Assembly: GCA_002717625.1 (NCBI GenBank)
Contig: PBEF01000008.1
Location: 1 to 64,000, forward strand
Direction of reading: 5' to 3'
Source of the DNA: Fidelibacterota bacterium
GTDB lineage: Bacteria; Fidelibacterota; Marinisomatia; SCGC-AAA003-L08; D37C17
DNA length: 64,000 bases
Notes under the pieces: generated by a model
Told to the model about the DNA's origin: nothing
The model's input: only the letters and a program-made list of their open reading frames with translations
Databases searched by the model: none
Part shown: positions 1 through 64,000 of the stretch, piece after piece
How the letters are laid out: each line of letters starts with the position of its first letter
Position numbering within the stretch: the stretch's first letter is position 1
Made by a program: the position numbers and the translations under genes

Positions 1-92
1 CTCCAATAGCAATGGAGAAAGAATTAAGGTTTGCTATTAGAGAAGGTGGTCATACTGTTGGCGCTGGTGTTGTAACTGAGATTAAAGAATAG
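1..92 (+). CDS. tuf: Elongation factor Tu, C-terminal end (partial)
   Basis: Only the last 29 codons are present (frame begins at base 3, TAG stop at 90-92). They read as the EF-Tu domain 3 end, with the family-typical [16 protein letters not shown] stretch. EF-Tu is the GTPase that brings aminoacyl-tRNA to the ribosome. It lies 10 bp upstream of rpsJ, the usual str-S10 junction. The rest of the gene is outside the window. Confidence 0.95.
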
Positions 93-102
93 TAGGTTAA
101 GG

Positions 103-405
103 ATGAATAAGATTAGGATTAGAATAAAGGCTTACGATCATATGCTGTTGGATAAATCAACGGAAAAAATCGTGCGTACAGCTAAAAATACAGGAGCTTT
201 AGTTTTGGGTCCTATTCCTTTACCAACTAAGAGAAGTGTTTATACTGTAAATAGGTCTGTTCATGTTGATAAAAAATCACGAGAACAATTTGAAATTAAA
301 ATACATAAAAGGATAATTGATTTACTCAATTCATCATCAAAGACGGTAGATGCTCTAATGAAACTTGATATGCCTGCCGGTGTTGATATTGAAATTAAAT
401 CCTAA
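103..405 (+). CDS. rpsJ: 30S ribosomal protein S10
   Basis: A 100-residue protein of normal S10 length, with the recognisable start [17 protein letters not shown] and the loop [21 protein letters not shown]10 sits in the 30S head and also binds NusB in antitermination. It is the first gene of the S10 operon, 10 bp after tuf and 22 bp before rplC. An AAGGATG context precedes the ATG. The call is secure from sequence and gene order. Confidence 0.98.
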
Positions 406-427
406 TGTAAGAATATAGTTTTTAATT

Positions 428-1321
428 ATGGTTGAAGAAAATAAAATAGAAAAAAATAAAGAAACAATTGAAGAGGTAAAAACTTTAGTAGATGTGGAAA
501 CTGAAGGAGCAGAAGTTCAAAAAGATGAAGCTGTAGTAGAATCGGTATCTGAAGAAGAAATTCCAGTAGAAAAATCAGAAGATTCAAAAGAGTCAAATTC
601 AGCAGAATCAGCAATTAAAGAATCAAATGTTTCAAAAGATGAAAAGATGGATGATAAAAAGGAGATTGAAGATTCTGCTTATCTGAAACTTCCTTTTATT
701 TTAGGTACTAAGTTAGGAATGACTCAAATTTTTTCTGACAATGGAACTGTTTATCCAGCAACAGTTATTCAGGCTGGCCCTTGCAATATAACACAAATTA
801 AAACTATTGAAAAAGATGGTTATTCCGCATTGCAAATTGGATATCTTGATTCAAAGGAATCTAAACAAAATAAACCTTCTATGGGGCATTTTAAAAGGTG
901 TAATTCTAAACCTAAAAAACATCTTAAAGAATTCAGATATAATAATTTTGAAGGCATTGAATTAGGAGATGAAATTAATTTAAGTCAATTTTCTATTGGG
1001 GACCTTTTGCAGGTTACAGGTTACTCCAAAGGAAGAGGTTTTGCAGGCCATATGAAGAGACATAATTTTAGTGGTGGAAGAGCTTCTCATGGTAAAAATA
1101 GTGTTATGAGAAAAGCTGGCTCTGTTGGTGCGGGAACATCCCCTGGTAGAGTTTGGAAAGGGACACGTATGGCTGGTAGGATGGGAAATGATAAAGTTAC
1201 TGTTAAGAATTTAGAAATTATTAAAATGGATTCTGAAAATAATTTATTATTTGTGAATGGTTCAATTCCAGGTCCTAACAATAATATTTTATATATTTCA
1301 AAGGTAAGTTATGAAGGTTGA
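428..1321 (+). CDS. rplC: 50S ribosomal protein L3 with acidic N-terminal extension
   Basis: The L3 core begins near residue 88 (PFILGTKLGMTQIF) and continues through the typical GRGFAGHMKRHNFSGGRASHG loop region (around residues 200-225) to the end. L3 is an early 23S rRNA binder near the peptidyl transferase centre. At 297 residues it is about 85 longer than usual, because residues 1-85 are a Glu/Lys/Ser-rich, low-complexity acidic segment with no L3 similarity that I recognise. The ATG at 428 has a weak ribosome binding site. An internal ATG at 647 would shorten but not remove the extension. The stop is TGA and overlaps rplD by 11 bp, suggesting translational coupling. Confidence 0.95.
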   Translation: MVEENKIEKNKETIEEVKTLVDVETEGAEVQKDEAVVESVSEEEIPVEKSEDSKESNSAESAIKESNVSKDEKMDDKKEIEDSAYLKLPFILGTKLGMTQIFSDNGTVYPATVIQAGPCNITQIKTIEKDGYSALQIGYLDSKESKQNKPSMGHFKRCNSKPKKHLKEFRYNNFEGIELGDEINLSQFSIGDLLQVTGYSKGRGFAGHMKRHNFSGGRASHGKNSVMRKAGSVGAGTSPGRVWKGTRMAGRMGNDKVTVKNLEIIKMDSENNLLFVNGSIPGPNNNILYISKVSYEG

Positions 1322-1937
1322 TATTTATAATAATAAAGGTAAAAAATTAACAAAGAAGATTGAGCTGGATGATAAAGTTTTTTCAATAAAGCCAAGTGAT
1401 CATTCAATTTATTTAACTGTTAAATCAGAATTAGCAGCTAAAAGGCAAGGGACATCTAGTTCTAGAACCAGAGCAGAGGTTAGAGGAGGAGGAGCGAAGC
1501 CATGGAAACAAAAAGGAACGGGTAGGGCAAGGATTGGCTCAACCAGAAACCCATCGAGAGTTCATGGAGGATCAGCGTTTGGACCAAAGCCTAGGGACTA
1601 TAATCTTAAGGTTAATAAGAAAGTTAGATTGTTAGCTAAGAGAAGCATTTTATCATCTAAGATTAAATCTAATTCATATAAGATTATTGATGATTTCAAA
1701 ATGTCTTCTTTAAAAACAAAAGAATTTATTCAAATTTTAGAATCTTTAAAGCTACGTGATGAAAAGTTGACAATGATTATAGGAAATCCTAGTGATAGTT
1801 TATTGTTAAGCTCTAGAAATGTAAATAATGTTAATTTGGTTGTTGCTGACCATATGTCTGCATATGATATTTCTAATTCGAAGATTCTTTTGTTTGATCA
1901 ATCAGGTATAGAAATTTTAAATGAAAAATTAAAATAA
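1311..1937 (+). CDS. rplD: 50S ribosomal protein L4
   Basis: A 208-residue protein of ordinary L4 size. The central RNA-binding loop is clear, from AKRQGTSSSRTRAEVRGGG through KPWKQKGTGRARIGS and RNPSRVHGGSAFGPKPRDY. L4 reaches the peptide exit tunnel. It overlaps rplC by 11 bp and rplW by 1 bp. In gamma-proteobacteria L4 represses its own operon; I see no leader evidence for that here. Confidence 0.97.
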   Translation: MKVDIYNNKGKKLTKKIELDDKVFSIKPSDHSIYLTVKSELAAKRQGTSSSRTRAEVRGGGAKPWKQKGTGRARIGSTRNPSRVHGGSAFGPKPRDYNLKVNKKVRLLAKRSILSSKIKSNSYKIIDDFKMSSLKTKEFIQILESLKLRDEKLTMIIGNPSDSLLLSSRNVNNVNLVVADHMSAYDISNSKILLFDQSGIEILNEKLK

Positions 1938-2257
1938 TGAATAGTAATAGGAATATAATATTAAATCCAATTTTAACAGAAAAAAGTTCAGTTTTAATGG
2001 AAAAGTTGAATCAATATGTTTTTAGAGTTAGCGTAGATGCTAATAAAATTCAAATTAAAAGACAATTAGAAAAAAGATTTAATGTTTCTGTTTTAAAAGT
2101 TGCCACAATGAATTTTAATGGTAAAGCAAAAAATACAACTGTTCGTAGTGGCGGTCATGTTTTGAGAAGCTCTGGAAAAAGAAGTGACTGGAAGAAGGCT
2201 ATTGTTACTTTGAAGGATGGTGATAAAATTAATTTAGTTGATGGAGATTTTAGTTAA
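1937..2257 (+). CDS. rplW: 50S ribosomal protein L23
   Basis: A 106-residue protein beginning with the L23 pattern [20 protein letters not shown] and containing the [20 protein letters not shown] helix-strand unit. L23 lies at the tunnel exit and docks trigger factor and SRP. Start and stop codons overlap rplD by one base (TAATG), and rplB follows after 2 bp. Confidence 0.96.
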
Positions 2258-2259
2258 AA

Positions 2260-3093
2260 ATGTCTAAGATAAGAAAATTAAAGCCAGATACTCCTAGTAG
2301 AAGATATATGTCTATTTCCTCTTTTGATGAAATAATAGCATCTAAACCTGAGAGAAAGTTGACAGTTGCATTACGTAAAACAGGAGGCAGAAATAATCTT
2401 GGTCGCATAACTTCTAGAAGAAGAGGTGGAGGCCATAAAAGAAGATATAGAATAATAGACTTTAAAAGAAATAAATTTGATGTTCAAGGTAATATTATAT
2501 CTATTGAATATGATCCCAATAGATCTTCAAGGATAGCTTTGGTTGAATATGCTGATAAAGAAAGAAGATATATACTTGCACCTGATGGCATTAAGGTTGG
2601 TGATTCTATAGTATCTTCTATTGTAAATACTATTCCTTTTAAAGTTGGAAATAATACATGTATGAAAAATATTCCAGAAGGTTTATCTATACATAATATA
2701 GAATTAAAGCCGTTGAAGGGAGCTCAGCTTGCAAGAAGTGCTGGTACTTATGCTAGAATAATGGCAAAAGAAAATGGAATGGTTACAATCAAGCTTCCCT
2801 CTGGTGAAGTGAGAATGGTTCATGAAAATTGTCAGGCAACAATAGGTGTTGTTGGTAATAAGAATAATGAAAATATTAAGATTGGAAAAGCGGGAAGATC
2901 TAGGTGGTTAGGTAGAAGACCTAAAGTTAGAGGTGTCGCGATGAATCCTGTTGACCACCCTCATGGTGGTGGTGAAGGAAAAACTTCAGGTGGAAGACAT
3001 CCTGTTTCTCCATGGGGAACGCCTGCTAAAGGTTATAAAACAAGAAAGAAAAGTAAACCATCAAATAGGTTTATTGTCAAGAGGAGAAAATAG
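2260..3093 (+). CDS. rplB: 50S ribosomal protein L2
   Basis: A 277-residue protein of normal length. It carries the conserved L2 core ([20 protein letters not shown]) and the C-terminal signature [19 protein letters not shown], whose histidine is near the peptidyl transferase centre in known structures. L2 helps join the subunits. It sits between rplW and rpsS with gaps of 2 and 3 bp. Confidence 0.98.
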
Positions 3094-3096
3094 TAT

Positions 3097-3366
3097 ATGT
3101 CAAGGTCTTTAAAGAAGGGTCCATATATTGATTTTAAGTTAGAGAAAAAAGTTGAAAATCTTAATAGTTCTAATAAAAAAGAGGTTATTAAGACTTGGGC
3201 AAGACGTTCTACGATTCCTCCGACATTTGTAGGTCATACTTTTGCTGTTCATAATGGAAATAAATTTATTCCTGTATTTATTAGTGAAAATATGGTGGGC
3301 CATAAATTAGGAGAATTTGCTCCAACTAGATTATTCAGAATGCATTCAGGTGATAGAAAAAAATAA
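3097..3366 (+). CDS. rpsS: 30S ribosomal protein S19
   Basis: An 89-residue protein starting [15 protein letters not shown] and ending in the conserved [20 protein letters not shown]19 is in the 30S head with S13. It follows rplB by 3 bp and precedes rplV by 17 bp. Confidence 0.98.
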
Positions 3367-3383
3367 TATAGTATATAATAAAA

Positions 3384-3734
3384 ATGGAAACTATAGTTAA
3401 ATTAAAATATATTAAACAATCTTCAAAAAAAGTTAGATTTGTATTGAATTCTATAAAAGGTTGTAAGGTAGATAATGCTTTAAAAAAGCTTGATAATTTA
3501 AATAAAAAAGCAGCTTTTTCTATTTCAAAAGCAATTAGATCTGGTATGTCTAATTTATCAAATATTGAAGGTAGTGATACTGTTAATGAAAGTAGTTTTT
3601 ATGTATCTGAAGCTTATGTAGATCAAGGTCCGAGTATGAAAAGGTTCAGGCCTGCAGCGATGGGTAGGGCAACTCCAATCCTGAAAAGATCAAGTCATTT
3701 AACATTAAAATTAAAGAAGATAGATTCTAAATAA
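3384..3734 (+). CDS. rplV: 50S ribosomal protein L22
   Basis: A 116-residue protein. It shows the L22 N-terminal helix (KYIKQSSKKVRFVLNSIKG) and the tunnel-lining hairpin near the C-terminus (GPSMKRFRPAAMGRATPI). Its hairpin lines the exit tunnel beside L4 in known ribosomes. It lies between rpsS and rpsC, as in most bacteria. Confidence 0.97.
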   Translation: METIVKLKYIKQSSKKVRFVLNSIKGCKVDNALKKLDNLNKKAAFSISKAIRSGMSNLSNIEGSDTVNESSFYVSEAYVDQGPSMKRFRPAAMGRATPILKRSSHLTLKLKKIDSK

Positions 3735-3738
3735 GGAG
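3733..3738 (+). promoter_or_regulatory. Shine-Dalgarno site deciding the TTG start of rpsC
   Basis: AAGGAG lies 5 bases before the TTG at 3744. No ATG is placed to give the conserved S3 N-terminus, so this site fixes the non-ATG start. Confidence 0.8.
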
Positions 3739-3743
3739 ATATT

Positions 3744-4364
3744 TTGGGACAAAAAAGTAATCCAATTGGTTTGAGGTTAGGTATTAATAGAGCTTGGGAC
3801 TCTGTTTGGTATGATGAGAGAAACTTTGCAGATAGAATAAAAGAAGATTTAGTCATCCGAAATTATATTTTAACAAAATATTCTACAGCAAGTATATCTA
3901 AAGTTGAAATTAATAGAACGTCTGAAAAAGCTATTGTTAATATTAATACTGCGAGACCCGGATTGATTATAGGTAAAGGTGGCTCAGAAGTAGATCTTCT
4001 TAAAAAAGGTTTAAATAAGCTTGTTGGGTATGAGGTGCAAGTTAATGTTTCTGAAATTAAAAGACCAGCTTTAGTTGCAAAACTTGTTGGACAAAATATT
4101 GCTCAACAATTAGAAAAAAAAGTTAATTATAGAAGAGCTGTGAAAAAATCTATACAAAGCACTATGCAGCTTGGTGCTGCTGGTATTAGAGTATGCATAT
4201 CAGGTAGGCTTAATGGTGCTGAAATTGCAAGAAGTGAAACTTTTAGAGAAGGTAGAGTGCCTCTGCATACATTAAGATCTAATATAGATTATGCAATAGT
4301 TGAGGCTAATACAACATACGGTATTATAGGTTTAAAGGTTTGGATATTTAATGATAAGGTTTAA
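3744..4364 (+). CDS. rpsC: 30S ribosomal protein S3
   Basis: A 206-residue protein beginning [19 protein letters not shown], with the KH-domain loop [20 protein letters not shown]3 forms part of the mRNA entry channel. The start is TTG at 3744, supported by a strong AAGGAG at 3733-3738 and by the canonical N-terminus. It is slightly shorter than the Escherichia coli protein (about 230) because the C-terminal tail is short. Confidence 0.97.
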
Positions 4365-4372
4365 AGGAAATT

Positions 4373-4786
4373 ATGTTATCACCAAAAAAAGTTAAAAGAA
4401 GAAAAGTACAAAAAGGTAGAATGAAAGGAATGTCTAATAGGAGTAATTTTGTTGCTTATGGTACTTATGGTTTAAAAGCTCTTGAACCTGGCTGGATAAC
4501 AAGTAGACAAATTGAAGCTACTAGAATTTCTATATCTAGAAGAGTTCGTAAAATAGGTAAAATGTGGATTAGAATTTTTCCTGATAAACCGATTACAAAG
4601 AAACCAGCTGAAACAAGAATGGGTAAAGGTAAAGGTTCTCCTGAGTATTGGGTTTCTGTAGTTAAGCCAGGAAGAATTTTATTTGAAATTGATGGGGTTG
4701 ATTTTGATCAAGCAAAAGAAACGTTTAGAGCCTGTTCTCACAAATTGCCGATTAAAACTAAATTAGTTATGAGAAGAGAGCTTTAA
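4373..4786 (+). CDS. rplP: 50S ribosomal protein L16
   Basis: A 137-residue protein with the L16 start [18 protein letters not shown] and the core [23 protein letters not shown]16 helps position the A-site tRNA. It is of normal length and lies 8 bp after rpsC and 5 bp before rpmC. Confidence 0.97.
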
Positions 4787-4791
4787 TTTAT

Positions 4792-5004
4792 ATGGCTAAG
4801 AAAAAAAATATTAAAGATATGAGTTTAGAAGAGCTAAATGCAAGATTAGTTGAATGCAGAGAAGCTTTATTTAATTTTAGATTTCAGAAATCATTACAAC
4901 AGTTAGAACATCCTAAGGTTATTCGTGAAACTAGAAGAGAAATTGCTAGAGTGATGACTTATATACGAAAACATGAATTAGAGGCAAAAACAAATGAAAA
5001 TTAA
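4792..5004 (+). CDS. rpmC: 50S ribosomal protein L29
   Basis: A 70-residue, mostly helical protein with the L29 pattern [20 protein letters not shown] and [17 protein letters not shown]29 sits near the tunnel exit next to L23. It overlaps rpsQ by 11 bp. Confidence 0.96.
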
Positions 5005-5254
5005 TGGTCAAAGAAGGCAGTTGATAGGTGTGATATCTTCTAATAAGATGGATAAGACAGTTGTAGTTAATGTCAAGAGAAGGTTCCCTCATCCTATGTA
5101 TAAGAAATTTGTTAATAAAACGAAAAAATATTATGCTCACGATCCGAATGGTGTGTGTGGTATTGGGGATATGGTAGTTATTGAAGAATCAAGACCATTA
5201 AGTAAGTTAAAGAGATGGCGTGTTAAGACAATTCAAGAGAAAGCAGTGAATTAA
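4994..5254 (+). CDS. rpsQ: 30S ribosomal protein S17
   Basis: An 86-residue OB-fold protein with the S17 signature ([19 protein letters not shown], then [18 protein letters not shown] and [20 protein letters not shown]). S17 is a primary 16S rRNA binder. It overlaps rpmC by 11 bp and rplN by 1 bp. Confidence 0.97.
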
Positions 5255-5622
5255 TGATACAGCAAGAAACTAGATTAAAAGTAGCAGATAACACAGGCGC
5301 TAAAGAAATTTTATGCATAAAGGTTCTTGGAGGATCAAGAAAAAGATATGCAAGAACAGGAGATTTAATAGTTATATCTGTTAAAAAAACGATACCTGGT
5401 TCTAATATTAAAAAAGGAGAAGTTCATAAAGCTGTAGTAGTAAGAACAAGGAAAGAGCGTAAGCGTAAAGATGGTTCTTATATTCGATTTGATGATAATG
5501 CTGCTGTTCTGGTGAATGATAATAAAGAGCCAAAAGGTACTAGGGTTTTTGGTCCTGTTGCAAGAGAATTAAGGGAGAAAAGGTATATGAAAATATTATC
5601 TTTAGCTCCAGAGGTGATTTAA
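5254..5622 (+). CDS. rplN: 50S ribosomal protein L14
   Basis: A 122-residue protein of exactly typical length, starting [18 protein letters not shown] and with [22 protein letters not shown] near the end. L14 contributes to a subunit bridge. Its ATG overlaps the rpsQ stop (TAATG). Confidence 0.98.
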
Positions 5623-5626
5623 ACTT

Positions 5627-5935
5627 ATGGATAAATTTAGAAAAAATGATTCAGTGAAAGTTATTTCAGGAAGCTATCAAGGTCAAACTGGGAGAGTCTT
5701 GAAAATAATTTCTAAAAATAATAGAGTTTTAGTTGAGGGTATTAATAAAGTTAAAAAGCATATGAAACCTTCTCAGGATAATCCTCAAGGTGGAATAGTT
5801 GAAAAAGATATGTCTATACATGCATCAAATTTAATGTTATTAGATAAATCAAAGCCTGTAAAAGTAGGATTTAAAGTATTGGATTCTGGCAAGAAAGTTA
5901 GAGTTAATAAAAAAAATGGGAATACTATTAAATAA
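5627..5935 (+). CDS. rplX: 50S ribosomal protein L24
   Basis: A 102-residue protein with an N-terminal KOW motif (KNDSVKVISGSYQGQTGRVL) and the conserved HMKPSQDNPQGGIVEKDMSI segment. L24 is an assembly initiator for the 50S subunit. Gaps of 4 and 3 bp separate it from rplN and rplE. Confidence 0.96.
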   Translation: MDKFRKNDSVKVISGSYQGQTGRVLKIISKNNRVLVEGINKVKKHMKPSQDNPQGGIVEKDMSIHASNLMLLDKSKPVKVGFKVLDSGKKVRVNKKNGNTIK

Positions 5936-5938
5936 AAT

Positions 5939-6535
5939 ATGTCTAAAGAAAAATATACACCAAGATTAAGAGAAAAGTATAATAAGGAAATTATTACTAA
6001 ATTAGGAGATGCTTTTAAAATTACTAATAAGATGCGTGTACCTAAAATTGTAAAAATTTCTATTAATATGGGATTAGGTGATGCTAAAGATAATAAAAAT
6101 AGTTTAAAACAAGCTGTTGATGAATTGACAAATATCACCGGTCAAAAAGCTGTTATTACTCGTGCTAAAAAGGCAATTTCGAATTTTAAATTAAGAGAAG
6201 GTGATCCTGTTGGAACAAAGGTAACTCTTAGGGGTAATATGATGTATGAATTTTTAGATCGTTTAATATCTATTGCAACACCAAGAATTAGAGATTTTAG
6301 AGGCTTTTCATCTAAGGGTTTTGATAATTTTGGAAATTATAATTTTGGAATTACAGAACAAATAGCTTTCCCTGAAATTGATTATGATAAGGTTAATACA
6401 ATCAGAGGCATGAACTTAACTATAGTAACAACAGCAGAAAATGCTGAAGAATCACATGCTCTTTTAAAAATGTTTGGTTTTCCAATTAATGATATTAAAA
6501 AAAATAAAAAAGATTTAGTACACGAAGAAAAATAA
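5939..6535 (+). CDS. rplE: 50S ribosomal protein L5
   Basis: A 198-residue protein starting with the L5 pattern PRLREKYNKEIITKLGDAF, with SINMGLGDAKDN and RDFRGFSSKGFDNFGNYNFG. L5 binds 5S rRNA and contacts the P-site tRNA. The C-terminal tail rich in Lys and Asn is about 15-20 residues longer than the E. coli protein. Confidence 0.97.
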   Translation: MSKEKYTPRLREKYNKEIITKLGDAFKITNKMRVPKIVKISINMGLGDAKDNKNSLKQAVDELTNITGQKAVITRAKKAISNFKLREGDPVGTKVTLRGNMMYEFLDRLISIATPRIRDFRGFSSKGFDNFGNYNFGITEQIAFPEIDYDKVNTIRGMNLTIVTTAENAEESHALLKMFGFPINDIKKNKKDLVHEEK

Positions 6536-6555
6536 TTTAAGGATTATTATATAAT

Positions 6556-6861
6556 ATGGCAAAAAAATCTAAAGTTGTTAAAAATATTCAAAGAGAGAAA
6601 ATGGTTGATAGGTATTATGATAGAAGGTTGAAATTAAAGGCTATTGTTAAAGATCCTAATTCAACATATGCTGAAAAGAGATTAGCTTATCAAAAATTAG
6701 AAAAGATGCCTAGAGATGCTAATCCTATAAGATTAAGAAACAGGTGTAATTTAACAGGTAGACCAAGAGGAGTTTATAGAAGGTTTGGTTTATCTCGAAT
6801 TAGTTTAAGGGAAATGGTTAATAATGGTTTAATTCCAGGTGTAAGAAAAGCAAGTTGGTAA
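6556..6861 (+). CDS. rpsN: 30S ribosomal protein S14, zinc-free long form
   Basis: A 101-residue protein of the long S14 class, ending in the typical RLRNRCNLTGRPRGVYRRFG and ISLREMVNNGLIPGVRKASW. The CxxC pairs of the short zinc-binding form are absent, so this is the zinc-independent paralogue type. It lies between rplE and rpsH in standard spc order. Confidence 0.97.
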   Translation: MAKKSKVVKNIQREKMVDRYYDRRLKLKAIVKDPNSTYAEKRLAYQKLEKMPRDANPIRLRNRCNLTGRPRGVYRRFGLSRISLREMVNNGLIPGVRKASW

Positions 6862-6886
6862 TTAAACTTAAATAAGGAAAATTTTT

Positions 6887-7285
6887 ATGAGCATGAGTGA
6901 TCCTATAGCAGATTATTTAACAAGAATAAGAAATGCCCATATGGCATTAAAGCCTTGGGTTGATATTCCATCTTCATCATTGAAGATAAGAATTTCTTTT
7001 GTCCTTAAAGAAGAAAAGTTTATAAGGGATTATGTCTTGGTTAAAGATGATAAACAGAATGTATTAAGGGTTTATTTGAAGTATGATGATAATAATAATC
7101 CTGTGATTCATGGTATAAAAAGATTTAGTAAACCTGGATGTAGGCGCTATGTTCCTGCAATTAATAAAATGCGTGTTTTAAATGGCATGGGAATATCCAT
7201 TCTAACTACATCTAAAGGTGTTATGTCTAATAAAAAAGCAAAAAAATTAAATGTTGGTGGAGAGGTGTTATGTCAGGTATGGTAA
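6887..7285 (+). CDS. rpsH: 30S ribosomal protein S8
   Basis: A 132-residue protein starting MSMSDPIADYLTRIRNAHMA and ending GISILTTSKGVMSNKKAKKL then GGEVLCQVW, both diagnostic of S8. S8 binds the central domain of 16S rRNA. An AAGGA site precedes the ATG. It lies 25 bp after rpsN and 18 bp before rplF. Confidence 0.98.
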   Translation: MSMSDPIADYLTRIRNAHMALKPWVDIPSSSLKIRISFVLKEEKFIRDYVLVKDDKQNVLRVYLKYDDNNNPVIHGIKRFSKPGCRRYVPAINKMRVLNGMGISILTTSKGVMSNKKAKKLNVGGEVLCQVW

Positions 7286-7303
7286 AAAGCAGAGGAATTA
7301 GTA

Positions 7304-7849
7304 ATGTCAAATATTGGTAAACAACCTATTAGTGTCCCTGATGGTGTAAGTGTTAATTTGAATCAAAATATAATAAGTATTAAAGGTTCTTTGGGAGAAC
7401 TGTCTTTAGAATTTGATTCTGAAATTAGTGTTAAATATGAAGATAATCAAATTTTAGTTAACCGCCCTTCTAATAATAAAAAGCATAAGGAATTTCATGG
7501 CTTATATCGTGCATTAATTCAAAATATGGTTATGGGTGTTACTCAAGGTTTTTCTAAAGAATTATCTTTAGTTGGAGTCGGTTATACAGCAGAAAAAAAA
7601 GGAAATTTTTTAATTGTAAATGCTGGTTATTCTCATCCTGTATACATGGAGATTCCAGATGTATTAGCTGTTGATGTTCCAAGTGTTACATCAATAGTTG
7701 TAAAAGGTGCCAGTAAACAGAATGTTGGTGATATGGCAGCAAAAATAAGAGAAATACGTAAGCCGGAACCTTATAAGGGGAAAGGCATTAGATATATTGA
7801 TGAATACGTAAGAAGAAAAGCAGGTAAAACGGTAGGCGGTACAGGTTAA
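7304..7849 (+). CDS. rplF: 50S ribosomal protein L6
   Basis: A 181-residue protein with two L6 domains. It begins MSNIGKQPISVPDGVSVNLN and has the C-terminal RNA-binding signature PEPYKGKGIRYIDEYVRRKA. L6 lies near the sarcin-ricin loop. Length and position are normal. Confidence 0.98.
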   Translation: MSNIGKQPISVPDGVSVNLNQNIISIKGSLGELSLEFDSEISVKYEDNQILVNRPSNNKKHKEFHGLYRALIQNMVMGVTQGFSKELSLVGVGYTAEKKGNFLIVNAGYSHPVYMEIPDVLAVDVPSVTSIVVKGASKQNVGDMAAKIREIRKPEPYKGKGIRYIDEYVRRKAGKTVGGTG

Positions 7850-7853
7850 ATAT

Positions 7854-8225
7854 ATGGCAAAAACAAATATAAAAAGAAAAGCGTGGTTAAAAAAGAGAGT
7901 TAGAACAAAACTTTCATTAGGTCATTTAGGAAAATATCCTAGATTAGTTGTGTTTAAATCTAATAAACATATATATGGTCAATTGGTTGATGATAATACT
8001 CAAAAAACATTATTGTCCTCATCTACAAAAGATAAAGATTTAGTTAAAGATTTGGGCGCGGTATCAACCAAAGTTGAAAAAAGTAAGGTTGTTGGTTATT
8101 CATTAGCAAAAAAAATTAAAACTCAAAAAATTGATAAAATCGTTTATGATAGGAATGGATATAGATATCATGGTAGGGTTAAAGCTATGGCTGATGCAAT
8201 AAGAGAAAAAGGAATTAATTTTTAA
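7854..8225 (+). CDS. rplR: 50S ribosomal protein L18
   Basis: A 123-residue protein with the L18 core PRLVVFKSNKHIYGQLVDD and the ending VYDRNGYRYHGRVKAMADAI. L18 binds 5S rRNA with L5. It lies 4 bp after rplF. Confidence 0.97.
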   Translation: MAKTNIKRKAWLKKRVRTKLSLGHLGKYPRLVVFKSNKHIYGQLVDDNTQKTLLSSSTKDKDLVKDLGAVSTKVEKSKVVGYSLAKKIKTQKIDKIVYDRNGYRYHGRVKAMADAIREKGINF

Positions 8226-8241
8226 TTAAGAAGGTTTATTT

Positions 8242-8751
8242 ATGAATACAAATATAATAAGTCCAACAGATTTACAGTTAAATGATGAGAATGTTATTCA
8301 AATTAAGAGAGTTTCAAAAGCGACTACTGGTGGAAGAAGGATGAGATTTAGCTCAATAGTCTGTGTAGGTGATGGTCAGGGACATGTTGGTATTGGTTTT
8401 GGCAGAGCAAATGAAGTTGCATCTGCAGTTAATAAAGCTAAAAGTGCTGCAAAAAAAAGAATTTTTAAATCTCCTTTAGTTAAAGGAACAATTCCTCATA
8501 GATTAGATATTAAATTTGGCTCTGTTAAATTAATGTTAAAACCAGCATCTCCAGGAACAGGTATTATAGCAGGTGCTTCTGTTAGAGCTATTATGGAGCA
8601 ACTTGGAATTACAGATATATTAACTAAAAATACAGGTTCTACTAACCCTGTTAATGTTGTTAAAGCTGTTGAATATGGATTGAAACAATTAAGAGATCCT
8701 TTAACAGTATCAAGGCAAAGAGGAGTAAAATTAAAAGAATTATTTGATTAA
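8242..8751 (+). CDS. rpsE: 30S ribosomal protein S5
   Basis: A 169-residue protein with both S5 regions: the double-stranded RNA-binding part (QIKRVSKATTGGRRMRFSSI, GDGQGHVGIGFGRANEV) and the C-terminal part (GAGASVRAI-like GIIAGASVRAIMEQLGITDI). S5 helps control decoding accuracy and lines the mRNA entry. It is of normal length, with a short extra N-terminal tail. Confidence 0.97.
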   Translation: MNTNIISPTDLQLNDENVIQIKRVSKATTGGRRMRFSSIVCVGDGQGHVGIGFGRANEVASAVNKAKSAAKKRIFKSPLVKGTIPHRLDIKFGSVKLMLKPASPGTGIIAGASVRAIMEQLGITDILTKNTGSTNPVNVVKAVEYGLKQLRDPLTVSRQRGVKLKELFD

Positions 8752-8760
8752 TTATAAGAT

Positions 8761-8952
8761 ATGACAAAAAAAGTAAATAAGATAGAAATCAAGTTAATTA
8801 AAAGTCCTATAGGGTATAATGTTAAGAAAAAGCATACTTTAGAAGCATTAGGACTTACAAAAATGAATGCAGTGGTAGTTAAGAATGCAGATAGTGCTAT
8901 TTTAGGCATGATTAAAAAAGTTTTTCATTTAGTAGAGGTTAAAGAAATATAA
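8761..8952 (+). CDS. rpmD: 50S ribosomal protein L30
   Basis: A 63-residue protein with the L30 pattern IKLIKSPIGYNVKKKHTLEA and LGLTKMNAVVVKNAD. It lies between rpsE and rplO as in the spc operon. The stop overlaps the rplO ATG by one base. Confidence 0.95.
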   Translation: MTKKVNKIEIKLIKSPIGYNVKKKHTLEALGLTKMNAVVVKNADSAILGMIKKVFHLVEVKEI

Positions 8953-9401
8953 TGAGTTATCAATTAAATCCATCAAAAGGTTCTGTGAAAAATAAAAAAA
9001 GAATAGGAAGAGGAAATGCCTCTGGTCAAGGCAGAACCGCAGGTAAAGGTCATAAAGGATATAAATCAAGATCTGGGACTAAAGCTAAGCTTCATTTTGA
9101 AGGAGGACAAACACCTTTAGCAAGAAGGCTCCCAAAAAGAGGTATGAAAATATTTTCAAAGGTTTATAGAAAGAAAAGTACTTATCAAACTATAAATTTA
9201 AAAGATTTGTTAGATTTGAAAATTCAAAAAGTAAATTCTGAAGTTTTATTTGAAAAGGGAATCATAAAGAAAAAAGATATACCTATTAAAGTTTTAGCTA
9301 ATGGAAACTTTGATAAAAAAATGGAATTATCATTTAATATGTTTAGTAAAAATGCGATAGATAAAGTTGAAAAAGCTGGAGGAAAGGTTATATTTATATA
9401 G
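8952..9401 (+). CDS. rplO: 50S ribosomal protein L15
   Basis: A 149-residue protein with the glycine-rich L15 N-terminus (KKRIGRGNASGQGRTAGKGH, then FEGGQTPLARRLPKRG) and the C-terminal AGGKVIFI. L15 is a late 50S assembly protein. It overlaps rpmD by one base and precedes secY by 10 bp. Confidence 0.97.
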   Translation: MSYQLNPSKGSVKNKKRIGRGNASGQGRTAGKGHKGYKSRSGTKAKLHFEGGQTPLARRLPKRGMKIFSKVYRKKSTYQTINLKDLLDLKIQKVNSEVLFEKGIIKKKDIPIKVLANGNFDKKMELSFNMFSKNAIDKVEKAGGKVIFI

Positions 9402-9411
9402 ATATTTTATA

Positions 9412-10752
9412 ATGAAAAAATTTATTAATATATTTAAAATTCCTGATTTACGAAAAAAGTTAGCATTTACTGCTAGCTTATTATTAGTCTATAGATTAGG
9501 TGGAAAAGTTCCTGTTCCTGGTATTAATAAAAGTGCTTTAAAGGCATTTATGGATGGAGCTACTCAACAAAATTCTTTATTAGGCTTGTATGATACTTTT
9601 GTTGGAGGTTTTTTTTCTCAGGCATCTATATTTACATTAGGTATCATGCCTTATATATCGGCATCAATTATTATTCAATTATTAGGTGCGGTTATACCTT
9701 ATTTCCAAAAACTACAAAAAGAAGGTGAGTTAGGAAGACGCAAAATCATTCAATTGACAAGATATGGTACTGTTATAATTGCTAGTATGCAAGCTGTTGG
9801 AGTTTCTGTTTATCTTTCTAGTTTAACAGATCCTAATACTAACATTCCGATTGTTTCTGAGTCTAGTATTATTTTTTATCTTGTTACTATTATCACACTT
9901 GTTACAGGAACAGTATTTATTATGTGGCTCGGAGAACAAATTTCTGATTATGGGTTAGGTAATGGAATATCTTTAATTATTATGTGTGGAATTTTAGCAC
10001 AATTACCTTTTGTACTTCAAATTGAATGGGACTCAGGTAATATTGCAAATACTCCTTACAGGTATATTGCTTTATTATTAGTGATGTTTTTAATCACTCT
10101 TTTTGTTGTTGGAATAACAACAGGAACTAGAAAAATCCCTGTTCAATATGCTAAAAGAGTTGTAGGCAGAAAAGTATATGGAGGACAGGCTACTCATATA
10201 CCTTTAAAGATATTAACAGCAGGTGTTATGCCTATAATTTTTGCACAGGCATTAATGTTTATTCCAAATACATTAGCATCTTTCTGGCCTGATAGTGGGT
10301 TTAGTGATTTTATGAATAATATATTTTCACCTACTCATGCTGTCTATTCGCTATTTTTTGCAATTTTAATAATTATATTTACATATTTTTATACGGCTAT
10401 TTCTTTTAATCCTGTTGATGTAGCAGATAATATGAAAAAACAGGGTGGTTTTATACCTGGAGTAAGACCTGGTAAAGCAACTGCAGATTATATTGATAGA
10501 ATTTTAACTAGAGTTACTCTTCCAGCATCTATATTTTTAGCTTTGATTGCAGTTTTCCCAGCTATTTTATATGCATTTTTTGATGAGCAGGTAAGTTATT
10601 CATTAGTAAGTTTTTATGGTGGTACAAGTTTAATCATAATTGTAGGTGTAGCATTAGATACGCTACAACAAATTGAGTCACATTTGTTGATGAAAAATTA
10701 TGATGGTTTTTTGAAAAGTGGTAGAATAAGAGGCAGGACTCGTAGATACTAA
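9412..10752 (+). CDS. secY: Protein translocase subunit SecY
   Basis: A 446-residue polytopic membrane protein forming the Sec channel for protein export and membrane insertion. Visible family features are the plug and first-helix region (YRLGGKVPVPGINKSAL), GIMPYISASIIIQLLGAVIP, GNGISLIIMCGI and the cytoplasmic loop FNPVDVADNMKKQGGFIPGVRPGKAT. I chose the ATG at 9412 because it gives the standard short N-terminus and a 10 bp gap after rplO; an in-frame upstream start at 9367 would lie inside rplO. adk, which often follows secY, is absent. Confidence 0.97.
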   Translation: MKKFINIFKIPDLRKKLAFTASLLLVYRLGGKVPVPGINKSALKAFMDGATQQNSLLGLYDTFVGGFFSQASIFTLGIMPYISASIIIQLLGAVIPYFQKLQKEGELGRRKIIQLTRYGTVIIASMQAVGVSVYLSSLTDPNTNIPIVSESSIIFYLVTIITLVTGTVFIMWLGEQISDYGLGNGISLIIMCGILAQLPFVLQIEWDSGNIANTPYRYIALLLVMFLITLFVVGITTGTRKIPVQYAKRVVGRKVYGGQATHIPLKILTAGVMPIIFAQALMFIPNTLASFWPDSGFSDFMNNIFSPTHAVYSLFFAILIIIFTYFYTAISFNPVDVADNMKKQGGFIPGVRPGKATADYIDRILTRVTLPASIFLALIAVFPAILYAFFDEQVSYSLVSFYGGTSLIIIVGVALDTLQQIESHLLMKNYDGFLKSGRIRGRTRRY

Positions 10753-10770
10753 TCGAATTATTTAGTTATT

Positions 10771-11514
10771 ATGATTTATCTTAAAAATAATTCTGAAATT
10801 GATAAATTGTATCATGCTGGTCAAATTGTTAAGGATACCTTATATATGGTTGAAGAATATATTAAGCCAGGTGTTACGACATTGGACTTAGATAGAATGG
10901 CTGAAGAATTTATTATTTCCAATAAAGCTAAGCCTGGTTTTAAAGGTTTGTATGATTACCCATCAACATTATGTACATCTGTTGATGATGAGGTTGTTCA
11001 TGGATTACCTAATACTATTCCTTTACAAGAAGGACAGATTTTGAGTGTAGATGTGGGTTCTATATATGATGGATTTTATGGAGATCATGCTAAAACTTTT
11101 TGTGTTGGTTCTGTTAATTCAGAAAAAAAACATTTGGTTGAAATTACTGAAGAATGTTTATATGAAGGGATTAAACATGCAAAAGTTGGCAATACTATAG
11201 GTGATATTGGCCATGCTATTCAAAATATTGCTGAAAAAAATGGTTATGGTGTTGTAAGAGATTTAGTTGGTCATGGAATTGGTCAAAAATTACATGAGGA
11301 ACCTCAAGTTCCTAATTTTGGTTTAAAGGGGAAAGGGGTATTAATTCAGCCTGGATTATGTATTGCTATTGAACCTATGATTAATTGTGGTTCTTATGAA
11401 GTGTATACTAAAGATGATGGCTGGACAATATGCACTAAAGATGGAAAACCATCTGCCCATTTTGAGCATTCTATTGCTATAACAGAAAAAGAAATTAAAA
11501 TATTAACTAAGTAA
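10771..11514 (+). CDS. map: Methionine aminopeptidase, type I
   Basis: A 247-residue M24-family enzyme that removes the initiator methionine from new proteins. The five metal-ligand motifs are visible: [19 protein letters not shown] (two Asp), [14 protein letters not shown] (His), AIEPMI (Glu) and the final AHFEHSIAI (Glu). It lies between secY and infA, a common spc-alpha arrangement, with an 18 bp gap before and a 2 bp gap after. Confidence 0.97.
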
Positions 11515-11516
11515 AT

Positions 11517-11732
11517 ATGGCTAAAGAAAAAAATATAGAAGTTGATGGAGAAATTATAGAAACATTACCAAATGCGATGTTTAAAGTTGTTATTGATAAT
11601 GGTCATGAAGTTTTAGCACATGTTTCTGGAAAAATGAGAATGCATTATATAAAAATTTTACCTGGAGATAAAATTAAATTAGAATTATCTCCTTATGATT
11701 TATCAAGAGGAAGGATAACATTTAGATACTAA
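11517..11732 (+). CDS. infA: Translation initiation factor IF-1
   Basis: A 71-residue OB-fold protein of exact IF-1 length, with [38 protein letters not shown] and the ending [16 protein letters not shown]-1 blocks the A site during initiation. Its TAA overlaps the rpmJ ATG by one base. Confidence 0.98.
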
Positions 11733-11845
11733 TGAAAGTTAGAGCGTCAATAAAAAAAATATGTAATAAATGTCAGATAATTAGACGACATGGTGTATTA
11801 AGAGTGATTTGTGAAAATCCAAAACATAAGCAAAGACAAGGCTAA
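11732..11845 (+). CDS. rpmJ: 50S ribosomal protein L36, zinc-binding form
   Basis: A 37-residue protein starting [20 protein letters not shown]. The four zinc ligands are present: Cys11, Cys14, Cys27 and His32 ([11 protein letters not shown] at the end). It overlaps the infA stop by one base and is followed by a 33 bp gap holding the rpsM ribosome binding site. It is short but unmistakable. Confidence 0.96.
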
Positions 11846-11865
11846 ATATATTTATTTAGTTACTT

Positions 11866-11872
11866 AAGGAGG
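11866..11872 (+). promoter_or_regulatory. Shine-Dalgarno site deciding the TTG start of rpsM
   Basis: A near-perfect AAGGAGG lies 6 bases before the TTG at 11879. It shows that the 16S rRNA has a standard anti-Shine-Dalgarno tail. Confidence 0.85.
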
Positions 11873-11878
11873 TTTGAT

Positions 11879-12253
11879 TTGGCTAGAATAGCAGGAGTTG
11901 ATTTACCAAAAAATAAGTCTATACTTATTTCACTATCTTATATATATGGAATAGGAAAGGTTCAATCTAGTAAAATATTAGATTCAGTAGGTATAGCGTA
12001 TTCAACAAAAACTAATGATTTATCTGAAGAACAAATTTTATCTATAAGAAATGAAATAGGTGATAACTATTCTGTTGAAGGTGAGCTTAGAAGCCAAATT
12101 GGAAGAAATATTAAAAGGCTTATTGATATAGGAACATATAAAGGTTCAAGACATAAAAATGGCTTACCTGTTAATGGCCAAAATACAAAAAATAATGCAA
12201 GAACTAGAAAAGGTAAGAAACGTACAGTAGCAAATAAGAAAAAAGCTGTTTAG
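11879..12253 (+). CDS. rpsM: 30S ribosomal protein S13
   Basis: A 124-residue protein beginning [20 protein letters not shown] and with the C-terminal [19 protein letters not shown] pattern (read here as [20 protein letters not shown]). S13 contacts the P-site tRNA and L5. The start is TTG at 11879 with a strong Shine-Dalgarno site at 11866-11872. Confidence 0.97.
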
Positions 12254-12266
12254 GAGATAAAGTTTA

Positions 12267-12656
12267 ATGGCAAAAAATAAAATATATAGAAAGAAGAAAA
12301 AAACAAAAGTTGATCCAGAAGGCATTGCTTTTATTAAATCAACGTTTAATAATACAATTATCACGCTTACAGATAAATATGGGAATGCTATATCTTGGTC
12401 TAGTTCAGGTTCTTTAGGATTTAAGGGTTCAAGAAAAAGTACTCCATTTGCAGCCGCTCAAGCCGCAGAAAAAGCTGGATCTGAAGCAATCTCAAGAGGT
12501 TTGTCTACTGTTGAAGTTAGAATTAATGGTCCTGGAGGAGGTAGAGAATCTGCAGTTAGAGCTCTTAAAACATGTGGTTTAAATATAACATCAATAATGG
12601 ATGTTACTCCCATTCCGCATAATGGATGTAGACCTCCTAAGAAACGTAGAGTATAA
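12267..12656 (+). CDS. rpsK: 30S ribosomal protein S11
   Basis: A 129-residue protein with [20 protein letters not shown], the [14 protein letters not shown] motif and the ending [18 protein letters not shown]11 lies on the platform near the E site. It is of normal length, between rpsM and rpsD. Confidence 0.98.
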
Positions 12657-12680
12657 ATATAGAAAATAAGGAATAAGATT

Positions 12681-13295
12681 ATGGCTAGATATAAAGGACC
12701 AAGAGCAAGAATTTGTAGAAGATTAGAATACCCTGTATTTGAATCTCCTAAATTTGGTTCAATTAGAAAAAATTATGCACCAGGACAGCATGGTCCAACT
12801 CAAAGAAGAACAAAATTATCAAATTACGGGATCCAATTAAGGGAAAAACAGAGAATTAAATATCTTTATGGTATTCTTGAAAAACAATTTAGAAATTATT
12901 TTAAAAAAGCAGCATCTCAAAAAGGTCCAACGGGTCACAACTTATTGATTATGTTAGAATCAAGATTAGATAACACTGTCTATAGATTAGGTTTAGCATC
13001 TACTAGAAATGCTGCAAGACAATTAATCTCTCATAAACATTTTTTAGTTAATAATAAGGTAGTTAATATACCTTCTTATTTATTATCTGATGGAGATATT
13101 ATTCAAGTTAGAGATAAAAGTAAAAGATTTCGTGTGTTTCAAGATTCAATGCGAAGGATTCAAGGTGATAATCCTATGCCATGGTTAAGCATTGATAAAA
13201 GTAAATTAAATGGCGTATTTAATAATCTTCCAGAAAGAGATGAAATCCCAGAATCATTTAATGAGCAGTTAGTTGTAGAGTTATATTCAAAATAA
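12681..13295 (+). CDS. rpsD: 30S ribosomal protein S4, zinc-free form
   Basis: A 204-residue protein starting MARYKGPRARICRRLEYPVF, with an S4 RNA-binding domain around residues 93-150 (MLESRLDNTVYRLGLASTR). S4 is a primary 16S rRNA binder and in some bacteria the alpha-operon repressor. The N-terminal zinc-finger cysteines of the C+ form are not present. Confidence 0.97.
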   Translation: MARYKGPRARICRRLEYPVFESPKFGSIRKNYAPGQHGPTQRRTKLSNYGIQLREKQRIKYLYGILEKQFRNYFKKAASQKGPTGHNLLIMLESRLDNTVYRLGLASTRNAARQLISHKHFLVNNKVVNIPSYLLSDGDIIQVRDKSKRFRVFQDSMRRIQGDNPMPWLSIDKSKLNGVFNNLPERDEIPESFNEQLVVELYSK

Positions 13296-13319
13296 AAATA
13301 ATTAAGGATAATTTAAATT

Positions 13320-14294
13320 ATGGTAAATAATAAATATTTTCAGGATCTTAAAATTAATATTCAAGAAGAATCAGATACTCAAGCAGTATTTACAGCAGAA
13401 CCTTTTGAAAGGGGATATGCAGTAACTATTGGGAATGGTTTAAGAAGAACATTGCTTACGTCATTACCTGGAGCGGCTATTACTTCTCTTAAGATAGATG
13501 GAATATCTCATGAGTTTACTACAGTAGAAGGAATTTCTGAAGATGTTTGTGATATTGTCCTAAATCTTAAAAAAATTAGATTTGAATTAAGTGATGAAGA
13601 AGCTACCTCTGAGCTTATTAGTTTTGATATTGAAGGGCCTTGTTCATTGTTGGCATCAGAGTTAAATAAACATCTTAGTGATTTTAAAGTTTTAAATAAA
13701 AAATCTCATATAGCAACAATGAATTCAAAGAAAAAAATCAATTTTGAAATTAGAGTTTCTAGAGGAAAAGGATATTCATCTGCAGATAAGAATAAACGTT
13801 CAGATGATACGGTTAATACTATTCCTGTGGATGCAATATATAATCCGATAGTTAATGTTGCTTGGGATGTTCAAACTCTCCCAGCTTCAACAGAAGGTCA
13901 TGAAAAATTAACACTTAAAGTTGAATCTGATGGTTCAACATCTCCTAAGGATGCATTAAATCATGCTGCTAAAATAATGGCGCAGCATTTAACTTTTTTC
14001 TTGTTTGATGATTCTTCTAATATTAGAGCTGTTAATGATGAGGCTTTAAATGAAGCTCTTGAAATCAAGGGTATTTTATCAAAATCAATTGATGAGATGG
14101 AACTTTCTGTTAGGAGTCATAATTGTTTGCAAGCAGCTGGAATTTATACAATTGGAGAGTTAGTATCAAAAGAAGAATCAGAAATGCTTAAGTTTAAGAA
14201 TTTTGGAAGAAAATCTTTAACTGAATTAACTGAAAAACTAACAGCTTTAGAACTTAGATTTGGAATGGATATATCTCCATATATAGAGGAATAG
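13320..14294 (+). CDS. rpoA: DNA-directed RNA polymerase alpha subunit
   Basis: A 324-residue protein with the N-terminal dimerisation and assembly domain (ERGYAVTIGNGLRRTLLTSL, then PGAAITSLKIDG) and a C-terminal DNA- and activator-binding domain after residue 245 (ELSVRSHNCLQAAGIYTIGE, then FGRKSLTELTEKL). It nucleates polymerase assembly. It lies between rpsD and rplQ, the standard alpha-operon place. Confidence 0.98.
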   Translation: MVNNKYFQDLKINIQEESDTQAVFTAEPFERGYAVTIGNGLRRTLLTSLPGAAITSLKIDGISHEFTTVEGISEDVCDIVLNLKKIRFELSDEEATSELISFDIEGPCSLLASELNKHLSDFKVLNKKSHIATMNSKKKINFEIRVSRGKGYSSADKNKRSDDTVNTIPVDAIYNPIVNVAWDVQTLPASTEGHEKLTLKVESDGSTSPKDALNHAAKIMAQHLTFFLFDDSSNIRAVNDEALNEALEIKGILSKSIDEMELSVRSHNCLQAAGIYTIGELVSKEESEMLKFKNFGRKSLTELTEKLTALELRFGMDISPYIEE

Positions 14295-14298
14295 TATT

Positions 14299-14718
14299 AT
14301 GAGACATCTTAAAAGAGGTAGAAAATTAAATAGAACAGCAAGTCATAGATCAGCTTTATTAAGTAATTTAGCATCTGCATTTATTATGCATAAACAAATT
14401 ACAACGACACAACCTAAAGCTAAAGAGTTAAGAAGCTTTGCTGAAAGATTAATAACATATGCTAAAAAAGATTCTTTGCATGGAAGAAGATTAATATTAA
14501 AAAATATTAAAGGTAAGTTAAATAAAAAAATAGCTAATATTTTAATTCATGAATTAGCTCCAAATTATAAAGATAGAAATGGTGGCTATACTAGAATTAT
14601 AAAATTAGATAATAGAAAAAATGATAATGCTCCAATGTGTATTATTGAATTTGTTGATTTAAAACTAAATGAAGATGATAATAAGGAGCAAGATACTGAT
14701 ACAAAAATTATTGAGTAG
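14299..14718 (+). CDS. rplQ: 50S ribosomal protein L17
   Basis: A 139-residue protein starting MRHLKRGRKLNRTASHRSAL and containing QITTTQPKAKELRSFAERLI, both diagnostic of L17. The C-terminal tail from about residue 118 is acidic and not conserved. It is the last ribosomal gene of the cluster. No terminator is seen in the 5 bp before the next gene, so transcription probably continues. Confidence 0.97.
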   Translation: MRHLKRGRKLNRTASHRSALLSNLASAFIMHKQITTTQPKAKELRSFAERLITYAKKDSLHGRRLILKNIKGKLNKKIANILIHELAPNYKDRNGGYTRIIKLDNRKNDNAPMCIIEFVDLKLNEDDNKEQDTDTKIIE

Positions 14719-14723
14719 TAAAA

Positions 14724-15941
14724 ATGAGAAAATTACAAAATCTCAATTATGAAAAAAAAACAACAATAAGGGCGATGACTTTCATTGCCTTTTTTATTTT
14801 ATTTACATTTAATTTAATTTTTTGTGAAAATCAATTACTTTCAAAAATAAATAATAATTGTATATGGATTAAACATGATTCTATTATTGATTCATCAAAA
14901 GTTGATAGTTTAATTAGCTTTATTAATAAAAATAAGATTAATAAGGTTTTTTTAGAAACTTTTACAAATGGAGAATTTAAATATAATCCATCTAATTCAA
15001 TTAAAGAGGATTCTATTTTAAATGAATTAAAATATTTATCTTCTAATATTAAAAATGATAATGTCAAGTTGTATGCATGGATTGATGCGTATAAAATTTG
15101 GGATAAGAATTTTTATCCAATTAATCCTGAACATTTTTATTATCAATGCCCTGACTGTTTAGAAGCTGATTTAAATAGTCGTTCTGATAAATTGATTAAA
15201 CTTGATAAAGTGCAATCTTTAGAATGGGAAGGGATTTTTTTATCACCAATTCATCCTGAATCTAATAAGTATATTTTAAACACTTTAAATTCTATAAAGG
15301 CTTTATATATTTATGATGGAGTAGTAATAGATTATATAAGATATCAAAATTATTATTATGGCTATAATCCTTTAGGACTAGAAATTTTTGAAAATAAATA
15401 TAATTTTAATCCTTTAGATTTAAATAGAGGTATAATTTCAAAGCGTTTTGGATATAATGATTCTGAAGTAGATTCATTAAATTTACTTTGGGATAATTAC
15501 AGAAGAGATGCGATTACTGATTTATTATATCAATTTAAAAATCAGGTTAATCAAGATTCTGTGAGTTTTGAAATAATTACAGCTGTTAAATCTTCTCCTT
15601 TTGATTCTATTAATAAATGGTATCAAGATTGGCCAAGATGGATTAATGAAAATTTAGTTGATTATGTTATTATAAAAAATAATGCACTAAAATTTTATGA
15701 TTTTAATTATAATAATTCAATAATTAAAAAAATATATGCTGAATATGATTATTTAGAAAAAATTATTATTGGTATGAATCTTTATGAAATAAATCCAATA
15801 AATATTGGTAATAAGATTTTATATCTTAGGCTGAATGGTTTTGATAATATTAGCCTTTATTTATATAATGAGTATAAAAATATAGTTAATTGGTATTCTC
15901 CAATATATAAAGCAATAAATTTCAACTTAAGCAATGACTAG
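14724..15941 (+). CDS. Secreted glycoside-hydrolase-like protein (GHL10/DUF187-like)
   Basis: A 405-residue protein with an N-terminal hydrophobic segment (around residues 17-36) that looks like a signal peptide or anchor. The rest resembles the TIM-barrel family annotated as GHL10: a start of the type IWIKHDSI, an [16 protein letters not shown] strand, [27 protein letters not shown], and [14 protein letters not shown] with the Asp/Tyr pattern of that family. Substrate is unknown. It lies 5 bp after rplQ and overlaps hutU by 8 bp, an odd position for a secreted carbohydrate-active protein. The family call is by pattern only. Confidence 0.6.
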
Positions 15942-17580
15942 AAAAATAAAATCACCAATAGGTAAACAACTTACATGTAAGGGTTGGCATCAAGAAGCTG
16001 CATTCAGAATGTTACAGAATAATTTAGATCCTGATGTTGCTGAAGATCCAGAAAATTTGATTGTTTATGGGGGGCTAGGAAAAGCAGCACGAGATTGGGG
16101 TTCATATGAAAAAATAATTTCTGCTTTAAAAAAATTAGAAAATGATGAAACTTTATTAATTCAGTCAGGCAAACCTGTAGCAATTTTTAAAACTCATAAA
16201 TATTCTCCTAGAGTATTAATCTCTAATTCTATGCTTGTTCCTAATTGGGCAAATTGGAAATATTTTAGAGAATTAGATAAAAAAGGTTTAATGATGTATG
16301 GCCAAATGACAGCAGGAAGTTGGATTTATATAGGTACTCAAGGAATCTTGCAAGGTACTTATGAAACCTTAGCTGAGATTGGAAGAAGATATTTTAATGA
16401 TTCTTTAGAAGGAACAATTACATTAACTGCAGGCTTAGGAGGAATGGGTGGAGCACAACCTTTAGCTGTTACTATGAATGGTGGTGTTAATATAACTGTT
16501 GAAATTGATGAAGATAAAATTGATAGAAGAATTGCAACAAAATATTTAGATAAAAAATGCTTTAATTTTGATACAGCTATTAATTTAGCTATAGATGCAA
16601 AAAAAAATAAAGAGGCTTTATCTATAGGTTTATTAGGTAATGCTGCAGATGTTTTTAATAAGTTTTGTAAATCTGATATTATCCCAGATATTGTTACAGA
16701 TCAAACTTCAGCTCATGATGAATTAAATGGATATTATCCTAATAATATTTCATATGAAGATGCAATTAAACTTAGAAACATGGATCCTGAAAAATATATT
16801 AAAGAATCTTATCGTACTATAGGAGAACATTGTCAAGCAATGTTAGAACTTAGAAAAAAAGGTTCTATAGTGTTTGATTATGGTAATAATATTAGAGGAC
16901 AGGCTAAAGATAATTCTGGAATTGATAATGCATTTGATTTTCCAGGTTTTGTACCTGAATATATACGACCACTTTTTTGTGAGGGAAAAGGTCCTTTTAG
17001 ATGGGTCGCATTATCAGGTAATCCTAATGATATTTATAAAACTGATAAAAAGGTGTTAGAATTATTTCCTAATAATAAGTCTTTAAGGAGATGGATTACT
17101 TTAGCTCAGGATAAAATTAAATTTCAAGGATTACCTTCACGTATTTGCTGGCTAGGATATAGAGAAAGAAATATTTTTGCAGAAGAAATAAATAAAATGG
17201 TTAGAAATGGTGAATTAGATGCTCCTATAGTTATTGGAAGAGATCATTTAGATTGTGGTTCTGTTGCATCTCCAAATAGAGAAACAGAAAATATGAAAGA
17301 TGGTTCAGATGCAGTTGCTGATTGGCCTATATTAAATGCTTTATTAAGTACAGCTGGAGGATCAAGTTGGACCTCTTTACATCATGGAGGTGGAGTTGGA
17401 ATGGGCTTATCAATACATTCAGGAGTTGTTATTGTTGCTGATGGTAGTCTTGAAATGGATGAAAGATTAAATAGAGTCTTGACAAATGATCCAGGATTAG
17501 GTGTTGCAAGGCATGTAGATGCAGGCTATAGTAAAGCTAAACAAGTTGCTCAAGAAAAAAAACTAAAAATACCTACCTAA
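15934..17580 (+). CDS. hutU: Urocanate hydratase
   Basis: A 548-residue cytosolic NAD-dependent enzyme converting urocanate to imidazolone propionate, step two of histidine breakdown. Clear motifs are the start region [37 protein letters not shown], the NAD-binding [20 protein letters not shown] and [11 protein letters not shown] with the active-site Cys at residue 405. Length matches the family (about 550). The ATG overlaps the upstream gene by 8 bp and hutI follows after 1 bp. hutH is not in the window. Confidence 0.97.
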
Positions 17581-17581
17581 A

Positions 17582-18781
17582 TTGAAAACAAAAATTACTA
17601 ATATATCTAAGATTTATAGTTGGAATACTGAATTAGATATCTTAGATATAAAATCTAATCAAGAAGTATTAATTGAAAATAATAAAATTGTTAAAATTAC
17701 ATCTAAAGTGATTGATGATGTAGATAATACAATTGATGCAGAACAATCTATCCTTACACCAGGATTTATAGATTCCCATACTCATCCTATATTTATTGGA
17801 AATAGAGCAGATGAGTTTAAAATGAGATTAGAAGGTAAAAGTTATCAGGATATTAAACAAGAAGGTGGGGGAATTTTATCTTCAATTAGAGCTCTTAGGA
17901 AAGCCTCTTTTGAGCAGTTGTATTTATCCTCACTTGAAAATATAAATCCATTTATTAAATATGGGACAACAACTTTAGAAGCAAAATCAGGTTATGGCTT
18001 ATCATTAAATGATGAAATAAAATCGTTAAAAGTTATAAGAAAAATAAATGATGATTTAGATATTGATATTATTCCTACATTTTTAGGAGCACATGCTGTT
18101 CCTAATGAATATTCTGCAGATAAATATGTTGATATTATATGTAATGAAATGATTCCTCAGATAGCAGAAGAAAAATTAGCTATATTTTGTGATGTTTTTT
18201 GTGAAGAAGGTTATTTTAATATTCAACAAAGTAGAAAAATATTAAATACTGCAAAATCATATAGCTTAGTTCCAAGATTACATTCTGATGAATTTAAATA
18301 TTTTGGAGCATCAGAATTAGCAAGTGAAGTAGGAGCAGCTTCTTCAGATCATCTTATGATGATTAATAATAATGGTATTAAAGCATTATCAAAATCAAAT
18401 ACAGTAGCTACATTATTACCAGGAACAACATTTTTTTTAAATAAAAAAACATATGCTAATGGTCGAAAACTTATAGATAATCAATGCCAGGTAGCATTAG
18501 CATCCGATTTTAATCCAGGGACATGTACTATTAGATCTCTATCTAATATTATGTTATTAGCTGTACAGAATTGTGGACTTACATTAGATGAAGCATTTTT
18601 AGGTGTCACCTATAATGCAGCAAAATCTTTATTGAAATCAGATGAAATAGGCTTAATAGAAGAAGGTTATAATGCTGATATTGTTTTATGGAATACAAAA
18701 TCTTTAAATGAAATTATTTATTGGTATGATTCAGAATATACTAAAATTAATAAAATTATTAAAAATGGTAATCTTATTTAG
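17582..18781 (+). CDS. hutI: Imidazolonepropionase
   Basis: A 399-residue amidohydrolase that opens the imidazolone ring, step three of histidine degradation. Motifs are TPGFIDSHTHPIFIGNRADE (the HxH metal ligands), GTTTLEAKSGYGLS, FLGAHAVP, LHSDEF and ASDFNPGTC. The start is TTG at 17582, one base after the hutU stop; there is no closer ATG with the conserved N-terminus. hutU-hutI form a two-gene catabolic unit closed by the stem-loop at 18820-18850. Confidence 0.96.
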   Translation: MKTKITNISKIYSWNTELDILDIKSNQEVLIENNKIVKITSKVIDDVDNTIDAEQSILTPGFIDSHTHPIFIGNRADEFKMRLEGKSYQDIKQEGGGILSSIRALRKASFEQLYLSSLENINPFIKYGTTTLEAKSGYGLSLNDEIKSLKVIRKINDDLDIDIIPTFLGAHAVPNEYSADKYVDIICNEMIPQIAEEKLAIFCDVFCEEGYFNIQQSRKILNTAKSYSLVPRLHSDEFKYFGASELASEVGAASSDHLMMINNNGIKALSKSNTVATLLPGTTFFLNKKTYANGRKLIDNQCQVALASDFNPGTCTIRSLSNIMLLAVQNCGLTLDEAFLGVTYNAAKSLLKSDEIGLIEEGYNADIVLWNTKSLNEIIYWYDSEYTKINKIIKNGNLI

Positions 18782-18819
18782 TATAATATTATCCAGATAA
18801 TTATTATAAAAATAATATA

Positions 18820-18850
18820 CATTCCTTTTTTTGAGCGTAAAAAAGGAATG
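18820..18850. terminator. Bidirectional intrinsic-type terminator
   Basis: A perfect 12-bp inverted repeat, CATTCCTTTTTT at 18820-18831 and its complement at 18839-18850, is separated by a 7-base loop. The stem itself carries the T run on either strand. It sits between the hutI stop and the end of the convergent gene at 18902-19801, so it can close both. Confidence 0.8.
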
Positions 18851-18901
18851 ATTTTATTATCTACAAAAACAACCCACCAATTATATAGTTTCTCTAACAT
18901 T

Positions 18902-19801
18902 TTATTCTATTATAATATTAACAATATTTAGTATATCTAGTATATTGTATTCTTGATCATTATTAATATCAAAGCAAAGTGTGCATTCATTATTAAATAA
19001 AATACAATTAACTAGTTCAACAATATCTAGTACATTTGTATTACCATCATTATTTAAGTCTCCTGAATTATTACAGGATTCATTAATAAATGGATTTGCT
19101 CCAATATCTGAAATACTACCATCATAATCAAGATTTTGTTGAGGATTACCGGAATTTATACAAGGTGATGTTTCTAATAAATTAAAATTAAATTGTTCAA
19201 CATTTATAAATTGTGGGTCTTGATATATAATGCCTGCTCCTGGTGATAACTCCAACGGAGTCCATATATTCCCTCAGCCAGGACAATTTTCCATACAATC
19301 AGCTTCTAAATTATCCCATAATAAAGAATATGATGTTTCAAGCGTTGTATCATCACCATAAACCCCTATTCCATATGTTAAATTATTTGCAAAAATAGAA
19401 TTAGTTACAAAGACTTCAGAAACATCAAATAATTTTAGTCCAAAATTAGTATTTATAAGATTACAGTTAATAATATTTCCCACAGCTAATCCTCCAAAAC
19501 TAAGTCCATAATATGATCCATTTGTAATAGTACAATATTCTATATGTAATGAACTAGGATATTCGACATCTCCATATATCCATATTCCATTTCCTTCTTG
19601 TAAGTCAATTGTAGCACCTTGACAATTAATATAAATATCACCTTCATATATCCCTAATCCTCCTGTATATATGGTGTTTGGATCTAGTAGTAAATACTTA
19701 TCATAATTTTCATAGCTTACTGCATTATTAAATGCTTCTTGTAATGTCATAGTATATGAAATAGAAAGAAATATTAATATTTTTATGATTTTATTAAACA
19801 T
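18902..19801 (-). pseudogene. Secreted right-handed beta-helix protein with C-terminal dockerin-like repeats, broken by one in-frame TGA
   Basis: The reading frame runs without shift from the ATG at 19801 to the stop at 18902, about 299 codons, except for a TGA at 19276-19274 after residue 175. The N-terminus has a signal peptide (KIIKILIFLSISYTMTLQEA). Residues 40-175 look like beta-helix turns (GIYEGDIYINCQGATIDL, IIDCNLINTNFGLKL-like repeats). After the TGA the frame continues GNIWTPLELSPGAG and ends in two calcium-binding-like units (GDLNNDGNTNVLDIVELVN and FDINNDQEYNILDILNIVN). The natural sequence CPG-G-GN suggests a GGA to TGA change. A TTG at 19255 could start the second half, but that half lacks a signal peptide. 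It may instead be a recent mutation or a sequencing error. Confidence 0.75.
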
Positions 19802-19809
19802 ACTTTAAT

Positions 19810-20370
19810 TTATAATGTTCTTCTGTAATATTCAAAGGGAGAATTACTGTGATACCAATCGTTGAATATTTTTATTATTTCAGATTTTTTAAATTTTTTT
19901 GATAGCCCTTGTTTAACATGTCCTGAAACAAATTTATAATTTTGTTTTTTTGCCCAATTAATATAAATTCTTTTTAGAGTTTTACTATATCCACCAACTT
20001 TTCTATATTTTTTTTTCATAATGTATGCATAGGTATATAAGGTATTATTTTTACCTAAGTTAGTATCATATCTAGCCCATGCTTCAGATTTAAAATTTTC
20101 AATTGGAATACCAATAATATAACCTATTACTTTTCCTTTATATCTTGCAAAAAAAGGTAATGTTTTTTTATTAAAATATTTATGAATATTCTTTTCATTT
20201 AAAAGGAAGTTATTATCAAAACTATCTGCTAAATCTTTAGAAATATTAAATACTTCTTCTAAATCTTTACTACCTATTTGTAAAACTAATTCAACTTTAA
20301 AATTGAATGCAGATGAAGCTATTGTTTTTACTTCTGATTCTTCAGTAATATTTAATGTTAATTGTTGCAT
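19810..20370 (-). CDS. GNAT-family N-acetyltransferase-like protein
   Basis: A 186-residue protein. The segment FFARYKGKVIGYIIGIPIEN resembles GNAT strands beta-2 to beta-4, and YAYIMKKKYRKVGGYSKTL fits strand beta-4 plus the acetyl-CoA pyrophosphate loop (R/Q-x-x-G-x-G/S-like RKVGGYS). The C-terminus WYHSNSPFEYYRRTL is typical of GNAT ends. The substrate is unknown. It lies 8 bp upstream of the broken beta-helix gene and is divergent from pyrF. Confidence 0.6.
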   Translation of the reverse strand: MQQLTLNITEESEVKTIASSAFNFKVELVLQIGSKDLEEVFNISKDLADSFDNNFLLNEKNIHKYFNKKTLPFFARYKGKVIGYIIGIPIENFKSEAWARYDTNLGKNNTLYTYAYIMKKKYRKVGGYSKTLKRIYINWAKKQNYKFVSGHVKQGLSKKFKKSEIIKIFNDWYHSNSPFEYYRRTL

Positions 20371-20429
20371 GAACAGTCGTAAATTTAAATATAGATTAGT
20401 CTTTGAATCAAACTTAATAAAACTTTATT
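20371..20429. promoter_or_regulatory. Divergent intergenic region between the GNAT gene and pyrF
   Basis: This 59-bp AT-rich gap must hold or overlap the start signals for both divergent units. I see no convincing -35/-10 pair and only a weak ribosome binding site before pyrF. Confidence 0.4.
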
Positions 20430-21218
20430 ATGGATACATTTAATAATCAGCTACTAAAAGCTTGCATAGAAAAAAATAATAGATTATGTCTAGGATTAGA
20501 TTTAGATAATAGAAAATTAAAAAATGATACTTTATCTTATTTTAAAGGATTTATTAAAGATATTATAGATACAACTATTGATTTATGTCCTGTTTATAAA
20601 ATTAATTTTGCTTTTTATGAGAGATTAGGTAAAAAAGGTTATCAGATTTTAGATGAGATTACTCAACATATTAATGGAAGAGCGATTACTATAGCAGATG
20701 CTAAAAGAGGTGATATTGGAAATTCATCTAAATACTATGCTGAAGCAATATTTAATACATTAAATTATGATTCAATAACTGTTTCTCCATATATGGGATA
20801 TGATTCTATTCAACCTTTTTGTAAATATAATAAAGGTGTTTTTATATTATGCTTAACATCAAATTTAGGCTCTCAAAATTTTCAAAATAAAATTATTGAT
20901 AAACAAAAATTATATTTACATGTAGCTAAATTAGCTTTTGATATGAATAAAAATAATAATATAGGTTTAGTAGTTGGAGCAACTAAGAATAATCAAATGG
21001 AAGATATTAGAGAAAAAACTAAGAGTCTTCCTTGGTTAATTCCAGGAGTAGGTTTTCAAGGTGGTTCTTTGAAAGATTCTCTTGAAATAGGTTCAAAATA
21101 CGATTCTTTACCTATTATAAATGTATCTAGAGGTATTATTTATGCAGGTGAAGGTTCTTTAGATGATATTAGAATAGCAACTGAAGATTACACTGAAAAA
21201 ATAAGGGATATATTATGA
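20430..21218 (+). CDS. pyrF: Orotidine 5'-phosphate decarboxylase
   Basis: A 262-residue cytosolic enzyme making UMP, the last step of pyrimidine synthesis. It is of the longer type-2 class: NRLCLGLDLDNRKL at the start, the catalytic IADAKRGDIGNSSKYYAEA (Asp90, Lys92), and PGVGFQGGSLKDSLEIGSKY then NVSRGIIYAG at the phosphate site. It ends in TGA within an ATGA overlap with pyrE, so the two are translationally coupled. Confidence 0.95.
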   Translation: MDTFNNQLLKACIEKNNRLCLGLDLDNRKLKNDTLSYFKGFIKDIIDTTIDLCPVYKINFAFYERLGKKGYQILDEITQHINGRAITIADAKRGDIGNSSKYYAEAIFNTLNYDSITVSPYMGYDSIQPFCKYNKGVFILCLTSNLGSQNFQNKIIDKQKLYLHVAKLAFDMNKNNNIGLVVGATKNNQMEDIREKTKSLPWLIPGVGFQGGSLKDSLEIGSKYDSLPIINVSRGIIYAGEGSLDDIRIATEDYTEKIRDIL

Positions 21219-21799
21219 GTATGAAACAAAGTGAAGTCCTAAATCTTTTAGAATGGTCTGGTGCTATATTAAAAGGCCATTTTAAATTGACTTCAGGAAA
21301 ACATAGTGATCAATATATTGAAAAATTTAGATTGTTAGAAAACCCTATTGCTCTTGATCAGATATGTTCTAGTATGGCAGATTTATATAAAGATAAAAAT
21401 ATTGATTTAGTTGTTAGTGCAGCTGTTGGAGGTATTTTATTGGCAGGTGGTGTAGGACGATATTTGAATGTTAAGCATATTTTTAGTGAAAGGGTTGAAG
21501 GGAAAATGCTTTTTAAACGAGGATTTAATATAGACCCGGGTCAGAAAGTTATTATTGTTGAAGATATTGTTACTACAGGGGGTTCTATTAATGAGATTAT
21601 TGAATTAGTAGAGCAATATAATGCTGAAATTCTTGGTATTGTTAGTATTGTTGATAGAAATGATAAGTTGAAAATATTTAAATATTCATATGAAACTTTA
21701 TTGAATTTTCCAGCTCAAAGCTGGGATGAAGATGAATGCCCTGATTGGTTGAAAAAAATTCCTATTAAGAAACCAGGCAGCACAGGAAAAAATGATTAA
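21215..21799 (+). CDS. pyrE: Orotate phosphoribosyltransferase
   Basis: A 194-residue enzyme joining orotate to PRPP, the step before PyrF. Visible are FKLTSGKHSDQYIEKFRLLE, VSAAVGGILLAGGVGRYL, and the PRPP-binding loop KVIIVEDIVTTGGSINEII. The order pyrF-pyrE with a 4-bp overlap is functional clustering. It overlaps the next gene by 8 bp. Confidence 0.95.
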   Translation: MSMKQSEVLNLLEWSGAILKGHFKLTSGKHSDQYIEKFRLLENPIALDQICSSMADLYKDKNIDLVVSAAVGGILLAGGVGRYLNVKHIFSERVEGKMLFKRGFNIDPGQKVIIVEDIVTTGGSINEIIELVEQYNAEILGIVSIVDRNDKLKIFKYSYETLLNFPAQSWDEDECPDWLKKIPIKKPGSTGKND

Positions 21800-22697
21800 T
21801 TTTTTTATTATATTAATTATATATATATGTAATTCTATTATATGTTCTGATACACTTACAAAAAAAGAATTTCCTAAATTAGATTTGCGTAATTTTAATG
21901 GTACCATAAATAATTTAGGGATAGGTAGCATAGATAATTTATTACCTGATAGATCAAAAGAAAATGATGTTCTTCTATTAGAACATCAAATTGAAGCAAT
22001 AAAATTAGCAGCAAAACAATTTATTCCAAAACCTATTTCTAATGATGATGTTATTATGTTATCAACAAATCTTGGATTAATGAAATTTAAATTTTATAAT
22101 AAAGAATCACCTATCAGTAGTTTGAATTTTAAAAAATTATCTAATAGTAAATTCTATGATAAAACTTTATTTCATTATGTCGTTCCTAAATTTATTATAC
22201 AAGGTGGTGATATTTTATCAAGAAATCAAAACCCTGATGATGATGGACAGGGAGGACCAGGATGGGTAATTGATTCTGATTATAATCAATTAAAACATTC
22301 TAGAGGAACTCTATCAATGGTCAGAATGCCTAATGATGTTAATTCTGCAGGCAGTCAATTTTTTATTTCATTGGATTCAAATAGTGAATTAGATAATAAA
22401 TATGTTGTCTTTGGTTATTTGATAGATGGAGATCATATTTTATCACGTATAGCAAAGGTTTCATCTGAATATAAACAAGCTAAATTATTATGTAAAACTA
22501 ATGTTCCTGAGATTGAAAATATTGAAGATTGGGTTAAATTATATGATCCTGTATTAAAGGAAAATATTTATAGTAAGGTTCCAGATAGTGAAGATAAAAA
22601 TATTTATAAAGAGGCACTACAAAATAAATTAAATAATATTTTTAAGCCAGGTGTACCTGTTATAGTAGATTCTATTAGGATTGTGAAAGAAAATTAA
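21792..22697 (+). CDS. Exported cyclophilin-type peptidyl-prolyl isomerase
   Basis: A 301-residue protein with a signal peptide (residues 1-20, INFFIILIIYICNSIICSD). Residues 85-225 form a cyclophilin domain: FYDKTLFHYVVPKFIIQGGD, GGPGWVIDSDYNQLKHSRGT, SMVRMPNDVNSAGSQFFISL and KYVVFGYLIDGDHILSRI. It would speed proline isomerisation in periplasmic proteins. An extra N-terminal region and a C-terminal tail of about 65 residues are not part of the domain. It overlaps pyrE by 8 bp and precedes dsbD by 5 bp, a periplasmic folding group. Confidence 0.9.
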   Translation: MINFFIILIIYICNSIICSDTLTKKEFPKLDLRNFNGTINNLGIGSIDNLLPDRSKENDVLLLEHQIEAIKLAAKQFIPKPISNDDVIMLSTNLGLMKFKFYNKESPISSLNFKKLSNSKFYDKTLFHYVVPKFIIQGGDILSRNQNPDDDGQGGPGWVIDSDYNQLKHSRGTLSMVRMPNDVNSAGSQFFISLDSNSELDNKYVVFGYLIDGDHILSRIAKVSSEYKQAKLLCKTNVPEIENIEDWVKLYDPVLKENIYSKVPDSEDKNIYKEALQNKLNNIFKPGVPVIVDSIRIVKEN

Positions 22698-22702
22698 ATA
22701 TT

Positions 22703-24583
22703 ATGTATAAAATTTATATTTCCATATTCATTTTTTTAACCCTTTTATTTCCAAGTATTAATTATGATGAAATTGTAAAATTTGATATTATTCTTGATAG
22801 AGAAGATTATAGATCTGGTGAAAATATGACTATTGAATTTGCCTTTGATATTAAAGATAATTATCATATTTATAGTGTAGATACTACAAAAAGTCCATTA
22901 GCTGGAGAAACTTATGTAGAATACTATGATTCATTATTATTTCAAAATATAGATGATTTTAGTGAACCTAATCCAATAACAAAATTTGATAAAAATTTTA
23001 ATAAGAATACTTCATATCATAAAGGGAAATTTTCATTTATACAAAACTTAAAAATGAAAGATTCTATTATCCCAGGATCTTATTTAGTAAAGGGAACTTT
23101 ATATGCTATTGCTTGTGATCCATCAAAATGTGTACCTATTTATAAAGATTTTCAATTTTCTATAAATTGTGTTGAAGGTGAAGCTAGAAAAGAATTTAAA
23201 TATATTAATTCTAATTTAGCTTCAGGTATTAAAGAACAAACAGATAAAGGTCTTATACCATTTATTATATTTTCATTAGGAATGGGATTTTTAGCTTTAT
23301 TAACACCATGTGTTTTTCCTATGATACCCATAACTATTTCATTTTTTACAAAATTAGGCGAAAAACAAGAGAAAGAAGCTAAGACTAGAACCATAACTCC
23401 TTTGAAAGCTGCAATAATATATGCTTTAGGAATAATAATTATTTTTACATTGTTAGGATTAATATTAGCTTTAACTCTAGGTGCTTCAGGTGCTCAGCAA
23501 ATTGCACAAAATCCTTGGATAAATTTATTAATTGGTTTTTTATTTATATTTTTTGCATTTAGCTTATTTGGTTATTATGAATTGCAAGCTCCTCAATTTT
23601 TAACTCAATATAGTCAGAAAAGAGAATCTTCAAGTGGATATACAGGCATATTATTTATGTCATTAACATTTACTTTAGCATCTTTTACATGTACAGCTGC
23701 TTTAGTAGGGGCTTTATTGGTTGCAGCGAGTCAAGGAGAATATTTTTGGCCTATTGTTGGAATGCTAAGTTTTTCGACAGCTTTCGCTTCGCCCTTTTTC
23801 CTTTTAGCATTATTCCCTCAATATTTAGCAAAATTACCTAAAAGTGGGGGTTGGCTAAATTCAGTTAAAGTTATAATGGGTTTTTTAGAGTTAGCTGCTG
23901 CATTCAAGTTTATAAGTAATAGTGATTTGGTATGGGAATGGAATATTTTTGATAGAGAAGTAGTACTTTTTATTTGGACTTTAATTATTTTATTAATTGC
24001 GATATATTCAATAGGATTTATTTTATTTCCACATGATTCAAAGCCTACAAAAATTAGTTTAAGAAGAAAATTATTATTTATTTTTACACTATTATTTAGT
24101 ATATATTTATCTACAGGATTATTTTCAAATAAAATTTATGCTGGAAATAGTAAAGTCTTTAAAATTACATCCGGTTTAGTAGAATCTTATTTACCTCCCC
24201 CTAAAGCATCATCATTCTGGATTGAAGATTTAGATTTAGCATATATTAAAGCAAAAGAAGTTAATAAGCCCATCTTTTTGGATTTTACAGGTTATACATG
24301 TACTAATTGTAGATGGATGGAAATTAATGTTTTTGAAGAAAAGGATGTCGTGCAATTATTTGATCAATTTATTTTGGTAAAATTATATACAGATGGGAGA
24401 GAAGAAAAAAATAAAGAATATAGAGAATTAGAAATTAATAGATTTGGTACGGCTGCATTACCTTTTTATGTTATATTATCTCCAGATGATAAAATTATAT
24501 CAACATTTCCAGGATATTCAACTGATATAGAATCGTTTAAAAACTTTTTAAATAATGCCATAAATACTTTTTATAAAAAATGA
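22703..24583 (+). CDS. dsbD: Thiol:disulfide interchange protein DsbD
   Basis: A 626-residue inner-membrane electron carrier that moves reducing power from the cytoplasm to the periplasm. All three modules are present: a periplasmic alpha domain with its Cys pair at 138 and 143 (ACDPSKCVP); a membrane beta domain from about 185 to 480 with Cys203 (LTPCVFPM) and Cys333 (SFTCTAAL); and a thioredoxin-like gamma domain with CTNC at 533-536. A signal peptide begins the protein. The TGA stop overlaps the next ATG by 4 bp (ATGA), linking it to the TlpA-like gene. Confidence 0.95.
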   Translation: MYKIYISIFIFLTLLFPSINYDEIVKFDIILDREDYRSGENMTIEFAFDIKDNYHIYSVDTTKSPLAGETYVEYYDSLLFQNIDDFSEPNPITKFDKNFNKNTSYHKGKFSFIQNLKMKDSIIPGSYLVKGTLYAIACDPSKCVPIYKDFQFSINCVEGEARKEFKYINSNLASGIKEQTDKGLIPFIIFSLGMGFLALLTPCVFPMIPITISFFTKLGEKQEKEAKTRTITPLKAAIIYALGIIIIFTLLGLILALTLGASGAQQIAQNPWINLLIGFLFIFFAFSLFGYYELQAPQFLTQYSQKRESSSGYTGILFMSLTFTLASFTCTAALVGALLVAASQGEYFWPIVGMLSFSTAFASPFFLLALFPQYLAKLPKSGGWLNSVKVIMGFLELAAAFKFISNSDLVWEWNIFDREVVLFIWTLIILLIAIYSIGFILFPHDSKPTKISLRRKLLFIFTLLFSIYLSTGLFSNKIYAGNSKVFKITSGLVESYLPPPKASSFWIEDLDLAYIKAKEVNKPIFLDFTGYTCTNCRWMEINVFEEKDVVQLFDQFILVKLYTDGREEKNKEYRELEINRFGTAALPFYVILSPDDKIISTFPGYSTDIESFKNFLNNAINTFYKK

Positions 24584-25401
24584 TTTACATGATATATATA
24601 GCTCTATTTTCATCATTTCTTTTTTGTTTATCAGATGAACAAATTGAAAAGATAAAATTAAAAACAGAACAATCTAATTATGCTCCAAATTTTACTTTAT
24701 CTTCAATTGTAGATAGAGACTTTTCTAAAGTTAAGAATACTTTGAATTCTATTTTTAATTCAATCAATTTGTTTAAAAAAAATAATCAAAAATATCCTGA
24801 ATCAATAAATAGCTTGATTGATTCTAGTTATATATTAATCGATGATTATATTAATGATAATTGGAATTTTAAAATTCAACCTAATTATTTAGATATAATT
24901 GCTATGAATAAAGTTGATAATGTACAGATTAGCTATAATGGTAAAGAAGATGCTTTTTCATTTATTATTCCAAATGAAGATTTAATGTCTATAAAAGAAA
25001 CAGTTACTTTAGATAGTCTAAAAGGAAAGGTTGTATTAATAAATTTTTGGGCTACATGGTGTGGCCCTTGTAGGATGGAAATTCCAGATTTTAATGAATT
25101 ATATAAAACCTATAATGATAAAGGATTAGAAATTTTAAGCATTAGTATTTCTGACTCTTATCAGCAATTAATGAAATTTAAAAATGCTTATAATATATTT
25201 TATCCTATACTTTATGGTGATCAAAAGACTATGATGAAAATACAAAGAGACTATGGTGGTATTCATTCTATCCCTATGTCATTCTTAATTGATAAAAAAG
25301 GGGAGATAATTAGGGTTTATCCTGGAGCAATTATTAAACAGTTTGATCCTAATGTTTATACAGATTTGATTTTACATATTGAAGATGCCTTACTAGATTA
25401 A
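24580..25401 (+). CDS. TlpA/ResA-like periplasmic thioredoxin
   Basis: A 273-residue exported protein: signal peptide at residues 1-18, a helical region with no recognised domain (about 40-115), then a thioredoxin fold from about 120 with GKVVLINFWATWCGPCRMEI. The active-site cysteines are 161 and 164, and the cis-proline loop is IHSIPMSFLID. It probably takes electrons from DsbD, whose gene it overlaps by 4 bp. The target (cytochrome c heme site or general disulfides) cannot be told. Confidence 0.9.
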   Translation: MIYMIYIALFSSFLFCLSDEQIEKIKLKTEQSNYAPNFTLSSIVDRDFSKVKNTLNSIFNSINLFKKNNQKYPESINSLIDSSYILIDDYINDNWNFKIQPNYLDIIAMNKVDNVQISYNGKEDAFSFIIPNEDLMSIKETVTLDSLKGKVVLINFWATWCGPCRMEIPDFNELYKTYNDKGLEILSISISDSYQQLMKFKNAYNIFYPILYGDQKTMMKIQRDYGGIHSIPMSFLIDKKGEIIRVYPGAIIKQFDPNVYTDLILHIEDALLD

Positions 25402-26150
25402 TGAAAAGAGATAATAAAGAGTATTTTATATATGGATTAAATAATACAATATCTCTTTTATCCTCTGAAAAATATATAATTAATTCTATTGTAATTATGC
25501 GAGATAGTATCGCTTTATCAAATGAAATAATCTCATCATATATTAAAAGCAATGAATCTATTATTACAGTATTAAATAAAAAAGAATTCTTATCTAAATA
25601 TGATTATAAACATACACAAGGAATTATAGCTTTCTTCTCAGGAGAATTATTAAAAGATTTTAATAAGATTGAGTTTAAGAATAAAAATATTTGTTATGTT
25701 ATTATAGATCAAATTAATGATCCTCAAAATTTAGGCCAAATTATTAGGACGTGTGAATGTGCTGGTATTGATGGAATTATATTACCTAAACATGGAAGTG
25801 TTCATATAACTAATTCAGTATTACAGGTTAGTCAAGGTGCTTTTAATAATGTTAATTTATTTATGGTGACAAATATCAATGATACTATTAAGAAGTTAAA
25901 AAAAGATCATGGATTTTGGATTACTGGTATAGAAAATAGTATTAATAGTCAAAAATGGTATGAAATTGATTATAGTGATAGAATAGGAATTGTTTTTGGA
26001 AGTGAGGGTAAAGGGATTCGTAGATTAGTAAAAGAATCTTGTGATTTCTTAGCAACAATACCAATGAAAGGCTCTACAAATTCACTTAATGTATCTGCAA
26101 CTATTAGTGCTATATTATTTGAAAGACAGAGACAAATTGATTCTAAATGA
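25401..26150 (+). CDS. rlmB: TrmH/SpoU-family RNA 2'-O-methyltransferase, RlmB-like
   Basis: A 249-residue protein with an N-terminal substrate-binding region and the SpoU knot domain: motif 1 IIDQINDPQNLGQIIRTCEC, motif 2 GIVFGSEGKGIRRLVKESCD and motif 3 IPMKGSTNSLNVSATISAIL. This is the pattern of RlmB, which methylates G2251 of 23S rRNA, though other TrmH members are close. The ATG overlaps the previous stop by one base, and its 3' end overlaps the convergent pilD by 8 bp. Confidence 0.85.
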   Translation: MKRDNKEYFIYGLNNTISLLSSEKYIINSIVIMRDSIALSNEIISSYIKSNESIITVLNKKEFLSKYDYKHTQGIIAFFSGELLKDFNKIEFKNKNICYVIIDQINDPQNLGQIIRTCECAGIDGIILPKHGSVHITNSVLQVSQGAFNNVNLFMVTNINDTIKKLKKDHGFWITGIENSINSQKWYEIDYSDRIGIVFGSEGKGIRRLVKESCDFLATIPMKGSTNSLNVSATISAILFERQRQIDSK

Positions 26151-26883
26151 ATGTATTTAATTTTATTGGGTAAACTAATATAGCTGTTATTGATAAAAAA
26201 GTTCCAAATGGAAGAGCCCTTTTATTATCATATCCCTTTATTAATGATAGTATACACCAAAATATTAATGCCAAAAGAGCAGATAAAAATATAACTAAAA
26301 ATATTCTTAAATCTCCAAGCCAATAACCTAGAATTAATACTAGTTGAATATCTCCTAGTCCAAGTCCTTGTCTTTTTGTTAAAGCCCATGTTATCAAAAA
26401 AATAGCGGATAAATATCCTGTACCTATTATAAGCCCATCAATATGACTTAAAAAATCTTGAGTTAAGCATAAGCTAATTGTTATAAATATCAATGCTGTT
26501 ATTGATAATTGAATAGGAATAATAAAATATTTATAATCTATTATAGATATAGCTATTAGTATAGTAGAAATGATTGAAAAATATAATATTTCATTTAGTG
26601 TATTTAAATATATAGATGCAATTAACCAAATTATACCAATAACTAATTCAATTATAGGATATGATAAAGAAATTTTATTTTTACAATTTATACATTTCCC
26701 TTTTTGAAGACAGAATGATATAATAGGAATATTACGGTATAAAGGAATCTTATTCTGGCATAAAGGGCAAAACGAACGAGGTTTTATAATAGAGATGTTT
26801 TTTGGAACTCTATATATTATAACATTAATAAAACTTCCAATTATTAAGCCTAATATAAAATATGGTATATTTATAATATACAT
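26143..26883 (-). CDS. pilD: Prepilin peptidase / N-methyltransferase
   Basis: A 246-residue membrane protein that cuts the leader from prepilins and methylates the new N-terminus. It shows the tetracysteine motif (CPLCQNKIPLY and GKCINCKNKI) and the two catalytic Asp motifs (AISIIDYKYFIIP and LGLGDIQLVLILGYWLGDLR). Several hydrophobic helices span it. It is the last gene of the pilus operon, 4 bp after pilC. Confidence 0.95.
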   Translation of the reverse strand: MYIINIPYFILGLIIGSFINVIIYRVPKNISIIKPRSFCPLCQNKIPLYRNIPIISFCLQKGKCINCKNKISLSYPIIELVIGIIWLIASIYLNTLNEILYFSIISTILIAISIIDYKYFIIPIQLSITALIFITISLCLTQDFLSHIDGLIIGTGYLSAIFLITWALTKRQGLGLGDIQLVLILGYWLGDLRIFLVIFLSALLALIFWCILSLIKGYDNKRALPFGTFLSITAILVYPIKLNTFI

Positions 26884-26887
26884 ATAG

Positions 26888-28129
26888 TTAGTTAGCTATT
26901 GCAGCACCAACTTGGAATATTGGTAAATATGTAACAATAATAACACCTCCAATAACAATACCAACTAGTATGATAAGTAGAGGTTCAATTAATGATGTTA
27001 AACGATCGACTGATGCGTTGACTTGTTTTGTATAGAAATCTGATGCTTTTAATGATAAATTATCTATTTCTCCTGTTTCTTCACCTGTTGAAAATAATTG
27101 AATCATTATAGGTGGGAATACACCTGTTATTTTTAATGATTCAGATATTGAAACTCCATTTTCAATACTTTTTGTAGCGTTTTTAACCGCTATTTCATAT
27201 ACTCTATTATTGACTACTCTTATAACAAGTTCCATTGCATCCATAACAGATACTCCTGAACTAATTAAAATACCAAAAGTTTTACTAAATTTACTTAATA
27301 TATTTTGTTTAATAATAGAACCAAATATTGGAACATTTAATAAAATTCTATCTTTAAGTAATCTTCCTGTATCGGTTAAAGTGAAAATCCAAATAGATAT
27401 TAATCCCAAGAATAGCATCACCATAACATTGAAAAAATTGTTTTGAAACCATACGGACATATTTACAAAAAGAACTGTATAATAAGGTAACTCAGAACCA
27501 AGTTGATCATATACATTCTTAAATTTTGGAATAAGGAATGTAAACATTACAGTGATTACAACAAATAAAAATACAATAATAAAAACAGGGTAATACATAG
27601 CAGATTTAACTTTTCTTTGAGTGTCTTCAATTTTTTCTAAATAGATTGAGAGTTCTTCAAGAGTTTCAGATAGTTTACCACTAACCTCTCCTGCTTTTAC
27701 AAGTGAAATATATAAGCTAGAAAACACTCCAGGATGCCTTTCTAATGCATTAGAAAGTAGTAATCCTTTTTTTACATCATCAGCAATTTTCAATAGGACT
27801 TTTTTAAACTTTTTATTTTTTTCTTCTGTACTTAAAAAATAAAGCGCTCTTTCAATAGTTAGTCCTGCTGAAAACATTGTTGATAGCTGCCTAGTAAAGA
27901 AAACTAGTACATTTAGAGGAACTTTATTCTTCATTTCCTCAATAGACATAGATAATCTATCTAAAAAGGGTTTAATAAAATCAAATGAAGAATCTCTCTC
28001 AGTTAATTTGATTACAGCTGTTCCATCTTTTTGGAGTTTTTCTAGTGCTTCATTATAATTTTCAGCTGAAATATTTCCAGTTTCTCTAGAACCTTTTTCA
28101 GTTCTAATAATATAACTGAATTCAGCCAT
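26888..28129 (-). CDS. pilC: Type IV pilus inner-membrane platform protein PilC
   Basis: A 413-residue protein with two T2SS F domains. It contains FTRQLSTMFSAGLTIERALY and GILISSGVSVMDAMELVIRV, each followed by a long membrane helix pair, and ends in a hydrophobic helix before FQVGAAIAN. It couples PilB and PilT to pilin assembly. The coding region abuts pilB with no gap. Confidence 0.95.
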   Translation of the reverse strand: MAEFSYIIRTEKGSRETGNISAENYNEALEKLQKDGTAVIKLTERDSSFDFIKPFLDRLSMSIEEMKNKVPLNVLVFFTRQLSTMFSAGLTIERALYFLSTEEKNKKFKKVLLKIADDVKKGLLLSNALERHPGVFSSLYISLVKAGEVSGKLSETLEELSIYLEKIEDTQRKVKSAMYYPVFIIVFLFVVITVMFTFLIPKFKNVYDQLGSELPYYTVLFVNMSVWFQNNFFNVMVMLFLGLISIWIFTLTDTGRLLKDRILLNVPIFGSIIKQNILSKFSKTFGILISSGVSVMDAMELVIRVVNNRVYEIAVKNATKSIENGVSISESLKITGVFPPIMIQLFSTGEETGEIDNLSLKASDFYTKQVNASVDRLTSLIEPLLIILVGIVIGGVIIVTYLPIFQVGAAIAN

Positions 28130-29851
28130 TTAGATATCCTCGACTGTAGCTCTTAGCACTTCATCTATTGTCGAAATCCCTGTTTTAACCTTTTCAATTC
28201 CAGCATCTCTAAGAGATGTCATTCCATTATTAACAGCTGATTTTTTGATTTCATTTTGACTTGATCCATCATATATAAGTTGTCTGATTTCATTATTAAC
28301 TTCAAGAATTTCATGTATTGCAGTTCTACCTTTGTAACCTGTTTGATGATTATCAGTTGTTGGTTTTCCTCTGAAAAATTTCATTGAGGATGTATCTTGG
28401 GAAGATAAATTTATTCTAGATAATTCTTCAGATGTTGGGGTATATTCTTCTTTCGCATTTTCATCAATTGTTCTTACAAGTCTTTGAGCCATAATTAAAT
28501 TTAAAGATGAACCTAATAGGAAAGGAGCTATCCCTAAGTCTAACAATCTTGTAATAGTCGAAGGGGCATCATTAGCATGGACAGTACTGAATACTAGGTG
28601 ACCTGTTAATGAAAATTTTACAGCAATATCTGCTGTTTCTTTATCTCTAATCTCTCCAATTAATAGGACATCAGGATCTTGTCTTAATATTGATCTTAAA
28701 GATGCAGAAAAATTAAGGCCAATATCATCATGCATTTGCACTTGATTAATCCCAGGAATTTGATATTCTACAGGGTCTTCAACTGTAGTAATATTTACAC
28801 TTTCATTCATTATTTCCATTAATGAAGCATAAAGAGTTGTTGATTTACCGCTACCTGTAGGTCCTGATATAATAACCATACCATAAGGTTGATTAATCCA
28901 TTTTCTAAATATTTTAAGCTTTTTATCTGGGAAACCAAGATTTTGAAGTGTTAGAGTTTTATTTCCACTACCTAATAAACGTAAAACTATTTTTTCTCCA
29001 TGTACTGTAGGTAATATTGATACCCTTACATCAATATCTCTTTCTTTTGTTTTAATTTTCATTCTTCCATCTTGAGGAAGACGGTGTTCGGCAATATTTA
29101 ATTTTGATAATATTTTTATTCTTGCAACAATACCATTTAGTGAATTTGATGGAGGAGACATGATTTTCACAAGAACTCCATCAATTCTAATTCTAACATT
29201 AACTTCTTCTCTACCTGGTTCAATATGAATATCTGTTGAACCTTCTTTAATAGCTTCCATAAGAATTAAGTTTACTAATTTAACAAAAGGAGCATCTTCT
29301 GCAGAGACCTCTTCAGTTCCTAAATCTAATTCATCTGATTCTTCTTCATCACCTCTTACAATACTTATATTTGAAATTGCAGATTCTACCTCATCGCTTT
29401 TTTTAATTTTTCCATATAATATATCTAAAGCTTTATCAATATCTGATTTACTTGAAATAAGTATTTCAGGGTTTGAATTTGTTAGTTTTTTTACTGCATC
29501 TAATGTTGATATATCTTCAGGGTCTTCCATAACAACAACTATAGAATGTTCTGATTTACTTACAGCTATAATTCTTTTTTCTTTTGCAAAGTCTTCAGAA
29601 AGTAAAGCTGTTACTTCTAAATTTGCCTTTAATATCTCTTCTACATCTACAACTCTATGACCCATCTGTTGAGAATAAGCATTAATTAAATCAGTTTCAC
29701 TAACAAAGCCTAATTTTAGAAGAATTGGACCTAATTTTTCATTAGTAGTTTTTTGTTCAGATAGAGCCCTTTCTAGATTCTCTTGTGTTATTGCTTTATT
29801 ATAAACAAGTATATCTCCAATTCTTTGAAATTGTGGATTGAAATTTGACAT
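28130..29851 (-). CDS. pilB: Type IV pilus assembly ATPase PilB, lacking the zinc cysteines
   Basis: A 573-residue cytosolic hexameric ATPase for pilus extension. An N-terminal MshEN-like domain (residues 5-160) is followed by the motor: Walker A GPTGSGKST at 330-338, Asp box VEDPVEY, Walker B DPDVLLIGEIRDKETAD and His box GHLVFSTVHAND. The usual CxxC...CxxC insert before TGYKGRT (about residues 455-505) has no cysteine at all. I chose the ATG at 29851 because AGGAGA at 29861-29866 is 9 bases away; an upstream TTG at 29857 is too close. Confidence 0.95.
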   Translation of the reverse strand: MSNFNPQFQRIGDILVYNKAITQENLERALSEQKTTNEKLGPILLKLGFVSETDLINAYSQQMGHRVVDVEEILKANLEVTALLSEDFAKEKRIIAVSKSEHSIVVVMEDPEDISTLDAVKKLTNSNPEILISSKSDIDKALDILYGKIKKSDEVESAISNISIVRGDEEESDELDLGTEEVSAEDAPFVKLVNLILMEAIKEGSTDIHIEPGREEVNVRIRIDGVLVKIMSPPSNSLNGIVARIKILSKLNIAEHRLPQDGRMKIKTKERDIDVRVSILPTVHGEKIVLRLLGSGNKTLTLQNLGFPDKKLKIFRKWINQPYGMVIISGPTGSGKSTTLYASLMEIMNESVNITTVEDPVEYQIPGINQVQMHDDIGLNFSASLRSILRQDPDVLLIGEIRDKETADIAVKFSLTGHLVFSTVHANDAPSTITRLLDLGIAPFLLGSSLNLIMAQRLVRTIDENAKEEYTPTSEELSRINLSSQDTSSMKFFRGKPTTDNHQTGYKGRTAIHEILEVNNEIRQLIYDGSSQNEIKKSAVNNGMTSLRDAGIEKVKTGISTIDEVLRATVEDI

Positions 29852-29860
29852 TTGCAATTA

Positions 29861-29866
29861 TCTCCT
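29861..29866 (-). promoter_or_regulatory. Shine-Dalgarno site deciding the pilB start
   Basis: AGGAGA on the minus strand, 9 bases before the ATG at 29851 and only 3 before the alternative TTG at 29857. It favours the ATG. Confidence 0.7.
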
Positions 29867-29880
29867 AAATAATAATTTTA

Positions 29881-32800
29881 TTATGGGTTATCATTTTGCT
29901 CTGTTTTGAAAATCTCATATGTTAGAGTACTGCTACTAACTTGTAATGGGTCAAGTAAGAAAATAGTGATTTGAGATGGCCATGTATCATATGATTCAGG
30001 GTCATTACCATCTCCAATATTTAATACTTCACTATAGGATGCTGTCCAAACAACACTTCCATTTCCATTTGTATTACCAAAAGCGGGATCATCTGCTAAA
30101 TCATTTGGACCATTAATTTGTGTACCAAATACATTAGGATCATCTTGAGCTGCATCTGGAATCCAAACACCTCCATTGGCTACACAATCTGTACATGTTT
30201 GGAATGGAGATTCATCATCACATATACCATCTCCTGATCCAGATCCTGTACCTCCAATTATATCAAAACTATTACAACAGCCTACAAAACCGTCTAAATC
30301 GGTATCTGCTGGATCGCAAGCACTCCAGAATGTTGCTCCTGTTGCTACAGCTTGAAGCGTACCATTATTCACAGGATATTGGTAGTAATCTGTTAGCCCT
30401 GATGATATGGTTACCTCTACAGTATCATCAAGATCATTAAGTCCAACATCACCAATAAGTGAAAAATCAACAAATCCAGGAGTCACTGCGGGATCTGAAA
30501 GAACACAGTTGTAGCATGGTAATACTAATCCATCACCACCATGACTATCTCTTCCATCAATAATTAATTTTTGACCATCAGCATCATAACATAATGCCTT
30601 AATTACAGTATTTTCAAATACACTAGCTGTTCCAAAACGTACAGAGGACCAAGCAATACCAGGGTAACTAATTCCATCTGGACTTTCCATTCCAGTTTCT
30701 GCAGCACCTATAATTGATCCAGGATGTTGTACTTCTCTCCATAGTGGAGTCCCTAATATTTCAAGACCATCTCCAGGTGATGGATTATTTAATCCAGGAG
30801 TATTAGAACTAAATCCTTCACTATTCCATACGTATACCAAACTATCAACTTCAATCACTTGTCCTGTTTCATCAAGACCTCCCCATTTAACACTATCACC
30901 AAAGGTATAGACGCTATCAGCACTCCAAGGATTAGCTATTCCTTCAACCCAAATAAATACATTTGTTGAATCAGCTACAGGATTAGAATAAAAATCCCAC
31001 AAGCTAACAGATAAAGGAAGCTCATATTGACCACCCCCAATAGGTGATATCTCAACATAACTATAGTTTATTTCACCAAAAGCTGGAGCTCCTGTTACAA
31101 CTGTTACAGGAACAGATTCAAGCGCTGCAATTCCAAAAGTACTATAAGTGCTTTCATCTATATCACTACAGCTAACTCCTAAGTCTGCAGGATAGAGTTC
31201 AGCTCTAATTGGTACAGACCCTGGTTGACCTCCAGAATTAAGCGTTACTGTTGCTTGCCCATTAGATGATTCAGCACATTCTACTAAATAATCTTCATCT
31301 TGATCATTTAGATATACCCCAAATGGAGCTGTTTCTAATATTCTAAAATGAACAAGGAAAGGCTCGGTTACAAGGTTATCAGAACCATCTTTGATTTCCA
31401 TTGTTAATTGTGTTGCTTCAATACCACCACCACCTTGAACTGTGATTTCATTAGGAGTAGGTGGCACTAGCTGTATTGAGGTAGCATCTGTAGATGTTAG
31501 ATTAATATAAATTGTATCTGCAAGATTATATGATGGAGCTGTTCCAATAATTTGAGTTAAGCCTACATCAGTTTCCATATTAAACGTAGCTACAGCTTGT
31601 CCGTTTTCATCTGTGAATTTATATGGCTCAATACTTCCATTTGGTACAAGGTTTCCATCTTCATCTAGTGTTACACTCTCAAATTCAACAAGTGTAAATG
31701 CTGGTACTGGATTTTCAGTTGTATCAATAACTGTTGCTGTTATTTGCGTTGTAACAATCTCATTATTATCACCAGTAGGTAACTCATAATACTGTGAAGT
31801 TAATGTTAATGAAGCTTGACAATCAGGGCACTCTGGTAAATCCTCAACAAGATTAATTGCTACATCATTTGTTAAAAGAGGATCAGTATAAGGTGCTATT
31901 ACGTTAATATTAATAACTGTTGGCTCTTCATCATTTAGTGAAATGTTTGGGTAAGTACAAAATACAGTTCTTGCTCCATTAAATATTACTCCTGGAATTT
32001 GTTGTGTTGTATCAGCATAAGCAGATAGAGTTCCATATTGTTGATCTTCTGTAGCAATAGAATACTCAACAGGAACATTCGCTAATGAAACACCATCTTC
32101 ATTAGTAACAATAGTTGTAATAGTATCACAATAAACAACATCTAGAGAATCCATAAGAATTGTTTCAGGAAAAGGATAAGATGTCATAGCTATTGCTGAC
32201 AATGAAGGAGGAATACTTATAACTACAAGAGTATCTAGTAATGTTTCATCAGTACCATCTCCAAGAATGTTAGCAGGATTTTCAGGATCGGGTATATATG
32301 CTCTTATTAAATCTACTGAAGGGAGATCTGCAAAACCTCTATCAGAATAAAAATTACATGCTTTTGGTTCATTATTTAAAGAGTCAAGAGCTGTAGGAGC
32401 AGGACAATGACAACCAGTTGTATCTGCTTCTCCACCAGTTCCTCCTATGCATGTTACTCCTGTTGCATGGTATAATTCTCCATTTAGAGCACCTGCTTGA
32501 AAACTTCCAAAATCTATACCTTCAAATCCTAAATCAATAAGAGTTTGTTGTTTGATGATATCTTCACCTAATCCATTTCCAATAATTTCATAATGTACTT
32601 GAGAACCTGCTATTATTACTCCTGCTGTATCTATGGTTTGATGTTCGAAAGAACCATCTGAAGTTCCATCTGCAGAATAATATTGTAAGATATGAAGTTT
32701 ATCTCTTAATCCAGAAGGCTCATTAGGATCAGGAAGTGCTATAACATTTGATTCTGAAAGTACTTCAAAAATATTAATATCATATTCAATATTAGGAGCA

Positions 32801-35800
32801 CCTTCAACTAGATATCCCCATGTATAGTTTTCTTGTATATCATCAGTAACATAAACAGAAATACCTGTGTTGATTATTTCTCCTCCACATGTTAATAAGT
32901 CCCCTTCAGTTAATGTAAAAAGGACTTTTATTCTTCCGTTTGAACTGGTATAAGCTCTTCCTGAGCTATCTATATTCCATGATTCGCCACTACCATCTTG
33001 GGAATTCCCGCTAACACCTGAAATAGAGCCTATAATATCATTGTCATCAGTACAATTACTTGGTGTAAGTTGAAAATAGATAGGAACACCACCGATAGGG
33101 AGCCCAAAGTTATTTTGAACATTGACTATAAGGGTATCTTGGTGTACTATATTAACATTATTATCAGTAGTTACAGATTGGATTAAAGCAACATCTAAAT
33201 CAGCAACTTGTCCAAGATTTATAGCAGATTGATATGCAATGTTAACATCTACTGTATTAGACTGAAGCATTCCTCCAGAAGGGAGGTTGACATTAGCACT
33301 AAGAGTTATATCTTCAATTCCTGTTGTAGATTCTGAAAGCGTAATGTTTTGTAATTTATTTTGGGCAACACCATCTTGGCCCGAAACAATACCATTAAAT
33401 TCAAAAGTTCCATATGAAGAAGAATTTGAAAAGTTAACAGGGATATTACTGATAGGATTTCCAAGTCCATCTCTAACGCTTGCTATTAAATCAATGTCTC
33501 CTGCAAGGGCTTGAGTACTATCTGCTTCTTCACCTTCATCTGAAGTTGAAGGAATATCATTGATTATTAATTGTATAGGATCAACTGTAAGTGATAAGGT
33601 ACTAATTGATGTATAATTAAACGCAATTTGGTTGCCCACTTGTAAAGTTGTCATATCGCTTACAATAATTTCTTCATCTGCCGGGTTATTAATCGATACA
33701 GTAATATCTATATCAGAAATTATTGATGCATCATCAGGTTGGATGTTTTGTAGCGTATTTGATGCAACTCCATTAGAGCCTGAGATTACATTGCTATTTG
33801 CAAATATTCCATAACTAGATGTATTAGTAAAATTAACAGGAACTCCTTCTAGAGGATTACCGCTAGCATCTTTAACCGTTGCAATTATAACAACACTTCC
33901 TCCAGTTCCTTCATTTGTGTCAGAATCTTCATCTGGATTAGTTTCTTCATCAGTTCCTTCATTTGTATTTGTTGCATCTAAAATCAAAGGGTTAGTCTCC
34001 ATTAATAGATTAACAGCAGCTATATTGTTAATATTTTGAGCAAATAAGTTTCCAGCTACTAAAGTTTTAGTATCACTTGCAATGATACTGTTATCTTGTG
34101 GATTAAGTACTTCAACAGTAATTGGGATACTTTCTAGGATTGATAAATTTGGAGTATCTATATTTTGCAATGTATTTGCTGACACTCCATCAGTTTGAGA
34201 TTCTACATTATTTGTTAGAAATGTACCATGAGATGATGTTGTAGAAAATATAACAGGAACACCCGCAACAGGATTACCATTAGATCCTCGTACAGTTGCT
34301 TGCATTGTTATGCTATTTGCTTCTCCACCTAAAGTTAGAGTATTTGTACTTAATGTTAAATCTAATTCATCAATACTGTTTATGTTTTGAGCAAATAAAT
34401 CTCCAACCATTAATGTTTTAGTATCACTTACAATAGTACTATTATCTTGTGGATTTAATACTTTAACAATAATTGGTATATTTTCCATAATTGAAGTATT
34501 AGGAGTATCAATATTTTGGATTGTATTTGAAACTCTTCCATCAATTCCTGACTCTATATTATTTGTTAAAAATGTTCCATATGGTGAAGTAGTTGAAAAA
34601 CTAACAGGAATACCAGGTATAGGATCTCCATCAGCACCTCTAACAGTAGCTTGCATTGTCATACTATTTGTTGAACCATCTAAGGTTAAAGAATTTGCAC
34701 TTAAAAGTAAATCAATTGTATCAATACTATTAACATTAAGTGCAAATAAATTTCCAGCATATAATGTAGTTGATACACTTACAATGGTAGAACCATTTTC
34801 AGGATTATTAATTTGTGCCGTAATTGGAATAACATTTAAGATATCATAATCATCAGGATCAATATTTTGTAATGTGTTTAATGCTTTTCCATCAGGCCCA
34901 GATAGTAAATTATCTTGTGAACCAAATACGTAGTTTGATGTAGTTGAAAAATTAACAGGAATCCCCTCAAGAGGGTTTCCATTTTCATCGCTAACAGTCA
35001 CTTCCATTGCCATGCTATTTGTTGTTCCATCTAAAACTAAAATTTCAGATTCTAGAGATAAAGTTAGCTGATCAATATCATTGATGTTCTTTGAGAATAA
35101 ATTTCCTACTTGTAATGTTTCTGTATCTGTTGCAACGGGATTATTGTTTTCAGGATTAAGAACAGAAACTGAAATTTGTATATCTGTCATAATTGAAGGA
35201 TTTGGAGTATCTATGTTCTGTAGTGTATTTTGAACTATTCCATTACTTCCAGATACAACATTGTTACTTGTAAATACTCCATAGTTAGATTCATTTAAAA
35301 AATTAACAGGAACACCTTCAACAGGATTACCGTTTGAATCACTAACTATTGCTTGCAATGTGATACTATTTGATATACCATCTAGAATTAAAGTATTATC
35401 ATCTGTATTTAATAAGAGGTTAATGGAATTAATATCATTAAAATTATATGAAAATTGATCTCCTACAAATACTGTTTGGTCATCATTGAAAAGAGTTGTT
35501 GTATTATCAGATGGGTCAAAAACCTTTGCTGTAATAGTCATAGACTCTAAAATAGATTGATCTGGCGTTACAATATTTTGTAATACGTTTGTAGAAACAC
35601 CATCATTTCCTGATAAAACTTCTGTATTTGTAAATGTTCCATAGTTGGAGTTATTAATAAAGCTAACAGGGACATTTGGTACAGGATTACCATTAGCATC
35701 TCTAACAGTTGCTTTAAATTCAAAATTATTTGTTGATTGTACATTTGCTGAATCACTTTCTAATCCTAGAATAAGTGATTCTGAACCCACAACAATTAAG

Positions 35801-38580
35801 TCAATTTCATTAATTGAACTAATTGTAAAAGCTATTTGATTTCCTACTTCTAATACCTTCATATCTTCTTGGATGGGTTCACCGTTTTCAGGATTTAATA
35901 CATATGCCATTACAGGTATAGATTCTATAACAGAAGAGTTGGAAAGATTGCTAAAATTAATTGTATTAGTTACGATCCCATTATTTCCGGATAATAAAAT
36001 AGAATTATCTCCAAATGTTCCATAGTTGGAACCATTTACAAAAGTGACAGGAATCCCAGAAACAGGGTTTCCAATCGCATCTCTAACAGTTCCTGTTATT
36101 GTTACACTAGCACCATCTACGTCTAAAACAAGAGGGCTATTTGACAACACCAAATCTAAAGATTTAATATCATTCATATTTATAGCAAATAAATCTCCTA
36201 CTTCAAGAGTTTTCATATCTGTTGCTATAATGCTATTATCGTCAGGATTTATAATAGATACTGTTATAGGAATTTGCTGCATAATTGAATAATTCTCAAT
36301 ATTTGCTGTTATATTTTGCAATTCATTAGAAACAGTACCATTAGTACCTGATAATATGTCATTATCTGCAAAAATTCCATAGCTAGAATTATTTGCAAAA
36401 TTAACAGGTATTCCTTCAATAGGGCTTCCATTCACATCCTTTACAGATACTTGCATTGATATACTGTTTGTTGTTCCATCTAGAATGAGTACATCCATTT
36501 CTAATGATAAATCTAATGAATGAATATTGTTTTTTTCTATTGCGAATAGATCTCCAACCTTTAAAGTTTCAGTATCTTGTGCAACTATACTTTGATTTTC
36601 AGAGTTGGTTACATAAACAGTAATAGGTATATTCTCCAGAATTGATTCATTAGGTGTATCTATATTTTGGAATATATTAGCAGCTATTCCATCTACTCCA
36701 GATAAAACAATTGGTAATGCAAATGTACCGTAATTTGATGTCGTTTGGAAAGAAACAGGAATACCTTCTACAGGATTTCCGCTGGGATCTTTAACCATTG
36801 CACGCATGGCAACACTATTAGATGTTCCATCTAATACTAAAGTGTTGTCATCAATACCATCTAAGGTTAAATCTATAGAAGCAACATCAGCTCCATAGAT
36901 TGCAAATAAATCTCCTATTTGCAATGTTTGACTAGATTCAAATAATGCTACTCCTGATTCATTTTCAGGATTTTTTATTTTTGCTGTAATAACTACAGGC
37001 TCCATTATTGAAGGATCTTCTACTTGTATGTTTTGCAATACATTTGTAGAAATACCGTCTGTTCCTGATAAAATATTATTATTTGGGAATACACCATTAG
37101 TAGGAGGTGTAGCTGAAAACTCTACAGGAACACCACTAATCCCATTACCAAGATTATCTCTTATGATAGCTCTCATTGTCACACTATTATTATTTGATCC
37201 GTCTTCAAGAATAAGAGGGTTAGTGTCTAAGTATAAATTTAAAGAGCTTATATTTGCAGAATTGATTGCAAATGAATTTCCAATATATACAGTCTCTGTA
37301 ATTGAGTATAAAGCAACCCCATCATTATTTTCAGAACATGGAATACTTGCTGTGATAGATAATGGTGCAAGTACAGATGGATTTTGGCTTTCAATATCCT
37401 GTATAATATGCATCGTTTTACCATCAGCACCTGTGACTTGTTCTCCATTAGGTGTCCCATCAATAAAGTCTGCACTTGGACTTGTTGAAGATAATTCTAA
37501 TTCAACTATGATTCCTTCAATAATGTTATTTTGAGGGTCTAATACTTTTGTTGTAATTGTTAAGTCTTCATCGCTATCTAAAATATATTCAGTATTAAAA
37601 CCAATGAATTTTATTTCACCAATATCATCACATAGTTCTTCAGGTGTTTGCGCTCCTTCTGTAATGTCTACTTCAAGATTTGATAAAGATTGTAGTATAC
37701 TATTTCCTGTTAGATTTTCATTCTCAATTGTTATAGCAAGGATAATAGGCTCTACAAATACGCCCATTTCTAAATCTTCTTGTAAGTCTTGCGTCTGAAT
37801 AACTTGTATAGTAAATGTAGCTTCTCCAATATTATCTAAATTAGAAGATGTTATTACTGGATCAGCTGAGATATAATTGTAAGCTTCAGGGATTTGAATA
37901 TTAACTTCTATTCCAGGAACTCCAATGCCATCTTGATCTGTAACTATAACTTTTACTTGTTTATTTTCAGGAGTATCAAGATTAAAAGATAATGTATTGT
38001 TAGGATTATTATTGTCCAGTATAGTATCTAAATTAACAACCTTTTTATATACAGATTGTACTTCAATAGTCATTGGATCTGATGAAAATTGTTCTAAGCT
38101 TGTATTGTAATAGCATACTACATCAAATGATCCATTAATTCCTTTATCAGCCCATTGGAATAAAGCTGTTCCATCATATCCTGTTGTTGCAACATTGCTC
38201 GCAGATGCTGATGTTGGATTCACTAATTGTGGAGAATCAAGTGGATTTCCTGCATAACCACTTATATTTTCACAGTATATACTTGCTCCACTTACAGGCA
38301 TACTCTCTGATTCTAAGATTTGTCCTGAATCATCTATGGGAAAACTTGTAAGTTCAGCAGTGATTAAGGTATATTCTTGAATAGTTCCATCATTGTAATC
38401 AATCCAATCATCATTACATGCAGAAGTATTGCATACAGATTTAGTTAGTGATAAAGTATATGTAAGTGTTTCATCTGTTAAATCTTGTATTATTAAATCT
38501 TGATCTTCGCATGAAAGATTGAATATTAGAAATATTCCTGTTAATAAAAGGTATAATTTTAAGTTAAAGCTATTTGCCAT
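29881..38580 (-). CDS. Giant Ig-like-repeat (invasin-type) surface lipoprotein in the pilus operon
   Basis: A 2899-residue protein. The N-terminus is a signal peptide ending IFLIFNLSCEDQ, with a probable lipidated Cys (the -3 residue is not ideal). Residues of about 310-1785 hold about twelve tandem units near 118 residues each, with the bacterial Ig-like (Big_1/invasin) pattern VRDxxGNPVxGIPVxF, SNYGTF, SGxDGxxxNxLQNI, then PITV.VxNPEN and a spacer ending in VG. The C-terminal third has further Ig-like units (NFGLPIGGVPIYFQL, NEDGVSLANVPVEYSI) and ends in a Cys-containing part (residues about 2700-2800). I chose the ATG at 38580: AGGAG at 38588-38592 lies 7 bases upstream, while an ATG at 38598 has it inside the gene. 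It lies 22 bp before pilB and just after pilQ. The role (adhesion, pilus-linked display) is inferred. Confidence 0.85.
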   Translation of the reverse strand: MANSFNLKLYLLLTGIFLIFNLSCEDQDLIIQDLTDETLTYTLSLTKSVCNTSACNDDWIDYNDGTIQEYTLITAELTSFPIDDSGQILESESMPVSGASIYCENISGYAGNPLDSPQLVNPTSASASNVATTGYDGTALFQWADKGINGSFDVVCYYNTSLEQFSSDPMTIEVQSVYKKVVNLDTILDNNNPNNTLSFNLDTPENKQVKVIVTDQDGIGVPGIEVNIQIPEAYNYISADPVITSSNLDNIGEATFTIQVIQTQDLQEDLEMGVFVEPIILAITIENENLTGNSILQSLSNLEVDITEGAQTPEELCDDIGEIKFIGFNTEYILDSDEDLTITTKVLDPQNNIIEGIIVELELSSTSPSADFIDGTPNGEQVTGADGKTMHIIQDIESQNPSVLAPLSITASIPCSENNDGVALYSITETVYIGNSFAINSANISSLNLYLDTNPLILEDGSNNNSVTMRAIIRDNLGNGISGVPVEFSATPPTNGVFPNNNILSGTDGISTNVLQNIQVEDPSIMEPVVITAKIKNPENESGVALFESSQTLQIGDLFAIYGADVASIDLTLDGIDDNTLVLDGTSNSVAMRAMVKDPSGNPVEGIPVSFQTTSNYGTFALPIVLSGVDGIAANIFQNIDTPNESILENIPITVYVTNSENQSIVAQDTETLKVGDLFAIEKNNIHSLDLSLEMDVLILDGTTNSISMQVSVKDVNGSPIEGIPVNFANNSSYGIFADNDILSGTNGTVSNELQNITANIENYSIMQQIPITVSIINPDDNSIIATDMKTLEVGDLFAINMNDIKSLDLVLSNSPLVLDVDGASVTITGTVRDAIGNPVSGIPVTFVNGSNYGTFGDNSILLSGNNGIVTNTINFSNLSNSSVIESIPVMAYVLNPENGEPIQEDMKVLEVGNQIAFTISSINEIDLIVVGSESLILGLESDSANVQSTNNFEFKATVRDANGNPVPNVPVSFINNSNYGTFTNTEVLSGNDGVSTNVLQNIVTPDQSILESMTITAKVFDPSDNTTTLFNDDQTVFVGDQFSYNFNDINSINLLLNTDDNTLILDGISNSITLQAIVSDSNGNPVEGVPVNFLNESNYGVFTSNNVVSGSNGIVQNTLQNIDTPNPSIMTDIQISVSVLNPENNNPVATDTETLQVGNLFSKNINDIDQLTLSLESEILVLDGTTNSMAMEVTVSDENGNPLEGIPVNFSTTSNYVFGSQDNLLSGPDGKALNTLQNIDPDDYDILNVIPITAQINNPENGSTIVSVSTTLYAGNLFALNVNSIDTIDLLLSANSLTLDGSTNSMTMQATVRGADGDPIPGIPVSFSTTSPYGTFLTNNIESGIDGRVSNTIQNIDTPNTSIMENIPIIVKVLNPQDNSTIVSDTKTLMVGDLFAQNINSIDELDLTLSTNTLTLGGEANSITMQATVRGSNGNPVAGVPVIFSTTSSHGTFLTNNVESQTDGVSANTLQNIDTPNLSILESIPITVEVLNPQDNSIIASDTKTLVAGNLFAQNINNIAAVNLLMETNPLILDATNTNEGTDEETNPDEDSDTNEGTGGSVVIIATVKDASGNPLEGVPVNFTNTSSYGIFANSNVISGSNGVASNTLQNIQPDDASIISDIDITVSINNPADEEIIVSDMTTLQVGNQIAFNYTSISTLSLTVDPIQLIINDIPSTSDEGEEADSTQALAGDIDLIASVRDGLGNPISNIPVNFSNSSSYGTFEFNGIVSGQDGVAQNKLQNITLSESTTGIEDITLSANVNLPSGGMLQSNTVDVNIAYQSAINLGQVADLDVALIQSVTTDNNVNIVHQDTLIVNVQNNFGLPIGGVPIYFQLTPSNCTDDNDIIGSISGVSGNSQDGSGESWNIDSSGRAYTSSNGRIKVLFTLTEGDLLTCGGEIINTGISVYVTDDIQENYTWGYLVEGAPNIEYDINIFEVLSESNVIALPDPNEPSGLRDKLHILQYYSADGTSDGSFEHQTIDTAGVIIAGSQVHYEIIGNGLGEDIIKQQTLIDLGFEGIDFGSFQAGALNGELYHATGVTCIGGTGGEADTTGCHCPAPTALDSLNNEPKACNFYSDRGFADLPSVDLIRAYIPDPENPANILGDGTDETLLDTLVVISIPPSLSAIAMTSYPFPETILMDSLDVVYCDTITTIVTNEDGVSLANVPVEYSIATEDQQYGTLSAYADTTQQIPGVIFNGARTVFCTYPNISLNDEEPTVININVIAPYTDPLLTNDVAINLVEDLPECPDCQASLTLTSQYYELPTGDNNEIVTTQITATVIDTTENPVPAFTLVEFESVTLDEDGNLVPNGSIEPYKFTDENGQAVATFNMETDVGLTQIIGTAPSYNLADTIYINLTSTDATSIQLVPPTPNEITVQGGGGIEATQLTMEIKDGSDNLVTEPFLVHFRILETAPFGVYLNDQDEDYLVECAESSNGQATVTLNSGGQPGSVPIRAELYPADLGVSCSDIDESTYSTFGIAALESVPVTVVTGAPAFGEINYSYVEISPIGGGQYELPLSVSLWDFYSNPVADSTNVFIWVEGIANPWSADSVYTFGDSVKWGGLDETGQVIEVDSLVYVWNSEGFSSNTPGLNNPSPGDGLEILGTPLWREVQHPGSIIGAAETGMESPDGISYPGIAWSSVRFGTASVFENTVIKALCYDADGQKLIIDGRDSHGGDGLVLPCYNCVLSDPAVTPGFVDFSLIGDVGLNDLDDTVEVTISSGLTDYYQYPVNNGTLQAVATGATFWSACDPADTDLDGFVGCCNSFDIIGGTGSGSGDGICDDESPFQTCTDCVANGGVWIPDAAQDDPNVFGTQINGPNDLADDPAFGNTNGNGSVVWTASYSEVLNIGDGNDPESYDTWPSQITIFLLDPLQVSSSTLTYEIFKTEQNDNP
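33225..37640 (-). repeat. Tandem array of about twelve 350-420 bp coding repeats
   Basis: Repeat units in the giant lipoprotein begin (minus strand, codons for D/N-L-F-A or N-Q-I-A) near 37640, 37279, 36912, 36552, 36194, 35841, 35460, 35103, 34752, 34401, 34050 and 33633. Most periods are 351-367 bp; three successive ones (35103 to 34050) are exactly 351 bp. Two units are longer because of acidic Asp/Glu/Thr-rich insertions at about 33899-33977 and 33508-33555. Confidence 0.85.
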
Positions 38581-38587
38581 AAATAAT

Positions 38588-38592
38588 CTCCT
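38588..38592 (-). promoter_or_regulatory. Shine-Dalgarno site deciding the start of the giant repeat protein
   Basis: AGGAG on the minus strand, 7 bases before the ATG at 38580. The upstream in-frame ATG at 38598 has no such site and would place this one inside the coding region. Confidence 0.75.
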
Positions 38593-38611
38593 AAACATCT
38601 ATAGTTTAATT

Positions 38612-40018
38612 TTAATATTGTCTTTTTTTAGCTCCCATTTCAAGTGTTCCTTCAGCATCTTCATGATAATATTGTTTATCTATTCCAGAATAATTATCTT
38701 TAACAATTGTTGGTTTAACTTGAATGATTAAATCTGTTTTTTGTTGTTCTTCTGTTGTATGTGTGAAAATTTTCTTTCCTATCCATGGTATTCTCCAAAG
38801 AAGTGGAAATTTGCTTTCAATATCAATTGTATTGGTTGTTACTAAGCCTGCAATCACTATTTGCTCACCATCTCTAACTCTTATAGTTGTAGTTGACTTT
38901 CTTTTCTTAGTCCAAGGGTATCCTAAAGCTGTCCAATCTACAATAGAACTTACTTCTGGAGTTATTTCAGTTGTAATATATCCATCTGAATTCACTGTAG
39001 GTAAAATTTTCAATCGTATTCCTACAACTTCTTTTAATACTTGCATGTTACCACTTGCTCCACCACTTTGAGCTAAATAGGGAATTTCATCTACCATATC
39101 TATTCTAGCTTCATGTCCATTTAAAGTGACTACTTGTGAGTTTGTTAATATATCTGCTTTATTATCTTTTAATAGCATATCAAGGGTCACATCAAAAGCT
39201 GTTAATTGTCTTCCAAATGTATTAATAGTTGGATCTATGGTCCAAGGCATGCTCTCAGGAAGAATACCCAGCGCTGTTCCAAGCTGATCTAAAGATAATA
39301 CAGCATTTCCACTAGCATCAGTTTCTTCAACCATTTCATATCCAGGTAATAAAGTTTGAGTATTCCCATTAGATAAAAGGGCATTATGAGATTCAGCAAA
39401 AATAATGGATGTTCTAGCTAGTTTTTCCCAATCAACACCAAATTCTTGTTTGTTACTTAGAGAAACTTCAATTAATCTTGCTTCTAGCATAATTTGAATT
39501 GCAGGAACATCAATATCATTAACGATAGCTTCTATTTCATTAATCTTTTTAGGACTAGCACTAACAAGTAGATTATTACCTGTATTATCAATTGTGATTG
39601 ATTCAGTAATATTTTTTAATAGGGTAGCAACTTGGCTTGCATTTGCATATTCTAAATTAATAATATGTGGTTTTACACCAATATCTGAGTTTAATTTTGA
39701 TTTATTTGCAACTAGTATTGAATTTCCTATGATTTCATAACTTAAGCCAGATGCCCTTATAATTAAATTGATTGCTTGAGAAATTGGAACTTCATCTAGG
39801 TGAATTGTTAATTTCTCTTGAGTGTCAACATTAGGTCCTGTAACTATATTGTAGTCACTCTGTTTTGCAAGGATTGATAAAATAGTTGGAAGATGGGTGT
39901 CCTCAGCATGTATGGAAACAATAGGTTCATCTATAAGTGTATTTTCATCTTGTGCAATTAATATGCTTCCCGCAAATATAATAGTAAAAAATATAGTGTA
40001 TAGTTTTTTGTTATTCAT
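38612..40018 (-). CDS. pilQ: Type IV pilus secretin PilQ (short form)
   Basis: A 468-residue outer-membrane secretin. In order: a signal peptide (1-22), an STN/N0 domain (VSIHAEDTHLPTILSILAKQ), one N1-type domain (INLEYANASQVATLLKNITE, then LLVSASPKKINEIEAIVNDI), and the secretin core with IMLEARLIEVSLSNKQEFGVDW, the lip region VPYLAQSGG-like DEIPYLAQSGG, and IRVRDGEQIVIAGL then PLLWRIPWIGKKIF. It lacks the N-terminal AMIN domains of proteobacterial PilQ (usually over 600 residues). It lies 37 bp after the PilP-like gene. A GGAG precedes its ATG. Confidence 0.93.
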   Translation of the reverse strand: MNNKKLYTIFFTIIFAGSILIAQDENTLIDEPIVSIHAEDTHLPTILSILAKQSDYNIVTGPNVDTQEKLTIHLDEVPISQAINLIIRASGLSYEIIGNSILVANKSKLNSDIGVKPHIINLEYANASQVATLLKNITESITIDNTGNNLLVSASPKKINEIEAIVNDIDVPAIQIMLEARLIEVSLSNKQEFGVDWEKLARTSIIFAESHNALLSNGNTQTLLPGYEMVEETDASGNAVLSLDQLGTALGILPESMPWTIDPTINTFGRQLTAFDVTLDMLLKDNKADILTNSQVVTLNGHEARIDMVDEIPYLAQSGGASGNMQVLKEVVGIRLKILPTVNSDGYITTEITPEVSSIVDWTALGYPWTKKRKSTTTIRVRDGEQIVIAGLVTTNTIDIESKFPLLWRIPWIGKKIFTHTTEEQQKTDLIIQVKPTIVKDNYSGIDKQYYHEDAEGTLEMGAKKRQY

Positions 40019-40055
40019 CTAGTTTTTCTCCAATAAAATATATAATTATAGTTAA

Positions 40056-40529
40056 TTAATAAATTTCAAGGATAATATTTTCCTTATCCTTTTTTATATG
40101 TACCTTGTTTGATGATATGTCTGATACTATCCCTCCTCCAATCGAATCTCCTATAGCTACTACATATCTTTTTGAGCGGTAAGTACATATTGTTTCAAGA
40201 CTTCCATCTTTATCTGTTATTATTCCGCTACATTCAATACCTTTCACACCTCTTGCAGATATATCTCCATCTAATACAACTACTCTAGTTAAATCTAATG
40301 GATTCTCTTTCGGTTTAAACTTTAAATTCTGCCTTATATTTAAGTTCTCTTCTAAGCTGGAAACCATATTCTGTAATTCTTTATCTGTACCGACTTCTTC
40401 ATTAATAAACTTATCATAAGCTTTATCAATTTCTGTATGTTTATTAAATTGTCCCCATGTATTCCACAATAGTGCTGATATGCAACACAATACGATCATA
40501 TTCCATATAAATTTTTCTCTTAAATTCAT
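40056..40529 (-). CDS. PilP-like pilus alignment protein
   Basis: A 157-residue protein in the place of pilP. It has an N-terminal membrane helix (residues 8-26) instead of a lipobox. Its C-terminal half (about 75-157) looks like the homology region of PilP/GspC: VKGIECSGIITDKDGSLETI, YVVAIGDSIGGGIVSDISSN. PilP proteins link PilN-PilO to the secretin. The ATG overlaps the pilO stop by one base. The sequence is divergent, so the symbol is withheld. Confidence 0.7.
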   Translation of the reverse strand: MNLREKFIWNMIVLCCISALLWNTWGQFNKHTEIDKAYDKFINEEVGTDKELQNMVSSLEENLNIRQNLKFKPKENPLDLTRVVVLDGDISARGVKGIECSGIITDKDGSLETICTYRSKRYVVAIGDSIGGGIVSDISSNKVHIKKDKENIILEIY

Positions 40530-41128
40530 TATTTTTTTGCTTTTTTCTTATTTAGCGTTATAGTATTAATTGATAAATTTGTTATAATATCATTAACTTC
40601 AGAAATATCATCAACAGCTCCTCTAATTTTTTCTACACCATTTCGAATTTGAATTTCTTCAACAGAAATCAACCTATTATTTCCCTCAAGTGCTGTAATA
40701 AATTTCCCGAATTGCTCATAATCACATTTAATTTCCATAGAGTAGGGAATATAAGTAGTGACTCCTTTTTTATTTTTACTTCCGGGTTCAATCTGTAGTA
40801 ACTTAATATCTAGTTTTTCTAAAACATCAGTTAATTCTTTTAAAAATATCATATTAGCTTCTTTGTTTTTAGCATCATTATTATTTATTGCAAGATTACT
40901 TTCAAATAGTTGATATACACTGTTTAGTTTTTCAGATAGAATTTGTGCTGTTATGAATTTTTCATTTACAATTTTTTGTTCTTGCTCCAGTTCTTTAATT
41001 AATTCGTATTTTTCATCATATAGATATGAATATAGCATTGAATTTGCAAATACAAATAGTATTGCAAATAAAATAAGCACAGTATTTCTATTTAATAAGT
41101 CACTTAATCTAAAATTCTTAAAATTCAT
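40529..41128 (-). CDS. pilO: PilO-like inner-membrane alignment protein
   Basis: A 199-residue bitopic protein: one membrane helix (about 17-36), a coiled-coil stretch (KELEQEQKIVNEKFITAQIL), and a ferredoxin-like periplasmic domain with MEIKCDYEQFGKFITALEGN and NRLISVEEIQI, the PilO pattern. It partners PilN. Its start overlaps pilN by one base. Identity rests on shape, motif and order. Confidence 0.85.
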   Translation of the reverse strand: MNFKNFRLSDLLNRNTVLILFAILFVFANSMLYSYLYDEKYELIKELEQEQKIVNEKFITAQILSEKLNSVYQLFESNLAINNNDAKNKEANMIFLKELTDVLEKLDIKLLQIEPGSKNKKGVTTYIPYSMEIKCDYEQFGKFITALEGNNRLISVEEIQIRNGVEKIRGAVDDISEVNDIITNLSINTITLNKKKAKK

Positions 41129-41697
41129 TATTTTAACCTAGCTTGAATTGTAAATGATAGGACCTCATTACCTTTAGCATTGCTTTTTTCCATCGATTCA
41201 AACTTTATATCCTTAAAATCTTTATTGAATTCTTTATTTTCATTGATTCTTATCATGAAATCTTCTACTATATCAAAATCTTTTTGGGTTTTATCTACAC
41301 TTGATATTGCAGATATTTTTAATCTTTTATGATCATATTCAAAGCCTGTAATAGACATCCTATCTGGTGTGATTTCAGATAATGCGATTAATTTTGGAGC
41401 CCAGAACATACGTTTGCTCTCTAACTTATTTAAAGTTTTAATATCTGCTTTAGATAAATTAATCTTCCCTTCTTTTTTTAATTTTTCTGTATCGTTAATG
41501 ATTTGTTTAATAGTGTTTTTTCTATTCTCAATAATATGATCCATCCTATTATTTATAAATCCAAACCAACCAATATATCCTAAAAACAAAATGCATATTA
41601 AAATAAAAACAAACCATCTCTTTCTTTCTTCTTTTTGATGCTCAAGCTGAGCTTTGCTTATAGTTTGGTTTAGATTAATGCGAATTAATTTATTCAA
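41128..41697 (-). CDS. pilN: PilN-like inner-membrane alignment protein
   Basis: A 189-residue bitopic protein with a short cytoplasmic start RINLNQTISK, close to the INLLP motif by which PilN binds PilM, a membrane helix (about 27-48), coiled coil, and a periplasmic domain (WAPKLIALSEITPDRMSITG) typical of the PilN/GspL family. It overlaps pilM by 8 bp and pilO by 1 bp. Confidence 0.87.
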   Translation of the reverse strand: MNKLIRINLNQTISKAQLEHQKEERKRWFVFILICILFLGYIGWFGFINNRMDHIIENRKNTIKQIINDTEKLKKEGKINLSKADIKTLNKLESKRMFWAPKLIALSEITPDRMSITGFEYDHKRLKISAISSVDKTQKDFDIVEDFMIRINENKEFNKDFKDIKFESMEKSNAKGNEVLSFTIQARLK

Positions 41698-42784
41698 GGT
41701 CTAATCCTCTCAAAGCAAGGCCTAATGCTGTAGTATATTGATTAGGGTTTTTTATTTCTATGTCATTACTTATTTTTTGAAAAGGATTAAAAGTTGAAAC
41801 TTTTACATTAAGTGATGAAGAAATAAAATCATTGATTCCAGGAATTTCTGCAGATCCTCCAGTAACATAAAAATGATTAAAAAATGCCTGATTGTTATTT
41901 TTCATATAAAATCTTAATGTCCTTTTTATATCTTCGCATAGTTCACTATAACATGTCCTTTTTTCAACAGATATTCCAAAATTAGTTGTTTGATTTTCTG
42001 AACTTGGTTCTTTTGGATTGTCTTCATCATCATTGGAAGCATTATCTTCTGCAAAAACATTTACTCCTTTTTCACTTTTAAGATTTTCAGCAGTTTTATA
42101 ATCTACTCCTAATTCTCTTATGATTTCATTAGTAAAATAATTTCCAGATGTTTCAATATTCCTTGCAAATAGAGGAAAATTTTGCCCCCAAACTATTAAG
42201 GTCGTATTAGAATTTCCAATATTTAAAATAACATCAGCTCCTTCAGGAGTTAATCCATAATTATATTTATACATATTTGCAATAGCGATTGGATCTGTAT
42301 CAAAAGTGTCGGCTCTAAACCCAGCATTTTTTATCATTTTAGCATGGTCTTTGATTATATTTTTGGTTGTAGATACTAGAAGAAGATTGATTTTATCTAT
42401 TTCTGTTGTATTAGAACCAAGGTGGTGATAATCAATAATAGCATCTGTTCCATCTAGAGGAATATGTTTTTTTGCCTCTAATTCTAAAGATACTGATAAT
42501 TCTTCATCTGGCATATCGAGTGTACTGATTTGCCTAACATCTACAAGTGTGCCAGATATAGAAGATGTTATTTTACGTACTTTTCTTGGATTAATACCTA
42601 ATTTTTTAGATAGATCTTGCACAGATGCTTCTAATTGAGATCTAGATATTTTTTCTAAATCAAATTTATTAATATCTTCAAAAATATGAAGGTTACCGAT
42701 TTTTTTAACGGATACCTCATCTTTAGTTAAAGATAATTCAACTATCTTTGTGCTGTATTTTCCTATGTCTATTCCTGTACTCAT
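41690..42784 (-). CDS. pilM: Actin-like pilus assembly protein PilM
   Basis: A 364-residue cytoplasmic actin-like ATPase with STGIDIGKYSTKIVELSLTK (phosphate-1), LSVSLELEAKKHIPLD, DVILNIGNSNTTLIVWGQNF (phosphate-2) and FYVTGGSAEIPGINDFI (adenosine motif). It is close in size to the usual 350. An acidic insertion near residues 240-265 (NASNDDEDNPKEPSSENQ) is unusual. It heads the pilMNOPQ block. Confidence 0.93.
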   Translation of the reverse strand: MSTGIDIGKYSTKIVELSLTKDEVSVKKIGNLHIFEDINKFDLEKISRSQLEASVQDLSKKLGINPRKVRKITSSISGTLVDVRQISTLDMPDEELSVSLELEAKKHIPLDGTDAIIDYHHLGSNTTEIDKINLLLVSTTKNIIKDHAKMIKNAGFRADTFDTDPIAIANMYKYNYGLTPEGADVILNIGNSNTTLIVWGQNFPLFARNIETSGNYFTNEIIRELGVDYKTAENLKSEKGVNVFAEDNASNDDEDNPKEPSSENQTTNFGISVEKRTCYSELCEDIKRTLRFYMKNNNQAFFNHFYVTGGSAEIPGINDFISSSLNVKVSTFNPFQKISNDIEIKNPNQYTTALGLALRGLDLE

Positions 42785-42786
42785 TT

Positions 42787-45078
42787 TTAATAATAATCTA
42801 AAACTAGATAATCCTTTAGTTCGTCTTCTTCACTTTCATCTCCACATGAATTAGATTGAATATTTTCTGGGTATAATGGAGGGAATTTACACTTTAAATT
42901 GCAATCAAAATTATAATTTTTATCCATTCCTATATTATTTGTAGGATATGGTCCTGGATTGTTCCTTACAGTATACCCTCTAAATTTTTGCACAATTCCT
43001 CCCCATAAAAAGATTGTCCCTCTATCATCTATTGTAAGCCCATTTCCATGGATACCTCTGCCTTGGCCATCTCCAAATGGAGGGTTAGAATATGTGTAGT
43101 TTGCTGTGCTCATAGTATTTTGCCAATATTGAACAGCAAAAGATTCGTTAAATGCTATAATGTGAGCATGGATATGTATGTCATCTCCCCAGGTTCCATT
43201 TCTAGCACCATTTTCTCTAGTATTAGCAACATATACATTTGCTCCAGAGACAAGTCCTAAAATATTATCAGATCCTCCAGAACATCCATAAGCATCAACA
43301 GATTTTGGTTGTGCATTTAAAAGGCTTTTACTATCAATGCCCATGGGAGAATAATCAGCATTGACGATATCATCTGTTAACCATATATTATTCCATAAAG
43401 TATCTACCTTAGGAGCTCCCATTGCTGTTCCTTGCGCATGTCTATGGTATGCTGTGTGCTCATCTGTGACAATACTGTATCTTCCTTTATATGTTCCATG
43501 TACTCTTACAGGACCGCCCTTAACATAAATTGCTGTTGGTCTATTATAGTAGAATATTTTGTAGCCATTATCTTGATACTCAGGAAGAAGATGTGAGTTT
43601 GTTAATTGTGAAGTCCAGTTATTACCAGAAGCATGAATATCTGGAACATCATAATGATGAAAACCGTAAGTGCTTTGAACTATATCATCTAATGTACCAT
43701 AGAAATTACTACCTGCTGGATTTCCATTGGATATAGTTTGTGCAAAAAAAGTTTCACTTCCGCTACTAGTAATATTTTTAGCATGAAAATTTCTCATTGA
43801 TTGGATATATTTATCACATTGATATATAGGAATATTGCTAGGACAGCAATCATAATCATCATTTGATGCTCCACAATTTGCTGAGGGTGTATTCATTAAT
43901 CCTGTATTTGTATTTACACCTATATAAGGTTGTTCAAAACTTCCCATATTTGCATTTTCATTTAAGTACGGAGGCATTAAGAACCACCATTGTTTGACTT
44001 TAATGCCGCCACCATTATCTTCAAAAAACTCTATATCCGTCATAATAAGAGTATCTCTATGTGAGTAATTTGGTGTCCATCGCATTTTAGATGTAGCATC
44101 AAGTAAAATAAATTGGCTATTTGGACTATTACTTTGTAACGCTTCAATTGTTTCTTTCATTTCATAGTATCCATCAGGAGGCAAACATGTAGTCTTGGTA
44201 GTATCTAATCCTGGATCCCCTTTGAATACATCATCTTCATTGCTACAACCACTAGGTAAATCAGGATAGTTAACATTCCCATCTTCATCTTCAACTATAT
44301 AAACAGTGCTTAGAAATTCAGGGCATGGAGGAACGTAGTTGCTAACAACAAATGTACCATTTGTTTTAACCTCAACATCACAAACGGCCTCGTCGTTAGG
44401 CCATAAATCGTTAAATTTATCTGTTGATCCAAAATTTACTTCTCTTCTATTATTGTAGGAAGGAAAATTATTAAATACAAAGGGAGCTCCTCCTGCTTTT
44501 TCAGAATCTGTTAAATATAAAAAATCTGATAATGAAGATGATAGTGTAAGTTCAATTTTAGCTGTATCTCTAACAACTAAAGCATTCTCTTCTTTATTAA
44601 GTACTTTTTTGAAATTTCGCTCAATCCTCCCTAAGCCAGATGACGATTTTGATATATAAGCTCGCCCTTCAGACCATGCTATTGGATTGAGCTTACCACT
44701 TATTTCATTAAATTCTTTAGTTGGGTATGCTGTAAATTCACCCATGTATTCAGGGTCAGGGCTAGGAGAATTTTCTCTATCCAGTTCTTTACTTTTACCA
44801 TAAAGACCATTGACATCTAAAGCTTTCTTAACAGGCTTATCTTCAAATTCATTTCCTTGGAATTGGCCACTATATAGATAGCAATGTGAAGCATGTGCTA
44901 TCCCCGACTGAGCATTTAATTTTGCTTTATATTTTGCAATTTTATAATTGATTTTCCAGTCTCTTGAATAAACTTGTTGGTAATATGAATAAACAACAGC
45001 TGTTCCTGCCATAGAGAAAATCATAGCAATTGGTAAAGCCATTCCTGTAATAAGTTGTTTTTTAAAAGATTTATTCAT
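42787..45078 (-). CDS. Large PilX-like pilus-associated protein
   Basis: A 763-residue protein. Near the N-terminus a membrane helix (about 12-30) is followed by KAKLNAQSGIAHASHCYLYS, like the PilX start in which a Met/Ala-rich helix leads to A..AQSGI. No standard prepilin cleavage motif is seen. Residues 500-660 hold a pattern of short beta units (IYVKGGPVRVHGTYKGRYSI, then LTDDIVNADYSP, LGLVSGANVYVANT, DIHIHAHIIAFNESFAVQYW) resembling the DUF4900-type region of such proteins. Several Cys pairs occur. It lies between pilW-like and pilM with gaps of 2 bp, so it belongs to the minor-pilin set. Function is inferred from context. Confidence 0.65.
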   Translation of the reverse strand: MNKSFKKQLITGMALPIAMIFSMAGTAVVYSYYQQVYSRDWKINYKIAKYKAKLNAQSGIAHASHCYLYSGQFQGNEFEDKPVKKALDVNGLYGKSKELDRENSPSPDPEYMGEFTAYPTKEFNEISGKLNPIAWSEGRAYISKSSSGLGRIERNFKKVLNKEENALVVRDTAKIELTLSSSLSDFLYLTDSEKAGGAPFVFNNFPSYNNRREVNFGSTDKFNDLWPNDEAVCDVEVKTNGTFVVSNYVPPCPEFLSTVYIVEDEDGNVNYPDLPSGCSNEDDVFKGDPGLDTTKTTCLPPDGYYEMKETIEALQSNSPNSQFILLDATSKMRWTPNYSHRDTLIMTDIEFFEDNGGGIKVKQWWFLMPPYLNENANMGSFEQPYIGVNTNTGLMNTPSANCGASNDDYDCCPSNIPIYQCDKYIQSMRNFHAKNITSSGSETFFAQTISNGNPAGSNFYGTLDDIVQSTYGFHHYDVPDIHASGNNWTSQLTNSHLLPEYQDNGYKIFYYNRPTAIYVKGGPVRVHGTYKGRYSIVTDEHTAYHRHAQGTAMGAPKVDTLWNNIWLTDDIVNADYSPMGIDSKSLLNAQPKSVDAYGCSGGSDNILGLVSGANVYVANTRENGARNGTWGDDIHIHAHIIAFNESFAVQYWQNTMSTANYTYSNPPFGDGQGRGIHGNGLTIDDRGTIFLWGGIVQKFRGYTVRNNPGPYPTNNIGMDKNYNFDCNLKCKFPPLYPENIQSNSCGDESEEDELKDYLVLDYY

Positions 45079-45080
45079 GG

Positions 45081-45884
45081 TTAAATATTAGTATTTTTAC
45101 CTGCTCCACGTACTCTTTGTCTTACAAAACATGAAGGGCAATAAGCTCTTTTTTTATAAGTTCTGTAAGTATAAAATTCATCTGAAATACTATTTTCATC
45201 AATTTTATTTTGAATTTGAATTGTAATTTCAATATCATATGTACACTCTTCTAAAGGATTTCTTATTCTATCATCTACTATATTATGAAAAAAAGTAGTT
45301 TCAGTATTTCCTGGATCCATTTGCTTAATTTTAAAGTCATGTACAACATACTGTGTATTTAGATTTTGGTCTCCATCTTGAAATTTTTTACCTGGATTAA
45401 AGGATCCTTGTGCTGCTAATGCATTCCACTCTCTGTTACTTGCTTCATAATGTCCTTTGCTATTTTTTTTATGATTTCGCAGCATGTATTTATTATATAG
45501 CTCACCTGTAATATCAGTATTATTCTCTCTTATTACAACACCGCCCTTATCATTCATTTCAACAGTGATTTTTCTTTGTTTTAATGCTCTTTCATCTCTC
45601 CCTTGATTAATATATTTATCATTAAATTTCCATATTGTATATTTAGGAGGATTGACACCCGATCTTGTTATAGTTGAGTCGCTTCTTGAAACAATGGAGG
45701 CAATAAAGTCGGCAGCATCATGACAATAAACATCTATTGAGGCTTCCATTGTATCATTGAAATAGCGGGTTTGAGCTGCATTAAAGACAGAAATCATTGC
45801 CCCTGTTCCAATAGCTGATATGATAATGGTAATTACCATTTCAATAAATGTAAACCCTTTAATATAATATCTATTGCTTTGCAT
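45081..45884 (-). CDS. PilW-like minor pilin
   Basis: A 267-residue prepilin-like protein. The 10-residue leader MQSNRYYIKG is followed by FTFIEMVITIIISAIGTGAM, a class III/type IVa cleavage and hydrophobic helix pattern with Glu at mature position 5. A C-terminal CPSC motif is near the end. It overlaps the pilV-like gene by one base. Minor pilins of this kind prime pilus assembly. Confidence 0.85.
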   Translation of the reverse strand: MQSNRYYIKGFTFIEMVITIIISAIGTGAMISVFNAAQTRYFNDTMEASIDVYCHDAADFIASIVSRSDSTITRSGVNPPKYTIWKFNDKYINQGRDERALKQRKITVEMNDKGGVVIRENNTDITGELYNKYMLRNHKKNSKGHYEASNREWNALAAQGSFNPGKKFQDGDQNLNTQYVVHDFKIKQMDPGNTETTFFHNIVDDRIRNPLEECTYDIEITIQIQNKIDENSISDEFYTYRTYKKRAYCPSCFVRQRVRGAGKNTNI

Positions 45885-46399
45885 TAGTTCAATATAACTG
45901 CCTGATTAACCTCAAAGGCTAAATTCTTTCTATTCCTATAAGTAAATTCATCATCTTTTTTATCAAAAATATCATCCCATTCAATCCATGTTTTTATATT
46001 ATAATATTCTTTTTTCTCCCCTAATATTTGATCACATTCGCTTGAGTTCCTAACTACTTGAATATCATGAAAAAGATAGCCGTGTGCTACTGCCTCTTTA
46101 TTGCCCCCAAATGACATCTCCCTTTCATTTGATGCATCATATAAAACAATTTTATGGCCATTTTCTCCTCTTGGTTGCTTACCTGGAAAAGGAGTTTCTC
46201 CATATGCAACCATCATTCTGTAATCTTCCGTATATTGTATTAACGCTTCTACAGCTTTATCCTTTAATTGTTGTGATTTGTAAGTTCTGATTGATTTTTG
46301 AATACCAAAAGCAACAGCTGATGATGCAGCAAGAGTAAGGGTTATTGCTAAAATTCCTTCAACATAAGTAAAACCTCTTTGAAATTTGCTGAAAAACAT
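45884..46399 (-). CDS. PilV-like minor pilin
   Basis: A 171-residue prepilin with leader MFFSKFQRG followed by FTYVEGILAITLTLAASSAV, with Glu5 in the mature helix. The ATG at 46399 has AAGGAG at 46412-46417, 12 bases upstream. An upstream in-frame TTG at 46423 would put the ribosome binding site inside the gene and lengthen the leader. pilT ends 4 bp upstream. Confidence 0.85.
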   Translation of the reverse strand: MFFSKFQRGFTYVEGILAITLTLAASSAVAFGIQKSIRTYKSQQLKDKAVEALIQYTEDYRMMVAYGETPFPGKQPRGENGHKIVLYDASNEREMSFGGNKEAVAHGYLFHDIQVVRNSSECDQILGEKKEYYNIKTWIEWDDIFDKKDDEFTYRNRKNLAFEVNQAVILN

Positions 46400-46403
46400 T
46401 CTA

Positions 46404-47465
46404 TTAAAATACTCCTTTTTCAAATACTTCTGGGTTTTCAGCTATTTTTGCAGCTTCATTTCTATCAATTAAGCCTTGATGTAGAAGCCTTTGTAAATCT
46501 TGATCTAAAGTTTGCATACCATCTTGGCTTCCACCTTGAATTAATGATGGGATTTGATAAATCTTATCTTCCCTTACAAGGTTCCTTACAGCTGAATTTG
46601 CAATCATTATTTCACATGCAGCAACCCTTCCATTTTTATTTTTATTTTGGATTAGTTTCTGAGCTATTACAGCTAGTAAGCTTTCAGATAGCATCGAACG
46701 AATATGCTCTTTTTGTCCTGCAGGGAAAACATCTATTATACGGTCTATAGTTTTAACAGCGCTTGATGTATGCAGGGTTGATAGAACAAGGTGGCCTGTT
46801 TCTGCCGCTGTTAATGCCAACTGTATTGTTTCTAAATCACGCATTTCTCCAACAAGAATCACATCAGGGTCTTCTCTTAATGCAGATCTGATTGCATTTG
46901 CAAAGGAATGAGTTGACTGTCCTAATTCTCTTTGATTAATCATTGAATTTTTTGATGAATGAAAATATTCAACAGGATCTTCTATGGTAATGATATGCTT
47001 AGGTCTATTCTCATTGATGTGGTCAATCATCGCTGCGAGCGTTGTTGATTTTCCACTTCCAGTAGGCCCTGTTAGAAGAACAAGTCCTTTTTCCTTTAAA
47101 GCAAGCTGATTCATTATAGGAGGAATCCCTAATTCATCACATGATTTGATTTCATTTGGAATTGCTCTGAATACTGCAGACAAGCCGTTTATTTGGTTGA
47201 AAAAATTGACTCTGAAACGCCCTTTACCATCTAAAGCTACAGAAAAATCAATTTCAAGCCTTTCGTCAAATATATTTTTTTGATTTGCATTTAGAATTTC
47301 ATTTTTTATGGATTTCATAGTATCCAATTGAAGAATTGGTAATTGAAGTTTTTTCATCTCACCATGAATTCTCACCATTGGGATAGACCCAACGCTAAGA
47401 TGTAGGTCTGAAGCACCTACATCTAAGGCGTAGGAAAGCATCTCGTTTATAGTAGCGCTATTCAT
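46404..47465 (-). CDS. pilT: Pilus retraction ATPase PilT
   Basis: A 353-residue hexameric ATPase that depolymerises the pilus. It has the PilT N-terminal GASDLHLSVGSIPMVRIHGE, Walker A GPTGSGKSTT from residue 133, AIRSALREDPDVILVGEMRD, the His box GHLVLSTLHTSSAVKT, and the PilT-specific near-C-terminal QGLIDRNEAAKIAENPE. Its presence means a retractable pilus rather than a plain type II secretion system. It lies 36 bp after pilA. Confidence 0.96.
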   Translation of the reverse strand: MNSATINEMLSYALDVGASDLHLSVGSIPMVRIHGEMKKLQLPILQLDTMKSIKNEILNANQKNIFDERLEIDFSVALDGKGRFRVNFFNQINGLSAVFRAIPNEIKSCDELGIPPIMNQLALKEKGLVLLTGPTGSGKSTTLAAMIDHINENRPKHIITIEDPVEYFHSSKNSMINQRELGQSTHSFANAIRSALREDPDVILVGEMRDLETIQLALTAAETGHLVLSTLHTSSAVKTIDRIIDVFPAGQKEHIRSMLSESLLAVIAQKLIQNKNKNGRVAACEIMIANSAVRNLVREDKIYQIPSLIQGGSQDGMQTLDQDLQRLLHQGLIDRNEAAKIAENPEVFEKGVF

Positions 47466-47501
47466 TGTTAATTTATATACCGTTAAATACTGTTTATAAA
47501 A

Positions 47502-47942
47502 TTAGCACTCAGGCTCATCTTTTGTACCATATCCAGTGAATCTTCCTGTAACTGCGTCAAAACAAACAGTTTCTCCTTCACCGCCTGGCATGCCTTCTAA
47601 GCTTTCAGCCTTCATAAAGCCTTCTACCTCTCCATCAGTATTAACTTCAAGTTTCCAGGTTATATCCCATTTTTCTTTAGTTGATGAAGAAACATTAGCT
47701 GCGCCCTCTTCTTCCATCATATCTAAGTCTGTTGGAAAATCTGCATGAGTTGTTTTCCATATTTTACATTCTTCATATAATGTTTTGATTTGCGTATGAG
47801 CATCTGAAGCATATGCTTTTTCAACATAGTTGAAATATGTAGGGATTGCAATCGCTGCCAATATTCCAACAATTACAACAACAATTAGAATTTCAACTAG
47901 CGTAAATCCCTCTTGAACTTTTCTTTTAAATGTATGTAACAT
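47502..47942 (-). CDS. pilA: Major type IV pilin
   Basis: A 146-residue prepilin: 12-residue leader MLHTFKRKVQEG, then FTLVEILIVVVIVGILAAIA with Glu5, followed by PTYFNYVEKAYASDAHTQIK and a globular head with a Cys pair (Cys near 134 and the last residue). An AAGGAGA site (47951-47957, minus strand) is 8 bases before the ATG. It is the first gene of the 22-kb operon and diverges from the gene at 48188. Its abundance context suggests it is the major subunit. Confidence 0.93.
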   Translation of the reverse strand: MLHTFKRKVQEGFTLVEILIVVVIVGILAAIAIPTYFNYVEKAYASDAHTQIKTLYEECKIWKTTHADFPTDLDMMEEEGAANVSSSTKEKWDITWKLEVNTDGEVEGFMKAESLEGMPGGEGETVCFDAVTGRFTGYGTKDEPEC

Positions 47943-48187
47943 TATGTACTTCTCCTTATTTTTGAAATAGAAAGTTGTCTGCTAATTTAATATAATTTCT
48001 ATAATTTGCACTATAACTTTTAGAACTAAATGTAACAGGTTGTAAATTGTATAAGTAACACTATTATTATTTGCTAAAATAGTATGTTGATAAAAATATT
48101 TTTTGCTGTATTATTTACTGGATTTCTAAATGATATACCTGTTGTTTAGTAATTTGGTAAAGGATTATTAGGGGGGATGTAATTATA
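47943..48187. promoter_or_regulatory. Divergent control region between pilA and the C25 peptidase gene
   Basis: A 245-bp AT-rich gap with no open frame of note. On the + strand TTGATA at 48087-48092 and TATTAT at 48109-48114, spaced by 16 bases, form a plausible sigma-70-type promoter for the gene at 48188, which has an AGGGGGG site at 48170-48176. For pilA only the ribosome binding site is clear; I could not pick a promoter with confidence. Confidence 0.45.
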
Positions 48188-51100
48188 ATGTATTTATTTT
48201 TAATATTTTTTTCTTTTATTTCTTTTGTTTACTCGGAGGCTATATTTTTAAAAAGCAAAGGCCCTTTAAAGAGCGTTTTAGAAGTTAAGGATTTAGAACA
48301 AGAAAAAGCATTAGATGCTATTTTTGATGGACAAATTCCTGTTTATAGTACGTTGTATCAAATTAAAGATGGTATGGATATAGCAGTGTCTTATTCATGT
48401 GATAGTAACTCTATGCAGATTCTAGATTCATCTATTGAAGATGTTTTGCTTGAATCAGGGTATGACTTAGATCAAAATTCTATTTTCCCAAAAAATAATT
48501 TATTTGTATCTGAAGCTCAAATTTTCAGAGGTTTGGTTGTTAAGCAAGTAACATTTATTCCATTTAAATATAATATGCAAACAAAAGAGTTTATAATGTT
48601 ATCAGATATTCAGATTGATGTTGATGACTTCTCTGTTAATAATCCTATTCAATCTAATGGAAGCCTAAAAATTTCTAGAGCTTTTGAGCCTTTATATGAA
48701 AGCTTGATTGTTAATTATGAGAGATCAACTAGAGAAGAGGATTATCAAACTCCTTCAATATTATATATATGTGGTGGTTCATCTATTAATAATAGTTATG
48801 TTCAAGATCTGTTTGAATGGAGACATAAAAGAGGTTATATAGTTAATGCAGTTTCGACTGAAGATATAGGAGGCTCAAGTACGGCATCTGTTAAGGCTTA
48901 TATTCAAACAGCTTATGATAATTGGGAAAATCCACCAGAGATTGTAGGTCTTATTGGTGATACAGGTGGTAATTATGCTATTGGATATTATACAGAGGGG
49001 TGGTCCGGATATAGTGGTCCTGGAGATTTTCCATATTGCCAGCTAGATGGTTCAGATTTACTTCCAGAAATTTTTATAGGTAGAATTTCTGTTAATTCTG
49101 GTAGTGAATTAACAAATGTATTAAATAAAACATTAGCATATGAAAAGGCAACATATATCAATCAAACTGGTACGGATTGGTATGAAACAGCTTCTCTTGT
49201 TGGGGATCCATCCTCATCTGGTAATTCAACTATGATTACAGGAGAGTATATTGAAAATATTTTAAATGTATATGGCTTTGAAGACGTTAATACTAATTTT
49301 GGAAATGGTAATTATGATAATTGGCTAGAAAATGAATTAGAAAATGGAAGTTTATACATGAGTTATAGGGGATATTATGGCGCAAGTGGATTTGGGAGTG
49401 GTGAAATTAATAGCGCGAATAATGGATATCAAACACCTTTTGCATCATTTATTACATGTGGAACAGGTGACTTTCAATATACTGCTTTAAGTGAAGAGCT
49501 ATTTAGAGCAGGGAGTGTAAGTAATCCTAAAGGTGCTGTTGCCGCAGTTGGTACTGCTACAACTGGAACTCATACGTTATTTAATAATATTATGTCTATG
49601 GGCATTTTTGATGGGATTTTCCCAAAAAAATTAAAAACTGCAGGTGCTGCTGTAGCTAATGGCAGATTATCTTTATACTATACATACCCTTCAAATCCTA
49701 GTAATAAAGTCTCAATCTTTTCTCATTGGTTGAATTTGATAGGAGACCCAGGTTTGCATTTATGGACTGATACCCCATTAGGAATAAGCGCAAATTTCGA
49801 TAATTCTATTAGCTGGGGAACAAATTTTATTGATGTTGAAGTTATTGATGATAACGGTTATGTAGTTGAAGATGCGTTAATTACTCTTTTAAAAGGTAAT
49901 GATGAGATATTTTTATCAACATTAACAGATTCGCAGGGACGTGCTACAATAATGTTAGACTATGAATCTATTGGAGAGGTATATTTAACTGTAACTAAAC
50001 AAAATTGTATTCCAGTTGAAGAATCATTCCAGATTACTCAACCAAATCATAATGTGAATTTAAGTGTTTCAGATATTGAGATTTTAGATCAGGATGGTAC
50101 TGATAATATAGTATTAGGCAATAATGATGGTTATTTAAACCCAGGTGAAATAGTATACTTATCTTTGCCTGTATTAAATTATGGATTTGTTGAGTCAAAT
50201 GATATAGTTGGAATTTTAACTTCAGACTCTCCTCTAGTTAATGTTATTTATGGAATTAGCTCATATGATGATTTGTCATCGAATTCTATGAGCTACAATA
50301 ATAGTAGTTACATAATAGAGATTGCTCCAGATGCATTAGATGGTGCTGACTTAGATTTAAAGTTATCAATATCTAGCTCTAATGGATCTTGGGAATCTAT
50401 GGTTCCTATTGATTTAAAAGGTGGTTTAATAGTTGTTGATCATGTTGAATATAGCAGTGGTTCTGTGTTGATTCCTGGGCAGGAGGCTGATATAATGGTT
50501 TACTTTTCAAATGAGGGTTCAATAGATTTGGAGGATGTTTCAATAGAGCTTCTTCCATCAGGCTCTTTAATTGAAGTTATTGAGTCTTATGCTACTTTTG
50601 GTAATATCCCTTCAGGCTCTATGATTGGATCTACTAATAATGCTTTAAGTCTTTTTATCAGTGGAAATACTATTAATGGATCAAATTTATCTGTTAATGC
50701 TAGAGTGTTGAGTAGTAATGGATATGACCAAAATATTGTTTTTAATATACAGGCAGGAGAGGTATCTGTAGTTGACCCTCTTGGTCCGGATGACTATGGA
50801 TATTATATATATGATTCTCAAGATTTAGGATATAGTTTGGCCCCTATCTATGATTGGATTGAAATAGATAATGATTTTGGTGGTGATGGAATAAATTTAA
50901 ATTTATCAGATGGTGGTGATGGAAATAATATTAATAGCAGTCTTGCAGTTATTAATTTACCATTTGATTTCACTTTTTATGGTGTCTCTTATGATAGAAT
51001 AACAGTTAATACAAATGGTTGGATAGCTTTTGGTGAAAGTAGCTTAGAGTCTTTCAGAAATTATCCTATTCCTGGTGCAGGAGGCCCCTCTCCTATGCTT

Positions 51101-51670
51101 GCAGTTTTTTGGGATGATTTGAAAACTACAAATGGAGCAGAAGTATATAAGTATATTGGTGATAATTTTGTAATAGTTCAGTGGTCTGGAATGAGAACAT
51201 ACAACAATAATTCAAGTGAAACTTTTCAGGCTATTTTATATGCTGATACTCTAACTCCTACAGGAGATAATGAAATTAAATTACAGTATAAAGATTTTAA
51301 TAATACTTCAAATGGGAATTTGTCAGGATGGGGTAATACGCATGGAGGATATGCCACAATAGGAATTGAGAATCATCTGTCTACTATAGGATTACAGTAT
51401 ACATTTAATAATGTATATTCAGAAGCAGCTATGCCTTTATCTGATAATTCAGCATTATTTATTACAACGCGTAATCCTGTAGAAACTTTATTAGGTGATG
51501 CTAATCAAGATGGTGAAGTAAACGTAATAGATGTAGTTGTGATTGTTAATCATATTTTGGTATTAGAATTGCTTTCTTCTATGGGTGTTTATATGTCTGA
51601 TATGGATGGGGATAATGTGATAACTATATTAGATGTAATTCAAGTTATTCAAACTGTTCTTAGCGAATAG
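48188..51670 (+). CDS. C25 (gingipain-family) secreted protein with dockerin-like tail
   Basis: An 1160-residue exported protein with a signal peptide (1-17). A propeptide-like region (20-180) precedes a C25 domain (about 185-530): SILYICGGSSINNSYVQDLF, EWRHKRGYIVNAVST, and FITCGTGDF with the nucleophile Cys at 424. The catalytic His position of the family (YxGHG) reads YRGYYG at 393-398, so the His is missing. An Ig-like domain (about 535-620), two more beta regions, and a nidogen-like part (INLPFDFTFYGVSYDRITV, TNGWIAFG) follow. The last 60 residues are two dockerin-type units (GDANQDGEVNVIDVVVIVN, and MDGDNVITILDVIQVIQ). It may be an inactive relative or use another base. Confidence 0.82.
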   Translation: MYLFLIFFSFISFVYSEAIFLKSKGPLKSVLEVKDLEQEKALDAIFDGQIPVYSTLYQIKDGMDIAVSYSCDSNSMQILDSSIEDVLLESGYDLDQNSIFPKNNLFVSEAQIFRGLVVKQVTFIPFKYNMQTKEFIMLSDIQIDVDDFSVNNPIQSNGSLKISRAFEPLYESLIVNYERSTREEDYQTPSILYICGGSSINNSYVQDLFEWRHKRGYIVNAVSTEDIGGSSTASVKAYIQTAYDNWENPPEIVGLIGDTGGNYAIGYYTEGWSGYSGPGDFPYCQLDGSDLLPEIFIGRISVNSGSELTNVLNKTLAYEKATYINQTGTDWYETASLVGDPSSSGNSTMITGEYIENILNVYGFEDVNTNFGNGNYDNWLENELENGSLYMSYRGYYGASGFGSGEINSANNGYQTPFASFITCGTGDFQYTALSEELFRAGSVSNPKGAVAAVGTATTGTHTLFNNIMSMGIFDGIFPKKLKTAGAAVANGRLSLYYTYPSNPSNKVSIFSHWLNLIGDPGLHLWTDTPLGISANFDNSISWGTNFIDVEVIDDNGYVVEDALITLLKGNDEIFLSTLTDSQGRATIMLDYESIGEVYLTVTKQNCIPVEESFQITQPNHNVNLSVSDIEILDQDGTDNIVLGNNDGYLNPGEIVYLSLPVLNYGFVESNDIVGILTSDSPLVNVIYGISSYDDLSSNSMSYNNSSYIIEIAPDALDGADLDLKLSISSSNGSWESMVPIDLKGGLIVVDHVEYSSGSVLIPGQEADIMVYFSNEGSIDLEDVSIELLPSGSLIEVIESYATFGNIPSGSMIGSTNNALSLFISGNTINGSNLSVNARVLSSNGYDQNIVFNIQAGEVSVVDPLGPDDYGYYIYDSQDLGYSLAPIYDWIEIDNDFGGDGINLNLSDGGDGNNINSSLAVINLPFDFTFYGVSYDRITVNTNGWIAFGESSLESFRNYPIPGAGGPSPMLAVFWDDLKTTNGAEVYKYIGDNFVIVQWSGMRTYNNNSSETFQAILYADTLTPTGDNEIKLQYKDFNNTSNGNLSGWGNTHGGYATIGIENHLSTIGLQYTFNNVYSEAAMPLSDNSALFITTRNPVETLLGDANQDGEVNVIDVVVIVNHILVLELLSSMGVYMSDMDGDNVITILDVIQVIQTVLSE

Positions 51671-51685
51671 TGATTCTTTATTAAA

Positions 51686-52840
51686 TTGGATCCCATTTCT
51701 TTAACATTATTATTATTAATTTTTATATTAATATTATTTGGATTGATTGAAAATTATTTCCATTTTAAATCCTTAAGTAATATTCCTATTCGAATTCATG
51801 TTAATGGAACTCGTGGTAAATCTAGTGTTACCCGTCTGATTGCTGCTGGTTTACGTTATGGTGGTTTGAAAACTTTTGGTAAAACAACTGGTACAACTCC
51901 TAGAATTATTGACGATAATGGGAATGATGTAGAAATTTATAGATTGCGTAGTGCATCAATTGGAGAGCAAATTAAATTAATTCGTTATTTTTCTAAAAAA
52001 AAGCCTGATGCACTCGTAATAGAATGTATGGCTGTTAACCCTCAATATCAATGGGTTTCAGAACACAGAATTGTAAAATCAACATTAGGCGTAATAACTA
52101 ATGTTAGACCTGATCACCTTGATGAAATGGGAACCTCTAATTATGAAATAGCGTTATCCTTAAGTAATACTATCCCCTTTGATTCAACTATTATAACAGC
52201 TGAAAATAATATGATAAAGCCTATTAAGGATGTAGCTAAGGATAGAAATTCAACATTGATTGTTTCTAGCGCTGATGATATTGATAAGCAATATATTAAT
52301 GATTTTCCATTTATTGAACATCCTGAAAATATTGCATTGGCATTAAAAGTTTGTACTTCATTAGGTATTAATACAGAAGCAGCTTTAGAAGGAATGAGAA
52401 AAACAAAGCCTGATCCTGGTGCATTATTTATTTGGAATATAAAATATGGTAAAAATAAGTGTAAATTTATCAGTGGTTTTGCAGCTAATGATCCCAGTTC
52501 TACTATGATGGTTTGGAATTTAATAAAAGATAGATTTTCTGGAAAGAGCTGTATTTTCCTTAACACTAGAAATGATAGAAGATATAGAACTGTTCAGTTG
52601 ATTAGCTTGGTAATGAAGGATATTAAACCTGATTTATTTATTATTAGAGCAGATAATGTTATGGGTATTTTAGATAAATATGAGCTTAATGAAAATTCCT
52701 TTAAGTTGTTTGATATGTTATCAACTCCAGATCAAATTGTAGATGAAATTATTCAGCTTGATAAATACTATGTTCTGGGTATAGGTAATATTGTTGGATG
52801 GGGTGAAAATTTTGTTAATAAAATAAAAGGGTACACTTAA
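51686..52840 (+). CDS. pgsB: Poly-gamma-glutamate synthase ligase subunit PgsB/CapB
   Basis: A 384-residue Mur-ligase-like enzyme that joins glutamate through gamma-carboxyl amide bonds using ATP. An N-terminal membrane helix (5-22) is followed by the P-loop VNGTRGKSSVTRLIAA (Gly41-Ser46), FGKTTGTTPRII, VIECMAVNPQYQWVSE and TNVRPDHLDEMGTS, all typical of PgsB. The start is TTG at 51686; no ATG gives the membrane helix. It is 15 bp after the C25 gene and directly abuts pgsC. Confidence 0.94.
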   Translation: MDPISLTLLLLIFILILFGLIENYFHFKSLSNIPIRIHVNGTRGKSSVTRLIAAGLRYGGLKTFGKTTGTTPRIIDDNGNDVEIYRLRSASIGEQIKLIRYFSKKKPDALVIECMAVNPQYQWVSEHRIVKSTLGVITNVRPDHLDEMGTSNYEIALSLSNTIPFDSTIITAENNMIKPIKDVAKDRNSTLIVSSADDIDKQYINDFPFIEHPENIALALKVCTSLGINTEAALEGMRKTKPDPGALFIWNIKYGKNKCKFISGFAANDPSSTMMVWNLIKDRFSGKSCIFLNTRNDRRYRTVQLISLVMKDIKPDLFIIRADNVMGILDKYELNENSFKLFDMLSTPDQIVDEIIQLDKYYVLGIGNIVGWGENFVNKIKGYT

Positions 52841-53356
52841 ATGGAGTCTATGGATTTTTTATTAGGTACCGAATATAATTATACTTATATAGCTATAGGT
52901 TTGGGTATGGTTATTAGTTTGTTTTTAACAGAAACTTTGGGTATTATGGCTGGAGGAATTATTGTTCCTGGATATTTTGCCCTATATCTTCATAATCCTG
53001 CTAAAATTATATTTACTTTCTTGATTAGTATGTTAGCCTATTTGATTGTTTATCTATTATCAAAAATTATTTTAATCTATGGTAGACGTAGATTGATTCT
53101 ATCACTTCTTACAGGTTTTTTCTTAGGGTATATATTAAGAATAGTTCTTGATAATTCTGGATTTCAAATTATGGTTAATGATAATTGGATTCAGTTGGAA
53201 TATATAGGCTATATTATTCCTGGATTAATTGCTTCTTGGATGGATAGACAAGGTATATTAAGAACAGCATCTGTTGTCCTAATTGTTGCTAGTATAGTTA
53301 ATTTAATTATGATGTATATATATTATTTAGATCAATTTAGAATTTTATATGTTTAG
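52841..53356 (+). CDS. pgsC: Poly-gamma-glutamate synthase membrane subunit PgsC/CapC
   Basis: A 171-residue protein with about five membrane helices and the PgsC features LTETLGIMAGGIIVPGYFAL and RRRLILSLLTGFFLGYILR. It partners PgsB at the inner membrane for polymer synthesis or transfer. Its ATG follows the pgsB stop with no gap, and it overlaps pgsW by 8 bp. Confidence 0.93.
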   Translation: MESMDFLLGTEYNYTYIAIGLGMVISLFLTETLGIMAGGIIVPGYFALYLHNPAKIIFTFLISMLAYLIVYLLSKIILIYGRRRLILSLLTGFFLGYILRIVLDNSGFQIMVNDNWIQLEYIGYIIPGLIASWMDRQGILRTASVVLIVASIVNLIMMYIYYLDQFRILYV

Positions 53357-54491
53357 ACCTCAAATACAGAAAACAACTACTTTATTTTTCATCGCATTAT
53401 TTAATGTTTTTATGGTTTATATATCTGTTAATTCATATGTGAAAGTTTCACAGTCAGGTATTGATGAAAGAATAAATGCTACACAAAAAATGAATTTTAT
53501 TTTAGAAAAAATAAAAAATGAATTTAATAATTTTCAGGAAAATGATATTTATAATAGTGGCATTATGGGTGTTGAAAAAAGTTCTATTACCTCTGTTTCA
53601 GATTTAGATGAATCAATGTTAGTTTCAAAACAAATAACTACTCACCCTAATTTTGCAGCTTTAATAGTGGCATTATTTCAAGAAGCTAATTTAGTGAAAG
53701 GAGATACTATCGCTGTATCTATGACTGGTTCATTTCCTGGAGCTAATATTGCTCTTCATTCTGCATGTATCACTATGGATATAACTCCTATTATTATGAG
53801 TTCCATATCATCATCTTCTTGGGGGGCAAATATTGATAATCTATCATGGCCTATTATGGAGTCATATTTATATGATAATAATTTTATTAATTCTAAAAGC
53901 ATTGCTTATTCTATTGGTGGGAAAAATGATATAGGGAGTCAGATAGACTCTTTGGGTATTGATAGGATTGTCTCTATTGCTCATGACGCTACAGATGATG
54001 GGGTCATTTTTATTAATGAACAAACATTACAAGATAATATATTAGCGAAAATTGATTTATTGAGAGAAAAAAGTCGTAATTATTCTGCTTATATTAATAT
54101 AGGAGGGGGTTCTGCTTCAATGGGAAAAGGTATTTTTAAAGATACTGCGCAAGTAGGTCTTCTTACTCCACTTGATATAGAGTATATGGATTTGAGTGGA
54201 TTTGAAGAATCTATTGCTTATGAATTTATTAAGCCTGAAAGTGATATGTATAAGCAGGTTCCAATTATAAATATTAAAAATATTAAAAAATTAACAAAAA
54301 ACTTATTTCATATAGATAAAGGAATAGAGATGTATGAAGGAGCTTTATTTTATAAATATTATAGATATAATCCCTTTGTAATTTTATTAAGTTTATTATT
54401 AACATTAGGGCTTATTATTGGAGTTGGTTTATATAGTCATTTACAGATAAAAAGAAGAATGGAGAGCAATGAAATTGATTCAATTATATAA
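53349..54491 (+). CDS. pgsW: Poly-gamma-glutamate system protein PgsW
   Basis: A 380-residue protein with a membrane helix at each end (about 10-30 and 343-365) and a large extracytoplasmic domain containing NFAALIVALFQEANLVKGDT, VSMTGSFPGANIALHSACI and NIGGGSASMGKGIFKDTAQV. This matches what is annotated as the poly-gamma-glutamate system protein found beside pgsBC where no PgsA/CapA is present. Biochemical role is unknown. It overlaps pgsC by 8 bp and the next gene by 23 bp. Confidence 0.85.
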   Translation: MFRPQIQKTTTLFFIALFNVFMVYISVNSYVKVSQSGIDERINATQKMNFILEKIKNEFNNFQENDIYNSGIMGVEKSSITSVSDLDESMLVSKQITTHPNFAALIVALFQEANLVKGDTIAVSMTGSFPGANIALHSACITMDITPIIMSSISSSSWGANIDNLSWPIMESYLYDNNFINSKSIAYSIGGKNDIGSQIDSLGIDRIVSIAHDATDDGVIFINEQTLQDNILAKIDLLREKSRNYSAYINIGGGSASMGKGIFKDTAQVGLLTPLDIEYMDLSGFEESIAYEFIKPESDMYKQVPIINIKNIKKLTKNLFHIDKGIEMYEGALFYKYYRYNPFVILLSLLLTLGLIIGVGLYSHLQIKRRMESNEIDSII

Positions 54492-55440
54492 AATAGTAAT
54501 ATTATTAATATTATTTCCTGTATCGCTTTTTTGTGATGCTATTAAGCCTAATTCAGCTAAGAATGAAAATAAAATTAATTTGGTTATTGATACGAGTAAA
54601 GGTAAAAAACAAAGAGCTTATTATTTAGTTGATGATGATGGTTTGCTTTTTAAGACTAAAGATTTTTTAAAACAAGGATTTAGAAATGGAGATAGGCTGA
54701 ACTTTCAAATTATGTCAAGGACATACTTGGCTTCTAGTAATGATAATCGTAAAAAATTTCAGTTTCATTTAATTATCAAAAAGAAAGGCCAGATTATTGT
54801 TGATAGGGAATTAACTTATAATAAAAAAGTTTCATCTGCTACTAGTCCTGAAGATAAGAAAGGATTCTCTTTTACATATTCGGGTTATTGGTTTGAAGAT
54901 TTAAAATTGACAAAAGATTTAGAAATTTATATTAAACCTATAGATGGTATGGAGCAAAAGGTTTATGCTCGATTGATTGCTAGAAAAAATTATAAATCAA
55001 CAAAAACTAAAAAAAGAATTTTTCCTGTTGATTATCAAAAAAATATTACTGTTTCAGAGTCTGGTAAAAATCAAAAAAGAGATTGGTATTTATTGACAAG
55101 TGATAACAAGCAACAGTTTAAATTAGATCCCAATGGTAGATATCAGGTATTAACAAGATTGGTCCTAGGTAATAAAGTACTAGATGAACAGCAATATTAT
55201 AAGCTGATTGCTTATGAAAATAATCAAAAACTAGGTAGTTATATTATGGAGGGGAATCCATCTTTAACTAATGCTATAATAGAAAAATCTAGTAAAAATT
55301 TAAAAGGTAAACTATTAAGTAAATATAGTTCATTTTTTATTAGTGTCCCTGATAACAATGAAAAGTATTCATATTATACATTTAAATTGCCAAAAGAAGA
55401 TGATAGTAAGGTTTTAATTAAAATATTAGAGTATGAATAA
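54469..55440 (+). CDS. Predicted periplasmic protein of the pgs locus, two-repeat
   Basis: A 323-residue protein with a signal peptide (1-23, ending SLFCDA). I do not recognise the family. The mature part seems to hold two related beta-rich halves: one around residues 45-165 (KKQRAYYLVDDDGLLFKTKD, NGDRLNFQIMSRTYL) and one around 195-300 (QKRDWYLLTSDNKQQFKLDP, NGRYQVLTRLVL). It is Lys/Tyr-rich. It overlaps pgsW by 23 bp and the next gene by 8 bp, so it is part of the same translation unit. An export or assembly role for the polymer is inferred from position only. Confidence 0.7.
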   Translation: MKLIQLYKIVILLILFPVSLFCDAIKPNSAKNENKINLVIDTSKGKKQRAYYLVDDDGLLFKTKDFLKQGFRNGDRLNFQIMSRTYLASSNDNRKKFQFHLIIKKKGQIIVDRELTYNKKVSSATSPEDKKGFSFTYSGYWFEDLKLTKDLEIYIKPIDGMEQKVYARLIARKNYKSTKTKKRIFPVDYQKNITVSESGKNQKRDWYLLTSDNKQQFKLDPNGRYQVLTRLVLGNKVLDEQQYYKLIAYENNQKLGSYIMEGNPSLTNAIIEKSSKNLKGKLLSKYSSFFISVPDNNEKYSYYTFKLPKEDDSKVLIKILEYE

Positions 55441-56515
55441 AATAGATAAATTTATAATTGTATTTTTATTTTTTATATTTTCTGCATCTTCTTTAAGCGG
55501 ACAAATATATAAGCCTAATTCATTTTCTTCTTCTGTGATTTTTGGCCATGATTCTAATCCTCTTAGATTATCTGAAGATGAAATCAGTCAATTATCAGAT
55601 AAACCATATTTATTAGGTTCTGCATCTGATGTATATTCAAGATTTATAGGCCTTAATGCAAAGTTCTCATTTTATTCTAGGAAAGCTATTTTAGCAAAAA
55701 TTTTTGATAGAAAAACTAGTTTTAGTTTTTCTGTTACTTATAAAAAATATTTTGATAACAAAGAAAAAAATAGTCAGTATTTTACGTTTAAGATTAATCA
55801 ACAGTTAGATAAATATAGGCGTTTACACATAAACTATTCTCTTATGCCTCAATATTATATAAGGCAATATGAGGACTTAGATTATCTTATTTCATATGGG
55901 GATATTGATGATATATCAAGGCATTATTCTTGTACATTCGATATGGAAAAATTATATATAATTTTTCAAGCACCTCTTTCTTTAATACAAAACAAGGTGA
56001 AAGTAGGTGCTTTTTATGAGCGTCAAATTTTTAGTCCTTATTTTACGGAATTCGATCTAAATATAGCAGGTCAATCAATTCAGTTTTTATTTAAAGGTGA
56101 TAATAATTATTTTAATAGTAATAGAACAGTCAGTTTTCTTTATGAAAAACATATTGGTGATAATAGCACATTTTTAAGTGAAGTTTTTTCAGCGAATTAT
56201 ATGAATAGAGATTATAAACAACATCGATATAAAGTATCCTTTAATCAAACTATAAATTCATCTAAATCTTTTGGATTTATTATTGATACATATAAAAGAT
56301 TTAACACATCAAAAATCGTAACTGATGAGTTGCATTATAAAAGAAAGCATACAGACCTAACTTTATCAATTTGGTATAAAAAAGACAGATCCAAAATTAT
56401 GTTGTCTAATAGAAAAAGAGTTGCACGTTCTCCTTTCGGGTGGGTTGAAGAGCTTAAATCTTTTGATAGATATATTTTAACTTTAACAATGACCTTAGCT
56501 AATAAGAAATTTTAA
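55433..56515 (+). CDS. Predicted outer-membrane beta-barrel protein of the pgs locus
   Basis: A 360-residue protein with a signal peptide (1-23, SASSLSGQ). The rest is made of alternating amphipathic beta strands rich in Tyr, Phe and Ser, such as KTSFSFSVTYKKYFDN, QYFTFKINQQLDKYRRLHIN and RYILTLTMTLANKKF, ending in the C-terminal Phe typical of barrels inserted by Bam. No family is recognised. It overlaps the previous gene by 8 bp. In a diderm making poly-gamma-glutamate it could be the outer-membrane exit, which is inference. Confidence 0.7.
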   Translation: MNKIDKFIIVFLFFIFSASSLSGQIYKPNSFSSSVIFGHDSNPLRLSEDEISQLSDKPYLLGSASDVYSRFIGLNAKFSFYSRKAILAKIFDRKTSFSFSVTYKKYFDNKEKNSQYFTFKINQQLDKYRRLHINYSLMPQYYIRQYEDLDYLISYGDIDDISRHYSCTFDMEKLYIIFQAPLSLIQNKVKVGAFYERQIFSPYFTEFDLNIAGQSIQFLFKGDNNYFNSNRTVSFLYEKHIGDNSTFLSEVFSANYMNRDYKQHRYKVSFNQTINSSKSFGFIIDTYKRFNTSKIVTDELHYKRKHTDLTLSIWYKKDRSKIMLSNRKRVARSPFGWVEELKSFDRYILTLTMTLANKKF

Positions 56516-56521
56516 ATTATT

Positions 56522-57694
56522 ATGATAAAAAAAATATATATACTTTTATTGTTATTATTTTTAGGATGTCAAAATCGTCATAATCCATTCAGTGAAAACA
56601 CATTTGGAGTATGTTCTGAATTTGGTTCTAATTGGTGTAGTAATTTAGATATTTTAGAAAATGTAGGGAGAGTAAGAGATCTACACTTTGACTCCAACCG
56701 TCTTTTTGTTGCGACGGAAGATAGAGGGATATATATATATGATATTTTATCTGAAGAAGGTGAAAATTCATATTTACTTAAAAATGGACAGTTCCTAGAT
56801 CAGGTTTATGAAAGTGAAGAGTGGGGGGTTGGTAAAGATTTAAGAAGTATTTATTATGCTGATGAATATGATATGTTATTTGCTTTAGATTATAACAATA
56901 ATACATATTTAGGTTATGTTGATATTCTTATATCTAGTTCAACTTCGCTTGTTCAAAATTCATGTGGTCCAGATGCAAATGCTAGAAAGTTTTTTATTAA
57001 TACTAATTCTGATAATCCTGAAATATATATATTATATAAGTGTTTTGAAGGTTCTTCTCAATGTATTAATAATCCATATCAAAATGTTGCTACAACTGTA
57101 TTGCAATCATTAGGTTCTTCATTATATGATGACTTTGAGTTTTTTGGAGATTTTTCAACATCTTCATCTTGTGATGCATCGCCTCAAATTCCTGATTTAA
57201 GTGTTGATGTTAATGATATGTTTTTTAATGATAATCATTTTTTTATTGCTAATCCTAGTAGTGGTGTAAATTCCTTTGGAGTTTATGATATGAATGGAAA
57301 TTTATTAGATGAGTATATCACAGATTCTCCTGTGCGTTCTATTTATGCTCTTAGTTTGGATGGTAGTGCAAATAATATTATCCTTGCAGGTACAGAAAAT
57401 GGATGTTACATAACGTTACTAGATGATGGTGGTATCTCTGATATTTCTGAATCTAAATTAATAATAGCAGAAGGTCTGACTATATATGATATATTTTATG
57501 AAAATAATCGTTTAATTTTATCTTCTGGTCCTAGAGGCATGTTAGTATATGATTGGGATAATATGTTATCTGAACCTATAGAATATTTGAGGATATTTTC
57601 AACTAATTCAGAATATAGTTCTGTTACAAGATTTTATAATGGGATGTATTTTGTTGGTACTGAATATGGTTTGCAAATTTATAATTTAGATTAA
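56522..57694 (+). CDS. Beta-propeller-like surface lipoprotein
   Basis: A 390-residue protein with a lipobox (LLLLFLGCQ, Cys at residue 16). The mature part has repeated strand patterns VRDLHFDSNRLFVATEDRGI, DVNDMFFNDNHFFIANPSSG, IYDIFYENNRLILSSGPRGM and VTRFYNGMYFVGTEYGLQIY, about 45-residue blades as in LVIVD-type propellers. Several Cys lie between blades. It is 6 bp after the barrel gene and 11 bp before the next, so it may be cotranscribed with the pgs genes. Function is unknown. Confidence 0.7.
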   Translation: MIKKIYILLLLLFLGCQNRHNPFSENTFGVCSEFGSNWCSNLDILENVGRVRDLHFDSNRLFVATEDRGIYIYDILSEEGENSYLLKNGQFLDQVYESEEWGVGKDLRSIYYADEYDMLFALDYNNNTYLGYVDILISSSTSLVQNSCGPDANARKFFINTNSDNPEIYILYKCFEGSSQCINNPYQNVATTVLQSLGSSLYDDFEFFGDFSTSSSCDASPQIPDLSVDVNDMFFNDNHFFIANPSSGVNSFGVYDMNGNLLDEYITDSPVRSIYALSLDGSANNIILAGTENGCYITLLDDGGISDISESKLIIAEGLTIYDIFYENNRLILSSGPRGMLVYDWDNMLSEPIEYLRIFSTNSEYSSVTRFYNGMYFVGTEYGLQIYNLD

Positions 57695-57705
57695 AGGGAT
57701 TTAAT

Positions 57706-60612
57706 ATGATAAATAAGATTTATATACTTTTGTTTTTTTGTTTAGTTTTTGCCCAGTATGATTGGAATGATAATGGTGTTCCTGTTAGACAGGGTATTCA
57801 TATTGAATGGCAAAGGACAGGAGATAATGGCAATACAGGTGAAATGATTTTTGCTTGGTCTGACACTAGATATGGTGGTCGTGATATATATATCCAGAAA
57901 GTAGATGTAAATGGTAATCCTTTATGGGGGCCAGAAGGCTCCCCTGTTGTTCTAGAAGATGGTAGGCAAGAAGATCCTATATTGGTATCTGATGGTAATG
58001 GAGGAGCCTATATTATTTGGGTTGATTATAGAGATGAGCCTGATTATGGTGATATCTATGGACAGCATATTCAACCAGATGGCTCTTTATCTTGGGATCC
58101 TTCAGGAGTTCCATTGACAAATGTTCCAGGAAAACAGGTATCTCCTAATATGTCTACAGATGGAATAGGAGGTGCTTTTGTAATATGGAATGATTTATCT
58201 GTAAGTACATTGGGCCATACTTATGGTACTCATTTAACAACTAATGTTAACGATATTATTGCTCCAGGAACAGGAGTCCCTTTGATTGCAAATGATTCAG
58301 ATCATTCAGGTGTAAGTATAGAAAAAGCTCAAAATGGTAGCGCTGTGATGGTTTGGGCTGATGATAGAAATAATGATAATTCAGATATTGATATTTATAC
58401 TCAAAGAATTGATATTTCATGTAATACTCTGTGGTCTACTCCTGAAGAAGGCGGAATCCCTTTATGCAGTGCTCAGGGAGACCAGCAGTATGCCAAGGTA
58501 ACATATTATAGTCAAAATGCTTCTGTTGTAGTCTGGGAAGATAAAAGATCTAACCCAAGTTTGGGAGATATTTATATTCAGTATATTGATATGAATGGAA
58601 ATGTATTGTTAGATGCTGTTGGAGAGCCTATTTGTACTAATGGAGCGAATCAAATTAAACCACGTGTAAAAGCCGCTTCAGATGGAGCTTATATTGTTTG
58701 GGAAGATTCTAGAAATGGCCCTGGTGATATATTTTTACAAAAGCATACTTTGGAACAAGGTTCTGAATTTGTTTCTGATGGTTTAGCAGTATGTACAGCT
58801 TCAGGAGCTCAGGATCAACCAAGGTTAACTACAGATGGGAATGGGGGTGTTTATGTTGTATGGATGGATGAAAGATATGCAGCGTTCCCTGAAACTGAAA
58901 TTTTCATGCAACATATAGATGGTTCTACAAATGAAGTTTCTTTTGAGCAAGATGGAATTGCTGTATGTGCAGCTTCTGGGTTTCAATTTAATCCTCTAGT
59001 TAGAAATGATGGTAATGGTAATGCTTTTGCTCTATGGGGAGATATGAGGTCAGGTAGTATAGGTTTATTTACTCAACATATAAGTCCTAGCCAAGGTACT
59101 GGTTTAGATAACAATGGTGTTGAATTATATTTTGGTATTGATGGTAACGGTTTGCAGGCTAAATCATTATATTTGGGTAATGATGAGTCTCTTTTATATT
59201 GGGAAGATAATCGTTTAGGTGTGTTCGCAGATTTGACTTATGGTCAAAAGGTTTATGATGGTTGGGAGGATTTAACAGAGCCTAATGGCTTAAAATTATG
59301 TGATAATCCATATCAGTTATATCCTAAAGTTGAATTAGGAACCCCTAATGGAGATATATTTTTAGGCTTTGGTCAGGCATTTGGAGATATTGCTTTGCAT
59401 TATCAGCCTCTTGATAATGATTTACAAATGATAGGGGGAACAGATCAAGGAATTCCTGTTTATAATTCTTTTACACCTCAAAATAGTTTTGATTTAGCTT
59501 ATTCTGATGATGGTAATGTTTATTTTGCATTTTCAGATCAGAGAAATTTTATTGATAGCGATATATATCTTCAAAAATATAATGATTTTTCTAATGAATA
59601 TTCAGAGCCTTTATTGATTGTAGATAATTTTTTTGTAGATGATAATATAAGATTTATTTCAACTACTCCAGATTATGGTTGTTTTATAACATATGATAGT
59701 GGTGATTTTAGTGGAACCAGAGCGTATGCAATTGCAGTAGATGCAGATGGAAATATTATAGATGCTTTTAATGGTGGAATTAGACTTTCAAATAATGAAA
59801 ATGATCAATTTATTAGAGGCTTGGTTAAAACATCTTCTGGTTATTTTGTAATATGGAAGGATCAGAGGTCTGGTTCTTCTGATATATATGGTCAAATGTT
59901 GGATTTTGATGGTAATGTTTTAGGTCCACTTGATGGAATTCCGATTTCCACTGCAGCTAATGATCAGCAATCTCCAGCAGTAACTTATAATAGTGATTTA
60001 AATGAAATTATGGTTTGTTGGGAAGATTTTAGAAATGGTACTGATTTTGATATATTCTGTTCATCTATTGATGAAGCTTCTTTATCGGTTACATCAGATA
60101 TTGATTTGTGTACATATAGTGGAAATCAAAAAACTCCAAGTGTATATGCAACTTTAGATGGCAGTTATATTTTTGCTTGGGAGGATTCTAGAGGTAGCGT
60201 GACATCTAATATCTATTTCCAGTTAATGCAAAATGGAACTTTTACGTATGATCAAGATGGGATTGTTATGTGCGATGCAGACTTTAATCAACTAACTCCT
60301 CAGATTGATTTATATAGTGAAAGTGATAATTCCTATATTGTTTTTTGGGATGATATGAGGAGTTCAGGTAAGGAAGATTTAAGCAACATTTATATTCAAT
60401 CAGTAACTATTTTATCAGATGATTTAGAGTGCACACTAATGGATGTTAATAATGATGGTGTTGTTAATGTAATAGATATTGTAGGAACAGTTAATTTAAT
60501 ATTAGGTGATACAGCCCCTACTCCTTTAGAGTCTTGCGCAGCTGATGCTAACCAAGATGGAATTATTAATGTTATTGATATTGTTACACTTGTCAATTAT
60601 ATTTTATCTTAA
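57706..60612 (+). CDS. Secreted W-x-D-x-R repeat protein with dockerin-like tail
   Basis: A 968-residue exported protein (signal peptide 1-17, LLFFCLVFAQ). Residues 40-900 hold about 15 repeats of 50-60 residues with a core such as IWVDYRDEPDYGDIYGQHI, VWEDKRSNPSLGDIYIQYID, VWEDSRNGPGDIFLQ and IWKDQRSGSSDIYGQ, preceded by a GGAYI-type strand. The shape suggests two beta-propellers. The last 65 residues are two dockerin-like units (DVNNDGVVNVIDIVGTVN and DANQDGIINVIDIVTLVNYI). No catalytic motif is recognised. It probably binds a surface ligand. Confidence 0.75.
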   Translation: MINKIYILLFFCLVFAQYDWNDNGVPVRQGIHIEWQRTGDNGNTGEMIFAWSDTRYGGRDIYIQKVDVNGNPLWGPEGSPVVLEDGRQEDPILVSDGNGGAYIIWVDYRDEPDYGDIYGQHIQPDGSLSWDPSGVPLTNVPGKQVSPNMSTDGIGGAFVIWNDLSVSTLGHTYGTHLTTNVNDIIAPGTGVPLIANDSDHSGVSIEKAQNGSAVMVWADDRNNDNSDIDIYTQRIDISCNTLWSTPEEGGIPLCSAQGDQQYAKVTYYSQNASVVVWEDKRSNPSLGDIYIQYIDMNGNVLLDAVGEPICTNGANQIKPRVKAASDGAYIVWEDSRNGPGDIFLQKHTLEQGSEFVSDGLAVCTASGAQDQPRLTTDGNGGVYVVWMDERYAAFPETEIFMQHIDGSTNEVSFEQDGIAVCAASGFQFNPLVRNDGNGNAFALWGDMRSGSIGLFTQHISPSQGTGLDNNGVELYFGIDGNGLQAKSLYLGNDESLLYWEDNRLGVFADLTYGQKVYDGWEDLTEPNGLKLCDNPYQLYPKVELGTPNGDIFLGFGQAFGDIALHYQPLDNDLQMIGGTDQGIPVYNSFTPQNSFDLAYSDDGNVYFAFSDQRNFIDSDIYLQKYNDFSNEYSEPLLIVDNFFVDDNIRFISTTPDYGCFITYDSGDFSGTRAYAIAVDADGNIIDAFNGGIRLSNNENDQFIRGLVKTSSGYFVIWKDQRSGSSDIYGQMLDFDGNVLGPLDGIPISTAANDQQSPAVTYNSDLNEIMVCWEDFRNGTDFDIFCSSIDEASLSVTSDIDLCTYSGNQKTPSVYATLDGSYIFAWEDSRGSVTSNIYFQLMQNGTFTYDQDGIVMCDADFNQLTPQIDLYSESDNSYIVFWDDMRSSGKEDLSNIYIQSVTILSDDLECTLMDVNNDGVVNVIDIVGTVNLILGDTAPTPLESCAADANQDGIINVIDIVTLVNYILS
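57850..60400 (+). repeat. About 15 degenerate coding repeats, W-x-D-x-R type
   Basis: Units of roughly 150-180 bp inside the gene at 57706-60612, each encoding a strand, then [VIL]W[EVAK]D[KSYDQ]R and D-I-[YF]-x-Q. The third, tenth and twelfth units are the most decayed. Limits are approximate. Confidence 0.65.
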
Positions 60613-60623
60613 TTAAAAGAAGT

Positions 60624-62882
60624 ATGAATGTGATGTTTAGGTTAATTTTATATGTTTTGCTTTTTATATCTGGCCTTTTTTGTCAATCAGAACTTTCTGA
60701 GCGTTATACTACATTGCAAGAAGTAGAAGCGCAATTAAATAGTTGGTATGAAGATTTTTCTCAAAACAATGATCCCTATCCAACTGTTCCAGGCAATGAA
60801 GGTATTATTTACCATCATGAAATTATAGGTTATTCAGGTGTTGATAATCTTCCAATTTGGGCTGTAAAGCTTTCTTTTAATGCTAATGTTGATGAGGATA
60901 AGCCTAAAGCTTTAATTCTTGGCCAATGTCATGCTGAGGAAATATATGGCGTTGAGATTGCAATGGGTTTAATTGATTTCTTTTTATACCCAATGAATAA
61001 TCCATCATATTACCAATCTATTTATAATATTATGCAAAATGCTGAGATTTGGATTGTTCCTACGCATAATCCAGAGGGTTTATCTGTTGTACATGGATGG
61101 TATGATCATTTAGATGTTTGGAACCAAGATGTTTATTATAGGAAGAATAAATATGATGCTAATAATAATAATATGTTTGATTTTGTTATAGGTATTGGTA
61201 ATGATGAAGATGGTGTCGATTTAAATAGGAATTATGATTTTAATTGGATTTTTGGTGATGCTTTGTATTCTGTTGATTCAGGATGTGGCGCTAACCCTTC
61301 ATATCTTGCAAATTATGATTATTACAGAGGACCTGCTCCATTTTCAGAAAGTGAAGTTGTAGCGATTAGAGATTTTGTATTAGAACATGATTTCCTGCTT
61401 TCAATTGCTTATCATAGTTCTAGATCCGGCTGTGTTGCAGAGAAAGTTATTTATCCATGGGAGTGGACTGCTGAAAAAAAATCTCCAGATTTTGATATTA
61501 CATCAAGGCTCGGTGATGAGTTGATAACATTTTTACCAAAAGAGGCAGAATCTGGATATTATGCTTCCGCAAGTAGTGTTAGTAGAAGAGGTAATGCTCA
61601 TGATTGGATTTATGCAAATACAGGGTGTATTCAATATCTTGTTGAAGTTGGAACTGAAAATATGCAATCTGATGATGTTGCTATTATTGATGAAACCGTT
61701 CAGAAAAATATTGTTGCTGCTCTCCATTTATTTAAGCGAACTGCAGGAACAAATATACAAGATGGTCCTGAGAAATATCAAATCACAGGAATTATTACAG
61801 ATGCTATTACAGGGAATCCCTTGGAGGCTGAGGTTTGGATAGATGAGCTTAATGGTCCAATGCTTAAGCCTAGATATGCTGATGATTTTGGTAGATATAG
61901 AAGATTGTTAATAGAGGGTACATATACAATACATTTTGATCTTTTTGGTTATGAGCCTCAAGAATATACATTTGTTCCATCAAGCTCTCAGGTGACTGAA
62001 TACAATGTTGCTCTTCAGCCTTCTGAATATTTTGATTTATCTTTAAATTTAAATATCCCGACCTCATTTGATGAGCAATTATTTGTTTCTGTTTCATCGA
62101 AATATTTTGAAGATTCTATTGTACTTGAATATAATGATATTAACCCTCAATCATGGAATTTGCCAGCGAATCAGGAATATGAAATTCTTATTTATTCAGA
62201 TAATATCTATCCTGAAAAAAAATCTGTTTATTTATTAGAAGATGTAGAGATTGATTATAATCTGAAGTGGAAATCTACAGTTTTTCATGATGATTTTATA
62301 TCTTTAAATGCTTGGAATAATCAAGGATGGCTAGCTAGTGATGGATTTTTGCTGTCTCAGTCAGAAATATTTTATGAAAATTTAGAAAATTCACTTCTAT
62401 ATTCTTTAAACAGCATGCCTGCTGGAGATTATATGGTTGACTTAAGATTGAAGTATGAATTAGAGTGGGATAATGATTTTTTTCAGATTGATTTTATTCC
62501 TTCATTAGATATTCCTATAGATACTCCTTCTTTGTATGTATCTGGACATGATTATGATTGGAAAAATTATTTATTTAATATTTCCTCGAATGATGATTCT
62601 TTTTTGATTTTAAATTTTTCTTCAGATGAAAGTTTAGATTACAGGGGGGTTGAAGTTGATTATATTACGGTTTTATCTAAACCTGAGGTAGCAGATTGTA
62701 ATCCAGGAGATTTAAACCAAAATATACTAGTGGATATCGTTGATATTATTGCATTGGTTAATTTTATTATGGATGAAAATGCAGGTGGTTTTGAATTTTG
62801 TTTATCAGATTTAAATTTTGATGACAGTCTTAATGTTTCTGATATTATACTGCTTGTTAATATCATTCTTGAATATAATTAA
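60624..62882 (+). CDS. Secreted M14 zinc carboxypeptidase with dockerin-like tail
   Basis: A 752-residue exported protein (signal peptide about 1-20). The M14 domain (residues 70-370) has the zinc ligands His103-x-x-Glu106 (GQCHAEEIYGVE) and His264 (SIAYHSS), substrate motifs PTHNPEG, GVDLNRNYDFNW and RGPAPFSESEV, and the catalytic Glu341 (YLVEVG), so it should be active. A carboxypeptidase-regulatory-like beta domain (KYQITGIITDAITGNPLEAE) follows at about 385-455, then beta regions, and two terminal dockerin-like units (GDLNQNILVDIVDIIALVN, DLNFDDSLNVSDIILLVNII). It lies 11 bp after the propeller gene. Confidence 0.92.
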   Translation: MNVMFRLILYVLLFISGLFCQSELSERYTTLQEVEAQLNSWYEDFSQNNDPYPTVPGNEGIIYHHEIIGYSGVDNLPIWAVKLSFNANVDEDKPKALILGQCHAEEIYGVEIAMGLIDFFLYPMNNPSYYQSIYNIMQNAEIWIVPTHNPEGLSVVHGWYDHLDVWNQDVYYRKNKYDANNNNMFDFVIGIGNDEDGVDLNRNYDFNWIFGDALYSVDSGCGANPSYLANYDYYRGPAPFSESEVVAIRDFVLEHDFLLSIAYHSSRSGCVAEKVIYPWEWTAEKKSPDFDITSRLGDELITFLPKEAESGYYASASSVSRRGNAHDWIYANTGCIQYLVEVGTENMQSDDVAIIDETVQKNIVAALHLFKRTAGTNIQDGPEKYQITGIITDAITGNPLEAEVWIDELNGPMLKPRYADDFGRYRRLLIEGTYTIHFDLFGYEPQEYTFVPSSSQVTEYNVALQPSEYFDLSLNLNIPTSFDEQLFVSVSSKYFEDSIVLEYNDINPQSWNLPANQEYEILIYSDNIYPEKKSVYLLEDVEIDYNLKWKSTVFHDDFISLNAWNNQGWLASDGFLLSQSEIFYENLENSLLYSLNSMPAGDYMVDLRLKYELEWDNDFFQIDFIPSLDIPIDTPSLYVSGHDYDWKNYLFNISSNDDSFLILNFSSDESLDYRGVEVDYITVLSKPEVADCNPGDLNQNILVDIVDIIALVNFIMDENAGGFEFCLSDLNFDDSLNVSDIILLVNIILEYN

Positions 62883-62899
62883 GGTGGGAGGTAAATGAA

Positions 62900-64000
62900 G
62901 TGAAAAGAGTTATGGCTTTATTGTTTGTAGGTACAGTTTTATTAGCAGGAGAATTAAGGTCTCTTGTAATGCAACCATTTGATTCTGTAAATCAAACTTA
63001 TAATTATCAGAGAGGTTCTTATCTGATTCTTCTTCCAGAGGGTTTGAATGAAACTTTTCTTACTAATGAAAATTATGGTGGAAATTTTGTTAAGTTTAAA
63101 AAATCTCAAGGTTTTGATGTAGAAGTGTTGATAATTTCAAGTAATTTAACAGCCCAACAAGTTAAAGATACTATTGTTATACCTTTTTATGAGTCTAACC
63201 CGATGCTTGAATATGTCCTTTTAGTAGGTGATGTTAATGGTACTTTTTCTATTCCAACATTTACAATTCCCTCATATAACGAAGAAGATATTGATGTTAC
63301 AGATTACCCCTATACTTTTACGGATAATGCATATGAACCACATTTTTTTTTAGGACGTTGGCCTATTAGAACGACAGCTGATTTTTTAAATATTAAAAGT
63401 AGAAGTATCCAATATGTTACAATGGAGAATATAGATGATTATTCTTATTTGAATAAGGCGATGCTTGTAGCTGGAAATTATAAAACAGCAGAAGGAGAGG
63501 AGGTTCCTCCTAACCAATGGCCTGTTACTCCTGTTTGGACGTCATTGTGGTTAATGGAAGAATGGCAGGATTTTGGATATACGGAAATAGATACAGCCTT
63601 TTTTCATCAATATAATTGGGAAACTGGTGAATATAATCCTACTATACCTAATACGTGGGATGATGGTGTGGGAATTATCAACTATAGAGGATGGGGTGAT
63701 GGTAATGGTTGGCATAAACCTTATTTTCATAAAGAGGAATTAGAAGGATTAAATAATGGTTGGAATTTACCTATTGTTTTGAGTTTTGTGTGTAATACTG
63801 GTGACTTTGGTAATGACTATAGTGGAAGTGGTTTATCTAAATGCTTTGGAGAGGTTATGGTTACAGCAGGTAGTGTGATTAATCCAAAGGGTGCTGCTGC
63901 AATGGTTGGGCCATCTGACCTTGATACAGACACTAGATTTAATAATGTTATTTGTGGAGAAATGTGGGATGCTCTTCTTGAGCAAGATGCTCCTGAATTA
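62900..64000 (+). CDS. C25 (gingipain-family) secreted protein, 5' part (partial)
   Basis: The frame opens at GTG 62900 and is still open at the window end (367 codons). The N-terminus MKRVMALLFVGTVLLAGELR is a signal peptide; the ATG at 62895 is followed by TGA after one codon, so GTG (or ATG 62912) is the start, with GGGAGG at 62885-62890 upstream. The C25 fold is seen in YLILLPEGLNETFLTN, EYVLLVGDVNGTFSIPTF, HFFLGRWPIRTTADFLNIKS and SFVCNTGDFG with Cys298. The usual catalytic His position reads INYRGWGDGNGW (Trp265), exactly 33 residues before the Cys; His272 is nearby. Confidence 0.85.
   Translation, partial: MKRVMALLFVGTVLLAGELRSLVMQPFDSVNQTYNYQRGSYLILLPEGLNETFLTNENYGGNFVKFKKSQGFDVEVLIISSNLTAQQVKDTIVIPFYESNPMLEYVLLVGDVNGTFSIPTFTIPSYNEEDIDVTDYPYTFTDNAYEPHFFLGRWPIRTTADFLNIKSRSIQYVTMENIDDYSYLNKAMLVAGNYKTAEGEEVPPNQWPVTPVWTSLWLMEEWQDFGYTEIDTAFFHQYNWETGEYNPTIPNTWDDGVGIINYRGWGDGNGWHKPYFHKEELEGLNNGWNLPIVLSFVCNTGDFGNDYSGSGLSKCFGEVMVTAGSVINPKGAAAMVGPSDLDTDTRFNNVICGEMWDALLEQDAPEL

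Follow-up and report, generated by a model that had tools for sequence, protein, structure and literature searches.

The type IV pilus operon and its giant gene

The stretch of DNA analysed here (hereafter the window) covers 64,000 nucleotides of contig PBEF01000008.1 from the Fidelibacterota bacterium assembly GCA_002717625.1, and carries on its minus strand a type IV pilus locus that runs from 47942 down to 26143 in the order pilA, pilT, two minor pilins, a PilX-like gene, pilM, N, O, P, Q, a giant gene, pilB, pilC and pilD. The genes ahead of the giant one are pilA (47502-47942; open reading frame list and family matches), pilT (46404-47465; family match), two minor-pilin-like genes (45884-46423 and 45081-45884), the PilX-like gene of 763 amino acids (aa) (42787-45078), pilM (41690-42784; PilM_2), pilN (41128-41697), pilO (40529-41128), pilP (40056-40529) and the secretin gene pilQ (38612-40018; TIGR02515, 3e-54); no second PilQ-like secretin was found in the window's genome. 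Behind it lie the assembly ATPase gene pilB (28130-29851; TIGR02538, 2e-180), which starts with TTG at 29857 in the open reading frame list and has an ATG with an AGGAG site at 29851, the platform protein gene pilC (26888-28129; GspF/PilC family) and the prepilin peptidase gene pilD (26143-26883; named from position and sequence, with no NCBIfam match). PilN, PilO, PilP and PilD were named by size, position and conservation because their own family matches are weak or absent; the type IV pilus gene set is otherwise recognised by the TIGR02515 secretin, TIGR02538, T2SSE in both ATPases, GspF/PilC, PilM_2 and a pilin with the TIGR02532 N-methylation signal.

The giant gene occupies 29881-38580 (minus strand) and encodes an Ig-repeat lipoprotein of 2899 aa, the longest copy found among the sampled members of its family. 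Its longest open reading frame, 29881-38598, gives a 2905-aa form on which the residue numbering used below is based; since the ATG at 38580 has an AGGAG ribosome-binding site in front of it in our reading of the sequence, the product is likely to be the 2899-aa form. The gene is separated from pilQ by 31 bp (to ATG 38580) and from the pilB ATG at 29851 by 29 bp (from the stop codon), and counting from the alternative starts further upstream reduces these gaps to 13 and 23 bp. A sequence-only reading of this DNA had placed a giant Ig-repeat gene between pilQ and pilB on the same strand, and its coordinates and gene order are confirmed, including the end at 38580. On the minus strand no terminator-like site was found at either junction of the giant gene, the sole one in the stretch being weak and lying inside the giant gene, and promoter-like matches in the giant-gene stretch occur at chance number. 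Both results are compatible with a single transcript that would join the pil genes and the giant gene.

Anatomy of the encoded lipoprotein

The protein begins with a signal peptide and lipobox (38509-38580, minus strand, as are all parts given here) that ends FNLS/CEDQ, the codon of the predicted lipidated cysteine (residue 30) lying at 38509-38511. Then follow an N-terminal Ig-like region (residues 31-442; 37273-38508), a run of eleven Ig repeats of Big_1 type, each about 117-139 residues long (residues 443-1790; 33229-37272; Pfam and repeat profile), a more diverged region that appears Ig-like from its motif spacing (residues 1791-2366; 31501-33228), and a C-terminal module (residues 2367-2905; 29884-31500). 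Big_1 (PF02369) is matched with an E-value of 9.3e-87 over 12 stretches, a repeat profile counts 14 domains, and inspection by eye gives about 19-20 Ig-like units. The eleven consecutive repeats are 28-68% identical in pairwise comparison, and tandem copies are present at the DNA level at 34022-34756. Because the gene is a single intact open reading frame and its repeats have diverged to this degree, an artefact of repeat assembly is unlikely.

Both the lipoprotein signal and the Ig-like repeats had been noticed before, and both are borne out by the lipobox and the Big_1 matches. The description of the protein as invasin-like holds for its Big_1 repeats, but neither a beta-barrel nor a lectin-like cap is recognised: no barrel family was found in the giant protein by Pfam, and the lipobox signal peptide leads directly into the Ig-like region where an N-terminal outer-membrane barrel would lie.

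The anatomy is constant throughout the family, consisting of a lipobox, usually a Cys-Asp-x-Arg-x-Pro start, a Big_1 run of variable length and the conserved C-terminal module. The latter spans about 370-620 residues across the family and has no Pfam name of its own; it is 40-60% identical in the order and beyond, whereas the N-terminal region reaches only 22-33% identity to relatives. In the window it is made up of the final 539 residues, and its V-x-GGGG-x-E-[SA]-T signature, N-P-V-x-D-S-T stretch and terminal beta domain are kept in relatives. The window copy has no Pfam match, and among 19 aligned modules nine match Big_1 and nine Invasin_D3, in each case weakly. The AlphaFold model of the module (mean pLDDT 77, pTM 0.56) is predicted to be all-beta save for a few short helices, and a fold search with this model returned generic tandem beta-sandwich proteins from the PDB, InvE of Yersinia included, with TM-scores to the query of at most 0.19. 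Neither the Pfam scans nor the fold search recognised a sugar- or protein-binding fold or a lectin-like cap in the module, and no sequence relatives were found in the PDB. The low-confidence model of a whole 999-aa orthologue (pLDDT 67, pTM 0.34) is likewise almost all-beta behind its signal helix and matched only generic beta-sandwich chains.

Conservation of the gene at the pilus locus

To read gene order in relatives, PilQ homologues were located in the nearest 60 genomes and their surroundings were inspected, and a second set was drawn from other families and classes of the phylum. Wherever pilQ and pilB lay on the same fragment they enclosed the Ig-lipoprotein gene; this was so for 22/22 genomes in the first set and 21/21 in the second, in all 43/43 other genomes with both flanks assembled, belonging to at least two classes of Neomarinimicrobiota. 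Distances to the flanking genes range from about -110 to +113 bp, the negative values mostly reflecting over-long open reading frame starts. A fragment from another family (G081) ends within a lipoprotein gene after pilQ, one that starts with the motif CDYRTPST. The sequence-only reading had proposed a check of gene order in SAR406-like genomes, with absence of the gene from all close relatives as the outcome that would speak for chance insertion; the gene was present at the locus in 43/43, and the SAR406-like origin also agrees with the names of the relatives, Neomarinimicrobiota or FCB group. As the same arrangement recurs in 43/43 genomes from separate assemblies, chance insertion of the giant gene is rejected. 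The wider suggestion that a repeat gene came into the pil locus by chance or by misassembly, for which no support was found, runs against this synteny as well as the intact frame and diverged repeats, and we regard its probability as negligible.

Joint occurrence was scored in 245 genomes (E <=0.001 for a profile of the C-terminal module, E <=1e-40 for PilQ). The module profile matched 92/245 genomes and PilQ 89/245, with 85 genomes carrying both, four PilQ only, seven the module only and 149 neither (Fisher P ~7e-52, a value uncorrected for relatedness). All four PilQ-only genomes are explained by contig ends: the beginning of the gene is visible in G001 and G152, and PilQ lies <=365 bases from the end of its contig in both G163 and G192. 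The seven module-only genomes include weak matches (G165, G203, G214 and G235). Six genomes of genus g5, from the window's own family, lack both PilQ and the module on the profile searches, a joint loss. The 12 loci recovered by a related-locus search with a narrower alignment all bear the name Neomarinimicrobiota or FCB group, but this search says little on other phyla because it missed most of the relatives that the profile had found. On gene order and joint occurrence, the type IV pilus operon of Neomarinimicrobiota has the Ig-stalk lipoprotein family as a regular member.

Further copies were seen in two relatives. One genome (L123, G026:C23) has, besides the usual copy, a second protein with the C-terminal module, which is 2261 aa long and encoded at a distance from the pil genes; in another (L135, G225:C331) an extra copy of 1070 aa follows pilD, and the usual copy before pilB is split into pieces.

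To our knowledge, known type IV pilus operons do not have an Ig-repeat lipoprotein as a regular member. Our literature search found no paper joining Marinimicrobia, type IV pili and Ig-like domains, and none on the giant gene, judged by title, in related searches. The parts are of known kinds (Big_1 repeats, a lipobox, a pilus operon), and their constant combination is, as far as we know, undescribed. The Ig-repeat lipoprotein is here as constant as the secretin itself across a phylum of uncultured bacteria that includes abundant marine plankton (SAR406).

Length, composition and the post-lipobox motif

Complete pil-locus copies in the sample are between 651 and 2905 aa long, and the median of 50 sampled open reading frames, fragments and extra copies included, is 938 aa. 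The congener G002 has a protein of 1393 aa whose C-terminal module is 60% identical to that of the window, and the giant size therefore reflects an expansion of the Ig array in the window's species within an older family. The 8.7-kb size to which the sequence-only reading drew attention is not the essential feature, given that the gene encodes only 651-2289 aa in relatives. Among the roles which that reading put forward as possible, an adhesin, a spacer or a pilus-linked fibre, a fixed periplasmic spacer is unlikely in view of a more than fourfold spread in length.

Lysine and arginine together make up 2.0% of the giant protein (family mean 3.6%). Their share is 13.8-18.9% for PilN, PilO and PilP of the window and 10.5-12.3% for two other exported proteins. 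In three window proteins that are probably extracellular and have dockerin-like C-termini, recognised by Pfam in two of them, it is 3.7-5.1%. As an indirect guide to location, the very low content of the giant protein resembles that of exported proteins and is unlike that of the periplasmic pilus proteins. An Ig domain is about 4 nm long, so about 20 of them would reach near 80 nm if extended, which would be too long for the periplasm and is likewise an indirect argument on location.

A lipobox is present in every family start that was read. By one rule applied to 31 members, the lipobox cysteine is followed by Asp in 28, by Arg at +4 in 22 and by Pro at +6 in 26, and the corresponding counts among 17 other lipoprotein candidates, a background drawn from sampled stretches rather than whole genomes, are 3, 0 and 0. 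The P value for Asp after Cys (7e-7) overstates the evidence because family members are related, and the window's own genus departs from Cys-Asp-x-Arg-x-Pro, having C-E-D instead. PulA also has Asp after Cys.

Relation to known surface proteins

InvL of Acinetobacter baumannii is a surface lipoprotein with Ig-like domains that depends on the type II secretion system (T2SS) (PMC9245377), and T2SS-dependent surface lipoproteins of this species need a motif right after the lipobox together with GspN (PMC12802150). InvL and PulA are both surface lipoproteins carried by a T2SS secretin for which the post-lipobox motif is required (PMC9245377, PMC12802150). The giant protein shares with InvL the invasin kind of Ig-like lipoprotein without a beta-barrel, the link to a secretin machine and a motif behind the lipobox (PMC9245377, PMC12802150). 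It differs in that InvL has 492 aa, a lectin-like cap and a T2SS with GspN, whereas the giant gene belongs to a type IV pilus operon and encodes a far longer, variable stalk. GspN (PF01203), needed by InvL and PulA, had no match in the window's genome (~90% complete), the controls E. coli and Caulobacter being matched. We use InvL as the closest working comparison, and not as evidence of membership. PulA offers a likeness in being N-terminally lipidated and reaching the surface through a secretin machine, but it is an enzyme without an Ig stalk and its system is the T2SS.

Invasin and intimin, of type V secretion, resemble the giant protein in their runs of Big_1/Invasin_D3 Ig domains and their distinct C-terminal part, whereas the latter has a lipobox and no N-terminal beta-barrel, and no lectin-like cap is recognised in it. 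PilY1 is likewise large, encoded alongside type IV pilus genes and a candidate adhesin. Its gene sits with the minor pilins, unlike the giant gene, and its PF05567 domain is absent from the giant protein, so that a PilY1 in disguise is rejected. The absence of a C-terminal type IX secretion (T9SS) sorting domain (NCBIfam) likewise rejects a T9SS cargo.

A candidate surface stalk and its alternatives

The explanation that we favour, and to which we give an even chance, is that of a lipid-anchored stalk on the cell surface, produced and exported along with the pilus machine, which cooperates with the pilus in attachment. The protein would be made together with the machine, lipidated at its N-terminus and shown on the outer surface; its export would depend on the pilus machine, PilQ being the sole PilQ-like secretin found in this genome, in a manner comparable to the dependence of InvL on the T2SS, and a stalk of few to about 20 Ig domains would carry the conserved C-terminal module and work with the pilus in attachment. 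The anatomy, the constant place in the operon, the presence and loss together with PilQ and the variable stalk length are seen in the genomes; we infer the surface location, the secretin-dependent export and the role in attachment. The family is thus a concrete candidate for the attachment of cells to particles or to other cells, and it prompts one to ask whether the secretin of a pilus, like that of the T2SS, can bring a lipoprotein to the surface. A more far-reaching proposal, which we put forward tentatively, is that the type IV pilus machine has a lipoprotein passenger of its own: phylum-wide, the apparatus would build pili and also display the conserved Ig-stalk lipoprotein through the same secretin. 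If true, pilus building and protein secretion would be joined in one operon.

The main rival to the surface stalk is a secretin-associated assembly factor, in which an outer-membrane lipoprotein would help PilQ to assemble or brace it in the manner of a pilotin or TsaP and would touch the machine through its C-terminal module. The place of the gene directly after pilQ, the lipobox, the constant presence where PilQ is present and the position of the C-terminal module as the best conserved part all fit such a structural role, but lengths between 651 and 2905 aa are hard to fit to a fixed envelope distance, which is the strongest counter-argument; moreover, the composition is unlike that of periplasmic pilus proteins and the Pfam scans found neither a TPR pilotin nor a LysM domain, and we hold this role to be rather unlikely. 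Alternatively, the lipoprotein could reach the surface by an unrelated export route and be merely co-expressed, its operon position serving the common regulation of two attachment devices. Secretin-independent routes for surface lipoproteins exist in related phyla, GspN was not found, and no contact between the giant protein and the pilus machine was seen here; however, a place between two core machine genes that is kept across classes, together with a loss that coincides with the loss of PilQ, is more than co-regulation needs, and a separate route seems to us unlikely.

A further possibility is that the protein takes the place of PilY1 as an adhesin at the pilus tip, either after release from the membrane or by extrusion together with the pilus. 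This reading arises because no convincing PilY1 was found in the phylum, only 4/245 genomes giving short partial matches and the window's genome none, but this absence is not firm since control genomes were also silent in the PilY1 search; the lipid anchor favours membrane attachment, and the locus has minor pilins and a PilX-like tip candidate, so that we consider such an adhesin very unlikely.

Dockerin genes and other neighbours

In the window's 1.49-Mb genome (G000), Dockerin_1 gives 83 matches, mostly one per open reading frame and C-terminal where read in the window, in which dockerin genes lie at 18902-19255 (minus strand) and at 48188-51670 and 57706-60612 (plus strand), with another recognised by eye at 60624-62882 (plus strand). 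Cohesin has a single match in this genome (G000:C5:15549-15887, within a 2707-aa frame), and dockerin looks like a genome-wide C-terminal tag. A tie between dockerin tagging and PilQ was rejected, as the genomes of genus g5 without PilQ have 8-67 dockerin matches each. At G000:C2:902-6053 two dockerin frames (355 and 434 aa) are each present in two copies of equal score, separated by about 3.8 kb, either by tandem duplication or as an assembly effect.

Beside pilA, at 48188-53356 on the plus strand, a gingipain-type peptidase C25 gene is followed by a Mur-ligase-like (CapB-like) gene and by CapC (PF14102). Genes of similar size follow pilC/pilD on the same strand at four loci of other families (L055, L119, L127 and L129), those of L055 having recognisable CapB/CapC-like starts. 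Elsewhere in the window's genome, a trio of frames of 379, 89 and 458 aa lies next to or near a Big_1-matching frame on both G000:C7 (L136; 1053 aa) and G000:C10 (L137; 1500 aa), and may represent a duplicated unit.

Follow-up and report, generated by a model that had tools for sequence, protein, structure and literature searches.

A candidate poly-γ-glutamate synthesis and export locus with three undescribed envelope proteins in a Fidelibacterota bacterium

In this study, a locus for poly-γ-glutamate synthesis was analysed in a 64,000-nucleotide stretch of DNA (the whole of which is referred to as the window) from a Fidelibacterota bacterium (contig PBEF01000008.1). The genes considered, all on the same strand, were as follows.

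48188..51670, + strand: C25-family gene, 15 bp upstream of pgsB; exported product with a dockerin tail (PF01364, 3.9e-49; PF00404, 4.3e-8)
51686..52840, + strand: pgsB, with a TTG start; Mur-ligase-type poly-γ-glutamate synthase subunit
52841..53356, + strand: pgsC, abutting pgsB; multi-spanning inner-membrane synthase subunit
53349..54491, + strand: pgsW, overlapping pgsC by 8 bp; poly-γ-glutamate system protein
54469..55440, + strand: periplasmic protein gene, overlapping pgsW by 23 bp; signal peptide and two tandem jelly-roll domains
55433..56515, + strand: outer-membrane barrel gene, overlapping the periplasmic protein gene by 8 bp; 14-stranded β-barrel
56522..57694, + strand: lipoprotein gene, 6 bp after the barrel gene; probable propeller-like repeats
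57706..60612, + strand: gene for a large repeat protein with a dockerin tail (PF00404, 1.4e-9)

The coordinates, abutments and overlaps of the six genes from pgsB to the lipoprotein gene, as given in a preliminary description of this DNA, were correct to the base. The same-strand run is longer than was first noted, beginning at 48188 with the C25-family gene. Downstream of the lipoprotein gene, three exported-type genes separated by gaps of 11–17 bp (two coding for dockerin-tailed proteins and one being a second C25 gene) reach the end of the window, and the run extends beyond it. Scanning the operon for terminators gave 11 sites vs 5.2 expected, all of which were weak and lay within coding sequences or on the opposite strand.

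The identities first proposed for PgsB, PgsC and PgsW were borne out by NCBIfam scores above the curated cut-offs. PgsB scored 412.5 bits with TIGR04012 (cut-off 222.7) over residues 8–380 of 384, matched PF08245 (1.4e-10), and had an N-terminal membrane segment at residues 1–28 by hydropathy. PgsC, encoded by the gene adjacent to pgsB, scored 125.2 bits with TIGR04011 (cut-off 96.45), matched PF14102 (5.7e-35) and displayed four hydropathy segments. PgsW scored 213.1 bits with TIGR04332 (cut-off 100); its hydropathy plot showed membrane segments at residues 9–31 and 339–365, and the middle part of approximately 300 residues between them is predicted to be periplasmic. These family tests support the presence of a poly-γ-glutamate synthase at the locus, with γ-linked polyglutamate as the predicted product. 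A single-sequence search with PgsB returned mainly matches from Candidatus Neomarinimicrobiota, labelled Fidelibacterota in our PgsB tree, a phylum formerly known as Marinimicrobia or SAR406. The search stayed within this phylum, and the window is from one of its MAGs. Searches of PDB sequences with PgsB and PgsC gave no useful match, and the search for PgsW on plasmids gave one, in Cetobacterium. The open-licence literature searched yielded no paper dealing with PgsW or with polyglutamate in Marinimicrobia.

The locus resembles the Bacillus PgsBCA(E)/CapBCA(DE) systems in having the PgsB and PgsC families in the same order, but has PgsW in place of PgsA/CapA, carries three additional genes for envelope proteins and belongs to a cell with an outer membrane. 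The absence of PgsA/CapA (PF09587), on which the preliminary description had drawn, holds for the locus but not for the genome, in which two unlinked CapA-family (PF09587) proteins are encoded elsewhere. No CapD-type γ-glutamyltransferase is linked to the locus, the two PF01019 proteins being encoded on other contigs.

In genomes G078 and G235, and in a second copy in G155, which carries both types, pgsBCW was found without the barrel, periplasmic protein or lipoprotein genes. These barrel-less loci are flanked by γ-glutamyltransferases (ggt) and AstE/AspA-like enzymes, in G235 also by a racemase, and a similar barrel-less arrangement lies beside a γ-glutamyltransferase in Cetobacterium (Fusobacteria; L121), which is a diderm. 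They share the pgsB-pgsC-pgsW order with the locus described here, but differ from it in their flanks, in having none of the three envelope genes and in forming a separate PgsB branch; no ggt or AstE/AspA-like gene is linked to the present locus. In the PgsB tree, the barrel loci formed one group against four others (G078, G235, the second copy of G155 and Cetobacterium), with support of 94/97 and long branches. The barrel block marks one pgsBCW lineage. Since CapA and CapD are absent from the locus, as are the flanks of the ggt type, it belongs to neither the Bacillus type nor the ggt type. The earlier argument that a diderm would need such a passage was not upheld; because barrel-less pgsBCW is seen both in this phylum and in Fusobacteria, the barrel is no universal requirement of diderms.

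Three profiles, for PgsW, the barrel (A2) and the periplasmic protein (A1), were used to search 245 Fidelibacterota genomes, a sample of one phylum made up of fragmented MAGs in which contig ends cause some absences. The barrel was found in 97 of the 245 genomes, PgsW in 100 and the periplasmic protein in 96. Barrel and PgsW occurred together in 95 genomes, PgsW alone in 5, the barrel alone in 2, and neither in 143 (Fisher test, 5.6e-59, a value that treats related genomes as independent, therefore overstates the significance and is to be read as "very strong" rather than literally). In both barrel-only genomes (G186 and G233) and in three of those with PgsW only (G159, G177 and G223), the contig stops at the missing gene, leaving G078 and G235 as the only genuine cases of PgsW without a barrel. 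In genus g9 (three MAGs), the barrel is kept and the periplasmic protein gene was not detectable. It had been proposed to survey whether the barrel and periplasmic protein genes occur apart from pgsBCW; save at contig ends, no such case was found in the 245 genomes.

The order C25-pgsB-pgsC-pgsW-periplasmic protein-barrel-lipoprotein-repeat protein is repeated in different families of the class, except that f28, f30 and f31 have the C25 gene after the lipoprotein gene. In 32 of 40 loci, the periplasmic protein gene has its start codon precisely 23 bp within pgsW, and this conserved overlap suggests translational coupling. With the order kept throughout the phylum and the overlap so often exact, the gene chain is more than chance. 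Full-length homologues of the lipoprotein adjoin the barrel gene in 81 of 83 cases, the exceptions being G224, where the contig ends, and G152, where the lipoprotein gene is on a different contig from that of its barrel. The repeat protein (57706..60612) is conserved beside the lipoprotein in most loci. No barrel homologues were found in viral contigs.

The periplasmic protein had no match in Pfam or NCBIfam, in line with its first being listed as unrecognised, and a search of PDB sequences gave nothing useful. Its AlphaFold2 model (pLDDT 89.7, pTM 0.68) is nearly all β and consists of two β-sandwich domains (tandem jelly-rolls). Comparison of the profiles of the two halves gave a probability of 98% (E 8e-14), and 20 column shuffles gave at most 0.5%; the two domains are therefore considered to be an internal duplication. 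In Foldseek, the protein resembled tandem CBM22 domains, PNGase F and malectin-like ectodomains, and weakly BcsB, the partner protein of cellulose synthase (E 2.5e-4); whole-chain TM-scores were below 0.3, indicating that the domain fold alone is in common. The mature protein has a net charge of +21. Over 40 loci, with 25 residues removed, the median net charge was +5.1 per 100 aa; in these loci, the C25 protein, the repeat protein and the lipoprotein had values of approximately −9 per 100 aa, and +4 was not reached by any of 31 further signal-peptide-like ORFs. The periplasmic protein was more basic than the neighbouring lipoprotein in 35 of 35 loci. Net charge fell below zero in one periplasmic protein and in some barrels. 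From fold, duplication, charge and linkage, we propose that this protein is a polymer-binding periplasmic carrier.

No Pfam or NCBIfam match was found for the barrel either, and a search of PDB sequences again gave nothing useful. Scattered Pfam matches among members of the barrel and periplasmic protein alignments were taken as chance, being weak (best E 3e-4) and confined to a few members each. Structure prediction, suggested at the outset as a check on the barrel, gave a confident 14-stranded barrel (AlphaFold2; pLDDT 90.8, pTM 0.86). The best global match in Foldseek was CymA (TM ~0.52); OccD, BamA and chitoporin were among the other matches. CymA, which takes up cyclodextrins, is likewise a 14-strand barrel, but identity is only about 10% and CymA has no relation to polymer synthesis. 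When strand positions were assigned as inward or outward by hydrophobic parity on the sequence and predicted strands, rather than from model coordinates, K/R made up 22.5% of inward positions vs 11.5% for D/E, and 5.1% vs 4.5% of outward positions. Six arginines of the mature barrel (121, 236, 266, 281, 304 and 306) are present in 89–100% of members. A basic lumen is as expected of a polyanion channel, which is a fit rather than a demonstration, and the barrel may be the outer-membrane exit channel. Together, the basic periplasmic protein and the basic barrel lumen add independent support for transport of a polyanion.

These features invite comparison with synthase-dependent exopolysaccharide secretion (AlgE/AlgK, BcsB/BcsC), in which AlgE forms an electropositive pore for an anionic polymer and acts with periplasmic AlgK (PMC4118822). 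The likeness lies in an inner-membrane synthase, a β-sandwich partner (with a BcsB-like fold) and a basic-lumen barrel, and here too an outer-membrane β-barrel is encoded with the synthase. The locus differs in having a peptide ligase vs a glycosyltransferase, and 14 strands vs 16–18. Pfam and PDB sequence searches revealed no homology to AlgE, BcsC or PgaA, and no TPR match indicating a periplasmic TPR scaffold was found in the locus proteins. Because there is neither homology nor a TPR scaffold and the synthase is a peptide ligase rather than a glycosyltransferase, the locus is placed outside synthase-dependent polysaccharide secretion.

The lipoprotein had no Pfam or NCBIfam match, and its alignment (A5) contains an invariant lipobox cysteine, C16. 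It may be an accessory component beside the barrel, with propeller-like repeats. As for the C25 protein, its assignment as the type IX sortase PorU was rejected: NF033707 was unmatched in the window protein, the best relative scored 40 bits against a cut-off of 420, and the genome has nine C25 matches, of which that of the locus is one.

The C25 genes raise the alternative that the polymer, still exported by the conduit, anchors the operon's exported C25-family and dockerin- or T9SS-tailed proteins at the surface or forms a matrix for them; a loose parallel is found in Porphyromonas, where anionic LPS serves type IX cargo. The linkage of C25 persists despite a change of side, the gene preceding the block in one class and following it in families f28, f30 and f31; the orthologous C25 proteins have, depending on the species, either a dockerin or a T9SS sorting tail at their end; and the genome encodes SprA. 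However, the C25 proteins considered here are without the YxGH motif (three others encoded in the genome carry the YxGH(G/A) His motif that the locus protein lacks), and both the PorU scores, far under the cut-offs, and the position of the locus C25 as merely one of the nine argue against this explanation, which we regard as unlikely.

Alternatively, the barrel and periplasmic protein could form an uptake channel for acidic peptides or glutamate freed by secreted peptidases, with PgsBC polymerising part of what is taken up. Peptidase-like genes for secreted products are indeed adjacent, and the closest fold matches of the barrel are uptake porins with substrate specificity. However, the genes are strictly tied to pgsBCW rather than to a transporter, the conserved block contains no recognisable ABC or TRAP partner, and tandem jelly-rolls are unlike solute-binding proteins, so that this possibility appears quite improbable. 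It is very unlikely that the three envelope proteins (barrel, periplasmic protein and lipoprotein) serve some unrelated function as a module simply co-inherited with pgsBCW: ggt-type pgsBCW manages without them and physical contacts between the partners are hypothetical, but one-to-one occurrence throughout the phylum, fixed order, conserved overlapping frames and the charge fit all stand against it.

We consider it probable, with a good deal of doubt, that the locus makes an anionic γ-linked glutamate polymer and exports it across the two-membrane envelope through a dedicated conduit. By their family membership, PgsB and PgsC would polymerise glutamate at the inner membrane. PgsW, anchored at each end, would substitute for PgsA/CapA and accept the chain on the periplasmic side. 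As it emerges, the polyanion would then be bound by the basic protein with tandem jelly-rolls and passed through the periplasm to the 14-strand barrel, whose Arg/Lys-rich lumen would release the polymer, as AlgE does for alginate. The lipoprotein may be an accessory anchored in the outer membrane, perhaps a plug or a factor for surface retention. Counted against export are the nearest fold matches of the barrel, which are channels for small solutes and have modest TM values (CymA 0.52, OccD), together with the barrel-less pgsBCW loci, the undetected periplasmic protein gene of genus g9, the absence of a nearby TPR scaffold and the negative net charge of some members. Of the reading first put forward, synthesis is supported by family membership and export gains from linkage, the barrel and the charge fit; the part that derived export from the needs of a diderm does not stand. 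A wider proposal, that three new families form a polyglutamate export machine with an origin separate from that of polysaccharide exporters, and that this machine additionally retains or decorates the type IX- or dockerin-tailed surface proteins of the operon, is speculative and rather doubtful.

A survey of capsule systems reported polyglutamate loci in most phyla, many of them diderm, and its polyglutamate model had CapB and CapC as the sole mandatory parts, with no outer-membrane component named (PMC5542703). In the open-licence literature searched, no description of the envelope components reported here was found. The three undescribed envelope proteins are new components beside known poly-γ-glutamate enzymes. 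For the passage of polyglutamate out of a two-membrane bacterium, the locus thus offers testable parts, with a candidate protein named for the periplasmic step and another for the step at the outer membrane.

The genes found beside the pgsB-pgsC-pgsW locus were as follows.

46404-47942, - strand: type IV pilus genes, encoding a PilT-like ATPase and a pilin-like protein
48188-51670 and 62900-64000: locus-linked C25-family proteins, also found in the DNA stretches L126-L133
57706-60612: large acidic repeat protein with a dockerin tail

The type IV pilus genes lie upstream of the locus in divergent orientation, and several relatives (L095-L098, L017, and L019) carry genes matching them in length and strand at the same place. 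The repeat-protein gene was conserved, adjoining the lipoprotein gene in most loci; except for the dockerin tail, its product showed no confident family. In three related MAGs of genus g9 (L093 and L094), the barrel and lipoprotein genes were kept, the periplasmic gene was not detectable, and pgsW was longer (461 aa).

A separate pgsBCW type was observed at L085, L086, and L087, where the flanking genes encode gamma-glutamyltransferases, enzymes resembling AstE/AspA, and an Asp/Glu racemase that looks like a lipoprotein. Both types were present in genome G155.

Alignment showed YRG followed by a non-His residue in the locus-linked C25-family proteins, at the position where a further three C25 proteins encoded by the genome had YxGH(G/A); the Cys motif was present in all aligned members. 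The locus-linked proteins may be inactive or altered peptidases. SprA is encoded in the genome. Depending on the species, the C25 orthologues (48188-51670; L105:73-5502; L116:9140-13999) carry either a dockerin domain or a T9SS sorting tail at the C-terminus, as though one tail could substitute for the other.
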